From Lachnospiraceae bacterium (GTDB lineage: Bacteria > Bacillota > Clostridia > Lachnospirales > Lachnospiraceae), in NCBI GenBank assembly GCA_017551165.1, contig JAFZMO010000106.1:1-59825 (forward strand): DNA of 59,825 bases. Reading direction: 5' to 3'. A program made the translations under genes and the position numbers. This document shows, one piece after another, positions 1-59,825 of the stretch; position 1 is the stretch's first letter, and each line of letters begins with the position of its first letter. Under the pieces are notes generated by a model that saw only the letters and a program-made list of their open reading frames with translations, was not told the DNA's origin and searched no databases.

Positions 1-15
1 TCCTTCGTATTTTTT

Positions 16-67
16 GTGCGGTTGGCGAACCAGCACTTATTATACCCCAGGAGGTTTTTTCCTTGAA
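16..67 (-). promoter_or_regulatory. Probable promoter and start of the L10 (rplJ) leader
   Basis: On the minus strand a TATAAT box (39-44) lies 17 bases after a TTCAAG box (62-67). About 7 bases beyond the -10 box the transcript would fold GTGC-T-GGTT / AACC-GCAC (16-37). In Firmicutes rplJ-rplL normally follows rplA behind a structured L10 leader, and rplJ would lie just outside the window. The promoter match is seen; the link to rplJ is inferred. Confidence 0.5.
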
Positions 68-83
68 GCTAAAGCTTACTGGG

Positions 84-108
84 AACCCCCCTGCATAGCA
101 GGGGGTTT
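84..108 (-). other. GC-rich hairpin between rplA and the L10 leader
   Basis: CCCCCTGC (87-94) and GCAGGGGG (98-105) pair perfectly around a three-base loop. On the minus strand no T-run follows, so this is not a classical terminator for rplA. On the plus strand it is followed by TTTATTT. It may be part of the attenuator structure between rplA and rplJ. Confidence 0.45.
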
Positions 109-120
109 ATTTGGTTCTTG

Positions 121-160
121 AAACCAAAAAAGGAGCCCACATCGAATGATGCGGGCTCCC
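121..160 (-). terminator. Rho-independent terminator/attenuator after rplA
   Basis: Read on the minus strand, GGAGCCCGCAT pairs with ATGTGGGCTCC (one G-U pair) and is followed directly by TTTTTT. It begins 34 bases after the rplA stop. It would end or attenuate transcription from the rplK-rplA operon before rplJ. Confidence 0.85.
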
Positions 161-193
161 GTTGTTTGCTATGGTGTGAGGTTGTTCCTGCGA

Positions 194-886
194 TTAACCG
201 AACTGTACAGGGTTCAGCTTAACGCCGGGGCCCATCGTGGAGCTAATGGTGACGCTTCTCAGATACTGGCCCTTAGCCGCTGCGGGCTTAGCCTTAACGA
301 TAGCGCCCATGAGAGTCTCAAAGTTCTCCTTCAACTGCTCATCAGTGAAGGATACCTTACCAACCGCAACGTGGATGATGTTCGTCTTATCAAGACGGTA
401 CTCCACCTTACCGGCTTTAATATCGTTCACAGCCTTGGTTACATCCATGGTAACGGTGCCTGCCTTCGGGTTCGGCATTAAGCCCTTAGGTCCGAGCACA
501 CGACCAAGCTTACCGACAACGCCCATCATGTCCGGAGTAGCAACTACTACGTCGAACTCGAACCAGCCATCCTTCTGGATCTTCGGAACGAGCTCCTCGC
601 CGCCTGCGTAATCAGCGCCTGCTGCGAGTGCCTCATCGATCTTCGGTCCCTTCGCGAAAACGAGTACGCGAACGGTCTTACCGGTTCCATGAGGAAGAAC
701 GACAGCGCCACGAACCTGCTGGTCTGCGTGACGACCGTCAACGCCGAGACGGATATGAGCTTCTACGGTTTCGTCAAATTTTGCGGTAGCGGACTTCTTT
801 ACCAAGTCAACTGCGGTAGCGGTATCATACAGCGTAGCGCGGTCGATGTTCTTGGCAGCGTCCATGTATTTCTTTCCATGTTTCAT
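194..886 (-). CDS. rplA: 50S ribosomal protein L1
   Basis: L1 forms the stalk at the ribosomal E site and, in well-studied bacteria, represses its own operon by binding the rplK leader. The 230-residue product has the normal family length and full-length similarity by eye: the [10 protein letters not shown] start, the [13 protein letters not shown] segment and the [14 protein letters not shown] region. An AGGAGG-type site precedes the ATG. It follows rplK with 58 bases between them, the usual L11-L1 order, and is followed by a terminator. Confidence 0.98.
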
Positions 887-944
887 AATTCAAACCTCCT
901 AGTGGTAATGTCGGGAGCATATCCCTCCCACTGATCAACTATTG

Positions 945-1373
945 TCAGTCATCAACTACAGTGATGCCCATGCTGCGGGCGGTACCTGCGATCATGCTCG
1001 TTGCTGCTTCGATGGAACCTGCATTGAGGTCGGGCATCTTGAGCTCGGCGATCTTCGCAACCTCGGATCTCTTGATGGAAGCAACCTTCACCTTGTTCGG
1101 GGTTCCGGAAGCCGTCTCAATCTTGCAAGCCTTCTTGAGAAGCACTGCAGCCGGGGGCGTCTTCGTGATGAAGCTGAAGCTCTTATCCTGGTAAACCGTG
1201 ATCACAACGGGAATGATCATTCCCTCCTGACCTGCGGTTCTGGCATTGAACTCCTTCGTAAACTGAACGATGTTGACACCGTGCTGACCGAGAGCGGGAC
1301 CTACCGGAGGAGCCGGGGTCGCTTTCGCAGCCGGAATCTGTAACTTGATGTAACCTGTAACTTTTTTTGCCAT
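945..1373 (-). CDS. rplK: 50S ribosomal protein L11
   Basis: L11 binds 23S rRNA in the GTPase-associated centre. The 142-residue product has the normal length. It shows the N-terminal GYIKLQIPA segment, the proline-rich [16 protein letters not shown] linker region and the C-terminal rRNA-binding domain with GTARSMGI. A strong AGGAGG lies 7 bases before the ATG. It stands between nusG and rplA, which is the standard order. Confidence 0.98.
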
Positions 1374-1480
1374 GTTAGCATACCTCCTGAAAATGTGGTG
1401 TTATCGGAAGATTCCTCCCACGTACCGACGCGCGCCTGCGCGATGGTAGCCATCGTCCGCTGCCTGGACGAACGATGAGA
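1374..1480 (-). promoter_or_regulatory. Structured rplK leader, possible L1 feedback site
   Basis: This 107-base gap between nusG and rplK contains several short hairpins, including CGATGG-CTA-CCATCG (1441-1455), a GCGC-rich palindrome near 1430-1440, and CGTCC/GGACG (1460-1476). In other bacteria L1 represses translation by binding the rplK leader. The hairpins are seen; L1 binding is inferred from family knowledge, and I did not identify a consensus L1 site. Confidence 0.35.
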
Positions 1481-2005
1481 TTACTTTTTGAGGATCACCT
1501 CGTCGAAACTGAACTCGGCGATCGTTGCGCGGTTGAACATGGTCACCTCGACCATAACCTTGCGCTTGCTGTTGTTGACGGCCTTGATCTCGCCAACCGA
1601 ATTTCTCCAGTTGCCGCTCTGGATGATGACTTCCTCGCCCTCTACGAACTCGGGGATCACCTCCGTACCGTCCTCCAAAAGGCCCAGATTGTTAATCTCC
1701 TGTTCCGTCAACGGAACGGGCTTCGATCCGGGACCGACGAAACCGGTCACGCCTCTGGTGTTCCGAACCACGTACCAAGTGTTGTCGTTCATAACCATAT
1801 GAACCAGCACATAGCCCGGGAACATCATCTTCTTCTTCAGAACGCGCTCTCCGTTCTTCGTCTCCAGTGTGTCCTGCATAGGGACACGAACATCAAGAAT
1901 CACGTCCTGCAACTTGCGGTTGACAATCGTTTTCTCAATGCTTGTCTTCACATTGTTCTCATACCCGGAATAGGTATGTACAACGAACCACTGCGCTTCT
2001 GCCAT
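1481..2005 (-). CDS. nusG: Transcription termination/antitermination protein NusG
   Basis: NusG binds RNA polymerase and controls pausing, termination and coupling to translation. The 174-residue product starts AEAQWFVVHTYSGYENNVK, the standard NGN-domain opening, and contains GYVLV and the GFVGP loop. It ends with a KOW domain (about residues 122-150, EGEEVIIQSGNW). It lies 15 bases after secE and is followed by rplK, the canonical context. Confidence 0.98.
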   Translation of the reverse strand: MAEAQWFVVHTYSGYENNVKTSIEKTIVNRKLQDVILDVRVPMQDTLETKNGERVLKKKMMFPGYVLVHMVMNDNTWYVVRNTRGVTGFVGPGSKPVPLTEQEINNLGLLEDGTEVIPEFVEGEEVIIQSGNWRNSVGEIKAVNNSKRKVMVEVTMFNRATIAEFSFDEVILKK

Positions 2006-2020
2006 ATTGCCACCCTGTCC

Positions 2021-2221
2021 TTACTTAAGGATAATACCAAGTATCTGCTCAACACCGAAATCAACAGCCTTGATCAGAACTCCGAGAATCACGGTGATAA
2101 TGACAACTGCGACGGACTCTTTTGCCAATGTGTTACGGGTAGGCCAAATAATCTTGTTCCACTCTGCCTTAAGCCCCTTGAACCAGCTTGTCTTAGCCGG
2201 TGCATTAGCGTTATCGCTCAT
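2021..2221 (-). CDS. secE: Preprotein translocase subunit SecE
   Basis: SecE clamps SecY in the Sec translocon. The 66-residue product has the short one-helix form typical of Firmicutes. A polar N-terminus is followed by the conserved amphipathic segment WFKGLKAEWNKIIWPT (about 12-27), then one membrane helix (about 38-60). It sits between rpmG and nusG with gaps of 24 and 15 bases. Confidence 0.96.
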   Translation of the reverse strand: MSDNANAPAKTSWFKGLKAEWNKIIWPTRNTLAKESVAVVIITVILGVLIKAVDFGVEQILGIILK

Positions 2222-2245
2222 GACTCAACCTTTCTCCAAGCAATA

Positions 2246-2395
2246 TTACTTGGTCTCCTTGTGCAACGTGTGCTTCTTGCAAAATCTGCAGTACTTCTGG
2301 GTCTCCATCCTATCCGGATGGTTTTTCTTTTCTTTCGTCGTGTTGTAATTACGCTGCTTGCACTCGGTGCAGGCCAATGTAATCTTAACTCGCAT
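2246..2395 (-). CDS. rpmG: 50S ribosomal protein L33, zinc-binding type
   Basis: This 49-codon gene starts [12 protein letters not shown]. It carries two CxxC pairs (CTEC and CRFC), so it belongs to the zinc-binding (C+) form of L33. The AGGTGAGAG sequence upstream serves as ribosome binding site and the stop is TAA. It is first in the rpmG-secE-nusG unit, 24 bases before secE, and lies about 50 bases downstream of a good promoter. Confidence 0.95.
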
Positions 2396-2453
2396 AACTC
2401 TCACCTCCGTATAAATTTAGGCATAAAAAAAAGACCTCTTCCATAGCCTCACT

Positions 2454-2483
2454 ACTATAGCACAACCCTTTTGCGAAAGTCAA
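2454..2483 (-). promoter_or_regulatory. Promoter of rpmG-secE-nusG
   Basis: On the minus strand TTGACT (2478-2483) and TATAGT (2454-2459) are separated by 18 bases. This is a close match to a housekeeping promoter, about 60 bases upstream of the rpmG start. Confidence 0.75.
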
Positions 2484-2528
2484 GAGAAAAAATCAAAACA
2501 TTCGGGCCGGTAGGCAAGGCTTACACGC

Positions 2529-2562
2529 TGCGGGGACGCATTTTCCGAATGCACTCCCCGCA
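2529..2562 (-). terminator. Strong hairpin after the transglutaminase gene
   Basis: TGCGGGGA (2529-2536) pairs with TCCCCGCA (2555-2562), and an inner GCATT/AATGC stem caps it. It lies 17 bases after the stop of the transglutaminase gene. On the minus strand it lacks a clear T-run, so it may be a weak terminator or an mRNA 3' end stabiliser. The loop region contains one of the recurrent GGAAAATG words. Confidence 0.5.
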
Positions 2563-2578
2563 GGCGTTGAGTTCCTTA

Positions 2579-5125
2579 TCAAATAACCTGTATGTATTTG
2601 CGCCACAGCCGCTTCGGCAGGCTGCACTCCGCGAGCGCCTCCCTGCGCAGCGTCCGGTACAGCGAGAGCGCTTCCCTGCGCTCCTCCTTCGTGATCCGCT
2701 CCCCGGAGTACGCGGCGCGGCAGCCGGTCTCATACAGCCACGCAAAATCCTCCTTGTGGCCGTAGGAAGCCCCCGCTCTCTCCATGAACGCGGAGTCGGC
2801 CTCGCAGCGCTCGTACGTAAGTCCCCGGATGCGCAGCACGCGTCCGATGTCGCGGCAGATTGAAGCGAATGCGGCGTTCAGATCCTCGCGGTTCGCGTAT
2901 TTGGCGCGGATGCGCTGCTTGTGCGAATAGCGGACTCTGAGGAAAATGATCGGTGCCGCGATCACGGCGAGGACGATCAGCACGCGCACCAGCACGCGAA
3001 GGTGCTTGGCAGCGTTGCGGCGTCCCTCGGACGGCCCCGGATCCCCGTTCGGGTTATTGTTTCCGCCCGGCGTCGGCGTGTTCTTATTCACGGAAGGCGT
3101 CGCTGTTGCCTTCGGCGTGGGCGTTGTCTTCGTTCCGCCCGGCGTCACGGACGGCGTCTGCACCGGCTTCGGCGCCTGTGTCGGCGTCGGTGTGGGTGTT
3201 TCCTCATCGTAGAAGCCTGCCTCGTTGAGCGCACGGTCCATGTCGTCGACTGCGGTGATGTTCGTCACCTCCACCGGATACCAGCCGTAACCGTCGATGA
3301 ACACCTCAACCCACGCGTGAGCGAACTGGTCGGTGACCTCGATCGAGTCGTAGGACACCCGGTCGGAGCTGAGCCCAAGCTCGCGGCTCAGTACCTGCAC
3401 CGAGGGGACATCCCCCGTCACGCGGTCGCGCTTGACGTTGCTCTCGATGGCGTAGCCCTCAACGTAGCGCGCCGGAATGCCCATAGCGCGGAACAGCATG
3501 ACGCCTGCACTCGCGAAGTACGAGCAGTAGCCCTTCTTATTTTCAAACAGAAAATACTCGATAAAATCCTTGTTCTCCGGCAGAAGGCCGGGGCGTGTCG
3601 AGTACGCGTATCCCTCGCGCAGGAAATCCTGCACCGCGAGGATGCTCTCGAAGATATGGTCCGGACCGAACTCCAGCACATCGTCCCCCGTGACCAGGTC
3701 GCGCACACGGCTGCAGGATCCCGGGATCGTCAGATAGTTCTCGTACACGTACTCGGTGTAATCCGACATGTACTGCCTGTACATCGGATCCAGTGTAACC
3801 CACGAGGTCTTCACCGGCTGATCGAGCGAGGTCGCACACGCTGCAATGCCGGGCAGCCGAAGTCTGTTATAGTAACTCATCACAATATAGTTTGCTGCCT
3901 TCTGCGTCTTTTTATACGTGAGAATGCCCTCACCGTCCGTGATGAGCTCCGCATGCTCTCCTGCGATGAGCGCGTTGTACGGGAGCAGCACGAGATTGCT
4001 CTCGCCGGTCATCTGTACAGAGATCTGCGCGCTCGCCAGAGCGAACCTAAGCGTCCGTCCGGAGTTTCTGCCCTGCTGCGCATTCTCGAAGATCATCTGC
4101 TCCACCAGCGCTGCCGCAGAGGTCAGGAAATACACTTCCTCTTCCGATTGGCCGTCCTCACCGATATAGCCCTCGATCACCTTCCACGAGGTGCCGGTGT
4201 ACTCTCCGTACGCGCCGGAGCGCAGGTACAGCGTTCCGTAGTTCGAGGGGATCGTGACGACGCCGACCGCGTCGCCGCTGAACTGCAGGCGGTCTGTCTT
4301 GGGAAGCTTGCCGTACCCGAGACCGGTGCGCTCATTTTTCGCATTCTCCATCGGCGAACGGTTGCGTCCGAACAGGATAGGGAACTTCGACGTTAAGAAG
4401 TTGCCGATCGCGTTGCGTCCCTCCGAATCGCGCAGCTTCGTCTCATAGAAATCTTCGGAAATGATCAGACAGGCGATCAGCAGCATGACCGAGACGCCCA
4501 CCGCCACCATGGCGCGGTACCGCGCCCCCGCCGCGACGCGCATTCCGTGCGAGTTGTACGTGAGCAGAAAATAAACCGTAAGGCCTACGTACAGGCAGAT
4601 GAACCACACGGCTCCGAACACATCGAGAAGGATCGCCGCCCAGAGGAACAGAAACGAGATCATCAACCACGGAAAACGTGTCCTGCCATCCGAGGCGGAA
4701 TCACTCAGCAGAAGTAAAAATGTACTCGGAAGGATCAGGAACAGCAGAAGCTCCAGATCATCCGCCCCACTGCTCTCATACAGCTTGATCTCCGTCCCGT
4801 AGTAGCGGTTCGTCGCCTCCGCCACCGCGTCAAAGCAAGCCCGGAAACCTTCCATCGTCGCATCGAGATTGAGCACGGCGAGCAATGCGACCGCCGCGAT
4901 CAGCGAGATGCGCGCTATGGTCTGCGCCGAGCCCTCCAGGTAGGCAAACGCCTTCAGAAGCACGGTAAGGATCAAGGTCGCGATCAGGAGTGCAACGGGG
5001 ATGTCCACGTCGCACGCGTCGATCAGGATCCAGACAGGAAGCCACGAACCGATCCACGCCGCACAGGTGCGGACCGCAAAATCCAACCCGCTGAACTTGG
5101 CCGTCTGTCTCTTCTGTCTGCCCAT
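2579..5125 (-). CDS. Membrane transglutaminase-like protein (TgpA type)
   Basis: This 848-residue membrane protein has about six N-terminal helices (within 18-240), an extracytoplasmic transglutaminase-like core, a Pro/Thr-rich linker (about 640-695), one more helix (about 708-728) and a cytoplasmic tail of the kind called DUF4129. The catalytic Cys lies in GYCSYFAS (about 533) and the His in AHAWVE (about 603). The third position is Glu (WYPVEVT, about 617) where classical enzymes have Asp. AGGAGG precedes the ATG. It is the last gene of a MoxR-DUF58-transglutaminase operon, a widespread trio linked to envelope functions. The substrate is unknown. Confidence 0.9.
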   Translation of the reverse strand: MGRQKRQTAKFSGLDFAVRTCAAWIGSWLPVWILIDACDVDIPVALLIATLILTVLLKAFAYLEGSAQTIARISLIAAVALLAVLNLDATMEGFRACFDAVAEATNRYYGTEIKLYESSGADDLELLLFLILPSTFLLLLSDSASDGRTRFPWLMISFLFLWAAILLDVFGAVWFICLYVGLTVYFLLTYNSHGMRVAAGARYRAMVAVGVSVMLLIACLIISEDFYETKLRDSEGRNAIGNFLTSKFPILFGRNRSPMENAKNERTGLGYGKLPKTDRLQFSGDAVGVVTIPSNYGTLYLRSGAYGEYTGTSWKVIEGYIGEDGQSEEEVYFLTSAAALVEQMIFENAQQGRNSGRTLRFALASAQISVQMTGESNLVLLPYNALIAGEHAELITDGEGILTYKKTQKAANYIVMSYYNRLRLPGIAACATSLDQPVKTSWVTLDPMYRQYMSDYTEYVYENYLTIPGSCSRVRDLVTGDDVLEFGPDHIFESILAVQDFLREGYAYSTRPGLLPENKDFIEYFLFENKKGYCSYFASAGVMLFRAMGIPARYVEGYAIESNVKRDRVTGDVPSVQVLSRELGLSSDRVSYDSIEVTDQFAHAWVEVFIDGYGWYPVEVTNITAVDDMDRALNEAGFYDEETPTPTPTQAPKPVQTPSVTPGGTKTTPTPKATATPSVNKNTPTPGGNNNPNGDPGPSEGRRNAAKHLRVLVRVLIVLAVIAAPIIFLRVRYSHKQRIRAKYANREDLNAAFASICRDIGRVLRIRGLTYERCEADSAFMERAGASYGHKEDFAWLYETGCRAAYSGERITKEERREALSLYRTLRREALAECSLPKRLWRKYIQVI

Positions 5126-5171
5126 GGCTTCCTCCTTTCTCTGCCCCCCGGCAGGTATCGATGATCGGATG

Positions 5172-6395
5172 TTATTCCGCGTTTAAGTCTGCGCTCACGG
5201 ATCTCGTGTGTACCGTCTGTATGCGGTACCCGTCCTCTCTCATGACCACGCTACCGCCCCGCAGAGCGTTGCGCAGCCGCTCGGCCGCGGCGCTGCCCGC
5301 CGTATCGGCCTTGATCTCGTACACGGTGACGTTGGAGTCATAGCGAAGCTGCGCAAGTCCCGCCTCCGCGGCGGGCGTGAGCTCCGTCGTCGCATAGAGA
5401 ATGTTGCGGTACCGCTCCTTCGCGTAGAGAGATGCGTACAGCGACGTGACCGAGGTCGTCCTCTCCGTCGGTCGCATTTCAAAGATCTGTGTGAGTGCGA
5501 GCAGAAAATCCTCCTCCGTCGACACGCGGTAGCGCCACGCGTTGCCGGATTCGTTGACCCATGCGAGATAGAAGATGCGCCGTGCACCGATCATGTTGCG
5601 CGCAAGCGCGGCAACGGTCGTCATCAGCGCGTCGTAGATCTCCTCGCCGTTGCGGCGGGGAAGTTCATAACAGTCGACAAGAAGCAGCGTGGACGTATCG
5701 ATCGGCAGACCGAGCTCCTTGACGATCAGCTCGTCGCGCGCCGCGGTGAGATTCCAGTGAATGCGGTTTTGTTTGTCGCCGGGGCGATACTCGCGCACGC
5801 CGAACACCTCGGACGGATCGTCGCCGGGGCGCGTCGTGGAGTACTCTTCCTCCGCGATGTATGCGTAAGGGTTCTCGCGGACCGGTGACACCGTGACCTC
5901 AACTTCGTCGGGGTAGACGTCAAACGCGGTGACCGAGTGCTCGATCCGCGCGTCGGTCGCGAACAGGCCGAAAGGTGCGTACAGGCGGACGCTGCGGAGC
6001 GTCAGCTGCAGTCTTCCGCAGTGCGTTACGTAGAGGTACAGGTCGCACCGGCTCTTGGAGCGGCCGGCGACGGCGGTGCGCATCTGCATGATATCGCTGT
6101 CATCGAACAGCATGTCCTCGTTGGTGACCGTGATCTCCGCGTGTCCGCACGGCACACGGCCGTGGTTCGTGACGGAGACGTGGAACCGGAAGCGCTCTCC
6201 CGCATGGCATGCTTCCGTGTCCGCGTGCAGCACTGCGACGAACTTTCGCCGGAGCAAAAGCACAACAAAAAGGCTGACGATCGGAACCATCAGCCCGAAC
6301 ACGAGCATCACGACAAAGATGCGCTCCGTAAAGATCGTCGCACCCACCGTGAGCATTCCCATGATCAACAAATACAGCACCCAGTTCAAAATCAT
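5172..6395 (-). CDS. DUF58 domain protein
   Basis: The 407-residue product has two N-terminal membrane helices (about 3-48), a beta-rich region with extracytoplasmic character and a C-terminal DUF58 domain. The DUF58 hallmark is REYRPGDKQNRIHWNLTA (about 205-222), followed by a von Willebrand A-like fold with LLLVDCYELP. DUF58 proteins partner with MoxR ATPases and transglutaminases. It sits between those two genes with gaps of 39 and 46 bases. Its role in envelope assembly is inferred from this conserved context. Confidence 0.92.
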   Translation of the reverse strand: MILNWVLYLLIMGMLTVGATIFTERIFVVMLVFGLMVPIVSLFVVLLLRRKFVAVLHADTEACHAGERFRFHVSVTNHGRVPCGHAEITVTNEDMLFDDSDIMQMRTAVAGRSKSRCDLYLYVTHCGRLQLTLRSVRLYAPFGLFATDARIEHSVTAFDVYPDEVEVTVSPVRENPYAYIAEEEYSTTRPGDDPSEVFGVREYRPGDKQNRIHWNLTAARDELIVKELGLPIDTSTLLLVDCYELPRRNGEEIYDALMTTVAALARNMIGARRIFYLAWVNESGNAWRYRVSTEEDFLLALTQIFEMRPTERTTSVTSLYASLYAKERYRNILYATTELTPAAEAGLAQLRYDSNVTVYEIKADTAGSAAAERLRNALRGGSVVMREDGYRIQTVHTRSVSADLNAE

Positions 6396-6434
6396 CGCGT
6401 CGCTGCCTCTCTACCCTGCAAAGCGGTCGCTCCG

Positions 6435-7391
6435 TCAGGCGAAAATACGCGGCGGCACCACACTGCGGAGCACCTGTTCCGCAATGTCCTGCTCGCTCAC
6501 GCGGTTCATGCGCGCCACCGGCGTCAGCATGATGCGGTGCGCCGTCGTTACGGCAAACACCTCGCTGATGTCCTCAGGGATCACATACCCTCTGCCGTTG
6601 ATCAGTGCGTTGGCCTTCGCCATCGCGATGATCGCGAGCGATCCTCTCGGGCTGATACCGAGTGAGAGCATGTCGTGGTTGCGCGTCGCGTTTACGAGCT
6701 CCGTGACATAGTTATAGAGACGGTCATCCACCATGACGGAATCCGCCTGCTGACGGAGCGCAAGAAGCTCCTGCGCCGTCATCACCGGACGAATGTCGTC
6801 GATGGGATTGCCGGTCTTACGGTCCTTCATCATGCGGATCTCCTGATCCTCAGACGGATAGCCGATGCTCACGCGGATCATGAAGCGGTCCAGCTGGGAA
6901 TCCGGAAGCATCTGCGTTCCCGCAGCACCTACGGGGTTCTGCGTCGCAATGACGATGAACGGCTGCGGAACGCGTCTGGTGATACCATCAACGGTGACGG
7001 TACCCTCCTCCATGACCTCGAGAAGTGCCGACTGCGTCTTTGAGGACGTTCGGTTGATCTCGTCCGCCAGGTAGAGGTTACACATAACGCTGCCTGGCTT
7101 GTACTCCTGCACGCCGGTCTCGCGGTTGTACACGCAGAAGCCGACCACGTCGGACGGCATGACATCCGGCGTGAACTGCGTACGGCGGTACTCCATCGCC
7201 ATCGTCTTGGAGCATGCTACCGCAAGCGTCGTCTTGCCGACGCCGGGCACATCCTCCATCAAAATATGTCCGCCTGCCAGAATGGCCGTCATCACACGGC
7301 GGATCACAAGCGGCTTACCGACCACTGCCTTGGCAATCTCCTGCTCTGCCAGGTGCAGCGTCTGATAGGATACGGTTCGGGTCTCCTCCAT
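6435..7391 (-). CDS. MoxR family AAA+ ATPase
   Basis: MoxR ATPases are chaperone-like AAA+ proteins that act with von Willebrand A or DUF58 partners. The 318-residue length is normal. Visible motifs are Walker A GVGKTTLA (about 46-53), the LADEINR Walker B segment (about 108-114), sensor 1 IATQNP (about 147-152) and the C-terminal lid. An AGGAG site precedes the ATG. It is first in the operon with DUF58 and the transglutaminase. A promoter and a repeated leader element lie upstream. Confidence 0.95.
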   Translation of the reverse strand: MEETRTVSYQTLHLAEQEIAKAVVGKPLVIRRVMTAILAGGHILMEDVPGVGKTTLAVACSKTMAMEYRRTQFTPDVMPSDVVGFCVYNRETGVQEYKPGSVMCNLYLADEINRTSSKTQSALLEVMEEGTVTVDGITRRVPQPFIVIATQNPVGAAGTQMLPDSQLDRFMIRVSIGYPSEDQEIRMMKDRKTGNPIDDIRPVMTAQELLALRQQADSVMVDDRLYNYVTELVNATRNHDMLSLGISPRGSLAIIAMAKANALINGRGYVIPEDISEVFAVTTAHRIMLTPVARMNRVSEQDIAEQVLRSVVPPRIFA

Positions 7392-7416
7392 AGGAAATCT
7401 CCTCGCTATAAAATAT

Positions 7417-7432
7417 TGCGCATAGTGCGCAT
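7417..7432. repeat. Direct repeat in the moxR leader, candidate operator
   Basis: TGCGCAT occurs at 7417-7423 and again at 7426-7432, a nine-base period. Each copy contains the palindrome TGCGCA. It lies between the moxR -10 box and the start codon, where a repressor could act. No regulator is identified. Confidence 0.35.
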
Positions 7433-7446
7433 ACGCACACGGACTG

Positions 7447-7475
7447 ATTATACCACACTCTCCCCCGAATTACAA
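7447..7475 (-). promoter_or_regulatory. Promoter of the moxR-DUF58-transglutaminase operon
   Basis: TTGTAA (7470-7475) and TATAAT (7447-7452) are separated by 17 bases on the minus strand. The transcript would start about 50 bases before the moxR ATG. Confidence 0.75.
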
Positions 7476-7505
7476 AACACTTTGGCGTGTTCACCAAAGA
7501 TACGC

Positions 7506-7538
7506 AAAATAAAAGGCGACACCCGCGAGGATGCCGCC
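7506..7538 (-). terminator. Terminator after the zinc-ribbon gene
   Basis: On the minus strand GGCGGCATCC pairs with GGGTGTCGCC (two G-U pairs) around a TCGC loop, followed by TTTTATTTT. It lies 24 bases past the stop of the zinc-ribbon gene. Confidence 0.8.
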
Positions 7539-7562
7539 GTAAAATGCATGTTCGGAATTGCT

Positions 7563-8078
7563 TTACTTCAGGATACGAACCTGTCCGATGATCGGAAGAT
7601 CCTTAGCCTTGCCGTCGTTAACGTTCTTAACGCCGATGATCACGTAGATCAGCCAAGCGATGTCAACGAACCAGAAGATCCAAGCGATGAACCAAGGAAG
7701 AATGCTGCTCATAATACTTGCAACCGTGATCGCGATCGCAAGAACAATACCCTGGTTCGCATGGAATCTGGCGAACTTGCTCTGCGGAGCTGCGAAGATC
7801 GGAACGAGGAACAGAAGCCAGAAGTACGACAGGAACGCCATCGTCTTGTTCTGCTGGATATCGTTGGGATCCATCTCTGCGGTATGATCCGCAGTATTGT
7901 CAATGAAAGCCTTCGCCTTGGAAGCGAAATCCTGATTGTCCTGAGCCTGCTGGGGAACCGGCTGTACAGGCTGAACCGGCTGTGCCTGCTGAGGAGCTAC
8001 ACCCTGTTGTGCACCGCACACCGGGCAGAATGTTGCGCCGTCCTGAAGCTGGGCGCCGCACTGATTGCAAAATGCCAT
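7563..8078 (-). CDS. Zinc-ribbon membrane protein, DUF4870-like
   Basis: The 171-residue product opens with a zinc ribbon (CNQCG at 4-8 and CPVCG at 18-22), followed by a Gln/Pro-rich linker (about 27-45). It ends in a hydrophobic region with three or four helices (about 80-155) and the QGIVLAI segment that resembles DUF4870 proteins. Function is unknown for the family. It has its own promoter and terminator and is likely a single-gene unit. AGGAGG precedes the ATG. Confidence 0.8.
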   Translation of the reverse strand: MAFCNQCGAQLQDGATFCPVCGAQQGVAPQQAQPVQPVQPVPQQAQDNQDFASKAKAFIDNTADHTAEMDPNDIQQNKTMAFLSYFWLLFLVPIFAAPQSKFARFHANQGIVLAIAITVASIMSSILPWFIAWIFWFVDIAWLIYVIIGVKNVNDGKAKDLPIIGQVRILK

Positions 8079-8165
8079 AGCAGTATCCTCCTGAATGCAT
8101 ATTCATTGTTTTCTTCCGTACGTAGCCCGCAGGAGTTTCACTCACGCACGCACATACTTGAGGAA

Positions 8166-8194
8166 AGTATAGTCTATTTTCCGAAAAAAGTAAA
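8166..8194 (-). promoter_or_regulatory. Promoter of the zinc-ribbon gene
   Basis: TTTACT (8189-8194) and TATACT (8166-8171) are 17 bases apart on the minus strand. The spacer contains TTTTTTCGGAAAATAG, a close relative of the recurrent GGAAAATG word. Confidence 0.6.
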
Positions 8195-8202
8195 CCCAAA
8201 CG

Positions 8203-8228
8203 GTGAAAAAAGTTCACGGTTTTTTCAC
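8203..8228 (-). terminator. AT-rich hairpin at the end of the M32 gene
   Basis: GTGAAAAAA (8203-8211) and TTTTTTCAC (8220-8228) form a perfect nine-base inverted repeat that overlaps the M32 stop codon. On the minus strand the second arm is T-rich, so it could end transcription, though it lacks a GC-rich stem. Confidence 0.4.
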
Positions 8229-9724
8229 AGGGAGTAGTACTTTGTGTATTTTTCGCGGAAATAGCGGAGCAGCGGCTGCGCCGTCGCCTCCTCGCCGCAC
8301 ACACAGCGGAGCACGTCCTTCGGATAGCGTGTGTTTCCGTACTGATGGATCCTGTCGTTCAGCCAGCTGCGGATCTCGCCGATGCGCCCGTCCGCGAGCA
8401 CCGTGTCGATGGATCCGAGGTCCTTCTCCATCGCCTCGAGGAACATGCCGTCGTAGATGCTGCCGAGCAGATACGTCGGAAAATAACCGAAACTGCCGTC
8501 GCTCCAGTGCATATCCTGCAGGATTCCCTCCGCGTCGTTCGCCGGAACCACGCCGAGATACTCCTTCATCAGCTTATTCCAGAGCGCCGGGAGTTCCTCC
8601 ACGCTGACGCCCTCGCGGAAGATCGCCTTCTCGATCTCGTAGCGGAGGATGATGTGCAGGCAGTAGGTCACCTCATCTGCGGCCGTGCGGATCATGCTGG
8701 CGCGAACGTGGTTGATCTCACGCGCGAACTCCTCGAGCGAGATGTCCTTAAACTGCGGCAGCAGCTCCTGCACCTGCGAATAGATCGGACGCCAGAAGTT
8801 GATGTTTCGCCCGAGGATATTCTCGAAGAAGCGCGACTGGCTCTCGTGGATGCCAAGATACTCGCAGCCGCCGGCTGCCGTACCCGCGAACTTCGGGTTG
8901 ACATTTTGCTCAAAGATCGCGTGTCCGCCCTCGTGGATCGCCGAGAACATCGGGTCGATCGCGTCGTCCTCGCGGAAGTGGTTGGTCACGCGCACATCGG
9001 TCGACGAGAGATCCAGCGTGAACGGGTGCTCCGACTCGCCGATCGTGCCCTTCTCCCAGTCGAAGCCGATGTATGTGAGAAGAAGCTTCTGCACCTTACG
9101 CTCCGCGTCGACGTCAAACGGTCCGCGGAACTTCGAGTCGTCCGGCTGTTCCGCCGCGAGGATCTCGTGCACGAGCGGTACCAGCCCCTCGCGCAACTCC
9201 GTGAAGATCCGGTCGATCGTCGCCGAGTCCATGCCCTTCTCATAGTCGTCAAGGAGCGCGTCGTAGATCTCCACGCCGGGATGCGTGTACGACTTAATCT
9301 CCTTCACGGTGTCGATCATGGTTTGAAGATGCGGCGCGAACTTCGAAAAATCGGAGTCCCGCTTCGCCTCCTCCCAAGCGTGCTCCGAGGCTGCCTTCGC
9401 CGCCACGGCGCGCTTGAACACCTCCTCGGGGATGCGGCGGCTGCGCTCCTGGTCCTCGCGCATCGTGCGCACGATGAACTTCCAGTCATCGTCGAGCTGT
9501 TCCCACTCCTCGCCCTCCGAGAGCGCGTTTAAAAGCTCATACAGCTCATCGGAGTTGCCGATGCGGAAGGACTCCGTCTCCACGTAGTCCATCGCGTCCA
9601 GGTGCCCCTCAAAGCCTCCCTCGGGCATGATGGTGCGCATGTCCCAGTACAGAAGCTCGCTCAGCATCTCAAAACGGTTCATCCGCGCGATATAGTCCTT
9701 CAGTTGATCCATCTTTTCGCTCAT
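8225..9724 (-). CDS. Carboxypeptidase M32 (Taq family)
   Basis: M32 enzymes are cytosolic metallocarboxypeptidases. The 499-residue length matches the family. The zinc motif HEGGH is visible in AIHEGGHAIFEQN (about 265-277), followed by GIHESQSRFFEN, the conserved third-ligand segment, near 290-300. The N-terminus (MDQLKDYIARMNRFE) and the LLYWDMRTIMPEGG segment are also typical. No signal peptide is present. It appears to be a separate unit from its neighbours. Confidence 0.95.
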   Translation of the reverse strand: MSEKMDQLKDYIARMNRFEMLSELLYWDMRTIMPEGGFEGHLDAMDYVETESFRIGNSDELYELLNALSEGEEWEQLDDDWKFIVRTMREDQERSRRIPEEVFKRAVAAKAASEHAWEEAKRDSDFSKFAPHLQTMIDTVKEIKSYTHPGVEIYDALLDDYEKGMDSATIDRIFTELREGLVPLVHEILAAEQPDDSKFRGPFDVDAERKVQKLLLTYIGFDWEKGTIGESEHPFTLDLSSTDVRVTNHFREDDAIDPMFSAIHEGGHAIFEQNVNPKFAGTAAGGCEYLGIHESQSRFFENILGRNINFWRPIYSQVQELLPQFKDISLEEFAREINHVRASMIRTAADEVTYCLHIILRYEIEKAIFREGVSVEELPALWNKLMKEYLGVVPANDAEGILQDMHWSDGSFGYFPTYLLGSIYDGMFLEAMEKDLGSIDTVLADGRIGEIRSWLNDRIHQYGNTRYPKDVLRCVCGEEATAQPLLRYFREKYTKYYSL

Positions 9725-9780
9725 TTATTTTCCTCTTTCTCACCGCGCGACGGCGGTGTTGTATTCCTTGGAAACAACAC

Positions 9781-9798
9781 GGCCGCATTTCTGCGGCC
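9781..9798 (-). terminator. Hairpin after the giant adhesin gene
   Basis: GGCCGCA (9781-9787) and TGCGGCC (9792-9798) pair around TTTC. On the minus strand GTGTTGTTTCC follows. It lies 75 bases past the adhesin stop and is a plausible but weak terminator. Confidence 0.5.
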
Positions 9799-9872
9799 GC
9801 GCGTTATTACCATATCACATTGTCCGATCCGTGTCCAGCCAAAGCGTCACGCGTTTGTGTTCACACCGATCA

Positions 9873-12800
9873 TCAGCCGACCGAATTTCCGCGGTTCTCG
9901 CGTCTTCTGTCGATGACAACCAACACAACCGTTGCCGCTCCGAGCAGGATCAGCCACCACATGAGCACACCCGCATCACCGGTCCTCGGCGTCGGATCGG
10001 TCTTCTTCTCACCGCCGTCCTTCGTGCCCGGAGTCTCCTGCTCACCCTTCTTCTCGGTCTTGCCATCCTTCGGGTTCGCATCCGGAGTCTGCTTCTTGCC
10101 CTCGTCGGTGTTGTCCGACGTAATCTTCGGAACAACCTGCGTCTCGATCTCACCGCAGTTCTTGCATACGCGGCGGATCAGGCCCTCCTGATCGGGCGTT
10201 GCCTCGCGAACGACCTCCCAGCTGCTCCAGTCATGGATCACTTCCGGCTCGTTCTGCTTCGGCTCGTCCTTCTTCTCGGACTCCGTCTTCTGTTCAGGCT
10301 CGGTTTTCTGCTCGGGCTCCGTCTTCTGCTCGGGCTCCGTCTTCTGCTCGGGCTCGGTCTTCTGCTCGGGCTCCGTCTTCTGCTCCGGCTCCGTCTTCTG
10401 CTCAGGCTCCGTCTTCTGTTCGGGCTCGGTCTTCTGCTCGGGTTCCGTCTTCTGCTCGGGCTCCGTCTTCTGCTCGGGCTCCGTCTTCTGCTCCGGCTCC
10501 GTCTTCTGCTCCGGCTCCGTCTTCTGCTCCGGTTCGTCCTTCTGCTCCGGTTCGTCCTTCTTCTCAGGCTCGCTATTCTTCCCGGCTACGGTAAATTCGT
10601 CCGTTGCCACAGCGCCCTTGCGCTCAGACGTCTCCTTGATCGTCACACGAACAACATAGTCACCGGCTTCCGCGGGAACCTCTGTCGTGTACGCATCATC
10701 ACTGTCACCGGCCTTCTTGTACTCAATAACAATCTCGTCCTCGGGGATTTCTACTTCCTTGCCGGTAGCATCCTGTACGCTCACGGCAGGCTTTTTGGCG
10801 TCCTCGCCCTCCGTCCAGTCGTCCTGAGCTACGCTCGGCTTGATCTCATCCTTATCCTTCACAACGATCGTGATGATCCCGGTCATTTCTTTGTGGTTGT
10901 CGTCCGCGGGGATCGTCACCTCAACCTTGATCTCGCCGGGCGTTGTTCCCGGGATCAGGTTGCCGTCGGCATCGATCCGCGCCTCCTCGGAGGCATCGCC
11001 GTCCGAGATGATCTTGTAGCTCAAATCGTCCGCATCAGCTCCGCCAACGAACCCGTTCAGGTCGATCTTGTGATCATCGTCGTCAAGCGTGTTGACCTTC
11101 ACCACGTGATCGTCGCCGTCCGGATCGTACACCGCCTTACTGGGCGCCTTCGCGATCTCGAATTCTGTTGCCGTCTGACCGCCGCAATGATCCTTGGTCT
11201 CGGAAACCGTCACCCGAACGATGTATTCTCCGGCATTCTTCGGGACCTCCGTCGTAAACTCGCTGTCCGACACTCCCGCCTTCTTGTATTCAATCCGAAT
11301 GTCATCGTCATCGTAGGTAATACTCGTGCCGTCACAATCGATGACTTCGATCTTCGGATCGTTCGGCTCATCGCCGTACGTCCAGCCTTGGATCGATACG
11401 TTCGGCTCAATGGTCTTCTTCTCCGTCACGGTCACCGTGATGACCTCCTCACGGCCGTAATAGTTGTCGGAATCATAGATAATGACACGCACTGTCACAT
11501 CACCGAGAGTATCTCCGCTCGTAAATGTACCATTCTTCGGATCCAGTGTGCATCCCTTCGCATCACCATCGATCACGAAGGTCACAACCCCCTTCTTGAA
11601 CGTGACATTTTCCGAAAGGTCTACGGTCTTGCCACCGCGCATCACATTTTTCGTATTGGTCACTTCCGCGGGATCCGGTGCCTTCCGGATCTCAAAATCC
11701 GCCGTTGCCTCAGCCGCGTTGTAGTTATCGGTTTCCTCGACCTTCACGCGCACCGTGTATTCGCCGGCTTCCGTCGGAACCTTGTCCGTGTAAGTCGAAT
11801 CATCCGCGTCCTTGACCTTGTATTCGAAGGTCTCGGCACCTCTGCTCACATTGCCCTCCACGGTTGGTTTCTTCGCCGTCTCCCCGTAAGTCCAACCGTC
11901 ATTTTCGACGCTGACCGTCAACTCATCCGCCGGGATCGTCGCCTTCTCGATCTTGAATTCCTTCTCGCTCGAAACCGCTGACTGATAGTTGTCCGACTCC
12001 GCGATCTTCGCGCGAACTACGTACTCACCCGCCTCGGTCGGAACCTTGGTCGTGTATGTCTCGTCGAGACCGTCCTTCTTCTTGTACTCATAGACAACGC
12101 AGTCGTCACCTGCCACGATAGACGTCACGTCACTGTTCTTGTTGTCTTCAACCGTCACGTAAGGCTCCTCAGCCGGATCGTTGTAAGTCCAATCTTCGAT
12201 CGTCACGGTTGCCGTGATCGGTGCCTTGGTGATCGCAAAATTTACCGGCTCCGTTGTGGCGCTCGTGTAGTTTTCCGTCGCCTCAATCTTCGCGCGGACA
12301 ACATACTCTCCGACCTCAGTCGGAACCTTGTCCGTGTACTCTGCATCAGCAGCGTTCTTAGCCTTGTACTCGTATGTCACCTTTCCGTCGCCGGTGTTGC
12401 CCTTAACAGAAGGCTCATTTTTCGTCGAGTCATACTCGCCGTACACCCAGCCTTCGATGCCAACGGTCGCGTTCAGCTGTGCAGGGCTTATCGTAAACTC
12501 CGTCTCCAGCACGGTCTCCGCATAGTCCTCGGTCTCCGCGATCGTTGCGCGCACAATGTACTCGCCCGCATCCTCAGGCTTGTCTGTCGTAAACGGTGCA
12601 TTGGGATCGTTCTTCGGCTTGTACTCGTACGTCACCTTGCCGCCCGGATTGTTGCTCACGCTCGGGTCCTTCGGCGTCTGTCCGTATATCCAGTCGTCCA
12701 TCGAAAGATCGGCCGTAACTTCTGCCTTCTCCGTAACCTTGATCGTGATCTCACCCTTCTTGCCTGTATGGTTATCGCTGTCAGCCACCAAGACCTCGAT

Positions 12801-15800
12801 CGTGATCGTTCCGGTCGAAGCACCCGGCTTCAGTTTTCCTTTGTCATCGATCGTTGCACCTGTCGATGCATCATTGTCCGAGACGATCGTGTACGTAACA
12901 TCACCCTCAGCTCCGGTTACAAACTGATTAAGATCGATCGTATGGTTATCGTCCGGCAGAGTATTGACCGTGACCTCATGGTCATCACCGTTCGACACGA
13001 TCACCGCCGGATCAACCGACTTAGCGATCGTAAACTTCTCTTCTTTCGACCGGCTGCCCTTATAGTTCACGGACTCCTCAGTCACCGCACGGACGACATA
13101 GTTTCCGGCCTCCGTGGGAACCTCGGTCGAGAACTGCGCACCGGGCGCGTCCTTCTTATATTCATAACTGATGGCGCCCACATCCTGCGTCACGTCCTGA
13201 TCCTTGTGCTTAACGGTAGCGATAGGCTCGTTCGCCGTCTCACCGTACTTCCAACCCTTGATCTGAACGGTGGTCTGCGTGTCTGCCTTTCGGATCTCGA
13301 AGTTATCGATCGCTTCCGCGCCATAGTAATCATCCGTCGAATCTACTGTCGCGCGGACAATATACTTTCCTGCTTCCGTCGTGCTCGTGATAGTACTAAA
13401 CCACACGTCCGAGCCCTCTTTGCAGTATTCAATCTTCGGGGTTGCTCCGCCTGCATCATTGACTTTAACTCTGGGATTCTTGGGAGTCTCACCGTATGTA
13501 TAATCTTCCATCTTGACTTCAACCGAAGCTGTCGGAAGTTTCACTATGGTTACCGTGATGGTCTCCGTTTTCTCCTTGTAGTTCTTATCTCCCTTCACGG
13601 TCACGGTAATTACGGAAGTTGCAGAATCCGAATCACCTAAAGCACTCGCTTCGAATCCATCCTTTCCTTTGATCCTGCCGTGATCTGCACCGCTTGTGAC
13701 TGTGTAAGTGACTTCCCCTTTCGCATCAGCCACATGGTCTTTCAGGTTAATCGTCTTTCTCTCCTGAACCGTGATCTCCTTGCTGACAACAACAGGATTT
13801 TCCGCCTTCTCGATCGTAAAATCACAGGTGGCTGTCGTCTCTTTATACTCCGACGTCTCCGGGATCACGGCGCGAACCGTATACTCGCCGGCTTCTGTCG
13901 GAACTTTCTTTTCGAACCGGTTCTCGCCCTTCTTGGCGTACTCATATACAACCTTGCTCTCGTCGATCGTCACCGGATTGCCCTGTGCATCCGCAACGGT
14001 CACGGAAGGAGAGTTTTTCGAAGCGTCGTAAGCATCAAATGTCCAACCGGTGATAGCTGCCTCTGCCGTGAGATCCTTCTTACCCTCAACGGTCACCGTG
14101 ACTTCCTTCACGGTCTTGCCGGTGTGGCTTTCGCTATCCTCCACAGAGATCCGAACGACAACCGTTCCCTCGGTCTTGCCGGGAATCAAAACGCCGTCCT
14201 CCATCTTTGCATCCGTTGCGGTCGTTCCGTCCGAAACGATCTCATAGACAACGTTGCCTTCGTTGTCCTTCACAAGCTCGGTGAAATCCACCTGGTTCGT
14301 GTCGCTGTCCTTCGTGTTCACAGTCGTTGTTATCGTGTCTTCGCCTGTGTACGTTGCGGGATCCTCGGCCTTGTCGATCTTGAAATTCTTCTCGGCCGTT
14401 CCGCCGCAGTAGCTGTCGCTCTCCTCGATCCGCGCACGCACCGTATACTCACCGACCTTGGTCGGAACCGTCGTCGTGTACGTCGAGTCATCCGCGCCCT
14501 TCACCTTGTATTCATACGTCACCGCAGCATCGCCGGGGTTACTGCCGTCCGTGAGTGCCGGTTCGCTCGGGGTCTCTCCGAACTTCCAGTCGTCGATCGT
14601 CACCTCCGGTGAGATCGTATTCTTGTCGGTCACCGTGACGGTGATGTATCCGACCTTCTCCTTAAAATTGCCGTCGCCTGCGATCGTAACCTTCACTTTG
14701 ACGTCGCCGATCGTATTGCCGCTCGTGAACTCACCGGTCGTCAGATCAACCGTACATCCCTTATCCTGTCCCTCAATCTCATACGTTGCAGTGACGCTGT
14801 CGTCGCTGAGAAGCTTGGACAGATCCACGGTCTTTCCGTCACGCATCACGCTCGTCGAACCCTCGATCGTCACCGGATTCTCCACCGGCGTGATCGTCAG
14901 CTCACCGCTCTTGTAATCGACAATATAGTTGCCCTGAGTCTGCTCGCCAGTGAGCATGATCTTATATTTTCCGACGTCCTCGCCGCTTTCGCGGCCAACT
15001 AGATACTTGATCACATCAGCGCTGTCCCCGTTCTTGATCCCGGCAACCGTCGCCGTGAGCTCGGGGTCATCCGCACCGTATTCCTTCGTCTGATCATCCG
15101 CGGTTACCGTCGCCAGCGCACGTTCAATCTTGAAATCCGCCGTTGCGACACCGCTGTTATACTCGTCCGTCTCCGCAACCGTTGCGCGCACGGTGTAATC
15201 GCCCGCGTTCTTCGGAACACCCTTCGTGTACGTCGAATCCGCCGCACCCTTCACCTTGTACTCGTACGTCACATTGCCTTGGCCGGGGTTGCTTCCCTGC
15301 GTCAGCTCCGGCTTGTTGGCCGTGTCGCCGTAGGTCCAATCCTCCAGCTCGATTTCCGGCGTGATGTCCGCCTTCTTCGTGTTATCAAATTTCGGAAAAT
15401 CCTTGCTGTATGCAGAGTCATTTTCCGTAGACTTCTTGTAATAGGTCTCCAAAAGACCGGTCTTAGGGTCGCGCTCGACCTTGCAGTCAACGATGATCTT
15501 GTTGAGCGCATAGCCGGACGGCGACGCCGTCTCCTTCAAGCGGTAATAGAACACATCCCCGTCCGCGGAGCAGTCGATGTCGTCAAACACAACCTCGGCG
15601 CGCTGCTCCTGCTCATTCCACGTGAGCGACTTGGGACCCGCTGCCTTCGTCGTGCCGTCCGCTTTGTACAGCGTGACCTCCGTAGCGCCGAGAAGCTCGT
15701 CGCGCTCCGTTGCAGAGAGCTCTGCGAGATTCTTTCCCTCGTACGTCTTGATCACACCGAAGTCCGCCGTGTTGATCGGCTCCGGATCCGGAAGATTGTG

Positions 15801-16946
15801 GATTGTTCTGATCTTGTGGGACTCACCCGTCACGAGAGCCTTATCAACCGCAATAACACCGTTGATCCCCTTGCTCTCCAGGCTCGCATACGGAGCGATC
15901 AAGGTTCCGAGGAACGCCTCCGAAAGCTTGATATGTCCGCGATAGTTTCCGTCTGCCGCCGAGGAGTCATAGAAATTCCAGTAGATACGGTTGGTGTCCG
16001 TGTTGTACACATTTTCCCCGGGAGGATTATCAGACGGATTATTGTTATTGTCGAGGAACGGCGAAACACCGCCGATCGTGAGCTTGTCGTATTTCATCGA
16101 AAACGAGTTCTTACCCACCATATCAACGTTGATCAGCAATCCGGAGTTTGAATTTGCCGGAAAATCAACCTTAAGCTGTGTTTCCGAAAGCAACGCAAGC
16201 TGCTCTGCCGTAAAATTCAGCACGACAACGTCTTGCGTTGCCTTAACATCAATCTCGCACTTGTTTTGCTCAAGATGAACACGGACCTCTTTGTTTTCCC
16301 CCTGGGTCACTTCCTTCGTCGGATTCTGAAGCAGAATTGTCTGAACTTCTACCGACGATTTCTTGGCAGCAAGCTGACCGCTGTAGTAACCGATGTTCTT
16401 CTGAAGGTTCACGAGATCAATATACTTTTGTGTGTCCGTATCCTGGAAAATCTCATTGGCACCTACAAGCATATGTCCGTTGAGTGTAATGTTGTCCTTG
16501 CCGTTTACGTAGAACGTACCGACCACCGCATCGGTTCCGACATAGAGCGGACCGAAGGAGCTACCAAACACGATCGTTCCCTGGTTCTGCTCCGTAGGCG
16601 TATGCATGGCAAGATCCTGAAAACTTCTGACATAGTTCGGCAGGATCTCCCCGTTCTTACGATACTCCTTGCGGATCGAGCACTCGTTCTCATGGTAGGT
16701 CTCGCTCTTCAGAGACCCCGCCAAAATATTGGTGTGCTGATGGCCCTCAATCTCGAGTTCACTGAACCCGATCAGTCCGTACTGGGCCAGAAGGTCCTCG
16801 ACATTCTCCAATTCCGACGGCACCGTGTACGTCACGCCCCCTGCCGCCTGCGCCTGCATTCCGGGCATTACCCATTCCGGCATTGTGAACACCACCATGG
16901 TGATCGCAAGGATAATGCTCAACACCCGTTTCGCTGTCTTACGCAT
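9873..16946 (-). CDS. Giant sortase-type repeat surface protein
   Basis: I place the start at 16946, where GAGGTG lies 6 bases before ATG and a signal peptide begins (MRKTAKRVLSIILAITMVV), giving 2357 residues. Domains in order: signal peptide (1-34), a choice-of-anchor A-like domain (about 36-390), a SpaA/Cna-B-like domain (about 395-510), and about eleven Ig-like repeats with a W-x-Y-G start and a P-x-x-AG-x-Y-x-VRA core (about 530-2115), interleaved with other beta domains including one classic MBG domain (KEYGADDPELT). Then come an EPEQKT tandem repeat (about 2125-2230), a HDWSSW...CKNCG segment, a TPRTGD sortase-like motif, one helix and a basic tail. It is probably a wall-anchored adhesin. 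The ligand is unknown. Confidence 0.88.
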   Translation of the reverse strand: MRKTAKRVLSIILAITMVVFTMPEWVMPGMQAQAAGGVTYTVPSELENVEDLLAQYGLIGFSELEIEGHQHTNILAGSLKSETYHENECSIRKEYRKNGEILPNYVRSFQDLAMHTPTEQNQGTIVFGSSFGPLYVGTDAVVGTFYVNGKDNITLNGHMLVGANEIFQDTDTQKYIDLVNLQKNIGYYSGQLAAKKSSVEVQTILLQNPTKEVTQGENKEVRVHLEQNKCEIDVKATQDVVVLNFTAEQLALLSETQLKVDFPANSNSGLLINVDMVGKNSFSMKYDKLTIGGVSPFLDNNNNPSDNPPGENVYNTDTNRIYWNFYDSSAADGNYRGHIKLSEAFLGTLIAPYASLESKGINGVIAVDKALVTGESHKIRTIHNLPDPEPINTADFGVIKTYEGKNLAELSATERDELLGATEVTLYKADGTTKAAGPKSLTWNEQEQRAEVVFDDIDCSADGDVFYYRLKETASPSGYALNKIIVDCKVERDPKTGLLETYYKKSTENDSAYSKDFPKFDNTKKADITPEIELEDWTYGDTANKPELTQGSNPGQGNVTYEYKVKGAADSTYTKGVPKNAGDYTVRATVAETDEYNSGVATADFKIERALATVTADDQTKEYGADDPELTATVAGIKNGDSADVIKYLVGRESGEDVGKYKIMLTGEQTQGNYIVDYKSGELTITPVENPVTIEGSTSVMRDGKTVDLSKLLSDDSVTATYEIEGQDKGCTVDLTTGEFTSGNTIGDVKVKVTIAGDGNFKEKVGYITVTVTDKNTISPEVTIDDWKFGETPSEPALTDGSNPGDAAVTYEYKVKGADDSTYTTTVPTKVGEYTVRARIEESDSYCGGTAEKNFKIDKAEDPATYTGEDTITTTVNTKDSDTNQVDFTELVKDNEGNVVYEIVSDGTTATDAKMEDGVLIPGKTEGTVVVRISVEDSESHTGKTVKEVTVTVEGKKDLTAEAAITGWTFDAYDASKNSPSVTVADAQGNPVTIDESKVVYEYAKKGENRFEKKVPTEAGEYTVRAVIPETSEYKETTATCDFTIEKAENPVVVSKEITVQERKTINLKDHVADAKGEVTYTVTSGADHGRIKGKDGFEASALGDSDSATSVITVTVKGDKNYKEKTETITVTIVKLPTASVEVKMEDYTYGETPKNPRVKVNDAGGATPKIEYCKEGSDVWFSTITSTTEAGKYIVRATVDSTDDYYGAEAIDNFEIRKADTQTTVQIKGWKYGETANEPIATVKHKDQDVTQDVGAISYEYKKDAPGAQFSTEVPTEAGNYVVRAVTEESVNYKGSRSKEEKFTIAKSVDPAVIVSNGDDHEVTVNTLPDDNHTIDLNQFVTGAEGDVTYTIVSDNDASTGATIDDKGKLKPGASTGTITIEVLVADSDNHTGKKGEITIKVTEKAEVTADLSMDDWIYGQTPKDPSVSNNPGGKVTYEYKPKNDPNAPFTTDKPEDAGEYIVRATIAETEDYAETVLETEFTISPAQLNATVGIEGWVYGEYDSTKNEPSVKGNTGDGKVTYEYKAKNAADAEYTDKVPTEVGEYVVRAKIEATENYTSATTEPVNFAITKAPITATVTIEDWTYNDPAEEPYVTVEDNKNSDVTSIVAGDDCVVYEYKKKDGLDETYTTKVPTEAGEYVVRAKIAESDNYQSAVSSEKEFKIEKATIPADELTVSVENDGWTYGETAKKPTVEGNVSRGAETFEYKVKDADDSTYTDKVPTEAGEYTVRVKVEETDNYNAAEATADFEIRKAPDPAEVTNTKNVMRGGKTVDLSENVTFKKGVVTFVIDGDAKGCTLDPKNGTFTSGDTLGDVTVRVIIYDSDNYYGREEVITVTVTEKKTIEPNVSIQGWTYGDEPNDPKIEVIDCDGTSITYDDDDIRIEYKKAGVSDSEFTTEVPKNAGEYIVRVTVSETKDHCGGQTATEFEIAKAPSKAVYDPDGDDHVVKVNTLDDDDHKIDLNGFVGGADADDLSYKIISDGDASEEARIDADGNLIPGTTPGEIKVEVTIPADDNHKEMTGIITIVVKDKDEIKPSVAQDDWTEGEDAKKPAVSVQDATGKEVEIPEDEIVIEYKKAGDSDDAYTTEVPAEAGDYVVRVTIKETSERKGAVATDEFTVAGKNSEPEKKDEPEQKDEPEQKTEPEQKTEPEQKTEPEQKTEPEQKTEPEQKTEPEQKTEPEQKTEPEQKTEPEQKTEPEQKTEPEQKTEPEQKTEPEQKTESEKKDEPKQNEPEVIHDWSSWEVVREATPDQEGLIRRVCKNCGEIETQVVPKITSDNTDEGKKQTPDANPKDGKTEKKGEQETPGTKDGGEKKTDPTPRTGDAGVLMWWLILLGAATVVLVVIDRRRENRGNSVG
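10265..10570 (-). repeat. 18-base tandem repeat encoding EPEQKT
   Basis: About sixteen near-identical 18-base units encode EPEQKT or EPEQKD in the wall-spanning part of the surface protein. Units differ mainly at synonymous third positions (for example CTCGGG versus CTCCGG). Such arrays are prone to copy-number change, so the assembled count may not be exact. Confidence 0.9.
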
Positions 16947-17255
16947 ATAACACCTCACATAAAATTGATTATTTAATCCCCCGTGCGTATCGGTTCCCCC
17001 AAACGTCGAGAGTAAGATTCTTGTCAAAAAGGTAACAAAAACACATATAGGCCTATGCGCCCAATCGTTGATGATGCCACAGCAGGCCTTGTTTTGCAAG
17101 CACTTTTTTCGATTTTTGACGTAAAATACGCAGAATTTACAAACTTTTTATAAACGAACGCAAAAAACGCCGTTTCGGATCAACCGAAACGGCAGCAATT
17201 CTACAAAACCGTCAATTTTGGCGGGCATTTTCCGATGAAAAGAACAGCAAAACTC
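16947..17255. other. Intergenic region between the adhesin and the two-component operon
   Basis: This 309-base gap holds the terminator of the response-regulator operon (17162-17193) and the upstream region of the adhesin gene. TTGCAA and TTGACA boxes are visible on the minus strand, but no convincing -10 box is spaced correctly behind them. A copy of CATTTTCCG lies at 17226. I see no gene here. Confidence 0.6.
17162..17193 (-). terminator. Terminator of the VanW-ligase-kinase operon
   Basis: On the minus strand GCCGTTTCGG pairs perfectly with CCGAAACGGC around TTGAT, followed by GTTTTTTG. It lies about 60 bases after the response regulator stop. Confidence 0.9.
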
Positions 17256-17870
17256 CTATCCGCGCAGCGCGACGACCAGCTTGACGCGGTCATGGATGCC
17301 CGTCTTGTCGTAGATCGCGGATATATAATTCTTTACGGTACCCTCGGAAATGTACAGCCGGTCGGCGATCTGACGGTTCGTCAAACCCTCGACCAGAAGC
17401 GACGCGATCTCCTTCTCACGGTCGGTCAGTTCGTCGCAGATGCTCTTCGTTCCGCCGCCGTTCATGAGCGCGGTCAGGCGCTGCATAACCTTGGGGTCGA
17501 GCACGCTCACACCCTCCATGATCTGGTGGATCGCCCCGAGGATCGCGTTCTTGCCGCTGTCCTTCAGCAGGTATCCGTCCGCACCGCCGCGGATCGCGTC
17601 AGTGATGTTCTCATCATCGTAAAATGTCGTCAGCACAAGGATGCGCACGTTCGGGTACAGCTTCTTCATGTGCCCGATCAGCTCGATGCCTCCCATGCCC
17701 TTCATGTTGAGGTCCACGAGCGCGATGTCGCAGAACGTGCCGGCGAGCACGTTGAGAGCCTCCGCGCCGTCGTGCGCCTTGCCGACGATCTCCATGTCAT
17801 GAAGCGAGAGGATGACCTCAAGGCTGTCCAGCAGCATCGTCTCATCGTCCACCAAAAGTACCCGGTACAT
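17256..17870 (-). CDS. Response regulator, NarL/LuxR family
   Basis: The 204-residue product has a receiver domain with the phospho-acceptor Asp in ALVDLNMKG (about residue 53), the conserved Thr in VLTTF and Lys in LLKDSG. The C-terminal LuxR-type helix-turn-helix is LTDREKEIASLLVEGLTNRQIADRL, seen here as TDREKE and GLTNRQIA (about 148-175). AGGAGG overlaps the end of the kinase gene 9 bases upstream. It is the last gene of the VanW-ligase-carrier-kinase operon and is presumably phosphorylated by the adjacent kinase. Its targets are unknown. Confidence 0.95.
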   Translation of the reverse strand: MYRVLLVDDETMLLDSLEVILSLHDMEIVGKAHDGAEALNVLAGTFCDIALVDLNMKGMGGIELIGHMKKLYPNVRILVLTTFYDDENITDAIRGGADGYLLKDSGKNAILGAIHQIMEGVSVLDPKVMQRLTALMNGGGTKSICDELTDREKEIASLLVEGLTNRQIADRLYISEGTVKNYISAIYDKTGIHDRVKLVVALRG

Positions 17871-17879
17871 AGTTCCTCC

Positions 17880-19073
17880 TTATCGCGAGCCGTCGCCCGC
17901 GCGCTTTCCGCCCGTGGGCAACTCCACTTCGGTGCGAAAGCCCGAATCATACGCAAATTCTGCGTGTCCGCCGCAACGCCCGGCGTAGGACGCTATTTTC
18001 CGAAGACCGAAGCCGGCCTCGATGCGCTCCTGCCGCACGTCCTCGTTGAAATCGCTCTCACCGTCATCCTTCACCGTCAGCCGGACATGCGCCGAGTCGG
18101 CCGACAGCAGGACCGTAAAATGCTTCGCCCCGCCGTGCTTGACGCCGTTCGTCAGCGCCTCCTGCAGCACGCCCGTCAGAAACTCGATGTGCACGCGGGG
18201 CACGGAAATGTCCTCCGCATAGCAATCGGTCACGATATCCACGGTGCGCTCGGTGTCCATCGTGAACTCCTCCGCCGCGTTGCGCAGATACCGGATCAGA
18301 TCGGACAGCGGCAGCTCGCCGCCCTCCTCGTCGAGGGCTCGCACCGCGCTGCGGATCGATTCCAGACTGCCGCGGATGCGGTCATTGGCCTCGTTCATGC
18401 GCCTTCGCGCCTCCTCCGGCTTCGTGTCGTAGAGCATGTCCGCCGCATCCAGCGTCATGACGGCCGCCGTGATGGAATGGCCGACGCTGTTGTGAATGTT
18501 GCGGCTGATGTTCTCGCGCTCCAACAGTCTTGCGTTTCGCTCCGTCTGGTAATTCTGAATCGACAGTTCGCGGTTGATGCGGCGCTCGTTCATCTCGCTC
18601 ACGCTCGCCTTCAAAAGGCGCTCCTGCGCCGCTACCTCACGCTTCTTCACGCTGTCCGCGTACTGCTTGAGCGCCAGGATCAGCCAGATGATCGCTGCAA
18701 TGATGGATGCGTACAGGATCATCTCCGCGGCGGTCCTCGCTTCGAACTCGCTGTGGTTTCGCACGATCGCACACGCAACATACATCACCGAAGCGACCGT
18801 GGCCGAGGACACCTTTTTGATCCCGTCCATGCAGGCAAACGCAAGAAAGCCCCACCAGCTGCCGCACAGGATCGCGAGCACGGTGACCAGTGCGAAAATG
18901 ATCACCTGCAACCTCGTGGCAGTCTCCCGGTTCTCTTTACACAGACTTTGCGCCGTCAGCGCGATCAGCAGAGCGCCTGTGGTCGCGATCACCTCGAACG
19001 GATGCCCCGAAAATATGGTACCCGCGATGCCGACCGCCAGCACGGCAGTTAAGTTGATCAGCGTAATCAGCAT
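17880..19073 (-). CDS. Sensor histidine kinase, NarL-partner (HisKA_3) type
   Basis: The 397-residue kinase has an N-terminal membrane region of about five helices (residues 3-140) with short loops and no large external sensor. A coiled segment follows, then the HisKA_3 phosphorylation site RENISRNIHNSVGHS (His near 230). The ATPase domain has EALTNGVKHGGA and GFGLRKI. The start overlaps the carrier-protein stop by seven bases (ATGCTGA), so the two are translationally coupled. A membrane-embedded sensing mode is inferred from the lack of an external domain. Confidence 0.93.
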   Translation of the reverse strand: MLITLINLTAVLAVGIAGTIFSGHPFEVIATTGALLIALTAQSLCKENRETATRLQVIIFALVTVLAILCGSWWGFLAFACMDGIKKVSSATVASVMYVACAIVRNHSEFEARTAAEMILYASIIAAIIWLILALKQYADSVKKREVAAQERLLKASVSEMNERRINRELSIQNYQTERNARLLERENISRNIHNSVGHSITAAVMTLDAADMLYDTKPEEARRRMNEANDRIRGSLESIRSAVRALDEEGGELPLSDLIRYLRNAAEEFTMDTERTVDIVTDCYAEDISVPRVHIEFLTGVLQEALTNGVKHGGAKHFTVLLSADSAHVRLTVKDDGESDFNEDVRQERIEAGFGLRKIASYAGRCGGHAEFAYDSGFRTEVELPTGGKRAGDGSR

Positions 19074-19300
19074 TTGCTCACCTCGTATTCCTCGATCAGC
19101 CTCTCGATCCCCTCCGGCGTGCGGAGCTGATCGCGGTCGATCCTCGTCGGCTGCAGGAAGATGCCCTCGTCCTCCAGCCTTGCAAAAAGCTCAACAAACG
19201 CGAGCGAATCCAGCAGACCGCTGTCGATCAGGTCGATCCCCTCCTCGTAGACGGCGTCGTCCTCACAGACCTCCGCCAGCATTTTCCGCACATCAATCAT
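19067..19300 (-). CDS. DltC-like carrier protein
   Basis: The 77-residue product is an acyl/peptidyl carrier protein. The phosphopantetheine Ser lies in DSGLLDSLAFVEL (about residues 27-39), which matches the DltC pattern LLDSxxxVEL better than the fatty-acid ACP pattern. TPEGIERLI near the end also fits DltC. It overlaps the ligase by 8 bases upstream and the kinase by 7 downstream. In Dlt systems the carrier holds D-alanine for transfer to teichoic acids. Here no dltB or dltD is adjacent, so the acceptor is unknown. Confidence 0.85.
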   Translation of the reverse strand: MIDVRKMLAEVCEDDAVYEEGIDLIDSGLLDSLAFVELFARLEDEGIFLQPTRIDRDQLRTPEGIERLIEEYEVSKC

Positions 19301-20753
19301 ACTGTTTCAACGCCTTTCTGTCCAGCTTCCCGTTGTCGTTGACCGGAAGCTCCGAAACAATGGAAATTTTCTTCGGTACCATGTATGCCGGCACTCTCCG
19401 GCTGAGTTCACTGCGGATCGCCGCAGCATCCGGCCCGCCCGGCTCGACCGTCGCAAACGCCCGGATCGCGCTGACCGTCCCCTCCGCATTGAGGTTCGCC
19501 GTCACGGCACAGTCCGCAACACCGTCGATCGCCAGCAGATTTGACTCGATGTCCGCGAGCTCGATCCGATAGCCCATATACTTGATCTGGCTGTCCTTCC
19601 GCCCGCCGCAGTACAGCTTCCCGTCGCGGATATCACCGTAATCCCCGGTCCGGTAACCGTTCACTCCGTCTTTCGAAAAATGTCCGCCCTCCACGCCGCC
19701 GAGGTAGCCGCCGAACACACTCGCCCCGCGCAGCACGATCTCACCGTCCTCGACCGTGATCTCCGTCGCCGCAGACGCAATCTCCCCGACCGGGAGCACT
19801 TCCTCCGCGGAAAGCATCTCCGGCGTGATCGTCACCGCGGACACTGCACTTGTTGCCTCCGTCGGCCCGTACGCGTTGATGACCGAAAGCTTCGGAAAAT
19901 GTCGGAACAGCCTCTCGACCGTCCTCTTCTCCAGCCGCTCCCCGCAGAAGTACACGCAGCGAAACTCCGGAAAATTCTCCTCCGTAAACGCGTCGTTTAA
20001 GAGGCACATCTTCATGCACGTGGGCGTCATGATCGCCACATTGATCTTCTCCCGCTCAAACAGCTCGAAGATGTGATCGTACTCCGCCCGCATGTCCGCC
20101 TCGTTGGCAATGAGCGTATGCCCGTTGCCAAGCGCATAATAAATGTCCGCAACGCTCAGGTCGAACGCAAAGCTCGCCTGGTTTAAGACATTACAGTTTC
20201 GATATTCGCACAGCGGGGAGATCCCCGCGATCCAGTTTGCAAAGTTCCCGAGATTGGCCGCCGTGATCGGCACGCCCTTCGGCTCGCCCGTACTCCCCGA
20301 GGTAAAGATCATATAGGCTACGCGGTTCTCATCGAGCTCCCGGGCGAACTCCCCGACAGGCAGTTCATTTTCCGAAGAACCACTCAGCCCCTCCAGCTCG
20401 CGAAGCGTACACACCGCAGCTCCCGGAGCATCGATCGGCCGGTCGGTCAGCACAAGCTCCGCGCCGGTCATCTCCAATATCTGCGCCACGCGCCCCGCCG
20501 GCGTCTTCACGTCCACGGGAACGTATGCCCTGCCCGCGAGAAGACACGCGACCATCGCGATCACGGTCTCGCAACGCTTGTCCTGAAACAGAACAACCGG
20601 CGACGATCCCTGCCGCCGGAGGCATGCCGCACAGCGCCGCGCCTCGTCCCACAGTGTCCCGTAGGTGATTGCGCGGTCGCCGCACTTGTATGCGATCCGG
20701 TCCCGGTTGGCATTCGCCGCCGCTTCCATTCGTTGTATGATCGTATCAGTCAT
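19293..20753 (-). CDS. DltA-like amino acid adenylation enzyme
   Basis: This 486-residue AMP-forming ligase is a stand-alone adenylation domain. Motifs in order: FTSGSTGEPKGVP (A3), FAFDLSVADIYYAL (A4), NAYGPTEATSAV (A5), YRTGDYG (A7), GRKDSQIKYMGYRIEL (A8) and NDNGKLDRKAL (A10). Length and the FDLSV and GYRIELADIE patterns resemble DltA (D-alanine--carrier ligase), but I cannot fix the substrate from sequence. It overlaps the VanW gene by 8 bases and the DltC-like carrier by 8 bases, which strongly suggests that it loads that carrier. Confidence 0.88.
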   Translation of the reverse strand: MTDTIIQRMEAAANANRDRIAYKCGDRAITYGTLWDEARRCAACLRRQGSSPVVLFQDKRCETVIAMVACLLAGRAYVPVDVKTPAGRVAQILEMTGAELVLTDRPIDAPGAAVCTLRELEGLSGSSENELPVGEFARELDENRVAYMIFTSGSTGEPKGVPITAANLGNFANWIAGISPLCEYRNCNVLNQASFAFDLSVADIYYALGNGHTLIANEADMRAEYDHIFELFEREKINVAIMTPTCMKMCLLNDAFTEENFPEFRCVYFCGERLEKRTVERLFRHFPKLSVINAYGPTEATSAVSAVTITPEMLSAEEVLPVGEIASAATEITVEDGEIVLRGASVFGGYLGGVEGGHFSKDGVNGYRTGDYGDIRDGKLYCGGRKDSQIKYMGYRIELADIESNLLAIDGVADCAVTANLNAEGTVSAIRAFATVEPGGPDAAAIRSELSRRVPAYMVPKKISIVSELPVNDNGKLDRKALKQYD

Positions 20754-21573
20754 TTTGAATCTGCTCCTCGGGTATCAGGCTGTAGTCGTACATGACCTCC
20801 GAGTGGTTGTCGAGGATCAGTTCCTTCCGGATCGTCTCGCCGCTCTCGCGGTCGATCACCAGGCGATACACCTTGGAGATGCGGAAGAATTTGTCGCCCT
20901 CGCGCCGAAAATGATGGTCCTCCTCGACCAGGCGGTATCTCTCCGGGAACGGTTTCTCACTGCGGAGCTCGCCGCACAGTTCGCCGTTCTCGCACCACAC
21001 GAGGATCTGCACGTCCTGATCGGTCGTGTTCGTAAAACGGTAGTCGAGCCGGTTGTAGCAGATCGACGTTCCGGTTCCGAACGGCACGCGGCGCCGCTCG
21101 TCCGGGAACAGCGCGTCCGAGTGGTGGTGAAGCTCCGTCACCGTGAGCGGGCTGTTGAGAACAAGCCAGTGGATCATGTTGCCCATCTGGCACAGGCCCC
21201 CGCCGATTCCCGACGACATGCCGCTGCGGCAGATCATCAGACCTTCCTTGTACCCCTTGCGCTTCGTCGGTCTCCCGCACGTCTCCCAGTACGAGAACGT
21301 CTCCCCCGGATGGATCACAAGGCCGTTGATCTTCTTGCATGCGAGCTCGATGTTCGTGACCTTGTTTTCCTGCAGCCGGATGTCCACACCGTTCAGGCGC
21401 CGGATCAGCACCGAGCTGTGGCCCTTGACGATATTTTCCAATACTTTCTCCGAACGCTCCTTCGCGATCCGCTCCCCGTCGAACAGATTTTTCACCTTGC
21501 GCTTGAGAATCTCCTTCTCCAGCGAGATCCGGTAACACCTCGGACCGAGCGTACAAAACAGCCGTCTAGACAT
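20746..21573 (-). CDS. VanW family protein
   Basis: VanW proteins occur in some vancomycin-resistance clusters and widely in Firmicutes; their biochemical role is unknown. I start at 21573, where GGGGGA lies 7 bases before ATG, rather than at an upstream GTG (21594); this gives 275 residues. The VanW core is visible: NGLVIHPGETFSYWET, then the GGLCQMGNMIHWL segment (about 140-170). No clear signal peptide is present in this version. It is first in the five-gene operon and is coupled to the ligase by an eight-base overlap. Confidence 0.9.
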   Translation of the reverse strand: MSRRLFCTLGPRCYRISLEKEILKRKVKNLFDGERIAKERSEKVLENIVKGHSSVLIRRLNGVDIRLQENKVTNIELACKKINGLVIHPGETFSYWETCGRPTKRKGYKEGLMICRSGMSSGIGGGLCQMGNMIHWLVLNSPLTVTELHHHSDALFPDERRRVPFGTGTSICYNRLDYRFTNTTDQDVQILVWCENGELCGELRSEKPFPERYRLVEEDHHFRREGDKFFRISKVYRLVIDRESGETIRKELILDNHSEVMYDYSLIPEEQIQND

Positions 21574-21607
21574 AATGCAAATCCCCCAAACCACATGTAT
21601 TGAGTTT

Positions 21608-21635
21608 GTTATAACACACGGATATTACAAAACAA
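21608..21635 (-). promoter_or_regulatory. Candidate promoter of the VanW operon
   Basis: TTGTTT (21630-21635) and TATAAC (21608-21613) are 16 bases apart on the minus strand. The transcript would start about 28 bases before the chosen VanW ATG. A second, weaker pair lies upstream (TTGAAA at 21664, TCTTAT at 21640). Confidence 0.5.
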
Positions 21636-21665
21636 TTACATAAGATTTACAAAAGTCTTAATTTT

Positions 21666-23162
21666 TCAACCAATTTCGTTTTTCCTTTCAAGGACGGAAA
21701 ATACTCCTTCCGTCACCAGCACGGCAACCAGATACAGCACGATGCTGAACGCGATGGAAAATACCGGATACAGCGTCCGGTTGCCGATTCCCTGCATGAC
21801 CTTCGTGAGGTCGTTCGCGCCGATGTATCCCGCGACGGTCGTCCACTGCAGCAGTCCGATCATCAGCCGCTTCCACTCTCTCCTCGCACCCATGAGACGC
21901 TCCGGGACCGTCTTCGTGACAAACCCGCGGAAGCTTCGCTTCGAAGAATCAGCCTCAGGATTCACGGAAGATTCCTCCTCCGTCAACAGCTCCGCAATGC
22001 TTCCTGCGCCGAACAGGCCGACCGCAAGCGCCGCGATCACCGTCGAGGAAATGTGGACCGCACCGAAGATACCGTAATCGAGAAGCAGCATCGCAAGCAA
22101 CACCGGCGTGCTCCGCAGAAGGAACGCAATGCCGCGCACAACCGCTGTCGGGAACCGGCGCTTCGCAGTCGCCCCGTAAGCGAGCAACGCGCCGAACGCC
22201 ATCGCGATGATCCAGGCGCACAGCGTGATCACAGCGGTGATCGCTGCCGCGCGAAGGATCAGGCTGTATGCTCCGCCCGAGATCAAATTGTCTTTGACTG
22301 CCGACAGAAGTGACATCGATCCGTCTTCCTCCTTTGCATTGACTACCAACCGGTATTCCATAACATCCGCGTACCCGACCGACATCCGGTACTTCGGGAT
22401 CTCCATTGAATGATTCTCGCTTGTCCCGTACGCCGCAAGCATGTCGATCTTGCCGGCCATCAGCCGCACCAGCGCCGTCTCGCTCTCCAGGACTACGAAC
22501 ACCGGGCGCCGCCCGATGCTCTCCGCAAACCGCCCCGCCAGCTCTGCGGCCATGCCGCCGACGCTGCCGTCCCTGGCCACGATCTCCAGCGGCGGTACCG
22601 CCCCCGTGACGCCGATGTAAAACGGTTCGCCCTCCTCGGAAAATGAAGGCAGCTCCGTTCCGACGCCCGTCGCCCAGCGCTCCCTCGCCGCGTCGATCGT
22701 CCCGTCGCCCGCTGCCGATGCCAGCCACTCGTCGGCCTTCGCGCGTTCCATGTCCGAATCCGGCGCGAAGGCAAATCCGAACGAAAACCTTGTATTGCCG
22801 CCGCCCGGCGTCTCCCCGGGCCCGAGCTGATCAAACTCGCCGTACCTGCACAGGTATTCCGCCGTCAGGTCCACCGCCCACATGGCGGAAGCCTCTCTCC
22901 TGCGAAGTCTCTCGACCGCCTCATCGAGCGTCCCCTCCGACTCGTATGCGCCGAAGTCGACGCCGAAGTAGGTATCCAAGAACACCTTGACCGCATTGTC
23001 CGGCGATTTCACCGAGACGCCGGTCACCTTCAGCCCCTTGAGCTGCGACGTGTCTTCGAACACGCGCATGTCGCCCGCGCGGCCTCCCCACGGCAGGGCA
23101 AGCGTCAACAGTAACACTGCTGCCGCGATCACCGAGATCCACTTGTATTTTGCGATCCTCAT
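21666..23162 (-). CDS. Fused binding-protein and permease, amino-acid ABC type
   Basis: The 498-residue product joins two parts. After an N-terminal membrane anchor (about 8-28) comes a substrate-binding region resembling SBP_bac_3 (about 30-285), including FYIGVTGAVPPLEIVARDGSVGGMAAEL, the usual start of such a domain. An integral-membrane part (about 295-495) resembles His/Glu/Gln-type permeases, with a LRSTPVLL segment typical of that family. No ATPase gene is adjacent. It follows the beta-propeller gene after 53 bases. It may import an amino acid using an ATPase encoded elsewhere, or act as a sensor. Confidence 0.78.
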   Translation of the reverse strand: MRIAKYKWISVIAAAVLLLTLALPWGGRAGDMRVFEDTSQLKGLKVTGVSVKSPDNAVKVFLDTYFGVDFGAYESEGTLDEAVERLRRREASAMWAVDLTAEYLCRYGEFDQLGPGETPGGGNTRFSFGFAFAPDSDMERAKADEWLASAAGDGTIDAARERWATGVGTELPSFSEEGEPFYIGVTGAVPPLEIVARDGSVGGMAAELAGRFAESIGRRPVFVVLESETALVRLMAGKIDMLAAYGTSENHSMEIPKYRMSVGYADVMEYRLVVNAKEEDGSMSLLSAVKDNLISGGAYSLILRAAAITAVITLCAWIIAMAFGALLAYGATAKRRFPTAVVRGIAFLLRSTPVLLAMLLLDYGIFGAVHISSTVIAALAVGLFGAGSIAELLTEEESSVNPEADSSKRSFRGFVTKTVPERLMGARREWKRLMIGLLQWTTVAGYIGANDLTKVMQGIGNRTLYPVFSIAFSIVLYLVAVLVTEGVFSVLERKNEIG

Positions 23163-23215
23163 TGATCCCTCCGCCGTTTTATTTCGCCTGCCGGCATTAA
23201 CTCATTTTCCGAATA

Positions 23216-24979
23216 TTAACGAAGCTCCACACCCGCGATATACTCGCTCCGAAGCCCGACCGCCAGGTGATTCTCAAAGATCACCGGCGTCGACTCGATG
23301 TTGGATCCGAAATTCACCTTGTCAAGCACCTTACCGGTCTCCGCATCCATCAGCAGGATGTCGCCGTTTCCGCAGCACTGGCAGAGCTTCACGGAGCCGT
23401 CTGCCGCGTAGATGAGGGCCGGCGAGCTCCATGCGTCGCACGAGAGCTCCTTCTGCCAGATCTCCTCGCCGGTCTGCTTATTGATCGCAATGATGTAGGA
23501 GGTGTCCACCTCCGGCACCTTGGACACGGCATAGTAGATGTAATCCGACACCTTCCCCTCGCCGCTCGCGCCGGAGGAGAGAAAACCGCCGGCCAGACCG
23601 AGCACCGTGTGGACCTCGTATGCCTTCTGCCATACGACCTCCCCGGTCTTGGCGTTCAGCTTATAAAGTACCGCCGTGCCGAGGTGATGTTTGTCGTAAT
23701 AGTACTTGAGCGTGGTCGCCACGTAGAGGAACACCTCGCCGCGCTCCGTCACCTCTAAAACGGGGCTCGAGTTGATGTCCTCGCGCAGATCCTGAACCCA
23801 GACGGGCTGCATCGTATTGAGGTCAAGGCATTGGAAAATGCCCCCGTTGTCCCCGAAGAAGAGGTACTGCTCCCACACGACCGCGCTCGATTCGGAGCCG
23901 GAACCATTGCTCAGCTCCGACGACTCGAACCGCTCCTCCGCGCTCTTCGACTCGTATTTATATCTGACAACCTCGTCCGGATCGATCGTGAGCGTACCGG
24001 TCGCCGCATCGTAAGAGCTGTTGAGATGGACCGTGTAGAGCACGCCGTTCTCGCCGGCGCAGATCACGGTGTCCGTCGCAACGCTGTAGATCGGCGAGCT
24101 GTCGAAGCCGTGCCACAGGCGCGGCGCAAACGGATCGTCCGCCGCGAACTCGTACAGCTTTGTGCCGTCGATCAGATTGTAAATAAAGATGCGCGCGCTG
24201 ACCTGCTCGCCGAACGGTCCTGTCGCGGAATCGCCGGACCCGCACACTAAGAGCGGGTACTCCGGGTGCAGCGAGCATGTCCCCTTGAAGCACATGCCGA
24301 CGTTGATGGCCGGCCGCGTCTCCTCCCCGGTCTCCATATCCAGAAAATGGATCTTTCCGTCCATTCCCGGGTAGATGATCTCGACAAGCCCGTCCTTCTG
24401 CTTCGCCTCGGGGTACAGGTTCATGTGCTGCTTCATCTCTCCGTCCCAGCGCACCGCGAGCGGCTGTCCTGTCCAGCCGTTGCCGGACCAGTAGTTCACG
24501 CCGTCGCATTTGAGGAAGCGCCCCGTCTTATAGCGCCACGTCGCGCCGAACCGGTTCTCCGCAAGCGCGGGCGTTCCGTACGACGTGACGTCCCTGCGGT
24601 AACTTCCGCGATACGTGATGATGCCCTCATGACTCGGAAAATGATCGAGATACTCCTCCGTGAATCGGATCGCCTCATCGCGGTTGTATTCCGCGACCTC
24701 CTCGCCGTTCACGGAGATCGTCGTGCCGAGGAACCATTTTCCGGGGTCCGTCTGCTCGGTCGCATACGGAACTGCCGCGTCCGCGCCCTCCGCTGCCGAC
24801 GCATTATAGGCCGTCTGCAGCGCGCCGCGAGTCTTCACGAAGAAGTTATAGACATAGCTTAAGTTGCCCTTGACCTTGATCAGCAGGGCAAAGAAAAATC
24901 CCAGTACGGCCAACGCAAAGAAAGCTGCCGCAATCGCCGCAGCTCTTCGGAGTTTACTTGTCCGTTTCTTTGCTTTGAT
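23216..24979 (-). CDS. PQQ-type beta-propeller membrane protein, apparent ATC start
   Basis: The product has a basic N-terminus, one membrane helix and an extracytoplasmic beta-propeller. Repeats of the A-x-TGE-x-x-W type are seen (KTGEVVWQK, QTGEEIWQKE, ETGKVLDKV), as in PQQ-binding or BamB-like propellers. No ATG, GTG or TTG lies in frame near the ribosome binding site. GGAGGTG (24987-24993) is 7 bases before ATC (24977-24979), which opens IKAKKRTSKLRR, a normal basic N-terminus, giving 587 residues. The next candidate, TTG at 24913, falls inside the helix and has no binding site. A good promoter lies just upstream. Confidence 0.82.
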   Translation of the reverse strand: MKAKKRTSKLRRAAAIAAAFFALAVLGFFFALLIKVKGNLSYVYNFFVKTRGALQTAYNASAAEGADAAVPYATEQTDPGKWFLGTTISVNGEEVAEYNRDEAIRFTEEYLDHFPSHEGIITYRGSYRRDVTSYGTPALAENRFGATWRYKTGRFLKCDGVNYWSGNGWTGQPLAVRWDGEMKQHMNLYPEAKQKDGLVEIIYPGMDGKIHFLDMETGEETRPAINVGMCFKGTCSLHPEYPLLVCGSGDSATGPFGEQVSARIFIYNLIDGTKLYEFAADDPFAPRLWHGFDSSPIYSVATDTVICAGENGVLYTVHLNSSYDAATGTLTIDPDEVVRYKYESKSAEERFESSELSNGSGSESSAVVWEQYLFFGDNGGIFQCLDLNTMQPVWVQDLREDINSSPVLEVTERGEVFLYVATTLKYYYDKHHLGTAVLYKLNAKTGEVVWQKAYEVHTVLGLAGGFLSSGASGEGKVSDYIYYAVSKVPEVDTSYIIAINKQTGEEIWQKELSCDAWSSPALIYAADGSVKLCQCCGNGDILLMDAETGKVLDKVNFGSNIESTPVIFENHLAVGLRSEYIAGVELR

Positions 24980-25009
24980 GGTCCCACACCTCCGTACCGA
25001 GTTTAGGAC

Positions 25010-25038
25010 ATTATATCAAACCCCACTTTTCTTCGCAA
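25010..25038 (-). promoter_or_regulatory. Promoter of the beta-propeller gene
   Basis: TTGCGA (25033-25038) and TATAAT (25010-25015) are exactly 17 bases apart on the minus strand. The -10 box lies only about 17 bases before the GGAGGTG site, so the untranslated leader is short and leaves no room for a start codon upstream. Confidence 0.75.
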
Positions 25039-25071
25039 TGCCTTGCGGACAATGCGGGTTACATTTTCCGA

Positions 25072-26163
25072 TCAGAACTCCGTCACATCCGCCTTGCACA
25101 TCGCGCGTCCGCGCAGCAGGATCGTCGGGATCAGCACGCAGATGTTCGAGACGATCAGACCGACGACGCCGATCTCGGACCAGTACGGCAGGTATCTTCC
25201 GCCGGGTATGTAATACAGCTCATTCAGCATGAACGTGAGCAGTTCGACGAACCCAAGGCCGAACACGACGGAAACCACATCCGTGATCAGGATCTCCGAG
25301 GCGACTTTGCGGCGCACATCGCGCTTCGTCCGCCCGATGGCACGGTAGATGCCGAACTCATACATGCGCTTGTTGTAATGTCCGGAGATGACGGAATTCA
25401 CAGACACGGAAAGCACAAGGGACAGCAGTATAAGCGCCAGGTAGAAGATCAGGTCGATCGGTTCAAACTGAGAGTCGATATCGTCTCGCCAGGATTTCTG
25501 GATCTTGCACTGTGTACCTTTGCAGGCGCTCATCACGCGTTCCATCAACTCCGAATACGAAAGCGTCTCGCTCAACACATGTGCCCTCGTGAGTTTGTCT
25601 TTCGGATACTCTTCCACATAAAACACAGCATAGGTATTCTCATCGATCAGTCCGTCGAGCGTATACGTTCCCGAGAGCCCATCGTCCTCGTCCACGGTAT
25701 CGCCGAGCTTCAGGCCCTTATTGTTTGCCATCGCTTTACTGAGTACAAGGCTGCCGTTGCGAAGATTTGCAAAATCGCCGTGGTATCCGACGATCCGGAA
25801 CGCCTCCTGCATTTCGTCGGCCGTGTTGAAGCGTGTCGCGTAACCGCCCATCGTGAATCCCATCGTACAGACCCAGTCCATGCTTGGCTCCCCGTAGCCG
25901 GAGTGCAGCATGACCGTGAGGTCGGGATCGTTCGTAAGCTTCTCAACAACTGCGTAGTAATCCCTGAAATCCTCGTCGTTCACGGAAGCTTCCACTTCCA
26001 CCACTCTCTCGGTGAAGTCGATGATCCCCTCCCAGTAATAGTAGTTGCTCCGTATGAAATTGCCGCCGAACAAAAGAAGTGTCGTCAGGAAGAACATGGC
26101 GGCGATCAGGAGCGAACGGCCTTTGTTTTCCTTCACGTAGTACAAAGCGGAATACGGTTTCAT
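25072..26163 (-). CDS. FtsX-like ABC transporter permease (second)
   Basis: The 363-residue product has the FtsX/MacB layout: one N-terminal helix (about 14-32), a large extracytoplasmic domain (about 35-215) and three C-terminal helices (about 218-355). The segment SVNSVISGHYNKRMYEFGIYRAIGRTKRDV is typical of this family (GIYRAIG). Its ATG overlaps the ATPase stop by four bases. With the upstream permease it probably forms a heterodimeric membrane part. Confidence 0.88.
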   Translation of the reverse strand: MKPYSALYYVKENKGRSLLIAAMFFLTTLLLFGGNFIRSNYYYWEGIIDFTERVVEVEASVNDEDFRDYYAVVEKLTNDPDLTVMLHSGYGEPSMDWVCTMGFTMGGYATRFNTADEMQEAFRIVGYHGDFANLRNGSLVLSKAMANNKGLKLGDTVDEDDGLSGTYTLDGLIDENTYAVFYVEEYPKDKLTRAHVLSETLSYSELMERVMSACKGTQCKIQKSWRDDIDSQFEPIDLIFYLALILLSLVLSVSVNSVISGHYNKRMYEFGIYRAIGRTKRDVRRKVASEILITDVVSVVFGLGFVELLTFMLNELYYIPGGRYLPYWSEIGVVGLIVSNICVLIPTILLRGRAMCKADVTEF

Positions 26164-26831
26164 AATGTCCCTCCGTCACTGCTGATCTCGCCGTCCCACA
26201 TCTCGATGATGCGGTCCGCGTCGCCCAAGATGCTCCGATCGTGCGTGACGACAAGCACCAGTCGGTCGGCGGAATACTCCTTCAAGATCCGCATCACGTT
26301 AAATGCGTTCTCATGGTCGAGCGATGCGGTCGGCTCATCGGCAAATATGACCTTCGGATCGTTGATCATCGCCCTCGCGATCGCCGCGCGCTGGCACTGT
26401 CCGCCGGAGAGTTTCGCCGGACGCTTGCCGATCTCGCGGTCCCCGAGCCCGAGCTCTGCCAGAAACTTCTTCGCCTTCTCCTGCGTCGCCGCGTCATTGT
26501 TCACGGCTGCGACCATCACGTTGTCAAACGCGCTCATGTACGGCACAAGATAATGCTTCTGGAACACGAAACCGAACTCCCGGCGGCGAAGCTGCTCTCG
26601 CTCCGCGTCCGTGATCGTCGTGATCTCCGTGTCGTTGTAGCACACACTGCCGTCTGTCGGCTTCTTGAGTGTCGAGAGGCAGTACATCAGCGTGCTCTTG
26701 CCGCTGCCGGAAGGTCCGATGATGCCGATGAGACCGCGGTCCGGAAGCGAGATGTCAAGGCCCTTGAGGGCGTACATCTTCTCATCCGTGTCCATGTCGT
26801 AGATCATGCTCAGGTTCTTGATAGTAAACAT
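26160..26831 (-). CDS. ABC transporter ATP-binding protein, MacB/LolD type
   Basis: The 223-residue ATPase has Walker A GPSGSGKST (about 39-47), the Q-loop, the signature LSGGQCQRAAIARA (about 140-153), Walker B VIFADEPTASLD (about 160-171) and the switch His in VTHD. This is the MacB/LolD/LptB-like class that pairs with FtsX-like permeases. It stands between two such permeases. Substrates of this class include peptides, lipoproteins and antibiotics; none can be chosen here. Confidence 0.95.
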   Translation of the reverse strand: MFTIKNLSMIYDMDTDEKMYALKGLDISLPDRGLIGIIGPSGSGKSTLMYCLSTLKKPTDGSVCYNDTEITTITDAEREQLRRREFGFVFQKHYLVPYMSAFDNVMVAAVNNDAATQEKAKKFLAELGLGDREIGKRPAKLSGGQCQRAAIARAMINDPKVIFADEPTASLDHENAFNVMRILKEYSADRLVLVVTHDRSILGDADRIIEMWDGEISSDGGTL

Positions 26832-26909
26832 TGTTGTCGCTCCTTATATTCTACTGTAGTAGTATTGCATTATTACTTGGGTTTGCGCTGTTCCAGCCGA
26901 GTTTTTGGC

Positions 26910-28070
26910 TCAGTCTTCCAGCCGGTCGATCGTCTTCATTTTCCACAGGCTGACCAACACCGGGATCTGCAGCAGTCCGAGGATCAGCAACATGATCGCG
27001 GCGAGCTTGGCGATCATTCCGGGATACCAGGCCTCCGAGATGATTCCTGCGGGATCCAGCACGGCCGTCTTCAGGAGTATCGCCGACGGAACCGCAAGAA
27101 CCATGCCGATCAGGAACCCGATCCCGAAGATGATGAACATTTCCCGCATCATCATCCCGTACACCTCCCACCGGCGATAGCCGATGGATGTATACAGGCA
27201 ATACTCGTTCACACGGTTTCGCAGGAACGACACGTAAGCGATCAGCATCGTCACGGCGACGAAGAACATGACAACGGCGGAGATCGTGTTGATGATGTTT
27301 GCGATCAGCTCGTCGCAGTCCTCGCGGAAATGCTCCCGGTGCGCCGGCAGATCATATACGATATCGCTCGCGCTGAGCTCCACTCCCATCTCCTCAAAGT
27401 ATGCCGTGAGGTCCGCGTTTGCCTCATCGTACTGTATCACGTAATAGGAACCGCTGTTGTAATGGTGGTTCGGCATTCCCACGCTGACCATGATATCCGA
27501 CTCGACCTCACCGACGATGCGGAATGTCTCGCCGAACGCTTCCTTTCGGAACCAGTCACCGATCTGCATTTTCCGATTCTTCATCACCATCGAGGAGACG
27601 ACCACCTCGCCTGCCGCACCGGGTAGGCGACCGTCCACAAGCTTCGCGCCGGTGTGCTCCAGATATTTCTCAATCTCCTCCCTCGACTCATACAGCGGGA
27701 ACTCCTCGCTCCACATGCCGATCACCGCCTGCAACTGCGCCTGCAGCACCTGCGCCCAGGTGATGTCATTGACGCCCTCTTTCGCGCGCAGGGTTTCCAG
27801 AAGCACCTGCATCTTCTCCTTCACGTCGCCATCCTCCGCGCCCTTGACCTTCGACTTCTCGAGCGTCTTCTCGCTGATGCTGAAGAACCCGACCTTCTTC
27901 GGGAACTCGAGAAGCATCGGCTTGAAGCCCTCCACCGAGGTCATCAAGAGCACGTGTACGATGTAGATCACCGCAAACGACAACGCCAGCGCGGAGATCA
28001 TCGTCGCGGCGCTTCGCTTGTTGTTTTTCACATAATTCCATGCGGACAGATTGGATTTCATCTTTCGCAA
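26910..28070 (-). CDS. FtsX-like ABC transporter permease (first)
   Basis: The 386-residue product has an N-terminal helix (about 20-42), an extracytoplasmic domain (about 45-255) and three C-terminal helices. NEYCLYTSIGYRRWEVYG (about 287-304) corresponds to the FtsX family motif. It is first in the exporter operon, 78 bases upstream of the ATPase gene. Two palindromic operators lie 86-132 bases upstream of its start. Confidence 0.88.
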   Translation of the reverse strand: MRKMKSNLSAWNYVKNNKRSAATMISALALSFAVIYIVHVLLMTSVEGFKPMLLEFPKKVGFFSISEKTLEKSKVKGAEDGDVKEKMQVLLETLRAKEGVNDITWAQVLQAQLQAVIGMWSEEFPLYESREEIEKYLEHTGAKLVDGRLPGAAGEVVVSSMVMKNRKMQIGDWFRKEAFGETFRIVGEVESDIMVSVGMPNHHYNSGSYYVIQYDEANADLTAYFEEMGVELSASDIVYDLPAHREHFREDCDELIANIINTISAVVMFFVAVTMLIAYVSFLRNRVNEYCLYTSIGYRRWEVYGMMMREMFIIFGIGFLIGMVLAVPSAILLKTAVLDPAGIISEAWYPGMIAKLAAIMLLILGLLQIPVLVSLWKMKTIDRLED

Positions 28071-28155
28071 TATCTCCTGTTTTGTATTCGGGCGGCGTGT
28101 ACGCCCCCTCTTCCTCTTATGCCCCTATCCTAAATCATCCCCCGGAAAATGAAAA

Positions 28156-28169
28156 GTGACCGCGGTCAC
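28156..28169. promoter_or_regulatory. Perfect 14-base palindrome, operator candidate 1
   Basis: GTGACCGCGGTCAC is a perfect palindrome upstream of the ABC exporter operon and downstream of the metallo-hydrolase stop. Its centre is 33 bases from that of a second similar site, about three helical turns. No regulator of a known matching family is next to it. Confidence 0.65.
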
Positions 28170-28188
28170 GATTTCCTCCCGGAAAACC

Positions 28189-28202
28189 ATGACTGCGGTC
28201 AT
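28189..28202. promoter_or_regulatory. Near-palindrome, operator candidate 2
   Basis: ATGACTGCGGTCAT differs from the first site at three of 14 positions and keeps the TGAC-n-GCGGTCA core. It lies on the same face of the helix as site 1, upstream of the exporter operon. Confidence 0.6.
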
Positions 28203-28221
28203 AGATGTCTGTTATGAAACT

Positions 28222-29361
28222 TCAGTCGTACTCCTCCCACCACCGTTCGCGGTAGTTTGCGATCTCGTCGTAGTCGACCGTCTGACCGATGCGCGGCGTC
28301 GCCAGGTTCAATCCCTTCTCCTCCGCCGCGGAACTCACGCGGATGATCGAATCGTCCCATGCGACATTGCACAGACAGTACGCGCCCCAGTGAACGGGGA
28401 TCATCCATTTCGCATGCGCGTCGACAGCCGCCTGTGCGGACTGCTCCGGGAACATGTGCGTCATCGACCAGCCGGTGTCATACTGTCCGCACTCGGTCAG
28501 CATCAGATCCGGTTCCCCGTACCGCGCGTACACGCGGGCGAAAACGTCATAGTACCCGCCGTCCCCGGTATAGTACACACTGTGCGCATCGTCGCGGAAG
28601 AAAATGCCGCCCCAGAGCGTGGTCATGCTAGATAACCCGCGGCCGGAATTGTGCTGAGACGGTGTGAGCGCGTACGTCACACCGTCGATCGTCGTCTCCT
28701 CCCACCAGTCAAGAGCCGTGATGCGATCCTCCGGGATCCCCCAGTTTTTCAGGATATCGTCCACCCCGAGCGGAACGATGTATTGCTTCACCTTGTCGAC
28801 GGTCGCGCGGATCGTCTGCTCCTCCATGTGGTCGAAATGGTCGTGTGAGAGCAGCAATACGTCTATGTCCGGCAGACTCTCCGCCGTCACCGGGCGCTCC
28901 GCAAACCTCTTCGGTCCCACAAAAGAAACCGGCGATGATCGATCTCCGAACACGGGATCGATCAGTATGTTGACCGTTCCGAGCTGCACCAGCGATGACG
29001 AGTGTCCGAACCAGGTTACTGTCAGTCCGCCCTCCTTCGCCTTCGTAAAATCCGGCGTTTCACAGCGGAGCATCTCTTTCGGCGTTCGACGGTCACTCGC
29101 CGGGAGCATGGCGCCCGTCATCATAATGTAGTCATTTTCATTTTTGAACTGCCTTGTTACAACAGCGTTTCCGGTATTGCCACCGCTTTCCGTGGGCGTT
29201 GCCGCGGGTGTCGACGTCACGTCACTGCGGCTTCCCCCTGACACGGGAGGATCGCTCCCGGTCTCCGGCCGAAACCATCCGAGGCACATCGCGGCTATTG
29301 CGACTGCCGCCGCAACGATAACGATCGCTCCGATTGCTATTCCCGTTCTTCGCCTCTTCAT
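28222..29361 (-). CDS. Secreted or anchored metallo-beta-lactamase-fold hydrolase
   Basis: The 379-residue product has an N-terminal membrane anchor or signal (about 8-28), then a Ser/Thr-rich linker. The catalytic domain belongs to the COG2220 (UlaG / NAPE-PLD-like) branch: VTWFGHSSSLVQ, LLSHDHFDHM (metal ligands HxHxDH, about 175-180), YYTGDGGYYD and MIPVHWGAY. The ligand set is complete. The substrate is unknown; relatives hydrolyse lactones or phosphodiesters. It appears to be a single gene, with the exporter operators starting 20 bases past its stop. Confidence 0.88.
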   Translation of the reverse strand: MKRRRTGIAIGAIVIVAAAVAIAAMCLGWFRPETGSDPPVSGGSRSDVTSTPAATPTESGGNTGNAVVTRQFKNENDYIMMTGAMLPASDRRTPKEMLRCETPDFTKAKEGGLTVTWFGHSSSLVQLGTVNILIDPVFGDRSSPVSFVGPKRFAERPVTAESLPDIDVLLLSHDHFDHMEEQTIRATVDKVKQYIVPLGVDDILKNWGIPEDRITALDWWEETTIDGVTYALTPSQHNSGRGLSSMTTLWGGIFFRDDAHSVYYTGDGGYYDVFARVYARYGEPDLMLTECGQYDTGWSMTHMFPEQSAQAAVDAHAKWMIPVHWGAYCLCNVAWDDSIIRVSSAAEEKGLNLATPRIGQTVDYDEIANYRERWWEEYD

Positions 29362-29477
29362 CTCTCAACCCTCTCCCGTCATGCTCATCACAAAACAATT
29401 GGTTCCGGTCAGGTTCATCTTAGCATATCTGCGAACGGATTCACAATGGCATATATCATTCTGCTCAAATGAAAAAA

Positions 29478-29507
29478 GGGTGACAGGGGAACCGTCCCCC
29501 TGTCACC
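29478..29507 (-). repeat. REP-like palindrome acting as terminator (copy 1)
   Basis: GGTGACAGGGG (29479-29489) and CCCCTGTCACC (29497-29507) form a perfect 11-base stem, with ACGGTT in the loop on the minus strand, followed there by CCCTTTTTTC. It lies 14 bases after the stop of the 332-residue membrane protein gene. The GGGACGGTTC core and GTGAC ends are shared with the copy at 31118-31154 and resemble palindromes I associate with RAYT transposases in Firmicutes. Confidence 0.7.
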
Positions 29508-29520
29508 AATGTTCAATCCG

Positions 29521-30519
29521 TTATCGGTTGTCTCGCTCCCTCTCATAAGCTGCGAATATCCTCTCGCGCCCCGCGTCGGACACATCGCCTCCCGCACTCT
29601 TCACAAGAGCCTCGATATCGGTGTCGCTGTACGAACCGCTCACGAACGTTCGGCCGTCCGCCAGCGCAGTAACACGCGCGTTCTGCCTGCGAAGCGTATA
29701 TGCCAAGGCAACGATCGCGGCACCGAGGGCCAAAGCGATCGCAACGATCACGCCGCGCGGCATGACTTCGTATGCTTCCCGGTTGTTCGCATATTCCGTA
29801 AAGGAGAGCAGCGAGGGATTCGGCTTATAATTATAAAATTCTTCGTTTGCCGAATTACCCGTGATCAGATAATCATCCACATTATATCTAGCTTCGTAAA
29901 CTTCCATTTCCTCACGCGACATGCTTGCGTCGATCCGGATGCAATCACCGTATCGCTCGAACAGATCCGCGATTACCTTCTTCTTTATTCTCTCCGATGC
30001 TGCCCTGTCGATGTGCACGTTTACAAAGTTTTCACGCTCATTGATCCCTGTGCCTATGACAATGTTCTCATTCCCGTTCTTTCCGAAACTGTAATACCAG
30101 TTTTTGTCTATATCGAAGCGCACCGCCTCCAGTTCAGGCATGGAGTATTTCGCGTCGATGATCTGCAGTTTGATATCTTTCGGCCAGGCTTCCAGGATTG
30201 CTTCCCGGTCCGCGTCTTCGGTAAGCACAAGAATCACTTCCGTCGGGTTCCTCCAGTCGTTTACCACACACCCTGCATACCCGCTCTCCGGATCCGACTG
30301 CAGTCTTGCCCGGATCATTGTCATCCGGTATGCAGACGTCGGCTGGTACGTATCATCCGGTGTCCACCCCTCCGGTGTCGGTGTCGGCGTGGCGGTTGGC
30401 ATCGGCGTCGCGGTCGGGACCGGTCCGCGGGCCTGCGATGTCCCGCACGTGATCCGCAGCATCGCAAACACAGTAAGTGCGGCGATCAAAGCAAAACGAA
30501 ACTTGTATAGAATTTTCAT
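29521..30519 (-). CDS. Membrane protein coupled to an ECF sigma factor
   Basis: I do not recognise this 332-residue protein. It has an N-terminal signal or anchor (about 8-26), a Pro/Thr-rich linker (about 33-50), a soluble extracytoplasmic region (about 50-250), one helix (about 255-276) and a short cytoplasmic tail (about 280-332) with charged character. Its ATG overlaps the sigma factor stop by four bases, so the two are translated together. A role as anti-sigma factor is inferred only from this position and topology; no known anti-sigma domain is visible. Confidence 0.65.
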   Translation of the reverse strand: MKILYKFRFALIAALTVFAMLRITCGTSQARGPVPTATPMPTATPTPTPEGWTPDDTYQPTSAYRMTMIRARLQSDPESGYAGCVVNDWRNPTEVILVLTEDADREAILEAWPKDIKLQIIDAKYSMPELEAVRFDIDKNWYYSFGKNGNENIVIGTGINERENFVNVHIDRAASERIKKKVIADLFERYGDCIRIDASMSREEMEVYEARYNVDDYLITGNSANEEFYNYKPNPSLLSFTEYANNREAYEVMPRGVIVAIALALGAAIVALAYTLRRQNARVTALADGRTFVSGSYSDTDIEALVKSAGGDVSDAGRERIFAAYERERDNR

Positions 30520-31049
30520 GCGTTTCCTCCGTTCATCATTTTCCGCAATTTCTTCTGCGCCTTGCGATATCTCCGATAGACCGCCGACAACGACATGTCC
30601 ATAACCCCTGCGATCTCCTCGAAGGAGAGTTCGCCGTTGACATGCAGCGTAAATATGTCGCGCTCCGTCGCTTCGAGGCTCTCGATGGCCTCCGCGATCG
30701 CAGCCTCATTCTCCCACGCGAAGCTGTCCGGGCTGTCCTCCCGCACGTCCGCCGCGACTTCCTCCTGCAATTCCTCGTGCGACCGCCGGCGAAGCATCAT
30801 CAGTGCCTCGTTGCGCACGGTCTGCAGGATGTACGCGCGTCCGTTGGATATCTCTTCGATGTTGTCCTTTCGGAGCAGTTTCAGAAATGCGTCCTGTACC
30901 GCATCCTCCGCATCCGCACGGTTGTGCAGGATCCGACAGGCAACGGTGTACATCGGGCGGCTCATCTCCGCGTACAGCGACGCGAACGCCTCCCGGTCCT
31001 GTTTCATGGTGTATAGCCATTGTGTGAGCAGTTTATTGTCAGCCGGCAT
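30516..31049 (-). CDS. ECF-type RNA polymerase sigma factor
   Basis: I start at 31049, where GGAGG lies 8 bases before ATG, giving 177 residues. Region 2 is seen as RPMYTVACRILHNRADAEDAVQDAFLKL (core segment ADAEDAVQDAF). Region 4 is LEATERDIFTLHVNGELSFEEIAGVMDMS, with the helix-turn-helix near the C-terminus. It overlaps the downstream membrane protein gene by four bases, the usual arrangement for a sigma factor with its membrane partner. Confidence 0.93.
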   Translation of the reverse strand: MPADNKLLTQWLYTMKQDREAFASLYAEMSRPMYTVACRILHNRADAEDAVQDAFLKLLRKDNIEEISNGRAYILQTVRNEALMMLRRRSHEELQEEVAADVREDSPDSFAWENEAAIAEAIESLEATERDIFTLHVNGELSFEEIAGVMDMSLSAVYRRYRKAQKKLRKMMNGGNA

Positions 31050-31117
31050 TGCAATAACCTCCTTCACTGACTATGATGCGGAAAATGAACGGATTTTTCG
31101 CTCTTTGGTAAAAAAAA

Positions 31118-31154
31118 GGGTGGTGACAAAAGAACCGTCCCTTTATCACCGCCC
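31118..31154 (-). repeat. REP-like palindrome acting as terminator (copy 2)
   Basis: GGGTGGTGACAAA pairs with TTTATCACCGCCC around a loop carrying GGGACGGTTC on the minus strand, followed there by TTTTTTTT. The stem has two wobble pairs. It lies 12 bases downstream of the HTH membrane protein gene. Compared with the copy at 29478-29507, the loop core is conserved and the stem has compensating changes. Confidence 0.7.
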
Positions 31155-31165
31155 TCGTCAATTAA

Positions 31166-32161
31166 TTACTCTTTCGATACAGCATTGATAATGCTCATGA
31201 TGCAGGCAAACACGATGCCGGCGATCGGCCAGACGAGCCAGGAGATGCTCCAGCTGTCCCACAGGAAGCTCCACAGAAGATAGCCGCCCCATACGAATAC
31301 CCAGTAGATAGTCGCGAAGGCGCTGACCTTCGGGCTGCGCTCCTTCTGTGCGACGGTGAAATCACCCTCCTGAAGGAGTCTGTCGTACATGCCGATCGAG
31401 GAGCAGGCGCGAACCAGCAGGTTGACGCCGATGCTGACGAACACGATCAGAAGCGATACCATAAAGAGGATCCAGTACTCCTTGACGTTCAAGACAGAGA
31501 TCGTGACGACCGGGATGACACCGACGATGATGAGGATCACGCCGAGCGCGATCTTCGCGGTGTTGGACGACTCACTCAGTTTCTTGCGCTCCTTCACCAT
31601 GCCGGACACGCCGTAGAGCGTCTCGATCCGGCCTTCGTCAAGATAGCTGAATTGTCTCATCTTCATACCATCGGTAATAAAGAAGAACACGGCAACCGCC
31701 ACCATCAGCACGATCGCTCCGACGCCGAGCGCAGTCGCGACCGCCTCGGTGATCGGGCAGCCGGGAACCTGCGACAGCCCTAACAGCAGGATCAGAATGG
31801 CAGGCCCGAGAATGCACAGGCTCACCATGTTCGCACGGCGGGGCGTTACGCTCTCCGCCATCAGGAGATAGTCGTTGGCCTCCTCCATGGAGACTTTGAC
31901 TACATTTTCCGTAGGTTCTATGCTTTCTACGCGTGTAGAATCGTTTGCAATATCCGCAGGCTCCAACTCATCTTTCAATAAATAGTCGGTGGAAACTCCG
32001 AAGATGTCCGCCATTCGGATGATCTTCTGGATGTCCGGGATCGCCTGCGCGCCCTCCCATTTGGAGATCGACTGCCGCGACACGGACAACTGTTCCGCGA
32101 GTTCCTCCTGCGACCAGCCGAGTTTTTTTCTTTCGTTAATTATCTTATCAGCGAGAATCAT
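31166..32161 (-). CDS. HTH (XRE family) membrane regulator
   Basis: I start at 32161 (AAAGGA 6 bases before ATG), giving 331 residues. The N-terminal XRE/Cro helix-turn-helix is typical: ADKIINERKKLGWSQEELAEQL then VSRQSISKWE (about 3-45). A linker and about six membrane helices follow (about 115-325). This membrane-tethered XRE layout is common in Clostridia. The signal and target genes are unknown. It is followed by a REP-like terminator and is probably a single-gene unit. Confidence 0.88.
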   Translation of the reverse strand: MILADKIINERKKLGWSQEELAEQLSVSRQSISKWEGAQAIPDIQKIIRMADIFGVSTDYLLKDELEPADIANDSTRVESIEPTENVVKVSMEEANDYLLMAESVTPRRANMVSLCILGPAILILLLGLSQVPGCPITEAVATALGVGAIVLMVAVAVFFFITDGMKMRQFSYLDEGRIETLYGVSGMVKERKKLSESSNTAKIALGVILIIVGVIPVVTISVLNVKEYWILFMVSLLIVFVSIGVNLLVRACSSIGMYDRLLQEGDFTVAQKERSPKVSAFATIYWVFVWGGYLLWSFLWDSWSISWLVWPIAGIVFACIMSIINAVSKE

Positions 32162-32301
32162 ATTGTATCCTTTCCGCAGGATCGGCACCCTCCCCTGCTT
32201 TGCGTTTTTGTGTGTTCGCTTAAGCAAGTTCATCGTACCATAGCAGACGGTTGCACGCCATAAATCAGACTTTTCAATTTGTCAACCGACGGTTGCATTC
32301 C

Positions 32302-33159
32302 CTATAAAATATGGGTTTGCAGGCTGTTAACCAGCGCATCGGAGCCATTTTCCATGTGCGCGATGTACGTTAAGACCATATCCTCCTTCGGAAGGACATA
32401 ACACCTCTTCCCCCACTTTCCGCTCAGGTAAAAACCGTCCCGGTATTTCCAAAAATAGAACCCGTAGCCGCCCTCGCGGTTTTGGATCCACACCTTCGTC
32501 GCCGTCTCGATGTACTCCTTCGAAACGATCCGCTTTCCGTTGTACTCTCCGCCCGCAAGAAGCATCCGCCCGAGGCGGCTGAACTCGTTCGTCGTGAGCT
32601 CCAGCCCGGACGCGCCGTAGAAAAAACCTTCCGGGCTCCGCTGATACTCCGCACCCACGATGTCGAGCGGCTCGAGGATCCTATCCCGCACGAGCTCCCA
32701 CACATCGCCGCCGATCGCTCCCGCGAGCGCCACGCCCACGAGATACGAGGGGATGTTGCTGTAGTCGAACGTCACCTCCTGCGGCCGTTCGATCGGGCAT
32801 GCGAGCGAATACCGCAGCCAGTCGTCGCCCTCCGGGCGGAACGGAAATCCCCCGACGGACATCGTCAGCAGTCGCCTGATCGTGAAAACGGAAAATGTCT
32901 CCCGCTGCACGTCGCTCATCTCATCCACAACGTCCCTCGGGAGATATTTTAACACACACTCGTCCGGGTCGATGAGGCCCTCCTCCCACGCGATACCAAA
33001 CGCTAAGGAAAGAACGGACTTCGTCGCCGAATAGATCGGAAACCTCGTCTGCGTCGTGTCGCCGTACGAATCGGTCAGCACGCCGCCCCGGTACACTTCA
33101 ATTCCTTTGACATCGAGCTGCATCCGCTCGATGTCGTCGATCCAACCCTGAAAATTCAT
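32302..33159 (-). CDS. Serine hydrolase, beta-lactamase class C family
   Basis: I start at 33159, where GGGGA lies about 8 bases before ATG, rather than at the GTG at 33174; this gives 285 residues. The nucleophile motif SxxK is SATK in FPIYSATKSVLSLAFG (about 45-48). YSN in TFDYSNIPSYLVG (about 135) supplies the Tyr-x-Asn motif. No signal peptide is seen, so it may be cytosolic. Such proteins include esterases and peptidases as well as penicillin-binding enzymes. It follows the aminotransferase gene within 25 bases and is likely co-transcribed with it. Confidence 0.87.
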   Translation of the reverse strand: MNFQGWIDDIERMQLDVKGIEVYRGGVLTDSYGDTTQTRFPIYSATKSVLSLAFGIAWEEGLIDPDECVLKYLPRDVVDEMSDVQRETFSVFTIRRLLTMSVGGFPFRPEGDDWLRYSLACPIERPQEVTFDYSNIPSYLVGVALAGAIGGDVWELVRDRILEPLDIVGAEYQRSPEGFFYGASGLELTTNEFSRLGRMLLAGGEYNGKRIVSKEYIETATKVWIQNREGGYGFYFWKYRDGFYLSGKWGKRCYVLPKEDMVLTYIAHMENGSDALVNSLQTHIL

Positions 33160-33183
33160 TTGGTTTTTCCCCACTCTTATGCT

Positions 33184-34359
33184 TTATTGCAAATTCCGGT
33201 CCTTCCACATCCGAAGGCCGTCGATCAGCCGTCTCACACCGTCCTCGCACAGCGCGCGCGGACATGCGACATTCATCCGCAGATGCTCTGCGCCGGTGTC
33301 CCCGAAATGCCGTCCGTCGCTCAGGAACAGCCCGGTCTTTTCTCTCAGAAAATGTGCGATCTCCTCGCTGTTTCCGTTCATCGCCGTGATGTCGATCCAC
33401 AACAGATAGGTGGCCTCCCCCGGAACCACGAACACTTCCGGAAGCTCCGCCCGCAGCGTGTCGGCAACCAGCCTGCGGTTCTCAAACACGTACGCGCGCA
33501 TCTCGTCGAGCCACGGTCCGCCCTCGGTGAACGCCGCGACAGCCGCGGTTTCCGCAAAACTTCCCGGCTCACCGCACTCGTCGGTGTTGACCGCCCGCCA
33601 GATCTTGTGGCGGAGCACCGGGTTCGCCGAATAGGCCGCCGCCGTGTGAAGCCCCGCGAGATTGAACGTCTTCGTCGGCGCGATGCAGGTGATGCTCACC
33701 TCGCGGCACGTCTCCGACACGGAGGCAAACGGCACGTACCCGCTGCCGGGTGCCGTGATGTCGCAGTGGATCTCGTCGGAGAGGACGATCACGCCGTGTT
33801 TCTTCGCGAGCTCGCCGACCTTCGCCAGGTCCTCGCGCGACCAGATATTGCCCGTAGGGTTGTGCGGGTTGCAGAGGATCATCAGCGATGTCTGCGGATC
33901 CGCCATGCACCGCTCGAGCTCCTCGAAATCCATGCTGTACTCGCCGTTTTCATAGCGAAGCGCGCACTCCTGTGCGCGGCATCCGTTGTTTACAATACAG
34001 TTGTAAAATGTCCCGTACACCGGCGTCTGGATGAGCACATTCTCGTTCGGCGTCGTGAACTTGCGGACCGCGGACGACAGCGCGGGGATCACGCCGGTGC
34101 AAAACACCAGGTTTTCCTCCTCCATCGTGAGTCCGTGGCGGTCACGCCACCAGTCGACATACGCCCTGCGCCACTGCGCGGACACGTCCGCATAGCCGAA
34201 CACGCCGTGCGCAAGCCGCTTCGCAAGCGCCTCCCAGATCTCGGGCGCGGTCGGAAAATCCATATCCGCCACCCACATGGGAAGCTCGTTCGCGCCGACG
34301 TCCCATTTTACGGAATCCGATGAGCGTCTGTCAATGATTGTATCAAAATCGTATTTCAT
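33184..34359 (-). CDS. patB: PLP-dependent C-S lyase / aminotransferase, MalY/PatB family
   Basis: The 391-residue enzyme has the MalY/PatB opening FDTIIDRRSSDSVKWD, followed by LPMWVADMDFPTAPEI. NPHNPTGNIW (about 154-163) and the PLP-binding Lys in CIAPTKTFNLAGL (about 231) are present. MalY/PatB proteins cleave cystathionine or other C-S bonds to yield pyruvate and ammonia. GGGGGAGG precedes the ATG. It stands between the DUF3737 gene (21 bases) and the serine hydrolase gene. Confidence 0.93.
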   Translation of the reverse strand: MKYDFDTIIDRRSSDSVKWDVGANELPMWVADMDFPTAPEIWEALAKRLAHGVFGYADVSAQWRRAYVDWWRDRHGLTMEEENLVFCTGVIPALSSAVRKFTTPNENVLIQTPVYGTFYNCIVNNGCRAQECALRYENGEYSMDFEELERCMADPQTSLMILCNPHNPTGNIWSREDLAKVGELAKKHGVIVLSDEIHCDITAPGSGYVPFASVSETCREVSITCIAPTKTFNLAGLHTAAAYSANPVLRHKIWRAVNTDECGEPGSFAETAAVAAFTEGGPWLDEMRAYVFENRRLVADTLRAELPEVFVVPGEATYLLWIDITAMNGNSEEIAHFLREKTGLFLSDGRHFGDTGAEHLRMNVACPRALCEDGVRRLIDGLRMWKDRNLQ

Positions 34360-34380
34360 GGTCCTCCCCCAAAGGCAGTC

Positions 34381-35286
34381 TCATCTCATCCACTCCGGAC
34401 GGTCGGACTCCTTTGCAACGTCATTGCAGATGATCCTCGTCTTCGACGGATCGATCTTGTCCTTCTCGATGATCAGCTCTCCGATGCTCTCCGCGCGGAT
34501 CGTGCCGGAGCCGGGGTTGAAGACGCTCTCCACCTTCGACGTGATCTCCGCATCCACGTTCGAGTACTCGAACACGAGCGTCGTGTTGATGAGCTTGCAG
34601 TTCTTCATCACGAGATTGTCGATGTAGCACATGCCCTGCAGACTCTCGATCGTGCAGTTCACAAGCGTCAGGTTCTTCGAGTTCCAGCCGAGATACTCGC
34701 CCGAGATGAACGAGTCGTACACGGTGATGTCCTCGCTGTTCCAGAACGCGTCCTTCGTCAGGAGCCGTGAATTGCGGATCACCGCGCGCTTCACGCCGTC
34801 GAAGGAATAGTTTCCGTCGAGCGTCAGCCCGTCGACGTCCATATCGGAACAATTCATCGCAAAATAATCCCCGTTCGCCACGGAGACGTTCTTCATGCGC
34901 ACGTCACTGCACGTCCACACCGTCTCCTTCGCGTTCGTAAACGCGACGTCCGTAAGGCGGATGCCGCTGCTCCTGCGGAAGTTCTTCGGTGCCTGGATAA
35001 CCGCGTTCGTCACCTCGATGTCCTCGGTGTACCACACGCCCGCGCGCGCCATCTCAAACCACGTGCAGTCCGTCGCCTTCACGCCGTGGCAGTACCACAG
35101 CGGATATTTCCAGCGGAACAGAGAGCCCGTCAGCTCGATGTTGCGGCTCTCCTTGAGGGGCGACTCGCCCCCGTCGAACACGCAGTCGACAATCCGAAGA
35201 TCCTCGCTTCCGAACAATGCCCTCTCGCCCGTCAACAGTTGTTGTTTCACTTCTCTCATGCGTTTTTTCACAGCGACGCGTTGCAC
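34381..35286 (-). CDS. DUF3737 family beta-helix protein
   Basis: The 301-residue product is a right-handed beta-helix protein of the DUF3737 family. Short repeats with the pattern N/D-x-x-V/I occur throughout (for example IRLTDVAFTNAKETVWTCSDVRMKNV). The LTGERALFGSEDLRI opening and the KYPLWYCHGV segment are typical. The start is a GTG with GGAAAG upstream. The biochemical role is unknown. The close spacing to patB suggests one transcript from the promoter at 35316. Confidence 0.88.
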   Translation of the reverse strand: MQRVAVKKRMREVKQQLLTGERALFGSEDLRIVDCVFDGGESPLKESRNIELTGSLFRWKYPLWYCHGVKATDCTWFEMARAGVWYTEDIEVTNAVIQAPKNFRRSSGIRLTDVAFTNAKETVWTCSDVRMKNVSVANGDYFAMNCSDMDVDGLTLDGNYSFDGVKRAVIRNSRLLTKDAFWNSEDITVYDSFISGEYLGWNSKNLTLVNCTIESLQGMCYIDNLVMKNCKLINTTLVFEYSNVDAEITSKVESVFNPGSGTIRAESIGELIIEKDKIDPSKTRIICNDVAKESDRPEWMR

Positions 35287-35315
35287 GCCGCTTTCCTTTC
35301 CTGCTTGATACCATG

Positions 35316-35325
35316 ATTATAGCAT
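35316..35325 (-). promoter_or_regulatory. Extended -10 promoter before the DUF3737 gene
   Basis: TGCTATAAT on the minus strand is an extended -10 box (TGn-TATAAT); TATAAT is at 35316-35321. No good -35 box is seen 17 bases upstream. Transcription would start about 22 bases before the GTG start codon. Confidence 0.5.
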
Positions 35326-35394
35326 GTCCCCGTGCAGGGAAGTAAATGCAATATGTTTCCGATGTGTTGTGTTTTTCTCGGAAAATGAGCCCTC

Positions 35395-36867
35395 TCACTC
35401 AAGGATCGTGATGCGCCCGTCCACCTTCGCGTCCAGTCCGCTGTTGGTCGCAAAATACTCCTCGATGATGTTGTTGACCGACGTCGCCACGACGCGCGGT
35501 TTCATGTTCGTCTTGACCTCCTCAAGCGGAACGCCGAAGAACTCATCGAAGTTGTTGTAGTGGTAGTCCTGGATGCCGAGCTTGATGCGCATGTCGTCGA
35601 CGACATCCTCGCCCTTGAAGGTGAACGACTCGATCGTGTGCGTCGACTTGCGGTATGTCACGCGAAGCGCCGAGGAGATCTGGTAGAACTCCGTCTCGCC
35701 GACCCAGGCATCGTCTCGGAACAGGTGTTGGAAAATCCTCCGCAGCTGCGCGCCGGTCACCTCCACGAGGTACAGCGGACCGTCGAACGGCGTATTTTCC
35801 ACCATGTCCTGATACTCGATCACCGGACCGAGCTCCTTCTTGCGGATGCTGCCCGAGCCGAACAACATGACGTCGTAGCTGGCCTCCCACGCCATGATGT
35901 CGGCGTAGAGGTTGCCCATCTCGGTCTCCTGCTCACGGCAGGGATGCGTAAGCTTGCGCGCCCAGCGCGTCACGACGCGCTTGTATTTGCTGTCGGTCTG
36001 CGTGCGGTAGCTGTCGATCAGCTCGTCCATGATCTCGTCCTTTGGCGCGGTCTCCGCATTGATCGGAACGCACTTCCACCGGAGATCGAGGATCTCCTTC
36101 TTCTCGGTGTCATACTGGATGTCGAACTGTCCGATGACGCCGGTGCCGGTGCCCGCCTGCACGATCGGGATCCCGTTCACGACCTCCGCCTCCTCCATGA
36201 AGGTGTGCGAGTGGCCGCCTATGATCATGTTGACTCCCCAGTCGGGATCGAGCATCTCCGCGAGCTTGCGGTCGTTGTCGATGCCGATGTGCGTGAGCAG
36301 GATCGTCATGTCGGTGCGCACGGTGCGGTAGTTGTCACAGATGATACCGACCTCCTTCGCCGCCGATTCGAGGTCGATGAAGGTGCCGATGATCTTTTCA
36401 TTTTTCGTCGACGCGAGTACTTCCTCCGTGAGGATGCCGATGAACATGATGCGCATGCCGCCGACTTCAAGGTTGATGTACGGCGTAAAGACGCGCGCGT
36501 TGTTCATCGTGATGAAGAGGTTCGCATTCACGATCGGGAACTTCGCACATTTTTCGAGGAAAAGAAGGTGTGCGAAGCCGTAATCCACCTCGTGGTTGCC
36601 GATGGTGGCCACGTCCGGGCGAAGATTGTTCATCAGGTCGATCGTCGACAGGCCCTGATACTCCGAGTCGATGACGGAACCGCGGAACATGTCGCCCGCG
36701 ATCGCGTAGATCACGTTCTCGCGCTGTTCGCGGATCTTGTTCACATACCCCGAAAGACGGCTCAGTCCGCCGGTCTCGGCGCCGTTTTCGTCCGTCTTCG
36801 GCAGAAAATCGCCGTGCAGGTCGTTCGAATGTAAAATGGTCAGTTTCCGTATTCCGTTTTCGCTCAT
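35395..36867 (-). CDS. 5'-nucleotidase / 2',3'-cyclic phosphodiesterase family
   Basis: I start at 36867 with GGAGG upstream, giving 490 residues; the longer reading frame to 37041 has no binding site. The N-terminal metallophosphoesterase domain shows LHSNDLHGDF, IGNHEVDYG and GGHSHT. The C-terminal nucleotide-binding domain has YADIMAWEA and FGSGSIRK. Unlike most members it has no signal peptide, so it is predicted to be cytosolic. It probably removes phosphate from nucleotides or related compounds. Confidence 0.92.
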   Translation of the reverse strand: MSENGIRKLTILHSNDLHGDFLPKTDENGAETGGLSRLSGYVNKIREQRENVIYAIAGDMFRGSVIDSEYQGLSTIDLMNNLRPDVATIGNHEVDYGFAHLLFLEKCAKFPIVNANLFITMNNARVFTPYINLEVGGMRIMFIGILTEEVLASTKNEKIIGTFIDLESAAKEVGIICDNYRTVRTDMTILLTHIGIDNDRKLAEMLDPDWGVNMIIGGHSHTFMEEAEVVNGIPIVQAGTGTGVIGQFDIQYDTEKKEILDLRWKCVPINAETAPKDEIMDELIDSYRTQTDSKYKRVVTRWARKLTHPCREQETEMGNLYADIMAWEASYDVMLFGSGSIRKKELGPVIEYQDMVENTPFDGPLYLVEVTGAQLRRIFQHLFRDDAWVGETEFYQISSALRVTYRKSTHTIESFTFKGEDVVDDMRIKLGIQDYHYNNFDEFFGVPLEEVKTNMKPRVVATSVNNIIEEYFATNSGLDAKVDGRITILE

Positions 36868-36913
36868 AGTCCCTCCAAGTCTGTCGTGTGTTGTCCAAAA
36901 GTACCTTAGGAGT

Positions 36914-36922
36914 ATTATACCA
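36914..36922 (-). promoter_or_regulatory. Extended -10 promoter of the 5'-nucleotidase gene
   Basis: TGGTATAAT on the minus strand is an extended -10 box (TATAAT at 36914-36919). The -35 region is weak, which is common for extended -10 promoters. The start codon lies about 45 bases downstream. Confidence 0.55.
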
Positions 36923-37021
36923 TATCCCGCGGTCGGAACATAGAGGGAATTCGCCTTCACACGGGCTTTTTTGTGTATCCCTTGCGACAATTCGCTTTTT
37001 ACATCTCCGCGTTGTCCACCG

Positions 37022-37054
37022 ACGGACAAAGGCGCCCGCATCGCTGCGAGCGCC
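37022..37054 (-). terminator. Terminator after the 2480-residue repeat protein gene
   Basis: On the minus strand GGCGCTCGCA pairs with TGCGGGCGCC around GCGA (one G-U pair), followed by TTTGTCC. It lies about 53 bases past the stop codon. The T-run is short. Confidence 0.6.
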
Positions 37055-37107
37055 CTTGCTTACGTCACTTACTGTTGTCTGTATTACTTATTGCCACCGA
37101 TGCTGTT

Positions 37108-40100
37108 TTACGACCGCTGGTCGGGAGCCGGAAGCTTGAATGTCACGGTGAACGTCACCGTCTCAAACGTATCCGTATACTTCGGGGTGAACGTTACATT
37201 GATCGTGAGACTGGTTCCGGTATAGTCAACGACCTTCATATCCTTGTACGACTTATCCTTGTCCGAGAACTTGATCGTTCCTTCCAGCTCGCCGTACTGT
37301 CTCAGCTTCATGTTCCGTAATTCCTCATCCTCCGTGAAAGTCACCCAGTAATAGTACCAGCCCTTGGTATCCTCGGTGTACGGAGTAGGGATCACCCAGC
37401 AGTCCACGAGCTGACCGAACGTCCTCAGGCTTTCCATCTCCGTGAAAAACCCGTTGAAAGTATCGTTCGTGTAGTCCGTGTTGATCAGCTTTCCGAGATC
37501 GATGGTGATCTTGGTCGTGCCGTCGAGTTGTCCGATGTCTTCGCCGACACCGTTCTGAACTCCGACCGAAACCTTGATCTTCTCGTCCTTGCCGGCACCG
37601 CAGTGTGAGCATTCATAGTGCTTGTTTCCGGCTTTCCAATCCCTGCAGGCCTCATCGCCGTCCGAGTCCGTCACGTATACGGGACCCGGCTTCTCGGTGC
37701 TCTTCAGTACCCAGTCATGCCCGAGCTTGTCGATGGTGACCTTCTTCGTCTGCGTTCCGAATGCTGCATTATTGAACACCGCGGTGTACACGATCTCACC
37801 GTCGCTGTCGCAGGAAGCATCCTTCGTCTTGTTCGACGTCGTCGCTACGGTCTCCTCCTCAACCACGGAGGAATCCACACGGCTTACGCGCTTCGCGGTC
37901 ACGGACGAGTAATCCTTCGACCACGAGTACGTCGGCTCCTTCCAGTCGGGACTCAGCTTTTCGACATTTTCCAATGTCTTTGTCTGCGTCTTGAACGCGG
38001 AGTTCTTGAACTCAGCGGTGTACGTCGTCTCGCCCATCGCGTCCAGTGTCGCTTTCTTTGTCACCTTCGCGGTTGTCTTGACCGTCTCGGTGACCGTATG
38101 TGTCTTATCGCGGATGCATGTGACGGTTGCCGTCACGCTGCTGCAATCGCTCGACCAGGAATAGGTCGGCTCGCCCCACTCGTGTCCTACCGGAGGCAGA
38201 TCCTCGTAGAAGTACTCCTTACAATCAGGGCACTGTCTTCTCTGCTGTCCTCTGGTCTCGCAACCGGGCTCGGTCACGATCTCGGGATCACTCAGCTTTC
38301 CGTGCGCGTTCGGATCGATCTCCGTCTCCTCATCCTTGGTCTCACCGCAGAGTTTGCAGGTGTAACGGCGGATGCCGGGCTTCGTGCAGGTCGGCTGCTG
38401 GATCAGCTCCCATTTGGTCCACTCATGAGCACCGGACGACTCAAGGATCTCTTCCTTCGTGTCTCCGCACATGGAGCACTTGTAAACCACAAGACCGTCC
38501 TTTTCGCATGTCGCGTCCGTCTTGCTCTCAATCTGCCAATCATGTTCTCCGGTCGCCTTCTGGACAACTTCCTCGGTAGCGCCGCATTCCTTACATGTGT
38601 AGCGGATCACTCCGTCTGTCGTACAGGTCTGTTTGGAGATCTCGGTGCCTTCATCCCACGTATGTGCGGCGTCATTGATTCCGAGATCAACCTCCCAGGT
38701 ATAATCGCAATGGATACACTTCCATACGATCTTACCGGGTGTCGTGCAGGTCGCCTTGACTTCCTTCGACTTGTCCTCCTCACCGACATGTGCCGACAGA
38801 GGAAGAGTATGGCCGTAGCATACCCGGAAGCCACAGTCGTCGCAGAAGTAATCACCCGAGTAACCCCAGGACTGGCAGGTTGACTCCACATAGCCTTCCA
38901 AATGCACTGTTCCGTGCTTGTTGTAGGTCGGCTCCAGCGCGTATCCCGCCATCACCATGGAGTCGCAATCCACGCAGTACGTGTCGCCCGTGTATCCCTC
39001 GACGCAGCAAGGTTCCTTTGCGTTGCGGATCTCGGTGTTTCCGGTATGGTTATACGGATCGATGTCGATTGGCTTCTTGTATGTCTCATCAACGGCATCG
39101 CAGTACATGCAATGTCTTCCCATCACTCCCTTGTCAATGCAGGTAGCCGGAGTGATGACGTACTCATCCCAAACATGTGCTTTGGGATCGATCGGGATCT
39201 CGGTTCCCTCCGCGATCAGACCGCACACGGTACAAACAGCGCCCTGATGTCCCGCGGACCGGCAGGTAGCCGGAACAATACCGGTCTCATCCGACCACTC
39301 GTGCTTATGCCGGAATGCCTTCACGGTAACGCTGTTGCGAGGCATGATGAAGTTACTCTGCATCACGGTTCCGTCCTCGAACTTCCAAACAAGATCAAGA
39401 TCGCCGTCCGCCGGAAGCTCCGGTCTCACAGGCACCGTTCCGATCTCGCAGAACGTTTTGCGTTCCTTGTCGTCGTAGATCCACGTGATCGAGGAGAATC
39501 CGATGGATTTCCTGCCGTACAGGGTGATATTGTCCTCGTCCGGCCACAGCGCACCCGGGAGCAGTTCCGTCTTGGGATCGTCCTTCGACGTGCGCCAGAT
39601 CCACGTGTACCCTTCGACAGCAAGTTCCTTGGGAACACTCTGGTAAATACCGTCGTTGACTCTCACTCTGGTCTGTACAGTCGCACCGTCCTCCGTGATC
39701 CAGTTGACCGTGCGCTCCTCGCCCAGGTATCTCGCATACGCATACAGTTCACCCGTCACCATGGTTTCCGCGGTGATCGGAGTGCCGTCCTTCGTCTCCC
39801 ATTGTGCGAAGACGCAGCCGGACTTCTGCGGTGCGGTAGTTTCAAACGTTACGCGGTCCGCAAACCGCCCCGTCGTCGTCGCGATCTCGGTATCCCCGTC
39901 CATCCAGTGGATCGGGACTTCCTTGCCGGTCAAGACGCCGATGACGACATTGTTGATGTTGTTGACCAGCGTGTCCTCCGTCACCTTCGTCAGCTTGCTG
40001 AAGTCTTTCTCTCGAACCATCTGAACCGCATCGTATGCCGCATAGCAGAGGTTCACCTGTCGTGCCTGCTTATAACTGATCTCACCCATCGGGCAGGGAT

Positions 40101-43100
40101 AGATATACCATTCGATGGTGTAGTCATTCGGCCGGTAATTAGCGAGCGCCTCAGGAACAAAATTCATCACCTTCTGGTTCTGAAGGAGCCAGTCGTATCT
40201 CAGGTTGAGGAAGTATCCCTTCTGGGCATTCGATTCAAAGGATGCACGACTTACACCGTCGTTGTAAACAACCTCATTCGTCTCCGGATCAACCGCGATC
40301 CACAGCGAGACGATATCCTGTTTCTTAAAGTATACGCGGATCACGGTATCGCTGCCGCGCATCGTAAAACATGTTCTTCCGCTCTGGTTGGCAACCGCCG
40401 CCTCATTGTCGTCGTGGTATTTCCAGAACAGATTGTAGTAGTACGTGTGCTTCGCCTGCGCCAGCTTCAGCTGTTGGGATGTCTCCTTGCGCTTCTTATC
40501 ATTTGCCTCGGACATATCCATCATATAGTTGTTGTAAGCAGTGTGGTCGCGCGCTTTCGCAGCCTCCAACTCGTTGATCGCCTCGGTATACAGTTTGTTG
40601 AGCTCCTCCTCATCCGGGAATCCGAGGTAGAGCAACGTGTAGCCCGGGAACGTATTGTTGCAGAATTCCGGAGTGATGTCCACGAAACAGCAAATCCCGT
40701 CATAGCCGGAAACCGAACCGTTGCCGGCCAACTCAAAGTCGCGGGTATCCTCGCCGTCGTTGTAGTTCTTCTGCAGGAAGTATTCCACTCTCGCGCTCTG
40801 CATCGTTCCCTTCCAGTGAACGTAAACCGTGCGCTCGAACACCTCGGTATTGAAACCGAACGCGTGATTCTTAAACTTGAATACAACCTTGCCGTAAACC
40901 TCGTCCTTCGTTCCGTCGATCGGACAAACGTAAATCTCGTTTGTTCCCGGAAGATACTGGAAGGAGGATGCACCGGGAACTACCGTGCCGTTCTTACCGG
41001 TGAGATCATAGCATTCCACGGTAAAGTTATCCTCATGGTTCTGCGTCCAGGAACGCTCCGTGCTGACGACAAGTCCGTTGGTCTCCTCGGTGTCAACAAC
41101 GTTGAGGATCGTCGCCGTATACTTCACGGCACCTTCGGTACAAACATGCTTGGAGTCCATGTTCTTCTCGACGACCTTACCGCTCTTCAGAACCATCAGC
41201 TTCATGTTGAAGATCGAGTCGTCGATCTTCACGGTATTCTGTCCGTTCGGGATCTCCACGCTCAACTTCGGATCGCTCTGTTTGATCACGAAATCCAAAG
41301 GGAATTGCTCACAACCGAGCTTTAGCAGCGGTGTTTTCGTAGAGTACAGACTCCAGCTCTTGGACGCCATTCCTCCGCCGATCTGCACCTTCACGCTGAT
41401 ATCCGTGTAGATGCCCATCTCGAAGTACAGGGATCCGCTCGCGCCGTGCTTAGCGGGCTCACCGCCCTTCTTCTCGTAATATACGTACAGGAAGCCGTAC
41501 AGCTCAGCGTACACGCCGGCCTGTGCAACAACACCGACCGAATCCAGGTCCGTGCTGAAGATACCGACGCGCAGGTCGAGGCTGACGCCCGCCTTGAGTC
41601 CGACCATACCGAATGCATAGAAGTCGGCGCGGAACGAGTTCGCAAGATCCTTCACGTCGGAACCCGACGGAGCGGAACCGACCGCATTGGCATCGTACTC
41701 GGGACCGCCGCCCCAGATCTTGGCGCGGAACGCGTAGGAATACCGCTTTGCATTCTCATAGCTCACGCCGGCACCGATCATGGCGTTGATCTTCAGCTGG
41801 ACGCTGAAGTTGATCTTCATACCGACATGGATGATACCGGTCGGATCGATCGGGATGTCGAAGCTTCCCAGATCCACATCGACCAGTTTGATGTACTGCG
41901 AATCGTTGGAGAGCATGTTCGAGTACTTGGTCGGGAGATCCCCGCCGATTCCCGGCGAGTTGAACTCCTGCTTGCCTTTCTCAGTGTCACCGTCTCCGGT
42001 CATCGGGACTGTGACGCCGTAGCCCTGGCCTTTTTCCTTCTGCTTCTTGGACTGCCTCTCGAGGAAGTCACCGCCCTTGATCAGCGCCTTCGCTGCCTTC
42101 TGACGGGCCTCGAGAGAACTCATGTCGCCGTTGTCGATGAAACCGCCGACCATCTCCGCAAAATCCTTGCCGGCATTCGCGTTCGGAGCCGCCTCCGTCT
42201 TCGCCGTCACCGTTACGCCGAAACCGGTATAGGTACCGGCATCCAGCGCTGCCGTGATATCAAGGCTCGAGGTGAGACCTAACTTGTTCTTGTGGCGCTT
42301 CACCTGAACGGAGGGCGTCAGCATGATCTCCTGCTCCAGCACGATCGCCGGCTGAATAACCAGGAATCCGGCATCGCCGAGCTTGATCTTGATGGTAAAT
42401 GTCACGGCCGCCTCGCCGCGCAGACCCTTCTTGCCCGCAAAATGGCTGAGCTTGTAATCGAGGGTGAGTGCAAAATTGATGTCGCTGACCTCAACCTTGG
42501 AGGCGCCATCCGCCAGGTAGCGGATCTGATCCAGCGTCAGGTCCTCCCCGTCGGTCTTAAACTTCATGTTCTTCAGTTCTTCGCCGTGCTCCAGCGAATC
42601 GAAATCGATGTCATCGCCCGCGATGATGGTCATGAACAGATCTTTCGTCTCATCGACGATACCGCTGTCGGCGATCTGCTTCCGCATGTCCTCCTCGAGC
42701 TTCTTGGCATCGACGTCGGACATCTGGATCTCCACCTCGGGAAGCGTGGCCGCCAGCGCGACCTCGGACTCCGTGAGCTCCTCCTCGGACACAACCGTGT
42801 AGGCAAATGTCGTCGTCTTGTTCTCACTGTTCTCGGTGATCTTGGTGATCCGACCGTGTCCGGTCAACTTGAAATCCGAACCGCCGAGCTTGCCCGTGAA
42901 GAATGCAAGGTAATCGCCGACCTTGATCTTCGTCGTCCCGTCCAGTCCGTATTCCTGATATGCCTTGCCATCAAACTTCAGATTGCTGTTCGCAACCGTG
43001 ATGGCCCCGTCGCCGACGGAGCCGTCATCCGGCACCGGGATGATGTTGTCCGAAGCCAGGATCTCATCCAGTCCGGCGTACTCATATCCGTAGGAACCTC

Positions 43101-44550
43101 CCGTCTTCACGGAGGTGATCTTCACATACGCGACATCGCTGTTCGTCAGACCGTTCGCGTCGTAGGTTCCCTTGTGAACGGCAACCACGCTGCCGACTCC
43201 GAACTTCTCGCTGCCCTTGTAGGTCATGATGCCGGAACCGGTATTTTCCGTAGCCTGGAGGTTGCCCTCGTCATCATTTTCCAAATTCAGAACACCGCGG
43301 AACTCCACGCCGGTCACGTCGTCCGCGGACACATGGATCACGCGTTCATCCACCTGAATATCGGCAACCTCGACCAGCTCGATCGTAAAGTTGTACTCGA
43401 CAACCTCGTTGCCGGTCACAGCGCCGTCATACACAAAGCGGAGCTTCGATGTGTCTGAGATACCGACGGAGTACAGGAAACCGCCCTCCCACTCATCGTC
43501 GTAAGAAGTGATGATCCAGTGGTCGCCGCGCACCGTCTTCTCGCTGTAGAGAATATCCTCAAGGATCCTCACCTGATCTACGGTGAGCTTGAATTCCTCG
43601 CGCCATACGCGCTCCAGACTGTCGTCCTCGCTGAGGCCGTAGCGTGCCAGGAGTTCTTCCTCCGTCACGGTCGCAAAATCGATATCGAGCGTCCTAAGCA
43701 TCTCCAGCGCCTCATCGCTGAGATCCAGGAACTGCTTCTCATCCTCGGATACATAGTTTTCCAGGCTGAGATGGTTCCAGACCATGTTCGCCTCGTCCTC
43801 CGAGAGCTTGATCATCGGATCGCCCGTGTTCTTCGTCAATCCGTAGATCATATCCCTCAGGCTGACCTCTTCGCCCTCGCCCGCGCTCTCGCTCTTCTCA
43901 ACACAGGCCCAGACAGCCTGTGCGGTCTTCCAGTTCAAGCCGGCCGACTTCAGCCATGTGATCTCTTCCTCTTCGCGCAGGGATCTCAGGTTGAACGGAA
44001 CTGCTACACCCGCACGACCCGAGTTGATCACGGAGACCGCCCTCAGGACTTCGTCCTTGGTCAGGCCGTACGAAACCAGCTCAACCGCGTACGTTCCCGG
44101 GACCTTGGTCTTCGCGACATAGTTGTATCCCTTGACACCATCCGAACCCGCCGTGGGGGAGAACTGCGGATACAGCGTGATGTCATCCGTGATCTCATCC
44201 TCTTTGTTCGCACGCTTTGTTCCGGCAGCGTCATACGTCCACGCAAGGAACATGGAGCTGTATCTGGTCGGTACCGCGAGCTCACTGATCTTGGTTCCCT
44301 TCGGAACCAAGGTGGTCTGCGGCATCTCCGTATTCCGGCGATCCAGCTCGGACACCGTCGGCGGAAGCTCAAAATTGACGGTGAAAGGACCCGTCTTCAG
44401 ATGCTCCCCTGCCTCCTCCGTCGGAGTCGGGGTCGTTGTTCCGGTGGGATTGTTTTTGTTCTTATGCAGCGCTATATACAGCACGACGCCGGCTACAACA
44501 GCGACAAGCACTGCAGAAGCTGCAATGATCCAAGTGCGCTTTGATTTCAT
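37108..44550 (-). CDS. Giant membrane-anchored repeat protein with Cys-pair repeats
   Basis: The 2480-residue product has an N-terminal membrane anchor (about 8-28) and a Pro/Thr-rich linker (about 33-46). InlB-like beta repeats follow (about 52-138), then a long central region of mixed beta and charged segments without a family I recognise (150-1550), and more InlB-like repeats (about 1570-1740). The C-terminal third (about 1745-2320) carries ten repeats of the pattern H-x-W ... x-TC-xx-G ... C-xx-C-G/D. No sortase motif is present, so anchoring is by the N-terminal helix. Its ATG overlaps the protease stop by four bases. Surface structure or adhesion is inferred. Confidence 0.82.
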   Translation of the reverse strand: MKSKRTWIIAASAVLVAVVAGVVLYIALHKNKNNPTGTTTPTPTEEAGEHLKTGPFTVNFELPPTVSELDRRNTEMPQTTLVPKGTKISELAVPTRYSSMFLAWTYDAAGTKRANKEDEITDDITLYPQFSPTAGSDGVKGYNYVAKTKVPGTYAVELVSYGLTKDEVLRAVSVINSGRAGVAVPFNLRSLREEEEITWLKSAGLNWKTAQAVWACVEKSESAGEGEEVSLRDMIYGLTKNTGDPMIKLSEDEANMVWNHLSLENYVSEDEKQFLDLSDEALEMLRTLDIDFATVTEEELLARYGLSEDDSLERVWREEFKLTVDQVRILEDILYSEKTVRGDHWIITSYDDEWEGGFLYSVGISDTSKLRFVYDGAVTGNEVVEYNFTIELVEVADIQVDERVIHVSADDVTGVEFRGVLNLENDDEGNLQATENTGSGIMTYKGSEKFGVGSVVAVHKGTYDANGLTNSDVAYVKITSVKTGGSYGYEYAGLDEILASDNIIPVPDDGSVGDGAITVANSNLKFDGKAYQEYGLDGTTKIKVGDYLAFFTGKLGGSDFKLTGHGRITKITENSENKTTTFAYTVVSEEELTESEVALAATLPEVEIQMSDVDAKKLEEDMRKQIADSGIVDETKDLFMTIIAGDDIDFDSLEHGEELKNMKFKTDGEDLTLDQIRYLADGASKVEVSDINFALTLDYKLSHFAGKKGLRGEAAVTFTIKIKLGDAGFLVIQPAIVLEQEIMLTPSVQVKRHKNKLGLTSSLDITAALDAGTYTGFGVTVTAKTEAAPNANAGKDFAEMVGGFIDNGDMSSLEARQKAAKALIKGGDFLERQSKKQKEKGQGYGVTVPMTGDGDTEKGKQEFNSPGIGGDLPTKYSNMLSNDSQYIKLVDVDLGSFDIPIDPTGIIHVGMKINFSVQLKINAMIGAGVSYENAKRYSYAFRAKIWGGGPEYDANAVGSAPSGSDVKDLANSFRADFYAFGMVGLKAGVSLDLRVGIFSTDLDSVGVVAQAGVYAELYGFLYVYYEKKGGEPAKHGASGSLYFEMGIYTDISVKVQIGGGMASKSWSLYSTKTPLLKLGCEQFPLDFVIKQSDPKLSVEIPNGQNTVKIDDSIFNMKLMVLKSGKVVEKNMDSKHVCTEGAVKYTATILNVVDTEETNGLVVSTERSWTQNHEDNFTVECYDLTGKNGTVVPGASSFQYLPGTNEIYVCPIDGTKDEVYGKVVFKFKNHAFGFNTEVFERTVYVHWKGTMQSARVEYFLQKNYNDGEDTRDFELAGNGSVSGYDGICCFVDITPEFCNNTFPGYTLLYLGFPDEEELNKLYTEAINELEAAKARDHTAYNNYMMDMSEANDKKRKETSQQLKLAQAKHTYYYNLFWKYHDDNEAAVANQSGRTCFTMRGSDTVIRVYFKKQDIVSLWIAVDPETNEVVYNDGVSRASFESNAQKGYFLNLRYDWLLQNQKVMNFVPEALANYRPNDYTIEWYIYPCPMGEISYKQARQVNLCYAAYDAVQMVREKDFSKLTKVTEDTLVNNINNVVIGVLTGKEVPIHWMDGDTEIATTTGRFADRVTFETTAPQKSGCVFAQWETKDGTPITAETMVTGELYAYARYLGEERTVNWITEDGATVQTRVRVNDGIYQSVPKELAVEGYTWIWRTSKDDPKTELLPGALWPDEDNITLYGRKSIGFSSITWIYDDKERKTFCEIGTVPVRPELPADGDLDLVWKFEDGTVMQSNFIMPRNSVTVKAFRHKHEWSDETGIVPATCRSAGHQGAVCTVCGLIAEGTEIPIDPKAHVWDEYVITPATCIDKGVMGRHCMYCDAVDETYKKPIDIDPYNHTGNTEIRNAKEPCCVEGYTGDTYCVDCDSMVMAGYALEPTYNKHGTVHLEGYVESTCQSWGYSGDYFCDDCGFRVCYGHTLPLSAHVGEEDKSKEVKATCTTPGKIVWKCIHCDYTWEVDLGINDAAHTWDEGTEISKQTCTTDGVIRYTCKECGATEEVVQKATGEHDWQIESKTDATCEKDGLVVYKCSMCGDTKEEILESSGAHEWTKWELIQQPTCTKPGIRRYTCKLCGETKDEETEIDPNAHGKLSDPEIVTEPGCETRGQQRRQCPDCKEYFYEDLPPVGHEWGEPTYSWSSDCSSVTATVTCIRDKTHTVTETVKTTAKVTKKATLDAMGETTYTAEFKNSAFKTQTKTLENVEKLSPDWKEPTYSWSKDYSSVTAKRVSRVDSSVVEEETVATTSNKTKDASCDSDGEIVYTAVFNNAAFGTQTKKVTIDKLGHDWVLKSTEKPGPVYVTDSDGDEACRDWKAGNKHYECSHCGAGKDEKIKVSVGVQNGVGEDIGQLDGTTKITIDLGKLINTDYTNDTFNGFFTEMESLRTFGQLVDCWVIPTPYTEDTKGWYYYWVTFTEDEELRNMKLRQYGELEGTIKFSDKDKSYKDMKVVDYTGTSLTINVTFTPKYTDTFETVTFTVTFKLPAPDQRS

Positions 44551-45440
44551 TGTGCATCACCCTCCAATTCCTCTTTCATCCGGTTATAGATCAATGTGAT
44601 CGGAACCGCGACATTCAGGTTCTGTCCTTCGTCGTAGGTTCCGCTGACCATGCCGATCACTTCACCGCGGCTGTTCAGCAGCGGACCGCCGCTGCTTCCG
44701 CTCGACACCGGCGATGTAAACAAATATCTCATCGTAGTATCATTGCTCCAGATACCGCACAGGTTTCCGACGGTGACCATGTTCACCACGCCGAACTGGC
44801 TTCCGATCGCAACCGTCTTGGCACCTCTCGCAAGATTGACTGTCATCATTTTCAGCGGCTCGATCTCCGGATCCTTGGCGAAGCGGCAGATCGCAAAATC
44901 ATTCTCGCTGTCCCCCATGAGGACATCGCGGATCTCAAGCGTCGCGCCGTAGTCTGTCGTTGCGATCATGTGATCCATGTTGGCGATCACATGGTACGCC
45001 GTGACAACATACTTACTGTCATAGAAGACAAATCCGCTTCCCGTGCCGATGCGGGCACCGCTCGCGTCATAGACTTCGAGCTTCAGGACCGAGGACGCTG
45101 TGGCCTCAATCTGCCACGGCATGTCGATCCACTCCTTCTCAACCTCCGGAACCGGATCCACGATCGGACCGCCGGGCTTTCCCACAGCTCCCGTGGGTGC
45201 GTACGTATCCGGGGTCGGTGTCGCCGCCTCCGCGGTCGGGGAACCCGCCCCGGGAGTAACCGTCGCCCCCGGGGTTGCAAGCCTTCTTCCCGGCAGGAAA
45301 ATGATCACGCAGATCAGCGCCGTCAAGAGCGCCGCAGACAAGCTGCTCAGGGCTACGACCCTGCGGTGGTACCGCTCGTTCCGGATCATGCTGCCCCTCC
45401 GGACGATCTTCTCAATTGCTTCGTCGGTTGAATACTTCAT
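44547..45440 (-). CDS. Membrane-anchored trypsin-like serine protease (HtrA-like)
   Basis: I start at 45440 (GGGAGG upstream), giving 297 residues. A short cytoplasmic segment (1-27, with DEAIEKIVRRGSMIRNERY), one helix (about 29-50) and a Pro/Thr-rich linker lead to a chymotrypsin-fold domain. The triad is visible: His in TAYHVI (about 148), Asp in ENDFAIC (about 183) and Ser in GSSGGPL (about 250). No PDZ domain follows, unlike full HtrA. Translation is coupled to the giant protein by an ATGA overlap, so that protein may be a substrate or partner. Confidence 0.9.
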   Translation of the reverse strand: MKYSTDEAIEKIVRRGSMIRNERYHRRVVALSSLSAALLTALICVIIFLPGRRLATPGATVTPGAGSPTAEAATPTPDTYAPTGAVGKPGGPIVDPVPEVEKEWIDMPWQIEATASSVLKLEVYDASGARIGTGSGFVFYDSKYVVTAYHVIANMDHMIATTDYGATLEIRDVLMGDSENDFAICRFAKDPEIEPLKMMTVNLARGAKTVAIGSQFGVVNMVTVGNLCGIWSNDTTMRYLFTSPVSSGSSGGPLLNSRGEVIGMVSGTYDEGQNLNVAVPITLIYNRMKEELEGDAQ

Positions 45441-45581
45441 GGATTTTCCTCCCGTAAAAAAGCTGTATTTGAAACACTTTCTAACCCTTTGTTGCAGTTT
45501 CCCGCCGATTTTCCCACCGGATTTTGGAAATTTTTGAGAATTTTCCGAAAAACTTTTCTTCGGAAAATGTTCCGCCGCACG

Positions 45582-45612
45582 AAAAAAAACCACCCCCGCG
45601 TTTCGGGAGTGG
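45582..45612 (-). terminator. Terminator of the second ECF sigma gene
   Basis: On the minus strand CCACTCCCG pairs with CGGGGGTGG (one G-U pair) around AAACG, followed by TTTTTTTT. It lies 31 bases past the sigma factor stop and separates it from the protease operon. Confidence 0.85.
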
Positions 45613-45642
45613 CCGTAAGACTCTGAATTACTTATATTGTAT

Positions 45643-46188
45643 TCAGGAGAAGCTGAAGCCCTCCTTCTCCATGATCTCCCGCAGCGCCTTCTTGCCGCGC
45701 TCCACGAGATGATAGATCTGTTTCTTGTTCTTGCCCATGACCTTCGCGGCCTCCTCGTGCGACATGCCGTCGAAATACAGGAGCATCAGCACGCGGCTGT
45801 AATCGGGATTGATCTGTGCGAGCGCCCCGTACAGCTGCCGGTTTCTCTCCTCCTCAAGGATCTGCAGGTCCGGCGTCTCGCTGCGGTCCGGCTGCTCGTC
45901 GTCGACGGGCACGAACTCAACGCGCCCCGCCTTTCGAAGATGCATCAGCGCGAGCTTCTTGCCGATGGAAAACAGCCAGGTCTTAAACGTGCTGCGCCAC
46001 ATAAAGATGGATTTGCCCGCGGAGACTTCGGCGAAGGAATCGATCATCAGTTCCTCCGCATCGGCAAGGTTGTGGACAAATCCGTTGATGAACAGGATCA
46101 GTCCGTCCCGGTGCCGCTCGAAAAGAACGCGGATGTCGGCTTCGTCCTGATATTTCAGGTAGCGATTGTACAATTCTTCATCCGTCAT
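45643..46188 (-). CDS. ECF-type RNA polymerase sigma factor (second)
   Basis: I start at 46188 (MTDEELYNRYL), where GGAG lies 6 bases upstream, giving 181 residues; an upstream ATG at 46212 has no binding site. Region 2 includes HNLADAEELMIDSFAEV and WRSTFKTWLFSIGKKLAL. Region 4 includes YSRVLMLLYFDGMSHEEAAKVMGKNKKQIYHLVERGKKAL. It lies directly upstream of the protease operon but is separated from it by a terminator. No standard anti-sigma gene is adjacent. Confidence 0.92.
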   Translation of the reverse strand: MTDEELYNRYLKYQDEADIRVLFERHRDGLILFINGFVHNLADAEELMIDSFAEVSAGKSIFMWRSTFKTWLFSIGKKLALMHLRKAGRVEFVPVDDEQPDRSETPDLQILEEERNRQLYGALAQINPDYSRVLMLLYFDGMSHEEAAKVMGKNKKQIYHLVERGKKALREIMEKEGFSFS

Positions 46189-46239
46189 ACTCGTCTCCGT
46201 CTCGCAATCCACATACTTCGGTCAGTTTCCTATACCCCA

Positions 46240-46269
46240 ATATTGTCACAATTGTCCGACTTCTGTCAA
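46240..46269 (-). promoter_or_regulatory. Candidate promoter of the second ECF sigma gene
   Basis: TTGACA (46264-46269) and CAATAT (46240-46245) are 18 bases apart on the minus strand. The -35 box is perfect and the -10 box is weak. Confidence 0.45.
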
Positions 46270-46315
46270 GTAACACCCTCGCCGGAACTTCCCCGTAAGC
46301 TCCGCCTCTGCCGAA

Positions 46316-46804
46316 TTATTCGGCAATCCCGTAACGTTCCCCGTCAAGCCACACGCCGATGAGCTCATCCGACGCCGAGTACACCAGCTTGAGCGAGAAG
46401 AAATCCCGATTCTCCGCGAGCAGGCGGAAGAACACCTTGTCGCCCTCCCAGATCGGAAGCTCGCACACGCGGTCAATGTCGACCCACGTAAGCTCCCCCT
46501 CGTCGCACTCGCACGGCTCGCCGTCCGCGGTCGCCGTGTACAGATGCATGTACTCCACGACATCGTCTCCGTAGGAAAATGTCACGATCCCCCGCGCGCG
46601 ATAGCTTGTGAGTGTCATGCCGGTCTCCTCGGCCACCTCGCGGCGCAGGCACTCGTCCGGGCTCTCCCCGTACTCAAAATGTCCGCCGACGCCGATGTAC
46701 TTGTCATGATTCATATCGCCCTGCTTCTTCACGCGGTGCAGCATTAAGTATTTTCCGTCCCGCTCGATGTAGCACAGCGTGGTGAGTTCCGGCACACGGT
46801 CCAT
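46316..46804 (-). CDS. NUDIX hydrolase, MutT-like
   Basis: NUDIX enzymes cleave nucleoside diphosphates linked to other groups. The 162-residue product contains the full box, GGHFEYGESPDECLRREVAEETG (about 40-62), matching Gx5Ex7REUxEExGU. The MLHRVKKQGDMNHDKY segment resembles 8-oxo-dGTP diphosphatases of Firmicutes. It follows glpK after 71 bases. A role in nucleotide-pool cleaning is inferred from the subfamily pattern. Confidence 0.92.
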   Translation of the reverse strand: MDRVPELTTLCYIERDGKYLMLHRVKKQGDMNHDKYIGVGGHFEYGESPDECLRREVAEETGMTLTSYRARGIVTFSYGDDVVEYMHLYTATADGEPCECDEGELTWVDIDRVCELPIWEGDKVFFRLLAENRDFFSLKLVYSASDELIGVWLDGERYGIAE

Positions 46805-46875
46805 CCTGACTCCTTTGGAAAACGTCCGCCGTTTAATGCGGTCATTCCCTTATTTCACTAAGTTCTACAATTGTA

Positions 46876-48348
46876 TTACAGAAGCATCCCGACGGCGTCC
46901 TTCCAGCCCTGAAGCATCGTCTCGCGCTCCTTTGCAGCAATCTGCGGGCGGAAGACGGTCTCCGCTCCGGTGCACCGCTCGATGTCCGCCTCGTCGGCCC
47001 AGAAGCCGGTCGCAAGACCTGCGAGAAATGCCGCGCCGAGCGCGGTCGTCTCCACGCACTCCGGCCGGATCACCTCGGTGTTGCTGATGTCGGCCTGCGT
47101 CTGCATCAGATAGTTGTTGTTGCTCGCGCCGCCGTCCACGCGGAGCGATGTCACCGGCTGTTGTACCTCCATTCCCATGGCAGTCACGATGTCGTTCACC
47201 TGGTAGGCGATCGAGTCGAGCGCCGCGCGGATGATGTGGTAGCGCCCCACGCCGCGCGTGAGCCCCACGATCGCGCCCTTCGCCTCCGGTTTCCAGTACG
47301 GAGCGCCGAGTCCGGTAAATGCCGGCACGATGTAGCAGCCGTTCGTATCCGCGACCTTCTGCGCCAGCTCCTCGGTCTCCGGCGCCGTGCGGACCAGGCA
47401 CAGCTCGTCGCGCAGCCACTGCACGACCGCACCGCCCATGAACACGGAGCCCTCCAGCGCGTATGTGATCTTTCCGCGGCGTCCCCAGGCGATCGTTGTC
47501 ACGAGACCGTGCTCCGACGCAACCGGCGTCTCACCGGTGTTCATCAGCAGGAAGCATCCGGTACCGTACGTATTCTTGATGTCGCCGGCGCGGAAGCACT
47601 TCTGCCCGAACAGCGCCGCCTGCTGGTCGCCGGCAGCTCCTGCGATGCGCACGTTGCCGCCGAGGTACTCCCTCGCGCACTCGCCGTACACCTCGCTGTT
47701 CGGAACAACCTGCGGCAGCATGTTCATCGGAATGCCGAGCCACTCGCAGATCTCCTCGTCCCAGCGCAGCGTGTGAATATTGAAGAGCATCGTGCGCGAC
47801 GCGTTGCTGTAGTCGGTCACGTGCCGCTGCCCCTTGGTCAGTTTCCAGATCAACCATGTCTCGACCGTGCCGAACAGAAGCCGTCCCTGCGCCGCCTTCT
47901 CCCGCGCTCCCTCGACGTGATCTAAGATCCACGCGAGTTTTGTCGCCGAAAAATAAGGGTCCAGCACCAGTCCGGTCTTCTCGCGGATCCGGTCGCGGTA
48001 TCCCGCAAGGCGCTCGCAGTAGTCCGCCGTGCGGCGGCACTGCCACACGATCGCACGGTACACCGGCAGTCCCGTCTCGCGGTCCCACACGATCGTGGTC
48101 TCGCGCTGGTTCGTGATGCCGATGGCGTCGATGTCCTTCGCGTCGATGCCGGCCTTGCTCATCGCCTCGACCGCCACGCCGAGCTGTGCGGACCACAGCT
48201 CCATCGGATCATGCTCCACCCAGCCGGGCTTCGGATAGTACTGTGTAAACTCCTTCTGCGCCACGCTCACGATCCTCGCGTTGCGATCGAACACGATCGC
48301 ACGCTCCGAGGTCGTTCCCGCGTCAAATGCCATGACATAGTTGCCCAT
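46876..48348 (-). CDS. glpK: Glycerol kinase
   Basis: Glycerol kinase converts glycerol and ATP to sn-glycerol 3-phosphate. The 490-residue product is full length and has [14 protein letters not shown] (phosphate 1), [13 protein letters not shown], the [13 protein letters not shown] segment and [14 protein letters not shown] (adenosine region). Its binding site AAGGAG overlaps the stop codon of the preceding McrB-like ATPase gene (TCGTAAGGAG) with 10 bases between the genes, so it is read as the last gene of that operon. No glpF or glpD is adjacent. Confidence 0.97.
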
Positions 48349-48358
48349 ACTCTACTCC

Positions 48359-49666
48359 TTACGAAGCGTTTCTGCGGAGACGCTCCAGAATCTCGCGGCA
48401 GGAGATCATGCCGTCCGTGCCGAAGAGACGATTAAACAGTTCCTCAAACTCATCCATCGAATAGCGGATGACGATCGGGCTCAGGCTGTCGAGCTTGCGG
48501 AGAACCTTCTTCGCGATCATGTCGTCGACCGCCTCCGCCTCGGTCCCGCCGCAGGCGATGTAGATCGGAACGTACTCCTCCATTTGCCGGCGGATACGGT
48601 TACCGTAGGTGATACGGAACTGGCGGATGAGGAAGTTGTCGAGCTCGCGGATCTTGCCGACCATCTCATCCGAGAGCCGGTACTCCGCCTTCGCGCGATT
48701 GACAAGAGCCGTAAAATGCGTGAACGAGATCTTGTCGGAGTCCACATAGTTCGGTGCGAATGTCTCCGCCTTCTTGTCGAGGTTCATGACCATCGCACGG
48801 TCGTACACCTTGTCGGAGATGGCGAACGTCGAGTCGTCGTTGTTGGCCGTTCCGATGAACCACACATTTTCCGGAATGCGGAGCATACCCTTCTCCAGCA
48901 GGAGCGGGTCGTCCGCCATCGTGTCGGACACGACCTCGAGGTAGCGGTTCGCGGGATTCAGCTCCATCTGGGAGAGGAAGTCCGCAAAATAATACTCCAC
49001 GCGCGCGATGTTCATCTCGTCGAGAACCACGACGTAGATCTCGTCGGTGTGGCGCGCCTCGTACAGCTTCTTGAGGAGCGTGCCCTCGCGGAACTTCTTC
49101 GTGAACTCGTTGAAGTAACCGATGATGTCGGAGCGCTCCTTCCACATGGGCTGCACGGAGATAACCGTGGACATGTTGGCGAGGTAGTTGCCGAACGCCG
49201 TTGCCATCGAGGTCTTACCGGTACCGGACAGACCCTGCATGACTACCAGGTGCGAAACGCCGAGCCCCGCGATGAACTTGCGGACATCCTCCTCGCTGTA
49301 GTACAGCCCGAGGTGCGAAGCAGCGTAGTCGCGGAAGTTGCGGCAGATGTCCGCGAGCGACAGCGTGTCGTTGTACACCGGCGGCTGATAGCCCGTGAAC
49401 CAGCGGTCCATCGCTACGAGCGAGTGGAAGCGGTACATCGTCTCGTCATCCTCGTCCAGGATGGGATTGCCGTTGGCGTCAACCTTGCCGGCGTTCGCGC
49501 GGGCGTCGAGCTTCTTCTCTGTGTTGACCATGACAAGCACCGTGATCACCATCGCTCCGATGCAAAGAAACAAAATGACAAAATAGATCGTGAGCGCAGC
49601 TCCCGAAGACAGAAACTGCCACAGTTTCTCAAACAGCGCTCCGAACAGTACATTTTTACCAATCAT
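48359..49666 (-). CDS. Membrane-tethered McrB-like AAA+ ATPase (second of a pair)
   Basis: The 435-residue product has an amphipathic N-terminus, one membrane helix (about 23-47), a charged linker and a C-terminal AAA+ domain. Motifs are of McrB type: Walker A QGLSGTGKTS (about 144-153), VQPMWKERSDIIGYFNEF, Walker B VVLDEMNIARVEYYFADF and sensor 1 FIGTANNDDSTFAI. Classical McrB is soluble and uses an N-terminal DNA-binding domain instead. It is closely similar to the ATPase at 53492-54856. It follows the transglutaminase gene by 28 bases, with GGGAG upstream. Confidence 0.88.
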   Translation of the reverse strand: MIGKNVLFGALFEKLWQFLSSGAALTIYFVILFLCIGAMVITVLVMVNTEKKLDARANAGKVDANGNPILDEDDETMYRFHSLVAMDRWFTGYQPPVYNDTLSLADICRNFRDYAASHLGLYYSEEDVRKFIAGLGVSHLVVMQGLSGTGKTSMATAFGNYLANMSTVISVQPMWKERSDIIGYFNEFTKKFREGTLLKKLYEARHTDEIYVVVLDEMNIARVEYYFADFLSQMELNPANRYLEVVSDTMADDPLLLEKGMLRIPENVWFIGTANNDDSTFAISDKVYDRAMVMNLDKKAETFAPNYVDSDKISFTHFTALVNRAKAEYRLSDEMVGKIRELDNFLIRQFRITYGNRIRRQMEEYVPIYIACGGTEAEAVDDMIAKKVLRKLDSLSPIVIRYSMDEFEELFNRLFGTDGMISCREILERLRRNAS

Positions 49667-49694
49667 AGTATTCTCCCGATATCGGCCTCAGCCG

Positions 49695-52334
49695 TTATTT
49701 CATTTCCAGATCCCCGTATTTGTAAGAGATGTAGTAGTTCTCGTTCACCACTTCATCGTACTTCGAGTAGATGTACACCTCGCTCGGCTCGTTCCAGACA
49801 ACCCCCTTGCTGTCCTGCCTCATCGAGAGTGTGACCTCGATGCGATCCCCGCGCGCCAGCGTTCCCTTGGAGATGAACCAGCGATCGCTCGCCAGCACGG
49901 AATCATCCTCGGTTCCCTCTCGTCCGAAGGTCGTGATCTCGATCTCACGGCGCCTGATCACGACAGATGGATTGCCGATATACACCTTGTACTGCGATGT
50001 CACATCGTTGCCGCTGCCGTCGTAGACGTGGACATCGGCCTCTCCGGTGTAGCTGCCGACCTCCGGCCCGATCTCGCCGTCAAAATAACACTCCACTTCG
50101 ATCTCGCAGTCTACGGGGAGATCATTTTTCAAGACGTACCACGGGCACATGTTCGGAGAAACCTCCTCGCCGTCGTACTCGCGCTCGTTCTTGCCGAACG
50201 TGATGATCAGATCGAATTCCTCAGGCTCAAAATTGGGATCCCCGAAGTCGAATCCGTCACCGTCAACGGTATCAAATCCGATGAGTTTTCCGCCGCCGAT
50301 GCCGAGCTCTGCCATGCCATTCGCCGCCCCGGGAGTTACCTCCACGGGGATCCAGCCGGTGCCGTCCAGGTAGATCTCGACCCAGGCGTGACCGTCCGTC
50401 GTATAGGCGGTCGACCAGCTGTTCTTCTTGCCCTTTGCGCAGACGCCGACCGCGTATCTCGCCGGCACGCCGTACGCGCGGAACATGAGTGTCGCAGCCG
50501 TCGCAAAATGCTGGCAGACGCCGCGTTTCTCCTGTGTCAGGAACCAGATGACCATATCCTGATCCCTCGGTATCGTGTAGTTGAAGCTGTAGATCGCCGC
50601 GGACGAAATGTAATTTGCGATCCCGTCGATCAGACTGTCGAGATTCCCGCTCTCTGCGACGATATCGAGTCCTGCCTCCGCTCCGAGCTGCAGCAGAACT
50701 TCCATCACATCATCCGGCACATCCAGATAATGCGCATACACATAGTCGTCGTACTCCGAGATCCACTCTTCCCGGCTCTTCGGAAAACTCATGGTCTTCT
50801 CGCTGGTCGGGACATACGTGCGGAAGATCCCGGTGCCGTCATCCGCTCCCGGTTCGTATTCCGAGACCATATAGTAGGGATAGATGTCGCTGAGCAACCG
50901 GTTGTTCCGGATCGCGATCGAGTTTTCCCTCTGATAGTCGTCCCGGAGCGCATGTCCGGTCAGGTAATCGCTCTCAGGCAGGTAGGGGTCGCTGCCCTCC
51001 GGATTGTTCCAGCTTCGTCCGTTGTACTGCTCGTACGCAGCCTCCTTGAAGTAGTACAACCGGCCTACGCTTCCGCGGAAGTTGAACAGCACCTCGCCCT
51101 TCATGGCGCTGATTCCGGAAAGCAGATCCATTCCGCTTTCGGACAGGTCAAACGACTTCTTGTCCGCACCTACGAACTTGTCCGCGTTGGTCTTCACCGT
51201 GAGCTGACCGTTCGCCATCTCTACCTCGTAACAGTAGGACACATCCCCGTACTGCTGATTGGTGATCGTGTAAGAGAAGACGTTTTTGCTGCTGCCGACC
51301 TCCGTGCGGCTTCCGTAGCAGCGCACCTCGAGCGTGTCGCCCTCCGCAATGCCGTCGCCCTTCAGTTTATACTCATCCTTCGTGAGCGGTGTTCCGTCGT
51401 ATTTCTTGCTCGCGGAGGAGCTTGTGATCTTGATCTTTCTCTTCAGGAAACTGAGCGTCACCTCGCCCACGGTGATGTGGTACATGTGCGACACGTCGTT
51501 GCCTTCCGCATCGATCACGGAAAATGTCGGTGTCACCTTGGTGGTGCCGAAGCCCTTCTGCACCGCGTCGCACACCAGGACGCCGGTGTGTCCTTCCTTC
51601 AGCTCTCCCCGCGTGATGTCATAGCCGTCGCAGCGGACTTCCTCGTTCGGATCGCCGTTGTATTTGACGGTTTGGCTCTTCGGTGAGATGAACAGCTCCA
51701 CCCGGATATCCTTGATGTTGCCCGTGTTGCTCTCGATCAGATAGCAGTTGTTCGCGCTCGATCCGTTCTCGTGCAATATGACGCATTCGCTGACCGTGTA
51801 CGGCAGATTCAGCGCGTTGGTGACGTATCCTTCCGCATCATAAGCCTGATCCAGCGTGAGCTCCGAGATGTAATCCCCGTATACAAGGCCGGACACCTGC
51901 ATATCCCCCGTCTTCACGATGTCCAGACTGACATCGCCGACGATCTCATAGTTCTTCATGGAGAGCTGCAACTTCTTCGGCGTGATCTCAAACTCATCAC
52001 GGCCGATCTCATACCGTATACCGAGGAACGAGACGCTCTCCGCTCTCACCTCGTATTTGCCGACCTTCCAGGGCACTTCCGTGGTCCAGCCACCGCTGCC
52101 GCCCTGTTCGCGGTACCAAAATTCCTTGCCGATCGCCGTCGTCTTCACGGTCGGTTTCGGGGTGTTCCCGTATTCGACCGAATCGCATCGCATCCTGGTG
52201 AGCCGGAAGCCGATGCCGAACACCACCAGCAGGATCGCCAACAGCGTCAGAATGCCGATGATCAGCGCTTTTCGGTACTTGCGAAGGAATTGGCCGAGTC
52301 GCCGTATCCTATGCTCATACTCCTCATACTTCAT
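49695..52334 (-). CDS. MBG-like repeat and transglutaminase membrane protein
   Basis: The 879-residue product has a short basic cytoplasmic segment, one helix (about 23-45) and a long extracytoplasmic part. Beta repeats of the Y-D/N-G-x-P type (VKYNGDPNE, KKYDGTPLT) come first. Then a transglutaminase-like core has Cys in GVCQHFAT (about 605), His in DGHAWVE (about 650) and Glu in WIPVEVTPG (about 665, Asp in classical enzymes), followed by further MBG-like repeats (EYDGEEV). Its ribosome binding site overlaps the stop of the previous gene. It probably cross-links or processes envelope proteins; the substrate is unknown. Confidence 0.87.
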   Translation of the reverse strand: MKYEEYEHRIRRLGQFLRKYRKALIIGILTLLAILLVVFGIGFRLTRMRCDSVEYGNTPKPTVKTTAIGKEFWYREQGGSGGWTTEVPWKVGKYEVRAESVSFLGIRYEIGRDEFEITPKKLQLSMKNYEIVGDVSLDIVKTGDMQVSGLVYGDYISELTLDQAYDAEGYVTNALNLPYTVSECVILHENGSSANNCYLIESNTGNIKDIRVELFISPKSQTVKYNGDPNEEVRCDGYDITRGELKEGHTGVLVCDAVQKGFGTTKVTPTFSVIDAEGNDVSHMYHITVGEVTLSFLKRKIKITSSSASKKYDGTPLTKDEYKLKGDGIAEGDTLEVRCYGSRTEVGSSKNVFSYTITNQQYGDVSYCYEVEMANGQLTVKTNADKFVGADKKSFDLSESGMDLLSGISAMKGEVLFNFRGSVGRLYYFKEAAYEQYNGRSWNNPEGSDPYLPESDYLTGHALRDDYQRENSIAIRNNRLLSDIYPYYMVSEYEPGADDGTGIFRTYVPTSEKTMSFPKSREEWISEYDDYVYAHYLDVPDDVMEVLLQLGAEAGLDIVAESGNLDSLIDGIANYISSAAIYSFNYTIPRDQDMVIWFLTQEKRGVCQHFATAATLMFRAYGVPARYAVGVCAKGKKNSWSTAYTTDGHAWVEIYLDGTGWIPVEVTPGAANGMAELGIGGGKLIGFDTVDGDGFDFGDPNFEPEEFDLIITFGKNEREYDGEEVSPNMCPWYVLKNDLPVDCEIEVECYFDGEIGPEVGSYTGEADVHVYDGSGNDVTSQYKVYIGNPSVVIRRREIEITTFGREGTEDDSVLASDRWFISKGTLARGDRIEVTLSMRQDSKGVVWNEPSEVYIYSKYDEVVNENYYISYKYGDLEMK

Positions 52335-52338
52335 GTGA

Positions 52339-53478
52339 TCAATCCCCCGTTATTTCGTAATACCCATAGTAATACGCAATCTGATAGCAGGTGGACACGT
52401 CCTCACTGCGTCCCTCCGCCACAATACTGATCAGCTCCGCGCGGTTGTCGCCGACCTGCGGCGTTGCGCTGTTTGCGAGCTGCTGTGTCGTCCTTACGGA
52501 CAGTTTCTCGCCCTCCGCGAGCGAGCCGTCGAGCAATTCCCAATCCTCCGTCACGGGATCGGAGCCGACCGGACGGTTAACGTCGAGCGTGCGGATCGCG
52601 ATCCGTCTCGGCTGTATGGTGAGCAGACCGGGCTCGATCTGGATCTCGTACATCTCCGTCAGTTCCTCCCCCTGCTCGCCGAAGATGTGCACCGCGACGT
52701 TGTTCGAGGCGCTTCCGACAAGCGTGATCGTTCCGACCGTCTTGCACTCCAGGCGGTGTCCGCTTCTCACCTTGCCGTACTCCAGATAGTAGTCGCTGCT
52801 GACAAGCGGTTTACCGTCATACTCCTTCGAGGCGCTGCCGGTGCGGATGCGGATCACGTCATAGCGGATCGTCAGCGTACCGTACTCGTACTCGATATCA
52901 TAATTGTCGGTGATGTCCTGATTTTCCGAATTGTAGATGTTCACCTGGAACCGGTTCTCGTAGACGCCGGGCTCCTTCTTCGACGGGAAACCGGTCGCTA
53001 CGACCGTGTTGCCGGTACCGATCCGGCTGTGGTTGTAATCGATCTCCTTGTTCTCCAGCGGAAAACCGTCGTACACCTTCGCCGAGGAATATCCCTTGAT
53101 GACGATCTTCGGCTTCATGACCTTCAGCTTGCCTGCGTCAACCTTGATCTCATATTGGTCCGAGACATCGATGTCCGAGTCGTCGAGCACGCGCACGTAC
53201 GCGATGTTCTCGCCGGTTCCGATGTCGGTCTGTTCGCCGCGGACTTCCACCTCCATGTGGTGCCCTTCCGCGAGATCGCCCTCCGCAAGATACCACTGAT
53301 TGTTCTTGAGCGGCACTCCGTTGTACTCGCGCTCCGCGCTGCCCGTCTGGATCACGAGCTTCGTCTTCCGCACGCGGAAGCTTCCGGTCGCGATGATCAT
53401 TGTCATCACGATCATCAGTCCGATCAGCGCGACGCCGATGGAGCCGACCAGGTAGATCGGCATTTTTTTCTTCTTCAT
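52339..53478 (-). CDS. Membrane-anchored MBG-like repeat protein
   Basis: The 379-residue product has a basic start (MKKKKMP), one helix (about 8-30) and about four extracytoplasmic beta repeats. Three show the pattern Y-D/N-G-x-PL (REYNGVPLK, KVYDGFPLE, KEYDGKPLV) and end in G-x-L-x-I, as in MBG-type domains. No enzymatic motif is seen. The repeats resemble those flanking the transglutaminase core encoded 4 bases downstream, so it may be a structural partner or the substrate. GGGGGAG precedes the ATG. Confidence 0.78.
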   Translation of the reverse strand: MKKKKMPIYLVGSIGVALIGLMIVMTMIIATGSFRVRKTKLVIQTGSAEREYNGVPLKNNQWYLAEGDLAEGHHMEVEVRGEQTDIGTGENIAYVRVLDDSDIDVSDQYEIKVDAGKLKVMKPKIVIKGYSSAKVYDGFPLENKEIDYNHSRIGTGNTVVATGFPSKKEPGVYENRFQVNIYNSENQDITDNYDIEYEYGTLTIRYDVIRIRTGSASKEYDGKPLVSSDYYLEYGKVRSGHRLECKTVGTITLVGSASNNVAVHIFGEQGEELTEMYEIQIEPGLLTIQPRRIAIRTLDVNRPVGSDPVTEDWELLDGSLAEGEKLSVRTTQQLANSATPQVGDNRAELISIVAEGRSEDVSTCYQIAYYYGYYEITGD

Positions 53479-53491
53479 AGCTCTCCCCCGA

Positions 53492-54856
53492 TTAACTAGC
53501 CAGCTGCCGCAAATACTGCAGATACTCGCGGCACTGAGGCATGGAATTCTCGCCGAACAACTCGTCGAGCCTGTTTGCGATCACACCGCCCGCCTTCGCC
53601 ATGACAACCGGGTTCTGCCCCTCCAGCTTGCGGAGAAGCTTCTTGACCAGGAAGTCGTCCAGCGCCTCCTCCTCGGCGCCGCCGCAGGCGATGTAGACCG
53701 ACACGTACTCCTCCATCTGCTTGCGGATGCGGTTGCCGTACGTGATGTGGTATTTTTCGATCATGAACCGGTCGAACTCCGCGACCTTCTCGCGGATGGC
53801 CGGCGACATCTGATACATCTTCTTGGCGCTGTCCACAAGCCACTGGAAGTACGAGAACGGGATGGCCGCTCCCGCGGATTCCGGCGCGATGAACGGCTGC
53901 GCCTTGCGGTCGAGGTTCATGACCATCGCGCGGTCGTACACCTTGTCGGAGATGGCAAATGTGGAGTCGTCGTTGTTGGCGGTCCCGATGAACCAGACAT
54001 TTTCCGGAAGACGGAACCGGCCGCTCTCAAACAGCTGCGGGTCCTCCGGCCACGTGTCGCTCGTCATCTCGAGATAGCGGTTCCTCGCATCGAGCTCCAT
54101 CAGGGACAGGAAGTCCGCAAAATAATACTCGACCCGGGCGATGTTCATCTCGTCGAGAACGATGACATAAATGTCGTCCGTGAACCGCGCCTCATACAGT
54201 GTCTTGAGCAGTGTGCTCTCGTTGAATTTCTTGGTGAACTCGTTGAAGTACCCGATGACGTCGGAGCGCTCCTTCCACATCGGCTGCACCGAGACGACCG
54301 TGGACCGGTTGCCGAGGTACTCGCCGATCGCCGTCGCCAGCGACGTCTTGCCGGTGCCGGACAGACCCTGCATGACCATGAGGTGCGACACGCCGAAGCC
54401 GGCGATGAACTTCCGGATGTCCTCCGGCTCATAGTACAGCTGCAGCTTCGAAGCCGCAAAATTGCGAAGGTCCTCGCACATGCGGTCGAGCGAGATCGTC
54501 GTGTTGTACACAGGCGCCGTGTGCTCCTTCATCGTGCGGTCCAGACCGACCAGCGCGCGGAAGCGAACACCCTCATCCTCGTCCTTCTTCGGACGGAACA
54601 GGATGAATCCGAACCGCTCCTTGGCGATGGTGACCGTCATCACGATCAGAACGATCGGGAGCACAAGAGCAAGCAGCAGTACGAGGTAGACGGTCTCCGA
54701 GTGGATGAACGTCCCCTTGCCGAACACTGCCGCGAGATTCTCGCTGTCGCCTGCGTTGTGGATCCCGACCAGGATAAAGATTACGCTGATCAGCGCAATG
54801 ATACCGACGACGATGAACAGTCGGTAATAGGAAAATCCCTTCTTTTTCTTCTCCAT
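53492..54856 (-). CDS. Membrane-tethered McrB-like AAA+ ATPase (first of a pair)
   Basis: I start at 54856, after GGAAGGAAG, giving 454 residues; the GTG at 54880 has no binding site. Two helices (about 13-32 and 55-76) flank a short external loop, then comes a cytoplasmic AAA+ domain: Walker A GLSGTGKT (about 164-171), VQPMWKERSDVIGYFNEF, Walker B VIVLDEMNIARVEYYFADF (about 231-250) and sensor 1 FIGTANNDDSTFAI. The DEMN-A-R-V-E-YYF signature is McrB-like, not MoxR-like. The gene begins 5 bases after the DUF2357-like gene. It probably forms a ring, alone or with the second ATPase. Confidence 0.88.
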   Translation of the reverse strand: MEKKKKGFSYYRLFIVVGIIALISVIFILVGIHNAGDSENLAAVFGKGTFIHSETVYLVLLLALVLPIVLIVMTVTIAKERFGFILFRPKKDEDEGVRFRALVGLDRTMKEHTAPVYNTTISLDRMCEDLRNFAASKLQLYYEPEDIRKFIAGFGVSHLMVMQGLSGTGKTSLATAIGEYLGNRSTVVSVQPMWKERSDVIGYFNEFTKKFNESTLLKTLYEARFTDDIYVIVLDEMNIARVEYYFADFLSLMELDARNRYLEMTSDTWPEDPQLFESGRFRLPENVWFIGTANNDDSTFAISDKVYDRAMVMNLDRKAQPFIAPESAGAAIPFSYFQWLVDSAKKMYQMSPAIREKVAEFDRFMIEKYHITYGNRIRKQMEEYVSVYIACGGAEEEALDDFLVKKLLRKLEGQNPVVMAKAGGVIANRLDELFGENSMPQCREYLQYLRQLAS

Positions 54857-54861
54857 CGATG

Positions 54862-56382
54862 TTATTCTTCCTTCCCCCACAGATATTTCTTACGGATCTT
54901 TCGCTTGGCCTTCTTCCAGTTGCGGCCGTACACGCGCTCAAACGCGGCGCGATCCTTCTCCAGCTCGAGGAATGCCTCGCGCTCCGAGTAGTCTGCGTCG
55001 GCCTTTCTGCCGATGTACTGCTCCGTCATCGCGATGACGCGGGCATTCAGTGCGCGCCGCAGATCCTGCTCCGAGGCAAGGTTGCGTGAGAGCTCCTCCA
55101 CCTGGCTCTGCAGCTTCGCCAGCTCCACGCGCGACTCCGCTGCCATGATCGAAGCCCGGCGGCTCATCTCTCCGCTGGTCTTGCGGACCTCATCGATCGT
55201 GTTGCGAAGAAGATCCTCTCGCACGGCTGCCGTCTCCGCGCTCTTCTTCCACTCCGCCGCGACGGCGAGCTCGTCCCGCAGCTTCTGCAGGTTCTCCTCG
55301 TACATGGCGGTCTCGGCGCTTAGGAGGTTCATGCACTCCTCCACCGTGACCTCCGAGCCGGACATCCTCGCACGGATGTCTGCAAGCCGCTCCTCGCGCG
55401 CCCTGCGCTCCGCCTCGCGCTTCTCTTCCTCCTCCGCGAGGTACCGCGCCTCAAGCTCCTCCGCGCAATCGCGGCCGTACTTGTAGTTTAAGTACATCGC
55501 AAACAGAGCAAGCTCGGCGATCTCGCCCTTCATCTCCTCCGGGAACGGCGTGCGCGTGTTCTCGTGGCGCGTGATCGTGAAGCCGTCGCCGGTATACGTG
55601 CTCAGGAAATCGTACAGGTCCACGACCTCCTTAAAATGCTGGTCCATGCGCAGGACGTTCGTCCTCGTGATCGGCGGCGTCACCATCGGTGAATGTGCCA
55701 CCTCCTTCATGAGCGGCATAGCTAACAGCGTGGCGATCTCCCCCGTCGCCGATTCGATCCTCGCGATCTTCTTCGCGAGCGCATCCTCGTCCTCCGTCAT
55801 ACCGCCCGTCTTGTCGGTGAGCCGAAGCTCAAACGTCAGCTTGCCGCCGGTCGCACGGATCGTCTTGTCGCAGCTCGTCGCCATCGCCTTCTCGTTCCAG
55901 GCCTGCGAGATCTTGACAAAACGGTAGTCGAGGAAATCTCTGGTGCAGCAGAGAACCATGTACAGCACGCGGTTTTCGTACACGTCGTACTTGCTCTCGT
56001 TCTCGTACACCTGAAGCTTGTCGGGCACCAGGTCCTCGCCCTCGTCGGGCACGTGGGTGATCATCTCGCTGTGTCTCGCAAGATGCTCCACGGACGAGCG
56101 CGACACCTTGCGCACGCGCTCGATCGAAGTGATGTTGCCCTCGGACTTGATAAACTGGCGGTCCTCACGGATCGCCGCCTCGAGGTGCGGGATGGCTCGC
56201 TCGATCCTCGCGATCCAGTCCTCCTCGATCGTCACATCGAAGTACACGCCGGCCAGCTTCTCGCTCTCGGTACCGGCCCGCATCAGCGCGTCGCGCAGAT
56301 GACGGATTTCCTTCGACTCGCCGAGCGCCTCATGAAAGCGCTTTGCGGCCCGATGGTACTGATCCATTACGTTGTGACTCAT
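54862..56382 (-). CDS. DUF2357-like protein with C-terminal coiled coil
   Basis: The 506-residue product is cytoplasmic, with no helix or signal. The segment YENESKYDVYENRVLYMVL (about 126-144) fits the ENR pattern that I associate with DUF2357 proteins, known partners of McrB-like ATPases. Residues about 310-470 are charged and heptad-like, consistent with a long coiled coil. The basic C-terminus is NWKKAKRKIRKKYLWGK. I see no PD-(D/E)xK nuclease motif, which many DUF2357 proteins carry at the C-terminus. GGAGGAG lies 8-9 bases before the ATG. It is the first gene of the operon. The family call is by pattern only. Confidence 0.68.
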   Translation of the reverse strand: MSHNVMDQYHRAAKRFHEALGESKEIRHLRDALMRAGTESEKLAGVYFDVTIEEDWIARIERAIPHLEAAIREDRQFIKSEGNITSIERVRKVSRSSVEHLARHSEMITHVPDEGEDLVPDKLQVYENESKYDVYENRVLYMVLCCTRDFLDYRFVKISQAWNEKAMATSCDKTIRATGGKLTFELRLTDKTGGMTEDEDALAKKIARIESATGEIATLLAMPLMKEVAHSPMVTPPITRTNVLRMDQHFKEVVDLYDFLSTYTGDGFTITRHENTRTPFPEEMKGEIAELALFAMYLNYKYGRDCAEELEARYLAEEEEKREAERRAREERLADIRARMSGSEVTVEECMNLLSAETAMYEENLQKLRDELAVAAEWKKSAETAAVREDLLRNTIDEVRKTSGEMSRRASIMAAESRVELAKLQSQVEELSRNLASEQDLRRALNARVIAMTEQYIGRKADADYSEREAFLELEKDRAAFERVYGRNWKKAKRKIRKKYLWGKEE

Positions 56383-56429
56383 ACTCCTTCACTCCTCCAC
56401 ACAATTGTTCTTCTGAAAAGTCCGAAAAC

Positions 56430-56459
56430 GTGTTTTTGCGGGAATTTTCCGAAAAACAC
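56430..56459 (-). promoter_or_regulatory. Inverted repeat in the DUF2357 operon leader
   Basis: GTGTTTTT (56430-56437) and AAAAACAC (56452-56459) are a perfect inverted repeat. The loop contains the palindrome GGAAAATTCC. It starts about 4 bases downstream of the predicted transcription start and ends about 48 bases before the DUF2357 start codon. It could be an RNA hairpin or an operator. Confidence 0.5.
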
Positions 56460-56469
56460 CCCAACTTGT

Positions 56470-56498
56470 AGTATACGTTATCGGGTGTCCGATGTCAA
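56470..56498 (-). promoter_or_regulatory. Promoter of the DUF2357-AAA-transglutaminase operon
   Basis: TTGACA (56493-56498) and TATACT (56470-56475) are exactly 17 bases apart on the minus strand, close to a perfect housekeeping promoter. The -35 box begins inside the T-rich tail of the metG terminator. Confidence 0.85.
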
Positions 56499-56523
56499 CA
56501 AATAAGGCCCTCTTCCGAGGGCC
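56499..56523 (-). terminator. Terminator of metG
   Basis: On the minus strand GGCCCTC pairs with GAGGGCC around GGAA, followed by TTATTTGTTG. It begins 22 bases past the metG stop. Confidence 0.8.
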
Positions 56524-56545
56524 TTTCAGGGGCTTGTTGATTGCT

Positions 56546-58516
56546 TTATGCGTTCTCCTTTGCAGCGAGCTGTGTCTCGTGCATCTTGAAGAAGTCCACG
56601 CGCGGCTCGAGGAACTTGAACTCGTGGTTTGCGGGGTCCTCGAACAGGTCCGTGAGCGTTGAGAAGATGTACTCCCAGTTGTAGATGCGCTCGTCCACGT
56701 TCAGGTACTCGCGGATCTTCTCGCAGCCCGTGGGCGCGATCGGATGGATCAGCGCCGTCGCCACGCGGATCCCGTAAAATGCGTCCGCCAGCGTCTGTGC
56801 CTTCAGCGCGACATCACCGTTCGCGTCGGCCGTGCGAAGGTTGTTCACCAGCCGCTTGTTCATGTTGCGGATCAGCGTGTCAAGCACGTACGTGATCTTG
56901 TGGAACTGATGGTCGTACATGTTCTGCTCGTACGTGAGGATCGTCTCCTTCGCCTCGTCAAGCACATCCTGCGAAACCGGCACGGCGGGCAGCTTGCCGT
57001 CGAAGTCCTTCTGCAGCGTGTAGAAGCAGGTGCGGATGATCTTGTTGAACACGTTCGTGAGCAGGTTGCCGTCCTTGAGCACGGGGTCCGCACCCTGGCG
57101 CTCCTCCTCCGGCAGATACACCTGCGGATCGAACGAAACGCTCTTGTTGGCAAGGCCGAGGCTCAGGAAATGCATGCGCATCTGCTCGGCAGTATAGTAA
57201 TCAAGAAGGTCCTTGGCCATCGGCGGCTTGATCGAGCCCGAGCTCGACGCCTTCTTGTTCATGAAGAGGATGTGGTTGTTGGGCACGAGGAATGTCTTCT
57301 TCAGCCCGAGCGTCTCCCACATCGCCTGCTGCGCGATGCCGTAGAAGGAGATGTTGTCCTGTCCGATGAACTGGTATACGGTCGCATCGTCCGCGTTCCA
57401 GTACTTCTTCCACTCGTCGGCGTCAGCGCCCTTGCTCTCAAGGTATGCTCTGGAAAATGAGATCGGCGCCCACAGCGACTCCGGCCACACCCAGAAGGTC
57501 AGGTCCGCAAGGCCCTCCTTCTCCGGGAACGGCACGCCCCACTCGATGTTGCCCGAGAGGCGGAACGGAACGAGCGTCTTGCCGGTGCGGTAGTTGATCT
57601 CCATACCGTCGAGAACCTTGCGCGCGGCGTCGCGGTCGTCAAGGTTTTTAAAGACAAACGTATAGGAATTCTTGTTGTCATCGAGGATCTCGTGTGCCGG
57701 AAACTTCGCGCGCAGCGCGTCGAGGTCCTCCACAAACTTCTTCTGCACGTAGATGTACGGAGGCTTCAGGAACTCCTCGATCGTGGTGAGCATGAATTTT
57801 CTGGCGTTCGAGTTTGCGCGCAGATCGTCCACGTACGCCTGGATCATCGGGATGCAGTCCTCGAGCTTATAGTACCAGTTGGTCACGTCCACAAGCTCCG
57901 GCGTGAGGCCCGAGAGCGTGCTGTGCGGGTCGATGAGCTCGGTCGGCATGTACTGGTGTCCGAGATCGCACTCGTCCGCGTACGCCTTCTCGGACTGGCA
58001 ACCCTGGATCGGGCACTTGCCGATGACCTGGCGGCCGTTTAAGAGACACTTGAACTTGGGATCGTAGAACTGCGGCGAGCTCAGCTTCTCGAGCGTCCCC
58101 TTCTCATAGAGTCCCTCAAAGACCTCGCGGGAGACCTGCTTGTGGATCTCGCCGGCTCTTCCGAGCGCAGAGGCTGCGAAGAGATTCAGGCTGATCTCGT
58201 AGCGGTCGAGCGTCTCCTTCTGCGCCTCGTGGTTCTTGCGCACGTAGTCCTCGATCGTTCCCTCGAAGGTTCCGGCCTCCTTGGCCTTGCGGTAGCCCTC
58301 CAGGATCGGTGAGCCGTAGCAGTCGGTACCCGAGACGAAGATGACGTTGTCCGCACCGATGCGGTCGCGGAGAAAACGGGCGAACGTGTCCGCATGCACG
58401 AACACGCCTCCGATATGTCCGAAATGAAGTTCCTTGTTGCCGTAGGGCATTCCCGCGGTCACTACCGCTCTCTTGGGAAATACCGGGCGCCTTCTGGGTT
58501 CCTTAACGTAGTCCAT
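56546..58516 (-). CDS. metG: Methionyl-tRNA synthetase
   Basis: The enzyme charges tRNA-Met. The 656-residue product has the class I HIGH motif as HFGHIGG (about 31-37), preceded by TAGMPYGNKELHFGH, and a Cys-containing zinc region (CPIQGCQSEKAYADECDLGH, about 168-187). At the place of KMSKS the sequence reads NKKASSSGSI (about 429-438), a divergent form. No C-terminal EMAP-like tRNA-binding domain is present. AGAGGT lies before the ATG, 19 bases after the GGDEF gene stop, so the two are likely co-transcribed. Confidence 0.94.
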   Translation of the reverse strand: MDYVKEPRRRPVFPKRAVVTAGMPYGNKELHFGHIGGVFVHADTFARFLRDRIGADNVIFVSGTDCYGSPILEGYRKAKEAGTFEGTIEDYVRKNHEAQKETLDRYEISLNLFAASALGRAGEIHKQVSREVFEGLYEKGTLEKLSSPQFYDPKFKCLLNGRQVIGKCPIQGCQSEKAYADECDLGHQYMPTELIDPHSTLSGLTPELVDVTNWYYKLEDCIPMIQAYVDDLRANSNARKFMLTTIEEFLKPPYIYVQKKFVEDLDALRAKFPAHEILDDNKNSYTFVFKNLDDRDAARKVLDGMEINYRTGKTLVPFRLSGNIEWGVPFPEKEGLADLTFWVWPESLWAPISFSRAYLESKGADADEWKKYWNADDATVYQFIGQDNISFYGIAQQAMWETLGLKKTFLVPNNHILFMNKKASSSGSIKPPMAKDLLDYYTAEQMRMHFLSLGLANKSVSFDPQVYLPEEERQGADPVLKDGNLLTNVFNKIIRTCFYTLQKDFDGKLPAVPVSQDVLDEAKETILTYEQNMYDHQFHKITYVLDTLIRNMNKRLVNNLRTADANGDVALKAQTLADAFYGIRVATALIHPIAPTGCEKIREYLNVDERIYNWEYIFSTLTDLFEDPANHEFKFLEPRVDFFKMHETQLAAKENA

Positions 58517-58535
58517 ACGATACCTCTTCTTTCAC

Positions 58536-59624
58536 TCATTCGTATATGCAAAACCGATGTTCGGGATCGGCTTTTGATCGATATAATGCCGTGTCGGCCT
58601 TCTTGAAGATCTCCGAGTAGTCTTTCTCGTCGCCGTTGTACACGGCGATCCCGACACTGATGCTCACCCGCTGTCCGCTCTCGGGCATCGCGACGTGCTC
58701 CGAGGCCCCGGCGATCATGTCCGCCGCGATCCCTGCTGCGTTCTCGCGATCGTCCGTGTTCTTGAGGAACACGATGAACTCATCCCCGCCGAAGCGGCCG
58801 ACGATCTCCTCGCCCGCGAACCGGTTCCCCAGATACGTTCCGAGCTGCACGATAACGTTGTCCCCGGCGTCGTGTCCGTACGTGTCGTTGATGGATTTGA
58901 ATTTGTCGACGTCCATCATGAACATGACGCCGCGGTCCGTCTCCTTATTCGCAAGGAACTCGTTGATCTCGCGGATCAGCGCGCCCTTATTTTTCAAACC
59001 GGTCAGCTCGTCGGTGTCCTTCTGGATGTTGATCTTCCTCGTCAGGACAAACTCGCGGATCCGGACGGCGTCGGCGCCGATGTTGAGGAAGATACCCACG
59101 ATCGTGAAGATGATGACATTGATCAGATCGTACTGCCAGACCTCATACGGCTTCACATGGTACATCCACACCAAAAACACGGTGGATGCGACGCTGAGCT
59201 CGATCGTCATGTAGATGGGCCTGTGGACCGTGCTCATCGGCATGATCAACAAAAATGCGATAAATGTCGTTGCGGGCACGTTCGGCTTGTTTTGCGTGAT
59301 CAGGCACGCAAACAAAAGAAGGAGCGAGATCGACGCATAGATGAGAAACTGCGCGATCCGCGAATCGTTCTTCAGCCGGAAGAAAAAACACGCGGCGATC
59401 ACGGAGTACACGAGTCCGATCAGATAGAACCACTGGTTGGAGCTCATCATGTCGCTGAACAGGGAGCTCACATACAGAAACGCAAACGCCGTCACCATCA
59501 GGAGGGAGAACACTCTCCACACCGTGTAGTTGGAGACCCTTGCGTCGCGGCTGATCGCATCGTACTCGTCCCGCTCGAGACCGCAATACAACAGATAATT
59601 CCGTAATTTTCCGAATACTTTCAT
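58536..59624 (-). CDS. Membrane diguanylate cyclase (GGDEF)
   Basis: I favour the start at 59624 (MKVFGKLRNYLLYCGLE, 362 residues). The frame continues upstream to 59795, but the extra 57 codons have lower GC and look non-coding; the binding site is weak at both starts. About six membrane helices (within 35-195) form an MHYT-free sensor region. The C-terminal GGDEF domain has the active-site motif RFGGDEF, with DTDELTGLKNKGAL before it. No RxxD inhibitory site is seen five residues ahead of GGDEF. It should make cyclic di-GMP from two GTP. Confidence 0.9.
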   Translation of the reverse strand: MKVFGKLRNYLLYCGLERDEYDAISRDARVSNYTVWRVFSLLMVTAFAFLYVSSLFSDMMSSNQWFYLIGLVYSVIAACFFFRLKNDSRIAQFLIYASISLLLLFACLITQNKPNVPATTFIAFLLIMPMSTVHRPIYMTIELSVASTVFLVWMYHVKPYEVWQYDLINVIIFTIVGIFLNIGADAVRIREFVLTRKINIQKDTDELTGLKNKGALIREINEFLANKETDRGVMFMMDVDKFKSINDTYGHDAGDNVIVQLGTYLGNRFAGEEIVGRFGGDEFIVFLKNTDDRENAAGIAADMIAGASEHVAMPESGQRVSISVGIAVYNGDEKDYSEIFKKADTALYRSKADPEHRFCIYE

Positions 59625-59825
59625 GGATACCGTACCAAATCTTATTATTTTCCTGCGGAGGTCATCGTCACAACCGTCTCGACGTGCGTTGACCTCGTAA
59701 TTGGAATACAATTCTTTACCCTTTACACTGTCATGGGAACACACATCTCCACCGGACTTTTTACTTAATCCATACTTGGATTTTGTCTGACCCATGCTAT
59801 CCCTGAACCCGTTTTTGTATATAAA

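Follow-up and report, generated by a model that had tools for sequence, protein, structure and literature searches.

A conserved operon joining membrane-anchored McrB-like ATPases and a coiled-coil DUF2357 protein to MBG-type and transglutaminase surface proteins

The window, by which we mean the whole 59,825-nucleotide stretch of Lachnospiraceae DNA that was analysed, carries an operon in which two membrane-anchored McrB-like ATPases and a coiled-coil DUF2357 protein are linked to two exported proteins, one of them with a transglutaminase core. The explanation that we favour, at about an even chance, is an McrBC-derived, membrane-anchored McrB/McrC-N motor that has lost nucleic-acid restriction and serves the assembly or cross-linking of surface proteins. 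The operon suggests that a machine of the immune type has found a new use on the outside of the cell.

An earlier, sequence-only reading had described five adjacent genes behind one promoter, and all five open reading frames were found as described, on the minus strand from 56382 to 48359, with intergenic gaps of 5, 13, 4 and 28 bases. Transcription would run from the promoter-like site through P0001, P0002, P0003 and P0004 to P0005:

56470..56498, minus strand: sigma-70-type promoter-like site, TTGACA-17-TATACT (11/12 matches)
54862..56382, minus strand: P0001, 506 aa, McrC N-terminal-type DUF2357 protein (PF09823) with a C-terminal coiled coil
53492..54856, minus strand: P0002, 454 aa, membrane-anchored McrB-like AAA+ ATPase 1 (AAA_5, 8.1e-06)
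52339..53478, minus strand: P0003, 379 aa, protein with a signal anchor and beta repeats of the MBG/YDG type (by motifs and family members)
49695..52334, minus strand: P0004, 879 aa, MBG-type protein with a signal anchor and a transglutaminase core (Transglut_core, 7.2e-22)
48359..49666, minus strand: P0005, 435 aa, membrane-anchored McrB-like AAA+ ATPase 2 (by similarity to P0002 and the tree)
46876..48348, minus strand: gene that we take, from sequence resemblance, to be glycerol-kinase-like, 10 bases downstream of the last operon gene

The promoter-like site ends 87 bases ahead of the first ATG, directly behind a terminator-like stem. It is one of only two sites with 11/12 matches on both strands of the window, and the scan of the whole window shows no excess of promoter-like sites (3, versus 4.1 in shuffles). 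Because of the 10-base spacing, and because no terminator-like site was found between it and the P0005 gene, the glycerol-kinase-like gene may be co-transcribed with the operon. Neither this gene nor the upstream tRNA-synthetase-like gene was found near the operon in the 30 genus-level loci (copies included), and the glycerol-kinase-like gene is outside the conserved set.

The assignment of both ATPases to the McrB type was borne out. The signatures GLSGTGKT, (I/V)VLDEMN and GTANNDDS are present in both, with intact Walker motifs, behind hydrophobic N-terminal helices (residues 14-32 and 59-77 of P0002 and 29-47 of P0005, by hydropathy only). The best match of P0002 among solved structures is E. 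coli McrB (1.1e-06), and McrB was the best match also at 3.8e-07, with 29 bits, far below the equivalog cut-off of 637. The Pfam search found no modified-base specificity domain in P0002 or P0005. We also considered a MoxR identity with DUF58 partners, which the family search ruled out: neither AAA_3 nor DUF58 is among the Pfam matches, and a MoxR-DUF58-transglutaminase set lies elsewhere in the window, at 2579-7391, separate from the operon:

5172-6395: DUF58 gene of the separate set
6435-7391: MoxR (AAA_3) gene of the separate set

The window motif NNDD is compatible with both NxD and NxxD; in an ungapped alignment to E. coli McrB its second D pairs with the D of NxxD, and only NxD fits in 12 of the 141 ATPase rows (GTANNDES; duplicate loci included) and in three plasmid rows (NHDE, NQDE). 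An N-terminal transmembrane helix was scored by hydropathy in all 68 ATPases from MBG-type loci. Their N-terminal extension is shorter than that of the ATPases from loci with a SipW-type signal peptidase, the median start of Walker A being residue 166 versus 230.

P0005 and P0002 are 60% identical across 400 residues, and in the tree P0005 falls with the ATPases that the first gene encodes in relatives (supports 100/100 and 100/99). The data reject a single old duplication (p-AU 1.06e-38 and 1.27e-07, 37 rows; the p values are weakened in principle, the clades having been seen in an earlier tree), and ATPase pairs have thus been kept or regained in several lineages. Two paralogs lacking one shared old duplication suggest a mixed ring. 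The SipW-type and F25 ATPases form one clade (100/100) with the MBG-type rows outside it, in a tree that contains no proteins named CoCoPALM and whose root rests on long plasmid branches; it leaves out L096-L108 (loci of the same genomes under other ids), L112, pieces shorter than 230 aa, the short piece L040 and the Walker A-less L056. In 10 loci F10, an ATPase relative without Walker motifs, lies ahead of the operon (97.4% and 1.3e-11, versus 0.2% for a control with DUF2357).

The DUF2357 partner proposed earlier is upheld by a PF09823 match above the cut-off (5.2e-06) and by the alignment of P0001 residues 58-266 with three plasmid proteins (98.3%, 2e-14) that are encoded beside McrB-like ATPases, two of them DUF2357 by Pfam. 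P0001 resembles the N-terminal part of McrC. By hydropathy it has no transmembrane helix, and none of the 35 DUF2357 proteins in MBG-type loci has one within its first 70 residues, while 4 of the 35 have a hydrophobic stretch further on. A hidden nuclease in P0001 was sought and none was found by Pfam, in a sequence search that is weaker than fold comparison. The same library detects PDDEXK_7 (9.2e-10) in the plasmid relative L116, which is the exception, as six other DUF2357 proteins scanned, from MBG, SipW or F25 loci and plasmids, gave no nuclease match. Among the 60 listed of the 63 matches that a profile of 51 P0001 relatives gave to solved structures, there are only coiled-coil or unrelated proteins and no McrC.

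Of the Y-D-G-x-PL repeats reported for both exported products, P0003 has three (Y-[DN]-G-x-P-L motifs), and the case of P0004 is weaker, with a single strict motif (YDGTPL) besides a looser one (YNGDP). Neither protein alone passes the YDG or MBG cut-off of Pfam; among 19 P0003-family proteins scanned at E <= 0.01, AgI_II_C2 was matched by 18, MBG by 10 and YDG by 8. The transglutaminase core claimed for one product was confirmed in P0004, which also matches the solved structure 6g49 (2e-07). Its triad places are Cys607, His649 and Glu665; of the 24 MBG4 proteins aligned, 20, that of the window among them, have Glu at the third place, and 2 lack the Cys. In all 23 MBG3 and all 26 MBG4 proteins hydropathy shows a single transmembrane segment, at the N-terminus; this, together with the helices of the ATPases, agrees with the division into membrane-anchored and exported parts. 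In one Clostridia group no transglutaminase core was found in the MBG-type proteins, either where the genes are complete (L037, L043, L044) or in the loci where they are cut, so that cross-linking cannot be general.

Related genomes keep the genes together rather than scattered. Those for the DUF2357 protein and the ATPases, P0001 and P0005 among them, occur in one and the same set of 15 among the 22 genus genomes, and the order ATPase-DUF2357-ATPase, with a P0003 or P0004 relative behind it, was seen in 30 of the 79 loci, some of them from other Clostridia and from Bacilli (in L042 with one unlabelled frame in between). The count is 32 of 79 if the F13 label alone is accepted; L046 and L052 were removed because the gene behind their second ATPase is cut and has no similarity to P0003 or P0004. 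Such shares are not population frequencies, as the best 80 of 477 relatives were kept (75 loci), and the architecture counts exclude L096-L108 and L112 and include several loci that end at contig edges. The gene order of the window is a rearrangement of the relatives' layout. L036 and L038 have one ATPase and no DUF2357 gene, and in L049 no upstream ATPase frame was called. In 33 loci of a sister clade a single such ATPase lies near a SipW-type signal peptidase (2e-31 in L075) and single-pass exported proteins with AWF-type leader sequences; exported partners thus recur, with a different kind of protein. None of the 79 loci bears both signal-peptidase and MBG-type labels.

The window's copy of the operon conflicts with rpoB. 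With the window left out, the operon distances follow rpoB (Spearman 0.54-0.73, 12 genomes). Since the operon alone is discordant, it was likely transferred. The nearest relatives are in genomes G013 (four proteins) and G021 (one), neither of which has an rpoB match. A contaminant contig is unlikely, the five genomes closest to the contig's DUF58 being also those closest by rpoB; the contamination of the bin is 7.69%. The host is a relative of rumen gut bacteria. The tRNA-synthetase-like gene was dropped as a marker, with strong matches in only 6 of 22 genomes, its own included, and two weak ones; its neighbourhoods in five genomes hold neither the glycerol-kinase-like gene nor the operon and show no empty site.

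In the explanation that we favour, two different McrB-like subunits, held in the membrane by their N-terminal helices, would together make up a mixed ring on the side of the cytoplasm. Into this ring the DUF2357 protein would reach as an McrC-like stalk and perhaps stimulate NTP hydrolysis, its long coiled coil taking the place of the McrC nuclease. Acting across the membrane, the ring could work on or regulate two signal-anchored, extracytoplasmic proteins, the MBG-type repeat protein P0003 and the MBG-type P0004 with its transglutaminase-fold enzyme. These two may build up a surface layer or an adhesin, cross-link it or trim it. What can be read from the sequence itself is the gene set, the families, the hydrophobic anchors, the conserved linkage, the intact Walker motifs, the triad Cys and His and the lack of a detectable nuclease. 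Counting against this explanation are the defence-candidate status of the ATPase in PADLOC, the distant relatives on plasmids and phages, the conflict with rpoB, the core-less MBG-type group, the two MBG4 proteins without the Cys and the Glu at the third triad place, the hydrophobic stretches in 4 DUF2357 proteins, the want of McrC among the listed structures and the exceptions L036, L038 and L049. One might further speculate, though we regard it as doubtful, that energy is coupled across the membrane, with the mixed ring, gated by a nuclease-free McrC stalk, driving the assembly of MBG-repeat fibres and their transglutaminase-type cross-linking. The Walker-less subunit would then join the ring as a third member in related species, and in the SipW-type loci the motor would be put to another use, for TasA-like fibres.

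Gene adjacency does not prove joint action, and an McrBC-derived module and an unrelated surface-protein pair could merely share a promoter; in SipW-type and F25-type loci the ATPase and its DUF2357 partner are indeed found with no MBG genes. We consider a mere shared promoter very improbable given the layout shared by several lineages and the correlated distances of the five operon proteins (Spearman 0.50-0.73, 13 genomes). MoxR is thought to be a maturation chaperone in MoxR-DUF58-transglutaminase operons, such as the set in the same window, and the ATPases and DUF2357 protein of a surface-adhesin operon might act likewise, performing no mechanical work across the membrane. The same logic is seen in the bifidobacterial PFNA cluster, made up of an AAA-ATPase, DUF58, a transglutaminase and an FN3-repeat surface protein in the part of the report consulted (PMC8430577). 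The transmembrane helices of the ATPases and their resemblance to McrB argue against such a role, and the DUF2357 partner points to McrC-type ring activation, which makes it improbable to us.

We judge rather unlikely a membrane-associated anti-phage system whose ring and DUF2357 protein would sense infection at the envelope and whose MBG/transglutaminase proteins would serve, outside the cytoplasm, as effector or as a barrier to adsorption. It would accord with the McrBC relatives being restriction systems (PMC11090510, in the part consulted), with the patchy spread in the genus and in the class sample (12 of 243 at 1e-40, own included), with the apparent transfer, and with distant ATPase relatives on 283 plasmid and 2 phage records, all below 60% identity. 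The PADLOC profile PDC-M26A matches both ATPases (5.4e-46 and 7.1e-46), but PDC entries are candidates only, and at E <= 0.1 PDC-M26B does not match P0001 (it gives 0.0028 for the DUF2357 protein of the SipW-type locus L061), nor does any PADLOC profile match P0003 or P0004. The DUF2357 proteins that gave no nuclease match and the agreement of the other genomes' operons with rpoB also speak against it, as does a scan of viral_contigs with short exact peptide patterns, which confirmed no relative.

Were our favoured explanation true, McrBC-type machines would not be solely nucleic-acid restriction systems, a whole branch of them being active at the cell surface, and the unexplored CoCoPALM branch would gain its first functional handle. 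Anchored transglutaminases would then have been combined with AAA+ ATPases of two unrelated kinds, and defence-candidate lists (PDC-M26) may include surface-assembly systems.

The view that no system with this set had been described is not supported in the form in which it was put, as McrB-like transmembrane fusions with coiled-coil McrC-type partners have already been named CoCoPALM (eLife 2024, PMC11090510). The one paragraph given to CoCoPALM in the consulted part of that paper describes an McrB-like NTPase with NxD in place of the NxxD motif, fused to an FtsB-like transmembrane segment with a coiled coil, a coiled-coil McrC-type partner and linked signal peptidases; the SipW-type sister loci fit this description. 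The window shares with it the McrB-like NTPase, the N-terminal transmembrane segment (by hydropathy), the coiled-coil DUF2357 partner and linked exported proteins. It differs in that its operon lacks a signal peptidase gene and has two ATPases, whose genes in relatives lie on either side of the one for DUF2357, and it adds to the barely described CoCoPALM-like kind MBG-type and transglutaminase proteins, a version absent from the paper's main text ("transglutaminase", 0 occurrences). The PADLOC candidate PDC-M26 has its M26A counterpart in the window, and not its M26B. With McrBC type IV restriction (E. coli McrB, 6hz4, 6ut6) the operon has in common the AAA+ core, Walker A, a DE-type Walker B, N-x(x)-D and a DUF2357 partner, but it has membrane anchors, a coiled coil instead of a nuclease and, by sequence search only, no specificity domain or PD-(D/E)xK nuclease. 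Like MoxR-DUF58-transglutaminase operons it combines an AAA+ ATPase, a partner protein and an anchored transglutaminase, and a repeat-type surface protein is common to it and the PFNA cluster as described in the part consulted; McrB-like and DUF2357 proteins here replace MoxR (AAA_3, AAA_lid_2) and DUF58.

Five genes stand in a row in the window, separated by gaps of 5, 13, 4 and 28 bases, and encode a DUF2357 protein (P0001, 506 aa), an McrB-like AAA+ ATPase (P0002, 454 aa), an MBG-type repeat protein (P0003, 379 aa), an MBG-type/transglutaminase protein (P0004, 879 aa) and a second McrB-like ATPase (P0005, 435 aa).

56546-58516, minus strand, upstream neighbour of the operon, which we take to be methionyl-tRNA-synthetase-like
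56525-56504, terminator-like stem ahead of the promoter-like site
56498-56470, promoter-like TTGACA-17-TATACT, one of two sites this good in the window
56382 to 48359, minus strand, genes of P0001 to P0005
7391-2579, minus strand, adjacent MoxR, DUF58 and transglutaminase genes, a separate set

The 10 bases that separate P0005 from the following gene, presumably glycerol-kinase-like, contain no terminator-like site. The upstream neighbour has strong matches only in five other genomes of the genus, with 94-95% identity in three.

P0001 is present in 14 of the 21 other genus genomes, and P0005 in those same 14. The order ATPase-DUF2357-ATPase-MBG-MBG/transglutaminase was found in 13 of the 14 genus loci fetched (in L108 the final gene is truncated); in the fourteenth, L098, the contig begins at the DUF2357 gene. 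The order DUF2357-ATPase-MBG-MBG/transglutaminase-ATPase occurs in the window alone, and its last ATPase, P0005, clusters with the upstream ATPases of the relatives (support 100/100 and 100/99 in two trees). Among 79 non-duplicate loci, window counted, 30 have ATPase-DUF2357-ATPase with a P0003/P0004 relative within the next two genes. The transglutaminase profile matches proteins in 26 loci, window counted, and none in one Clostridia group, in which L037, L043 and L044 are complete and the other loci cut. In a class-wide draw, the ATPase was detected at 1e-40 in 12 of 243 genomes, its own counted; in two of these, G000 and G266, a pair of copies lies no more than 4 kb apart. Upstream of the operon, a Clostridia locus encodes a glycoside hydrolase family 3 protein with an Fn3-like domain (L044:4620-8240), and a Bacilli-type locus an LRR_5 protein (L057:8029-10011).

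With the window's genome left out, operon and rpoB distances are correlated in 12 genomes (Spearman 0.54-0.73), and less so when it is included as the thirteenth (0.31-0.57). By rpoB, the window's genome is closest to G005, G011 and G020 (0.041-0.042); four of its operon proteins are closest to G013 and one to G021, and DUF58 on the same contig is concordant with rpoB. Transfer of the operon, together with rearrangement, is the simplest account of the window copy.

P0002 and P0005 share 60% identity across 400 residues and are the sole two matches in a search of the genome. In the tree, upstream and downstream ATPases group by lineage, and constraining either all upstream (p-AU 1.06e-38) or all downstream copies (p-AU 1.27e-07; 37 rows) to group together was rejected, so a single old duplication is rejected too. 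Either the gene has undergone repeated duplication or its copies exchange sequence; under either account, the ATPase pair flanking the DUF2357 gene is maintained. A further family of ATPase relatives, F10, lies ahead of the operon, directly before the upstream ATPase, in 10 loci (L021:6250-7185 and nine more); profile comparison matches it to the operon ATPases along 220 columns (97.4%, 1.3e-11; control 0.2%), and it lacks Walker motifs. F10 was not found in the window's genome, where the best match, at 0.008, is P0002 itself.

Both ATPases have intact Walker A, Walker B and GTANNDDS motifs, and hydropathy places two N-terminal transmembrane helices in P0002 and one in P0005. Their NCBIfam McrB matches are weak and far below the family cut-off (3.8e-07 and 9.5e-06, respectively), and among solved structures those of E. 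coli McrB match at 1.1e-06, better than midasin; these weak named matches point to McrB. P0001 exceeds the Pfam cut-off for PF09823 (residues 61-165, 5.2e-06). Its profile, built from 51 relatives, aligns over P0001 residues 58-266 with three proteins, each from a different plasmid and adjoining an McrB-like ATPase (98.3%, 2e-14); two of these proteins are DUF2357 by Pfam. The C-terminal half of P0001 matches coiled coils in profile searches.

Both exported proteins, P0003 and P0004, have a single N-terminal transmembrane helix, and all complete MBG-type proteins lack an LPxTG-like motif in their last 60 residues. The P0003 family appears, from an alignment judged by eye, to have about four repeat units; its 19 members match AgI_II_C2 (18), MBG (10) and YDG (8). 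The transglutaminase core of P0004 (7.2e-22) has 6g49 as its closest solved structure (2e-07); of 24 aligned P0004 relatives, 22 retain Cys607 and 23 His649, while position 665 carries Glu in 20 sequences and Asp in the other 4, Glu also being found, in a VEVT stretch, in the window's other transglutaminase. At L037:14773-16467, L041:14794-16659 and L043:14803-16791, the place of the first MBG protein is taken by proteins of 564-662 aa that have a single TM segment and PWDxMPEDFDWNSV-like repeats. Outside the operon, the window also encodes a large MBG protein of 2408 aa (9873-17099, minus strand; MBG_2 3.2e-18, MBG_3 9.7e-15) and a protein of 2480 aa that combines a Listeria-Bacteroides repeat with numerous Cys-x-x-Cys pairs (37108-44550, minus strand). 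Beside the latter lie genes for a protease of the trypsin type (44547-45593) and for a sigma factor of the sigma-70 family (45643-46212).

The DUF2357 stalk of McrBC is described as contacting and stimulating McrB (PMC11090510). A sequence search found no nuclease in P0001, the same library detecting PDDEXK_7 in a Lactococcus plasmid relative, and the output must therefore be other than nuclease action. The operon ATPases may form a mixed, membrane-bound ring, and the other conserved parts are two anchored outside proteins, P0003 and P0004. That the operon serves surface assembly or remodelling has, in our judgement, an even chance of being correct. A plain chaperone role for the ATPase/DUF2357 part seems unlikely.

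Phage defence is unlikely. The PADLOC defence-candidate profile PDC-M26A matches both ATPases at about 1e-46 (best stretch P0002 139-257), and of four plasmid loci examined, three have larger soluble-looking neighbours, which we take to be typical of defence islands. Among 72,556 plasmid records 283 contain distant matches to P0002, as do 2 among 50,697 phage records; all are below 60% identity and none covers 80% of P0002, and no relatives were confirmed in viral_contigs. An unverified, unannotated faecal phage scaffold, MT835511.1, encodes an ATPase relative with 33% identity over 64% of its length (L163:6001-7071).

The sequence-only reading had taken this gene set to be new, and literature searched by component families, PDC-M26 and CoCoPALM, a scope that leaves out most subscription journals, held no description of it. 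Among the matches listed, those on McrBC with pilus assembly do not describe the set, and only PMC11090510 and its preprint were relevant to CoCoPALM by name; MBG domain with transglutaminase, and PDC-M26, gave no matches.

In a sister clade, a single ATPase lies near signal-peptidase-type genes in 33 loci (32 by label, L082 via other neighbours), drawn from the genome_contigs scan and two family genomes (L110, L111), several being cut by contig ends. Two of these genes match SipW (2e-31, L075) and archaeal-type signal peptidase I (7.7e-18, L072); those checked are surrounded by single-TM proteins with leaders ending AWF, presumably of SipW/TasA type, and L072 also holds an EAL-domain protein (8e-57). 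Five Bacilli loci (L070, L086, L087, L090, L091) with families F25 and F26 form a third context. They encode a membrane ATPase and a short DUF2357 protein (361-362 aa), and carry no signal-peptidase or MBG labels. None of these 38 loci has a second ATPase. The SipW-type loci agree with the CoCoPALM systems described in PMC11090510, whose authors leave them for a later paper.

The MoxR, DUF58 and transglutaminase genes at 7391-2579 (AAA_3 5.7e-52, 7.2e-07 and 9.9e-23, respectively) are an ordinary set of this kind, and the operon is distinct from the usual transglutaminase operon. The bifidobacterial PFNA cluster (PMC8430577) joins a MoxR-DUF58-transglutaminase-like set to an FN3 surface protein with a stated role in adhesion; the window operon could work alike, yet with unrelated motor parts.
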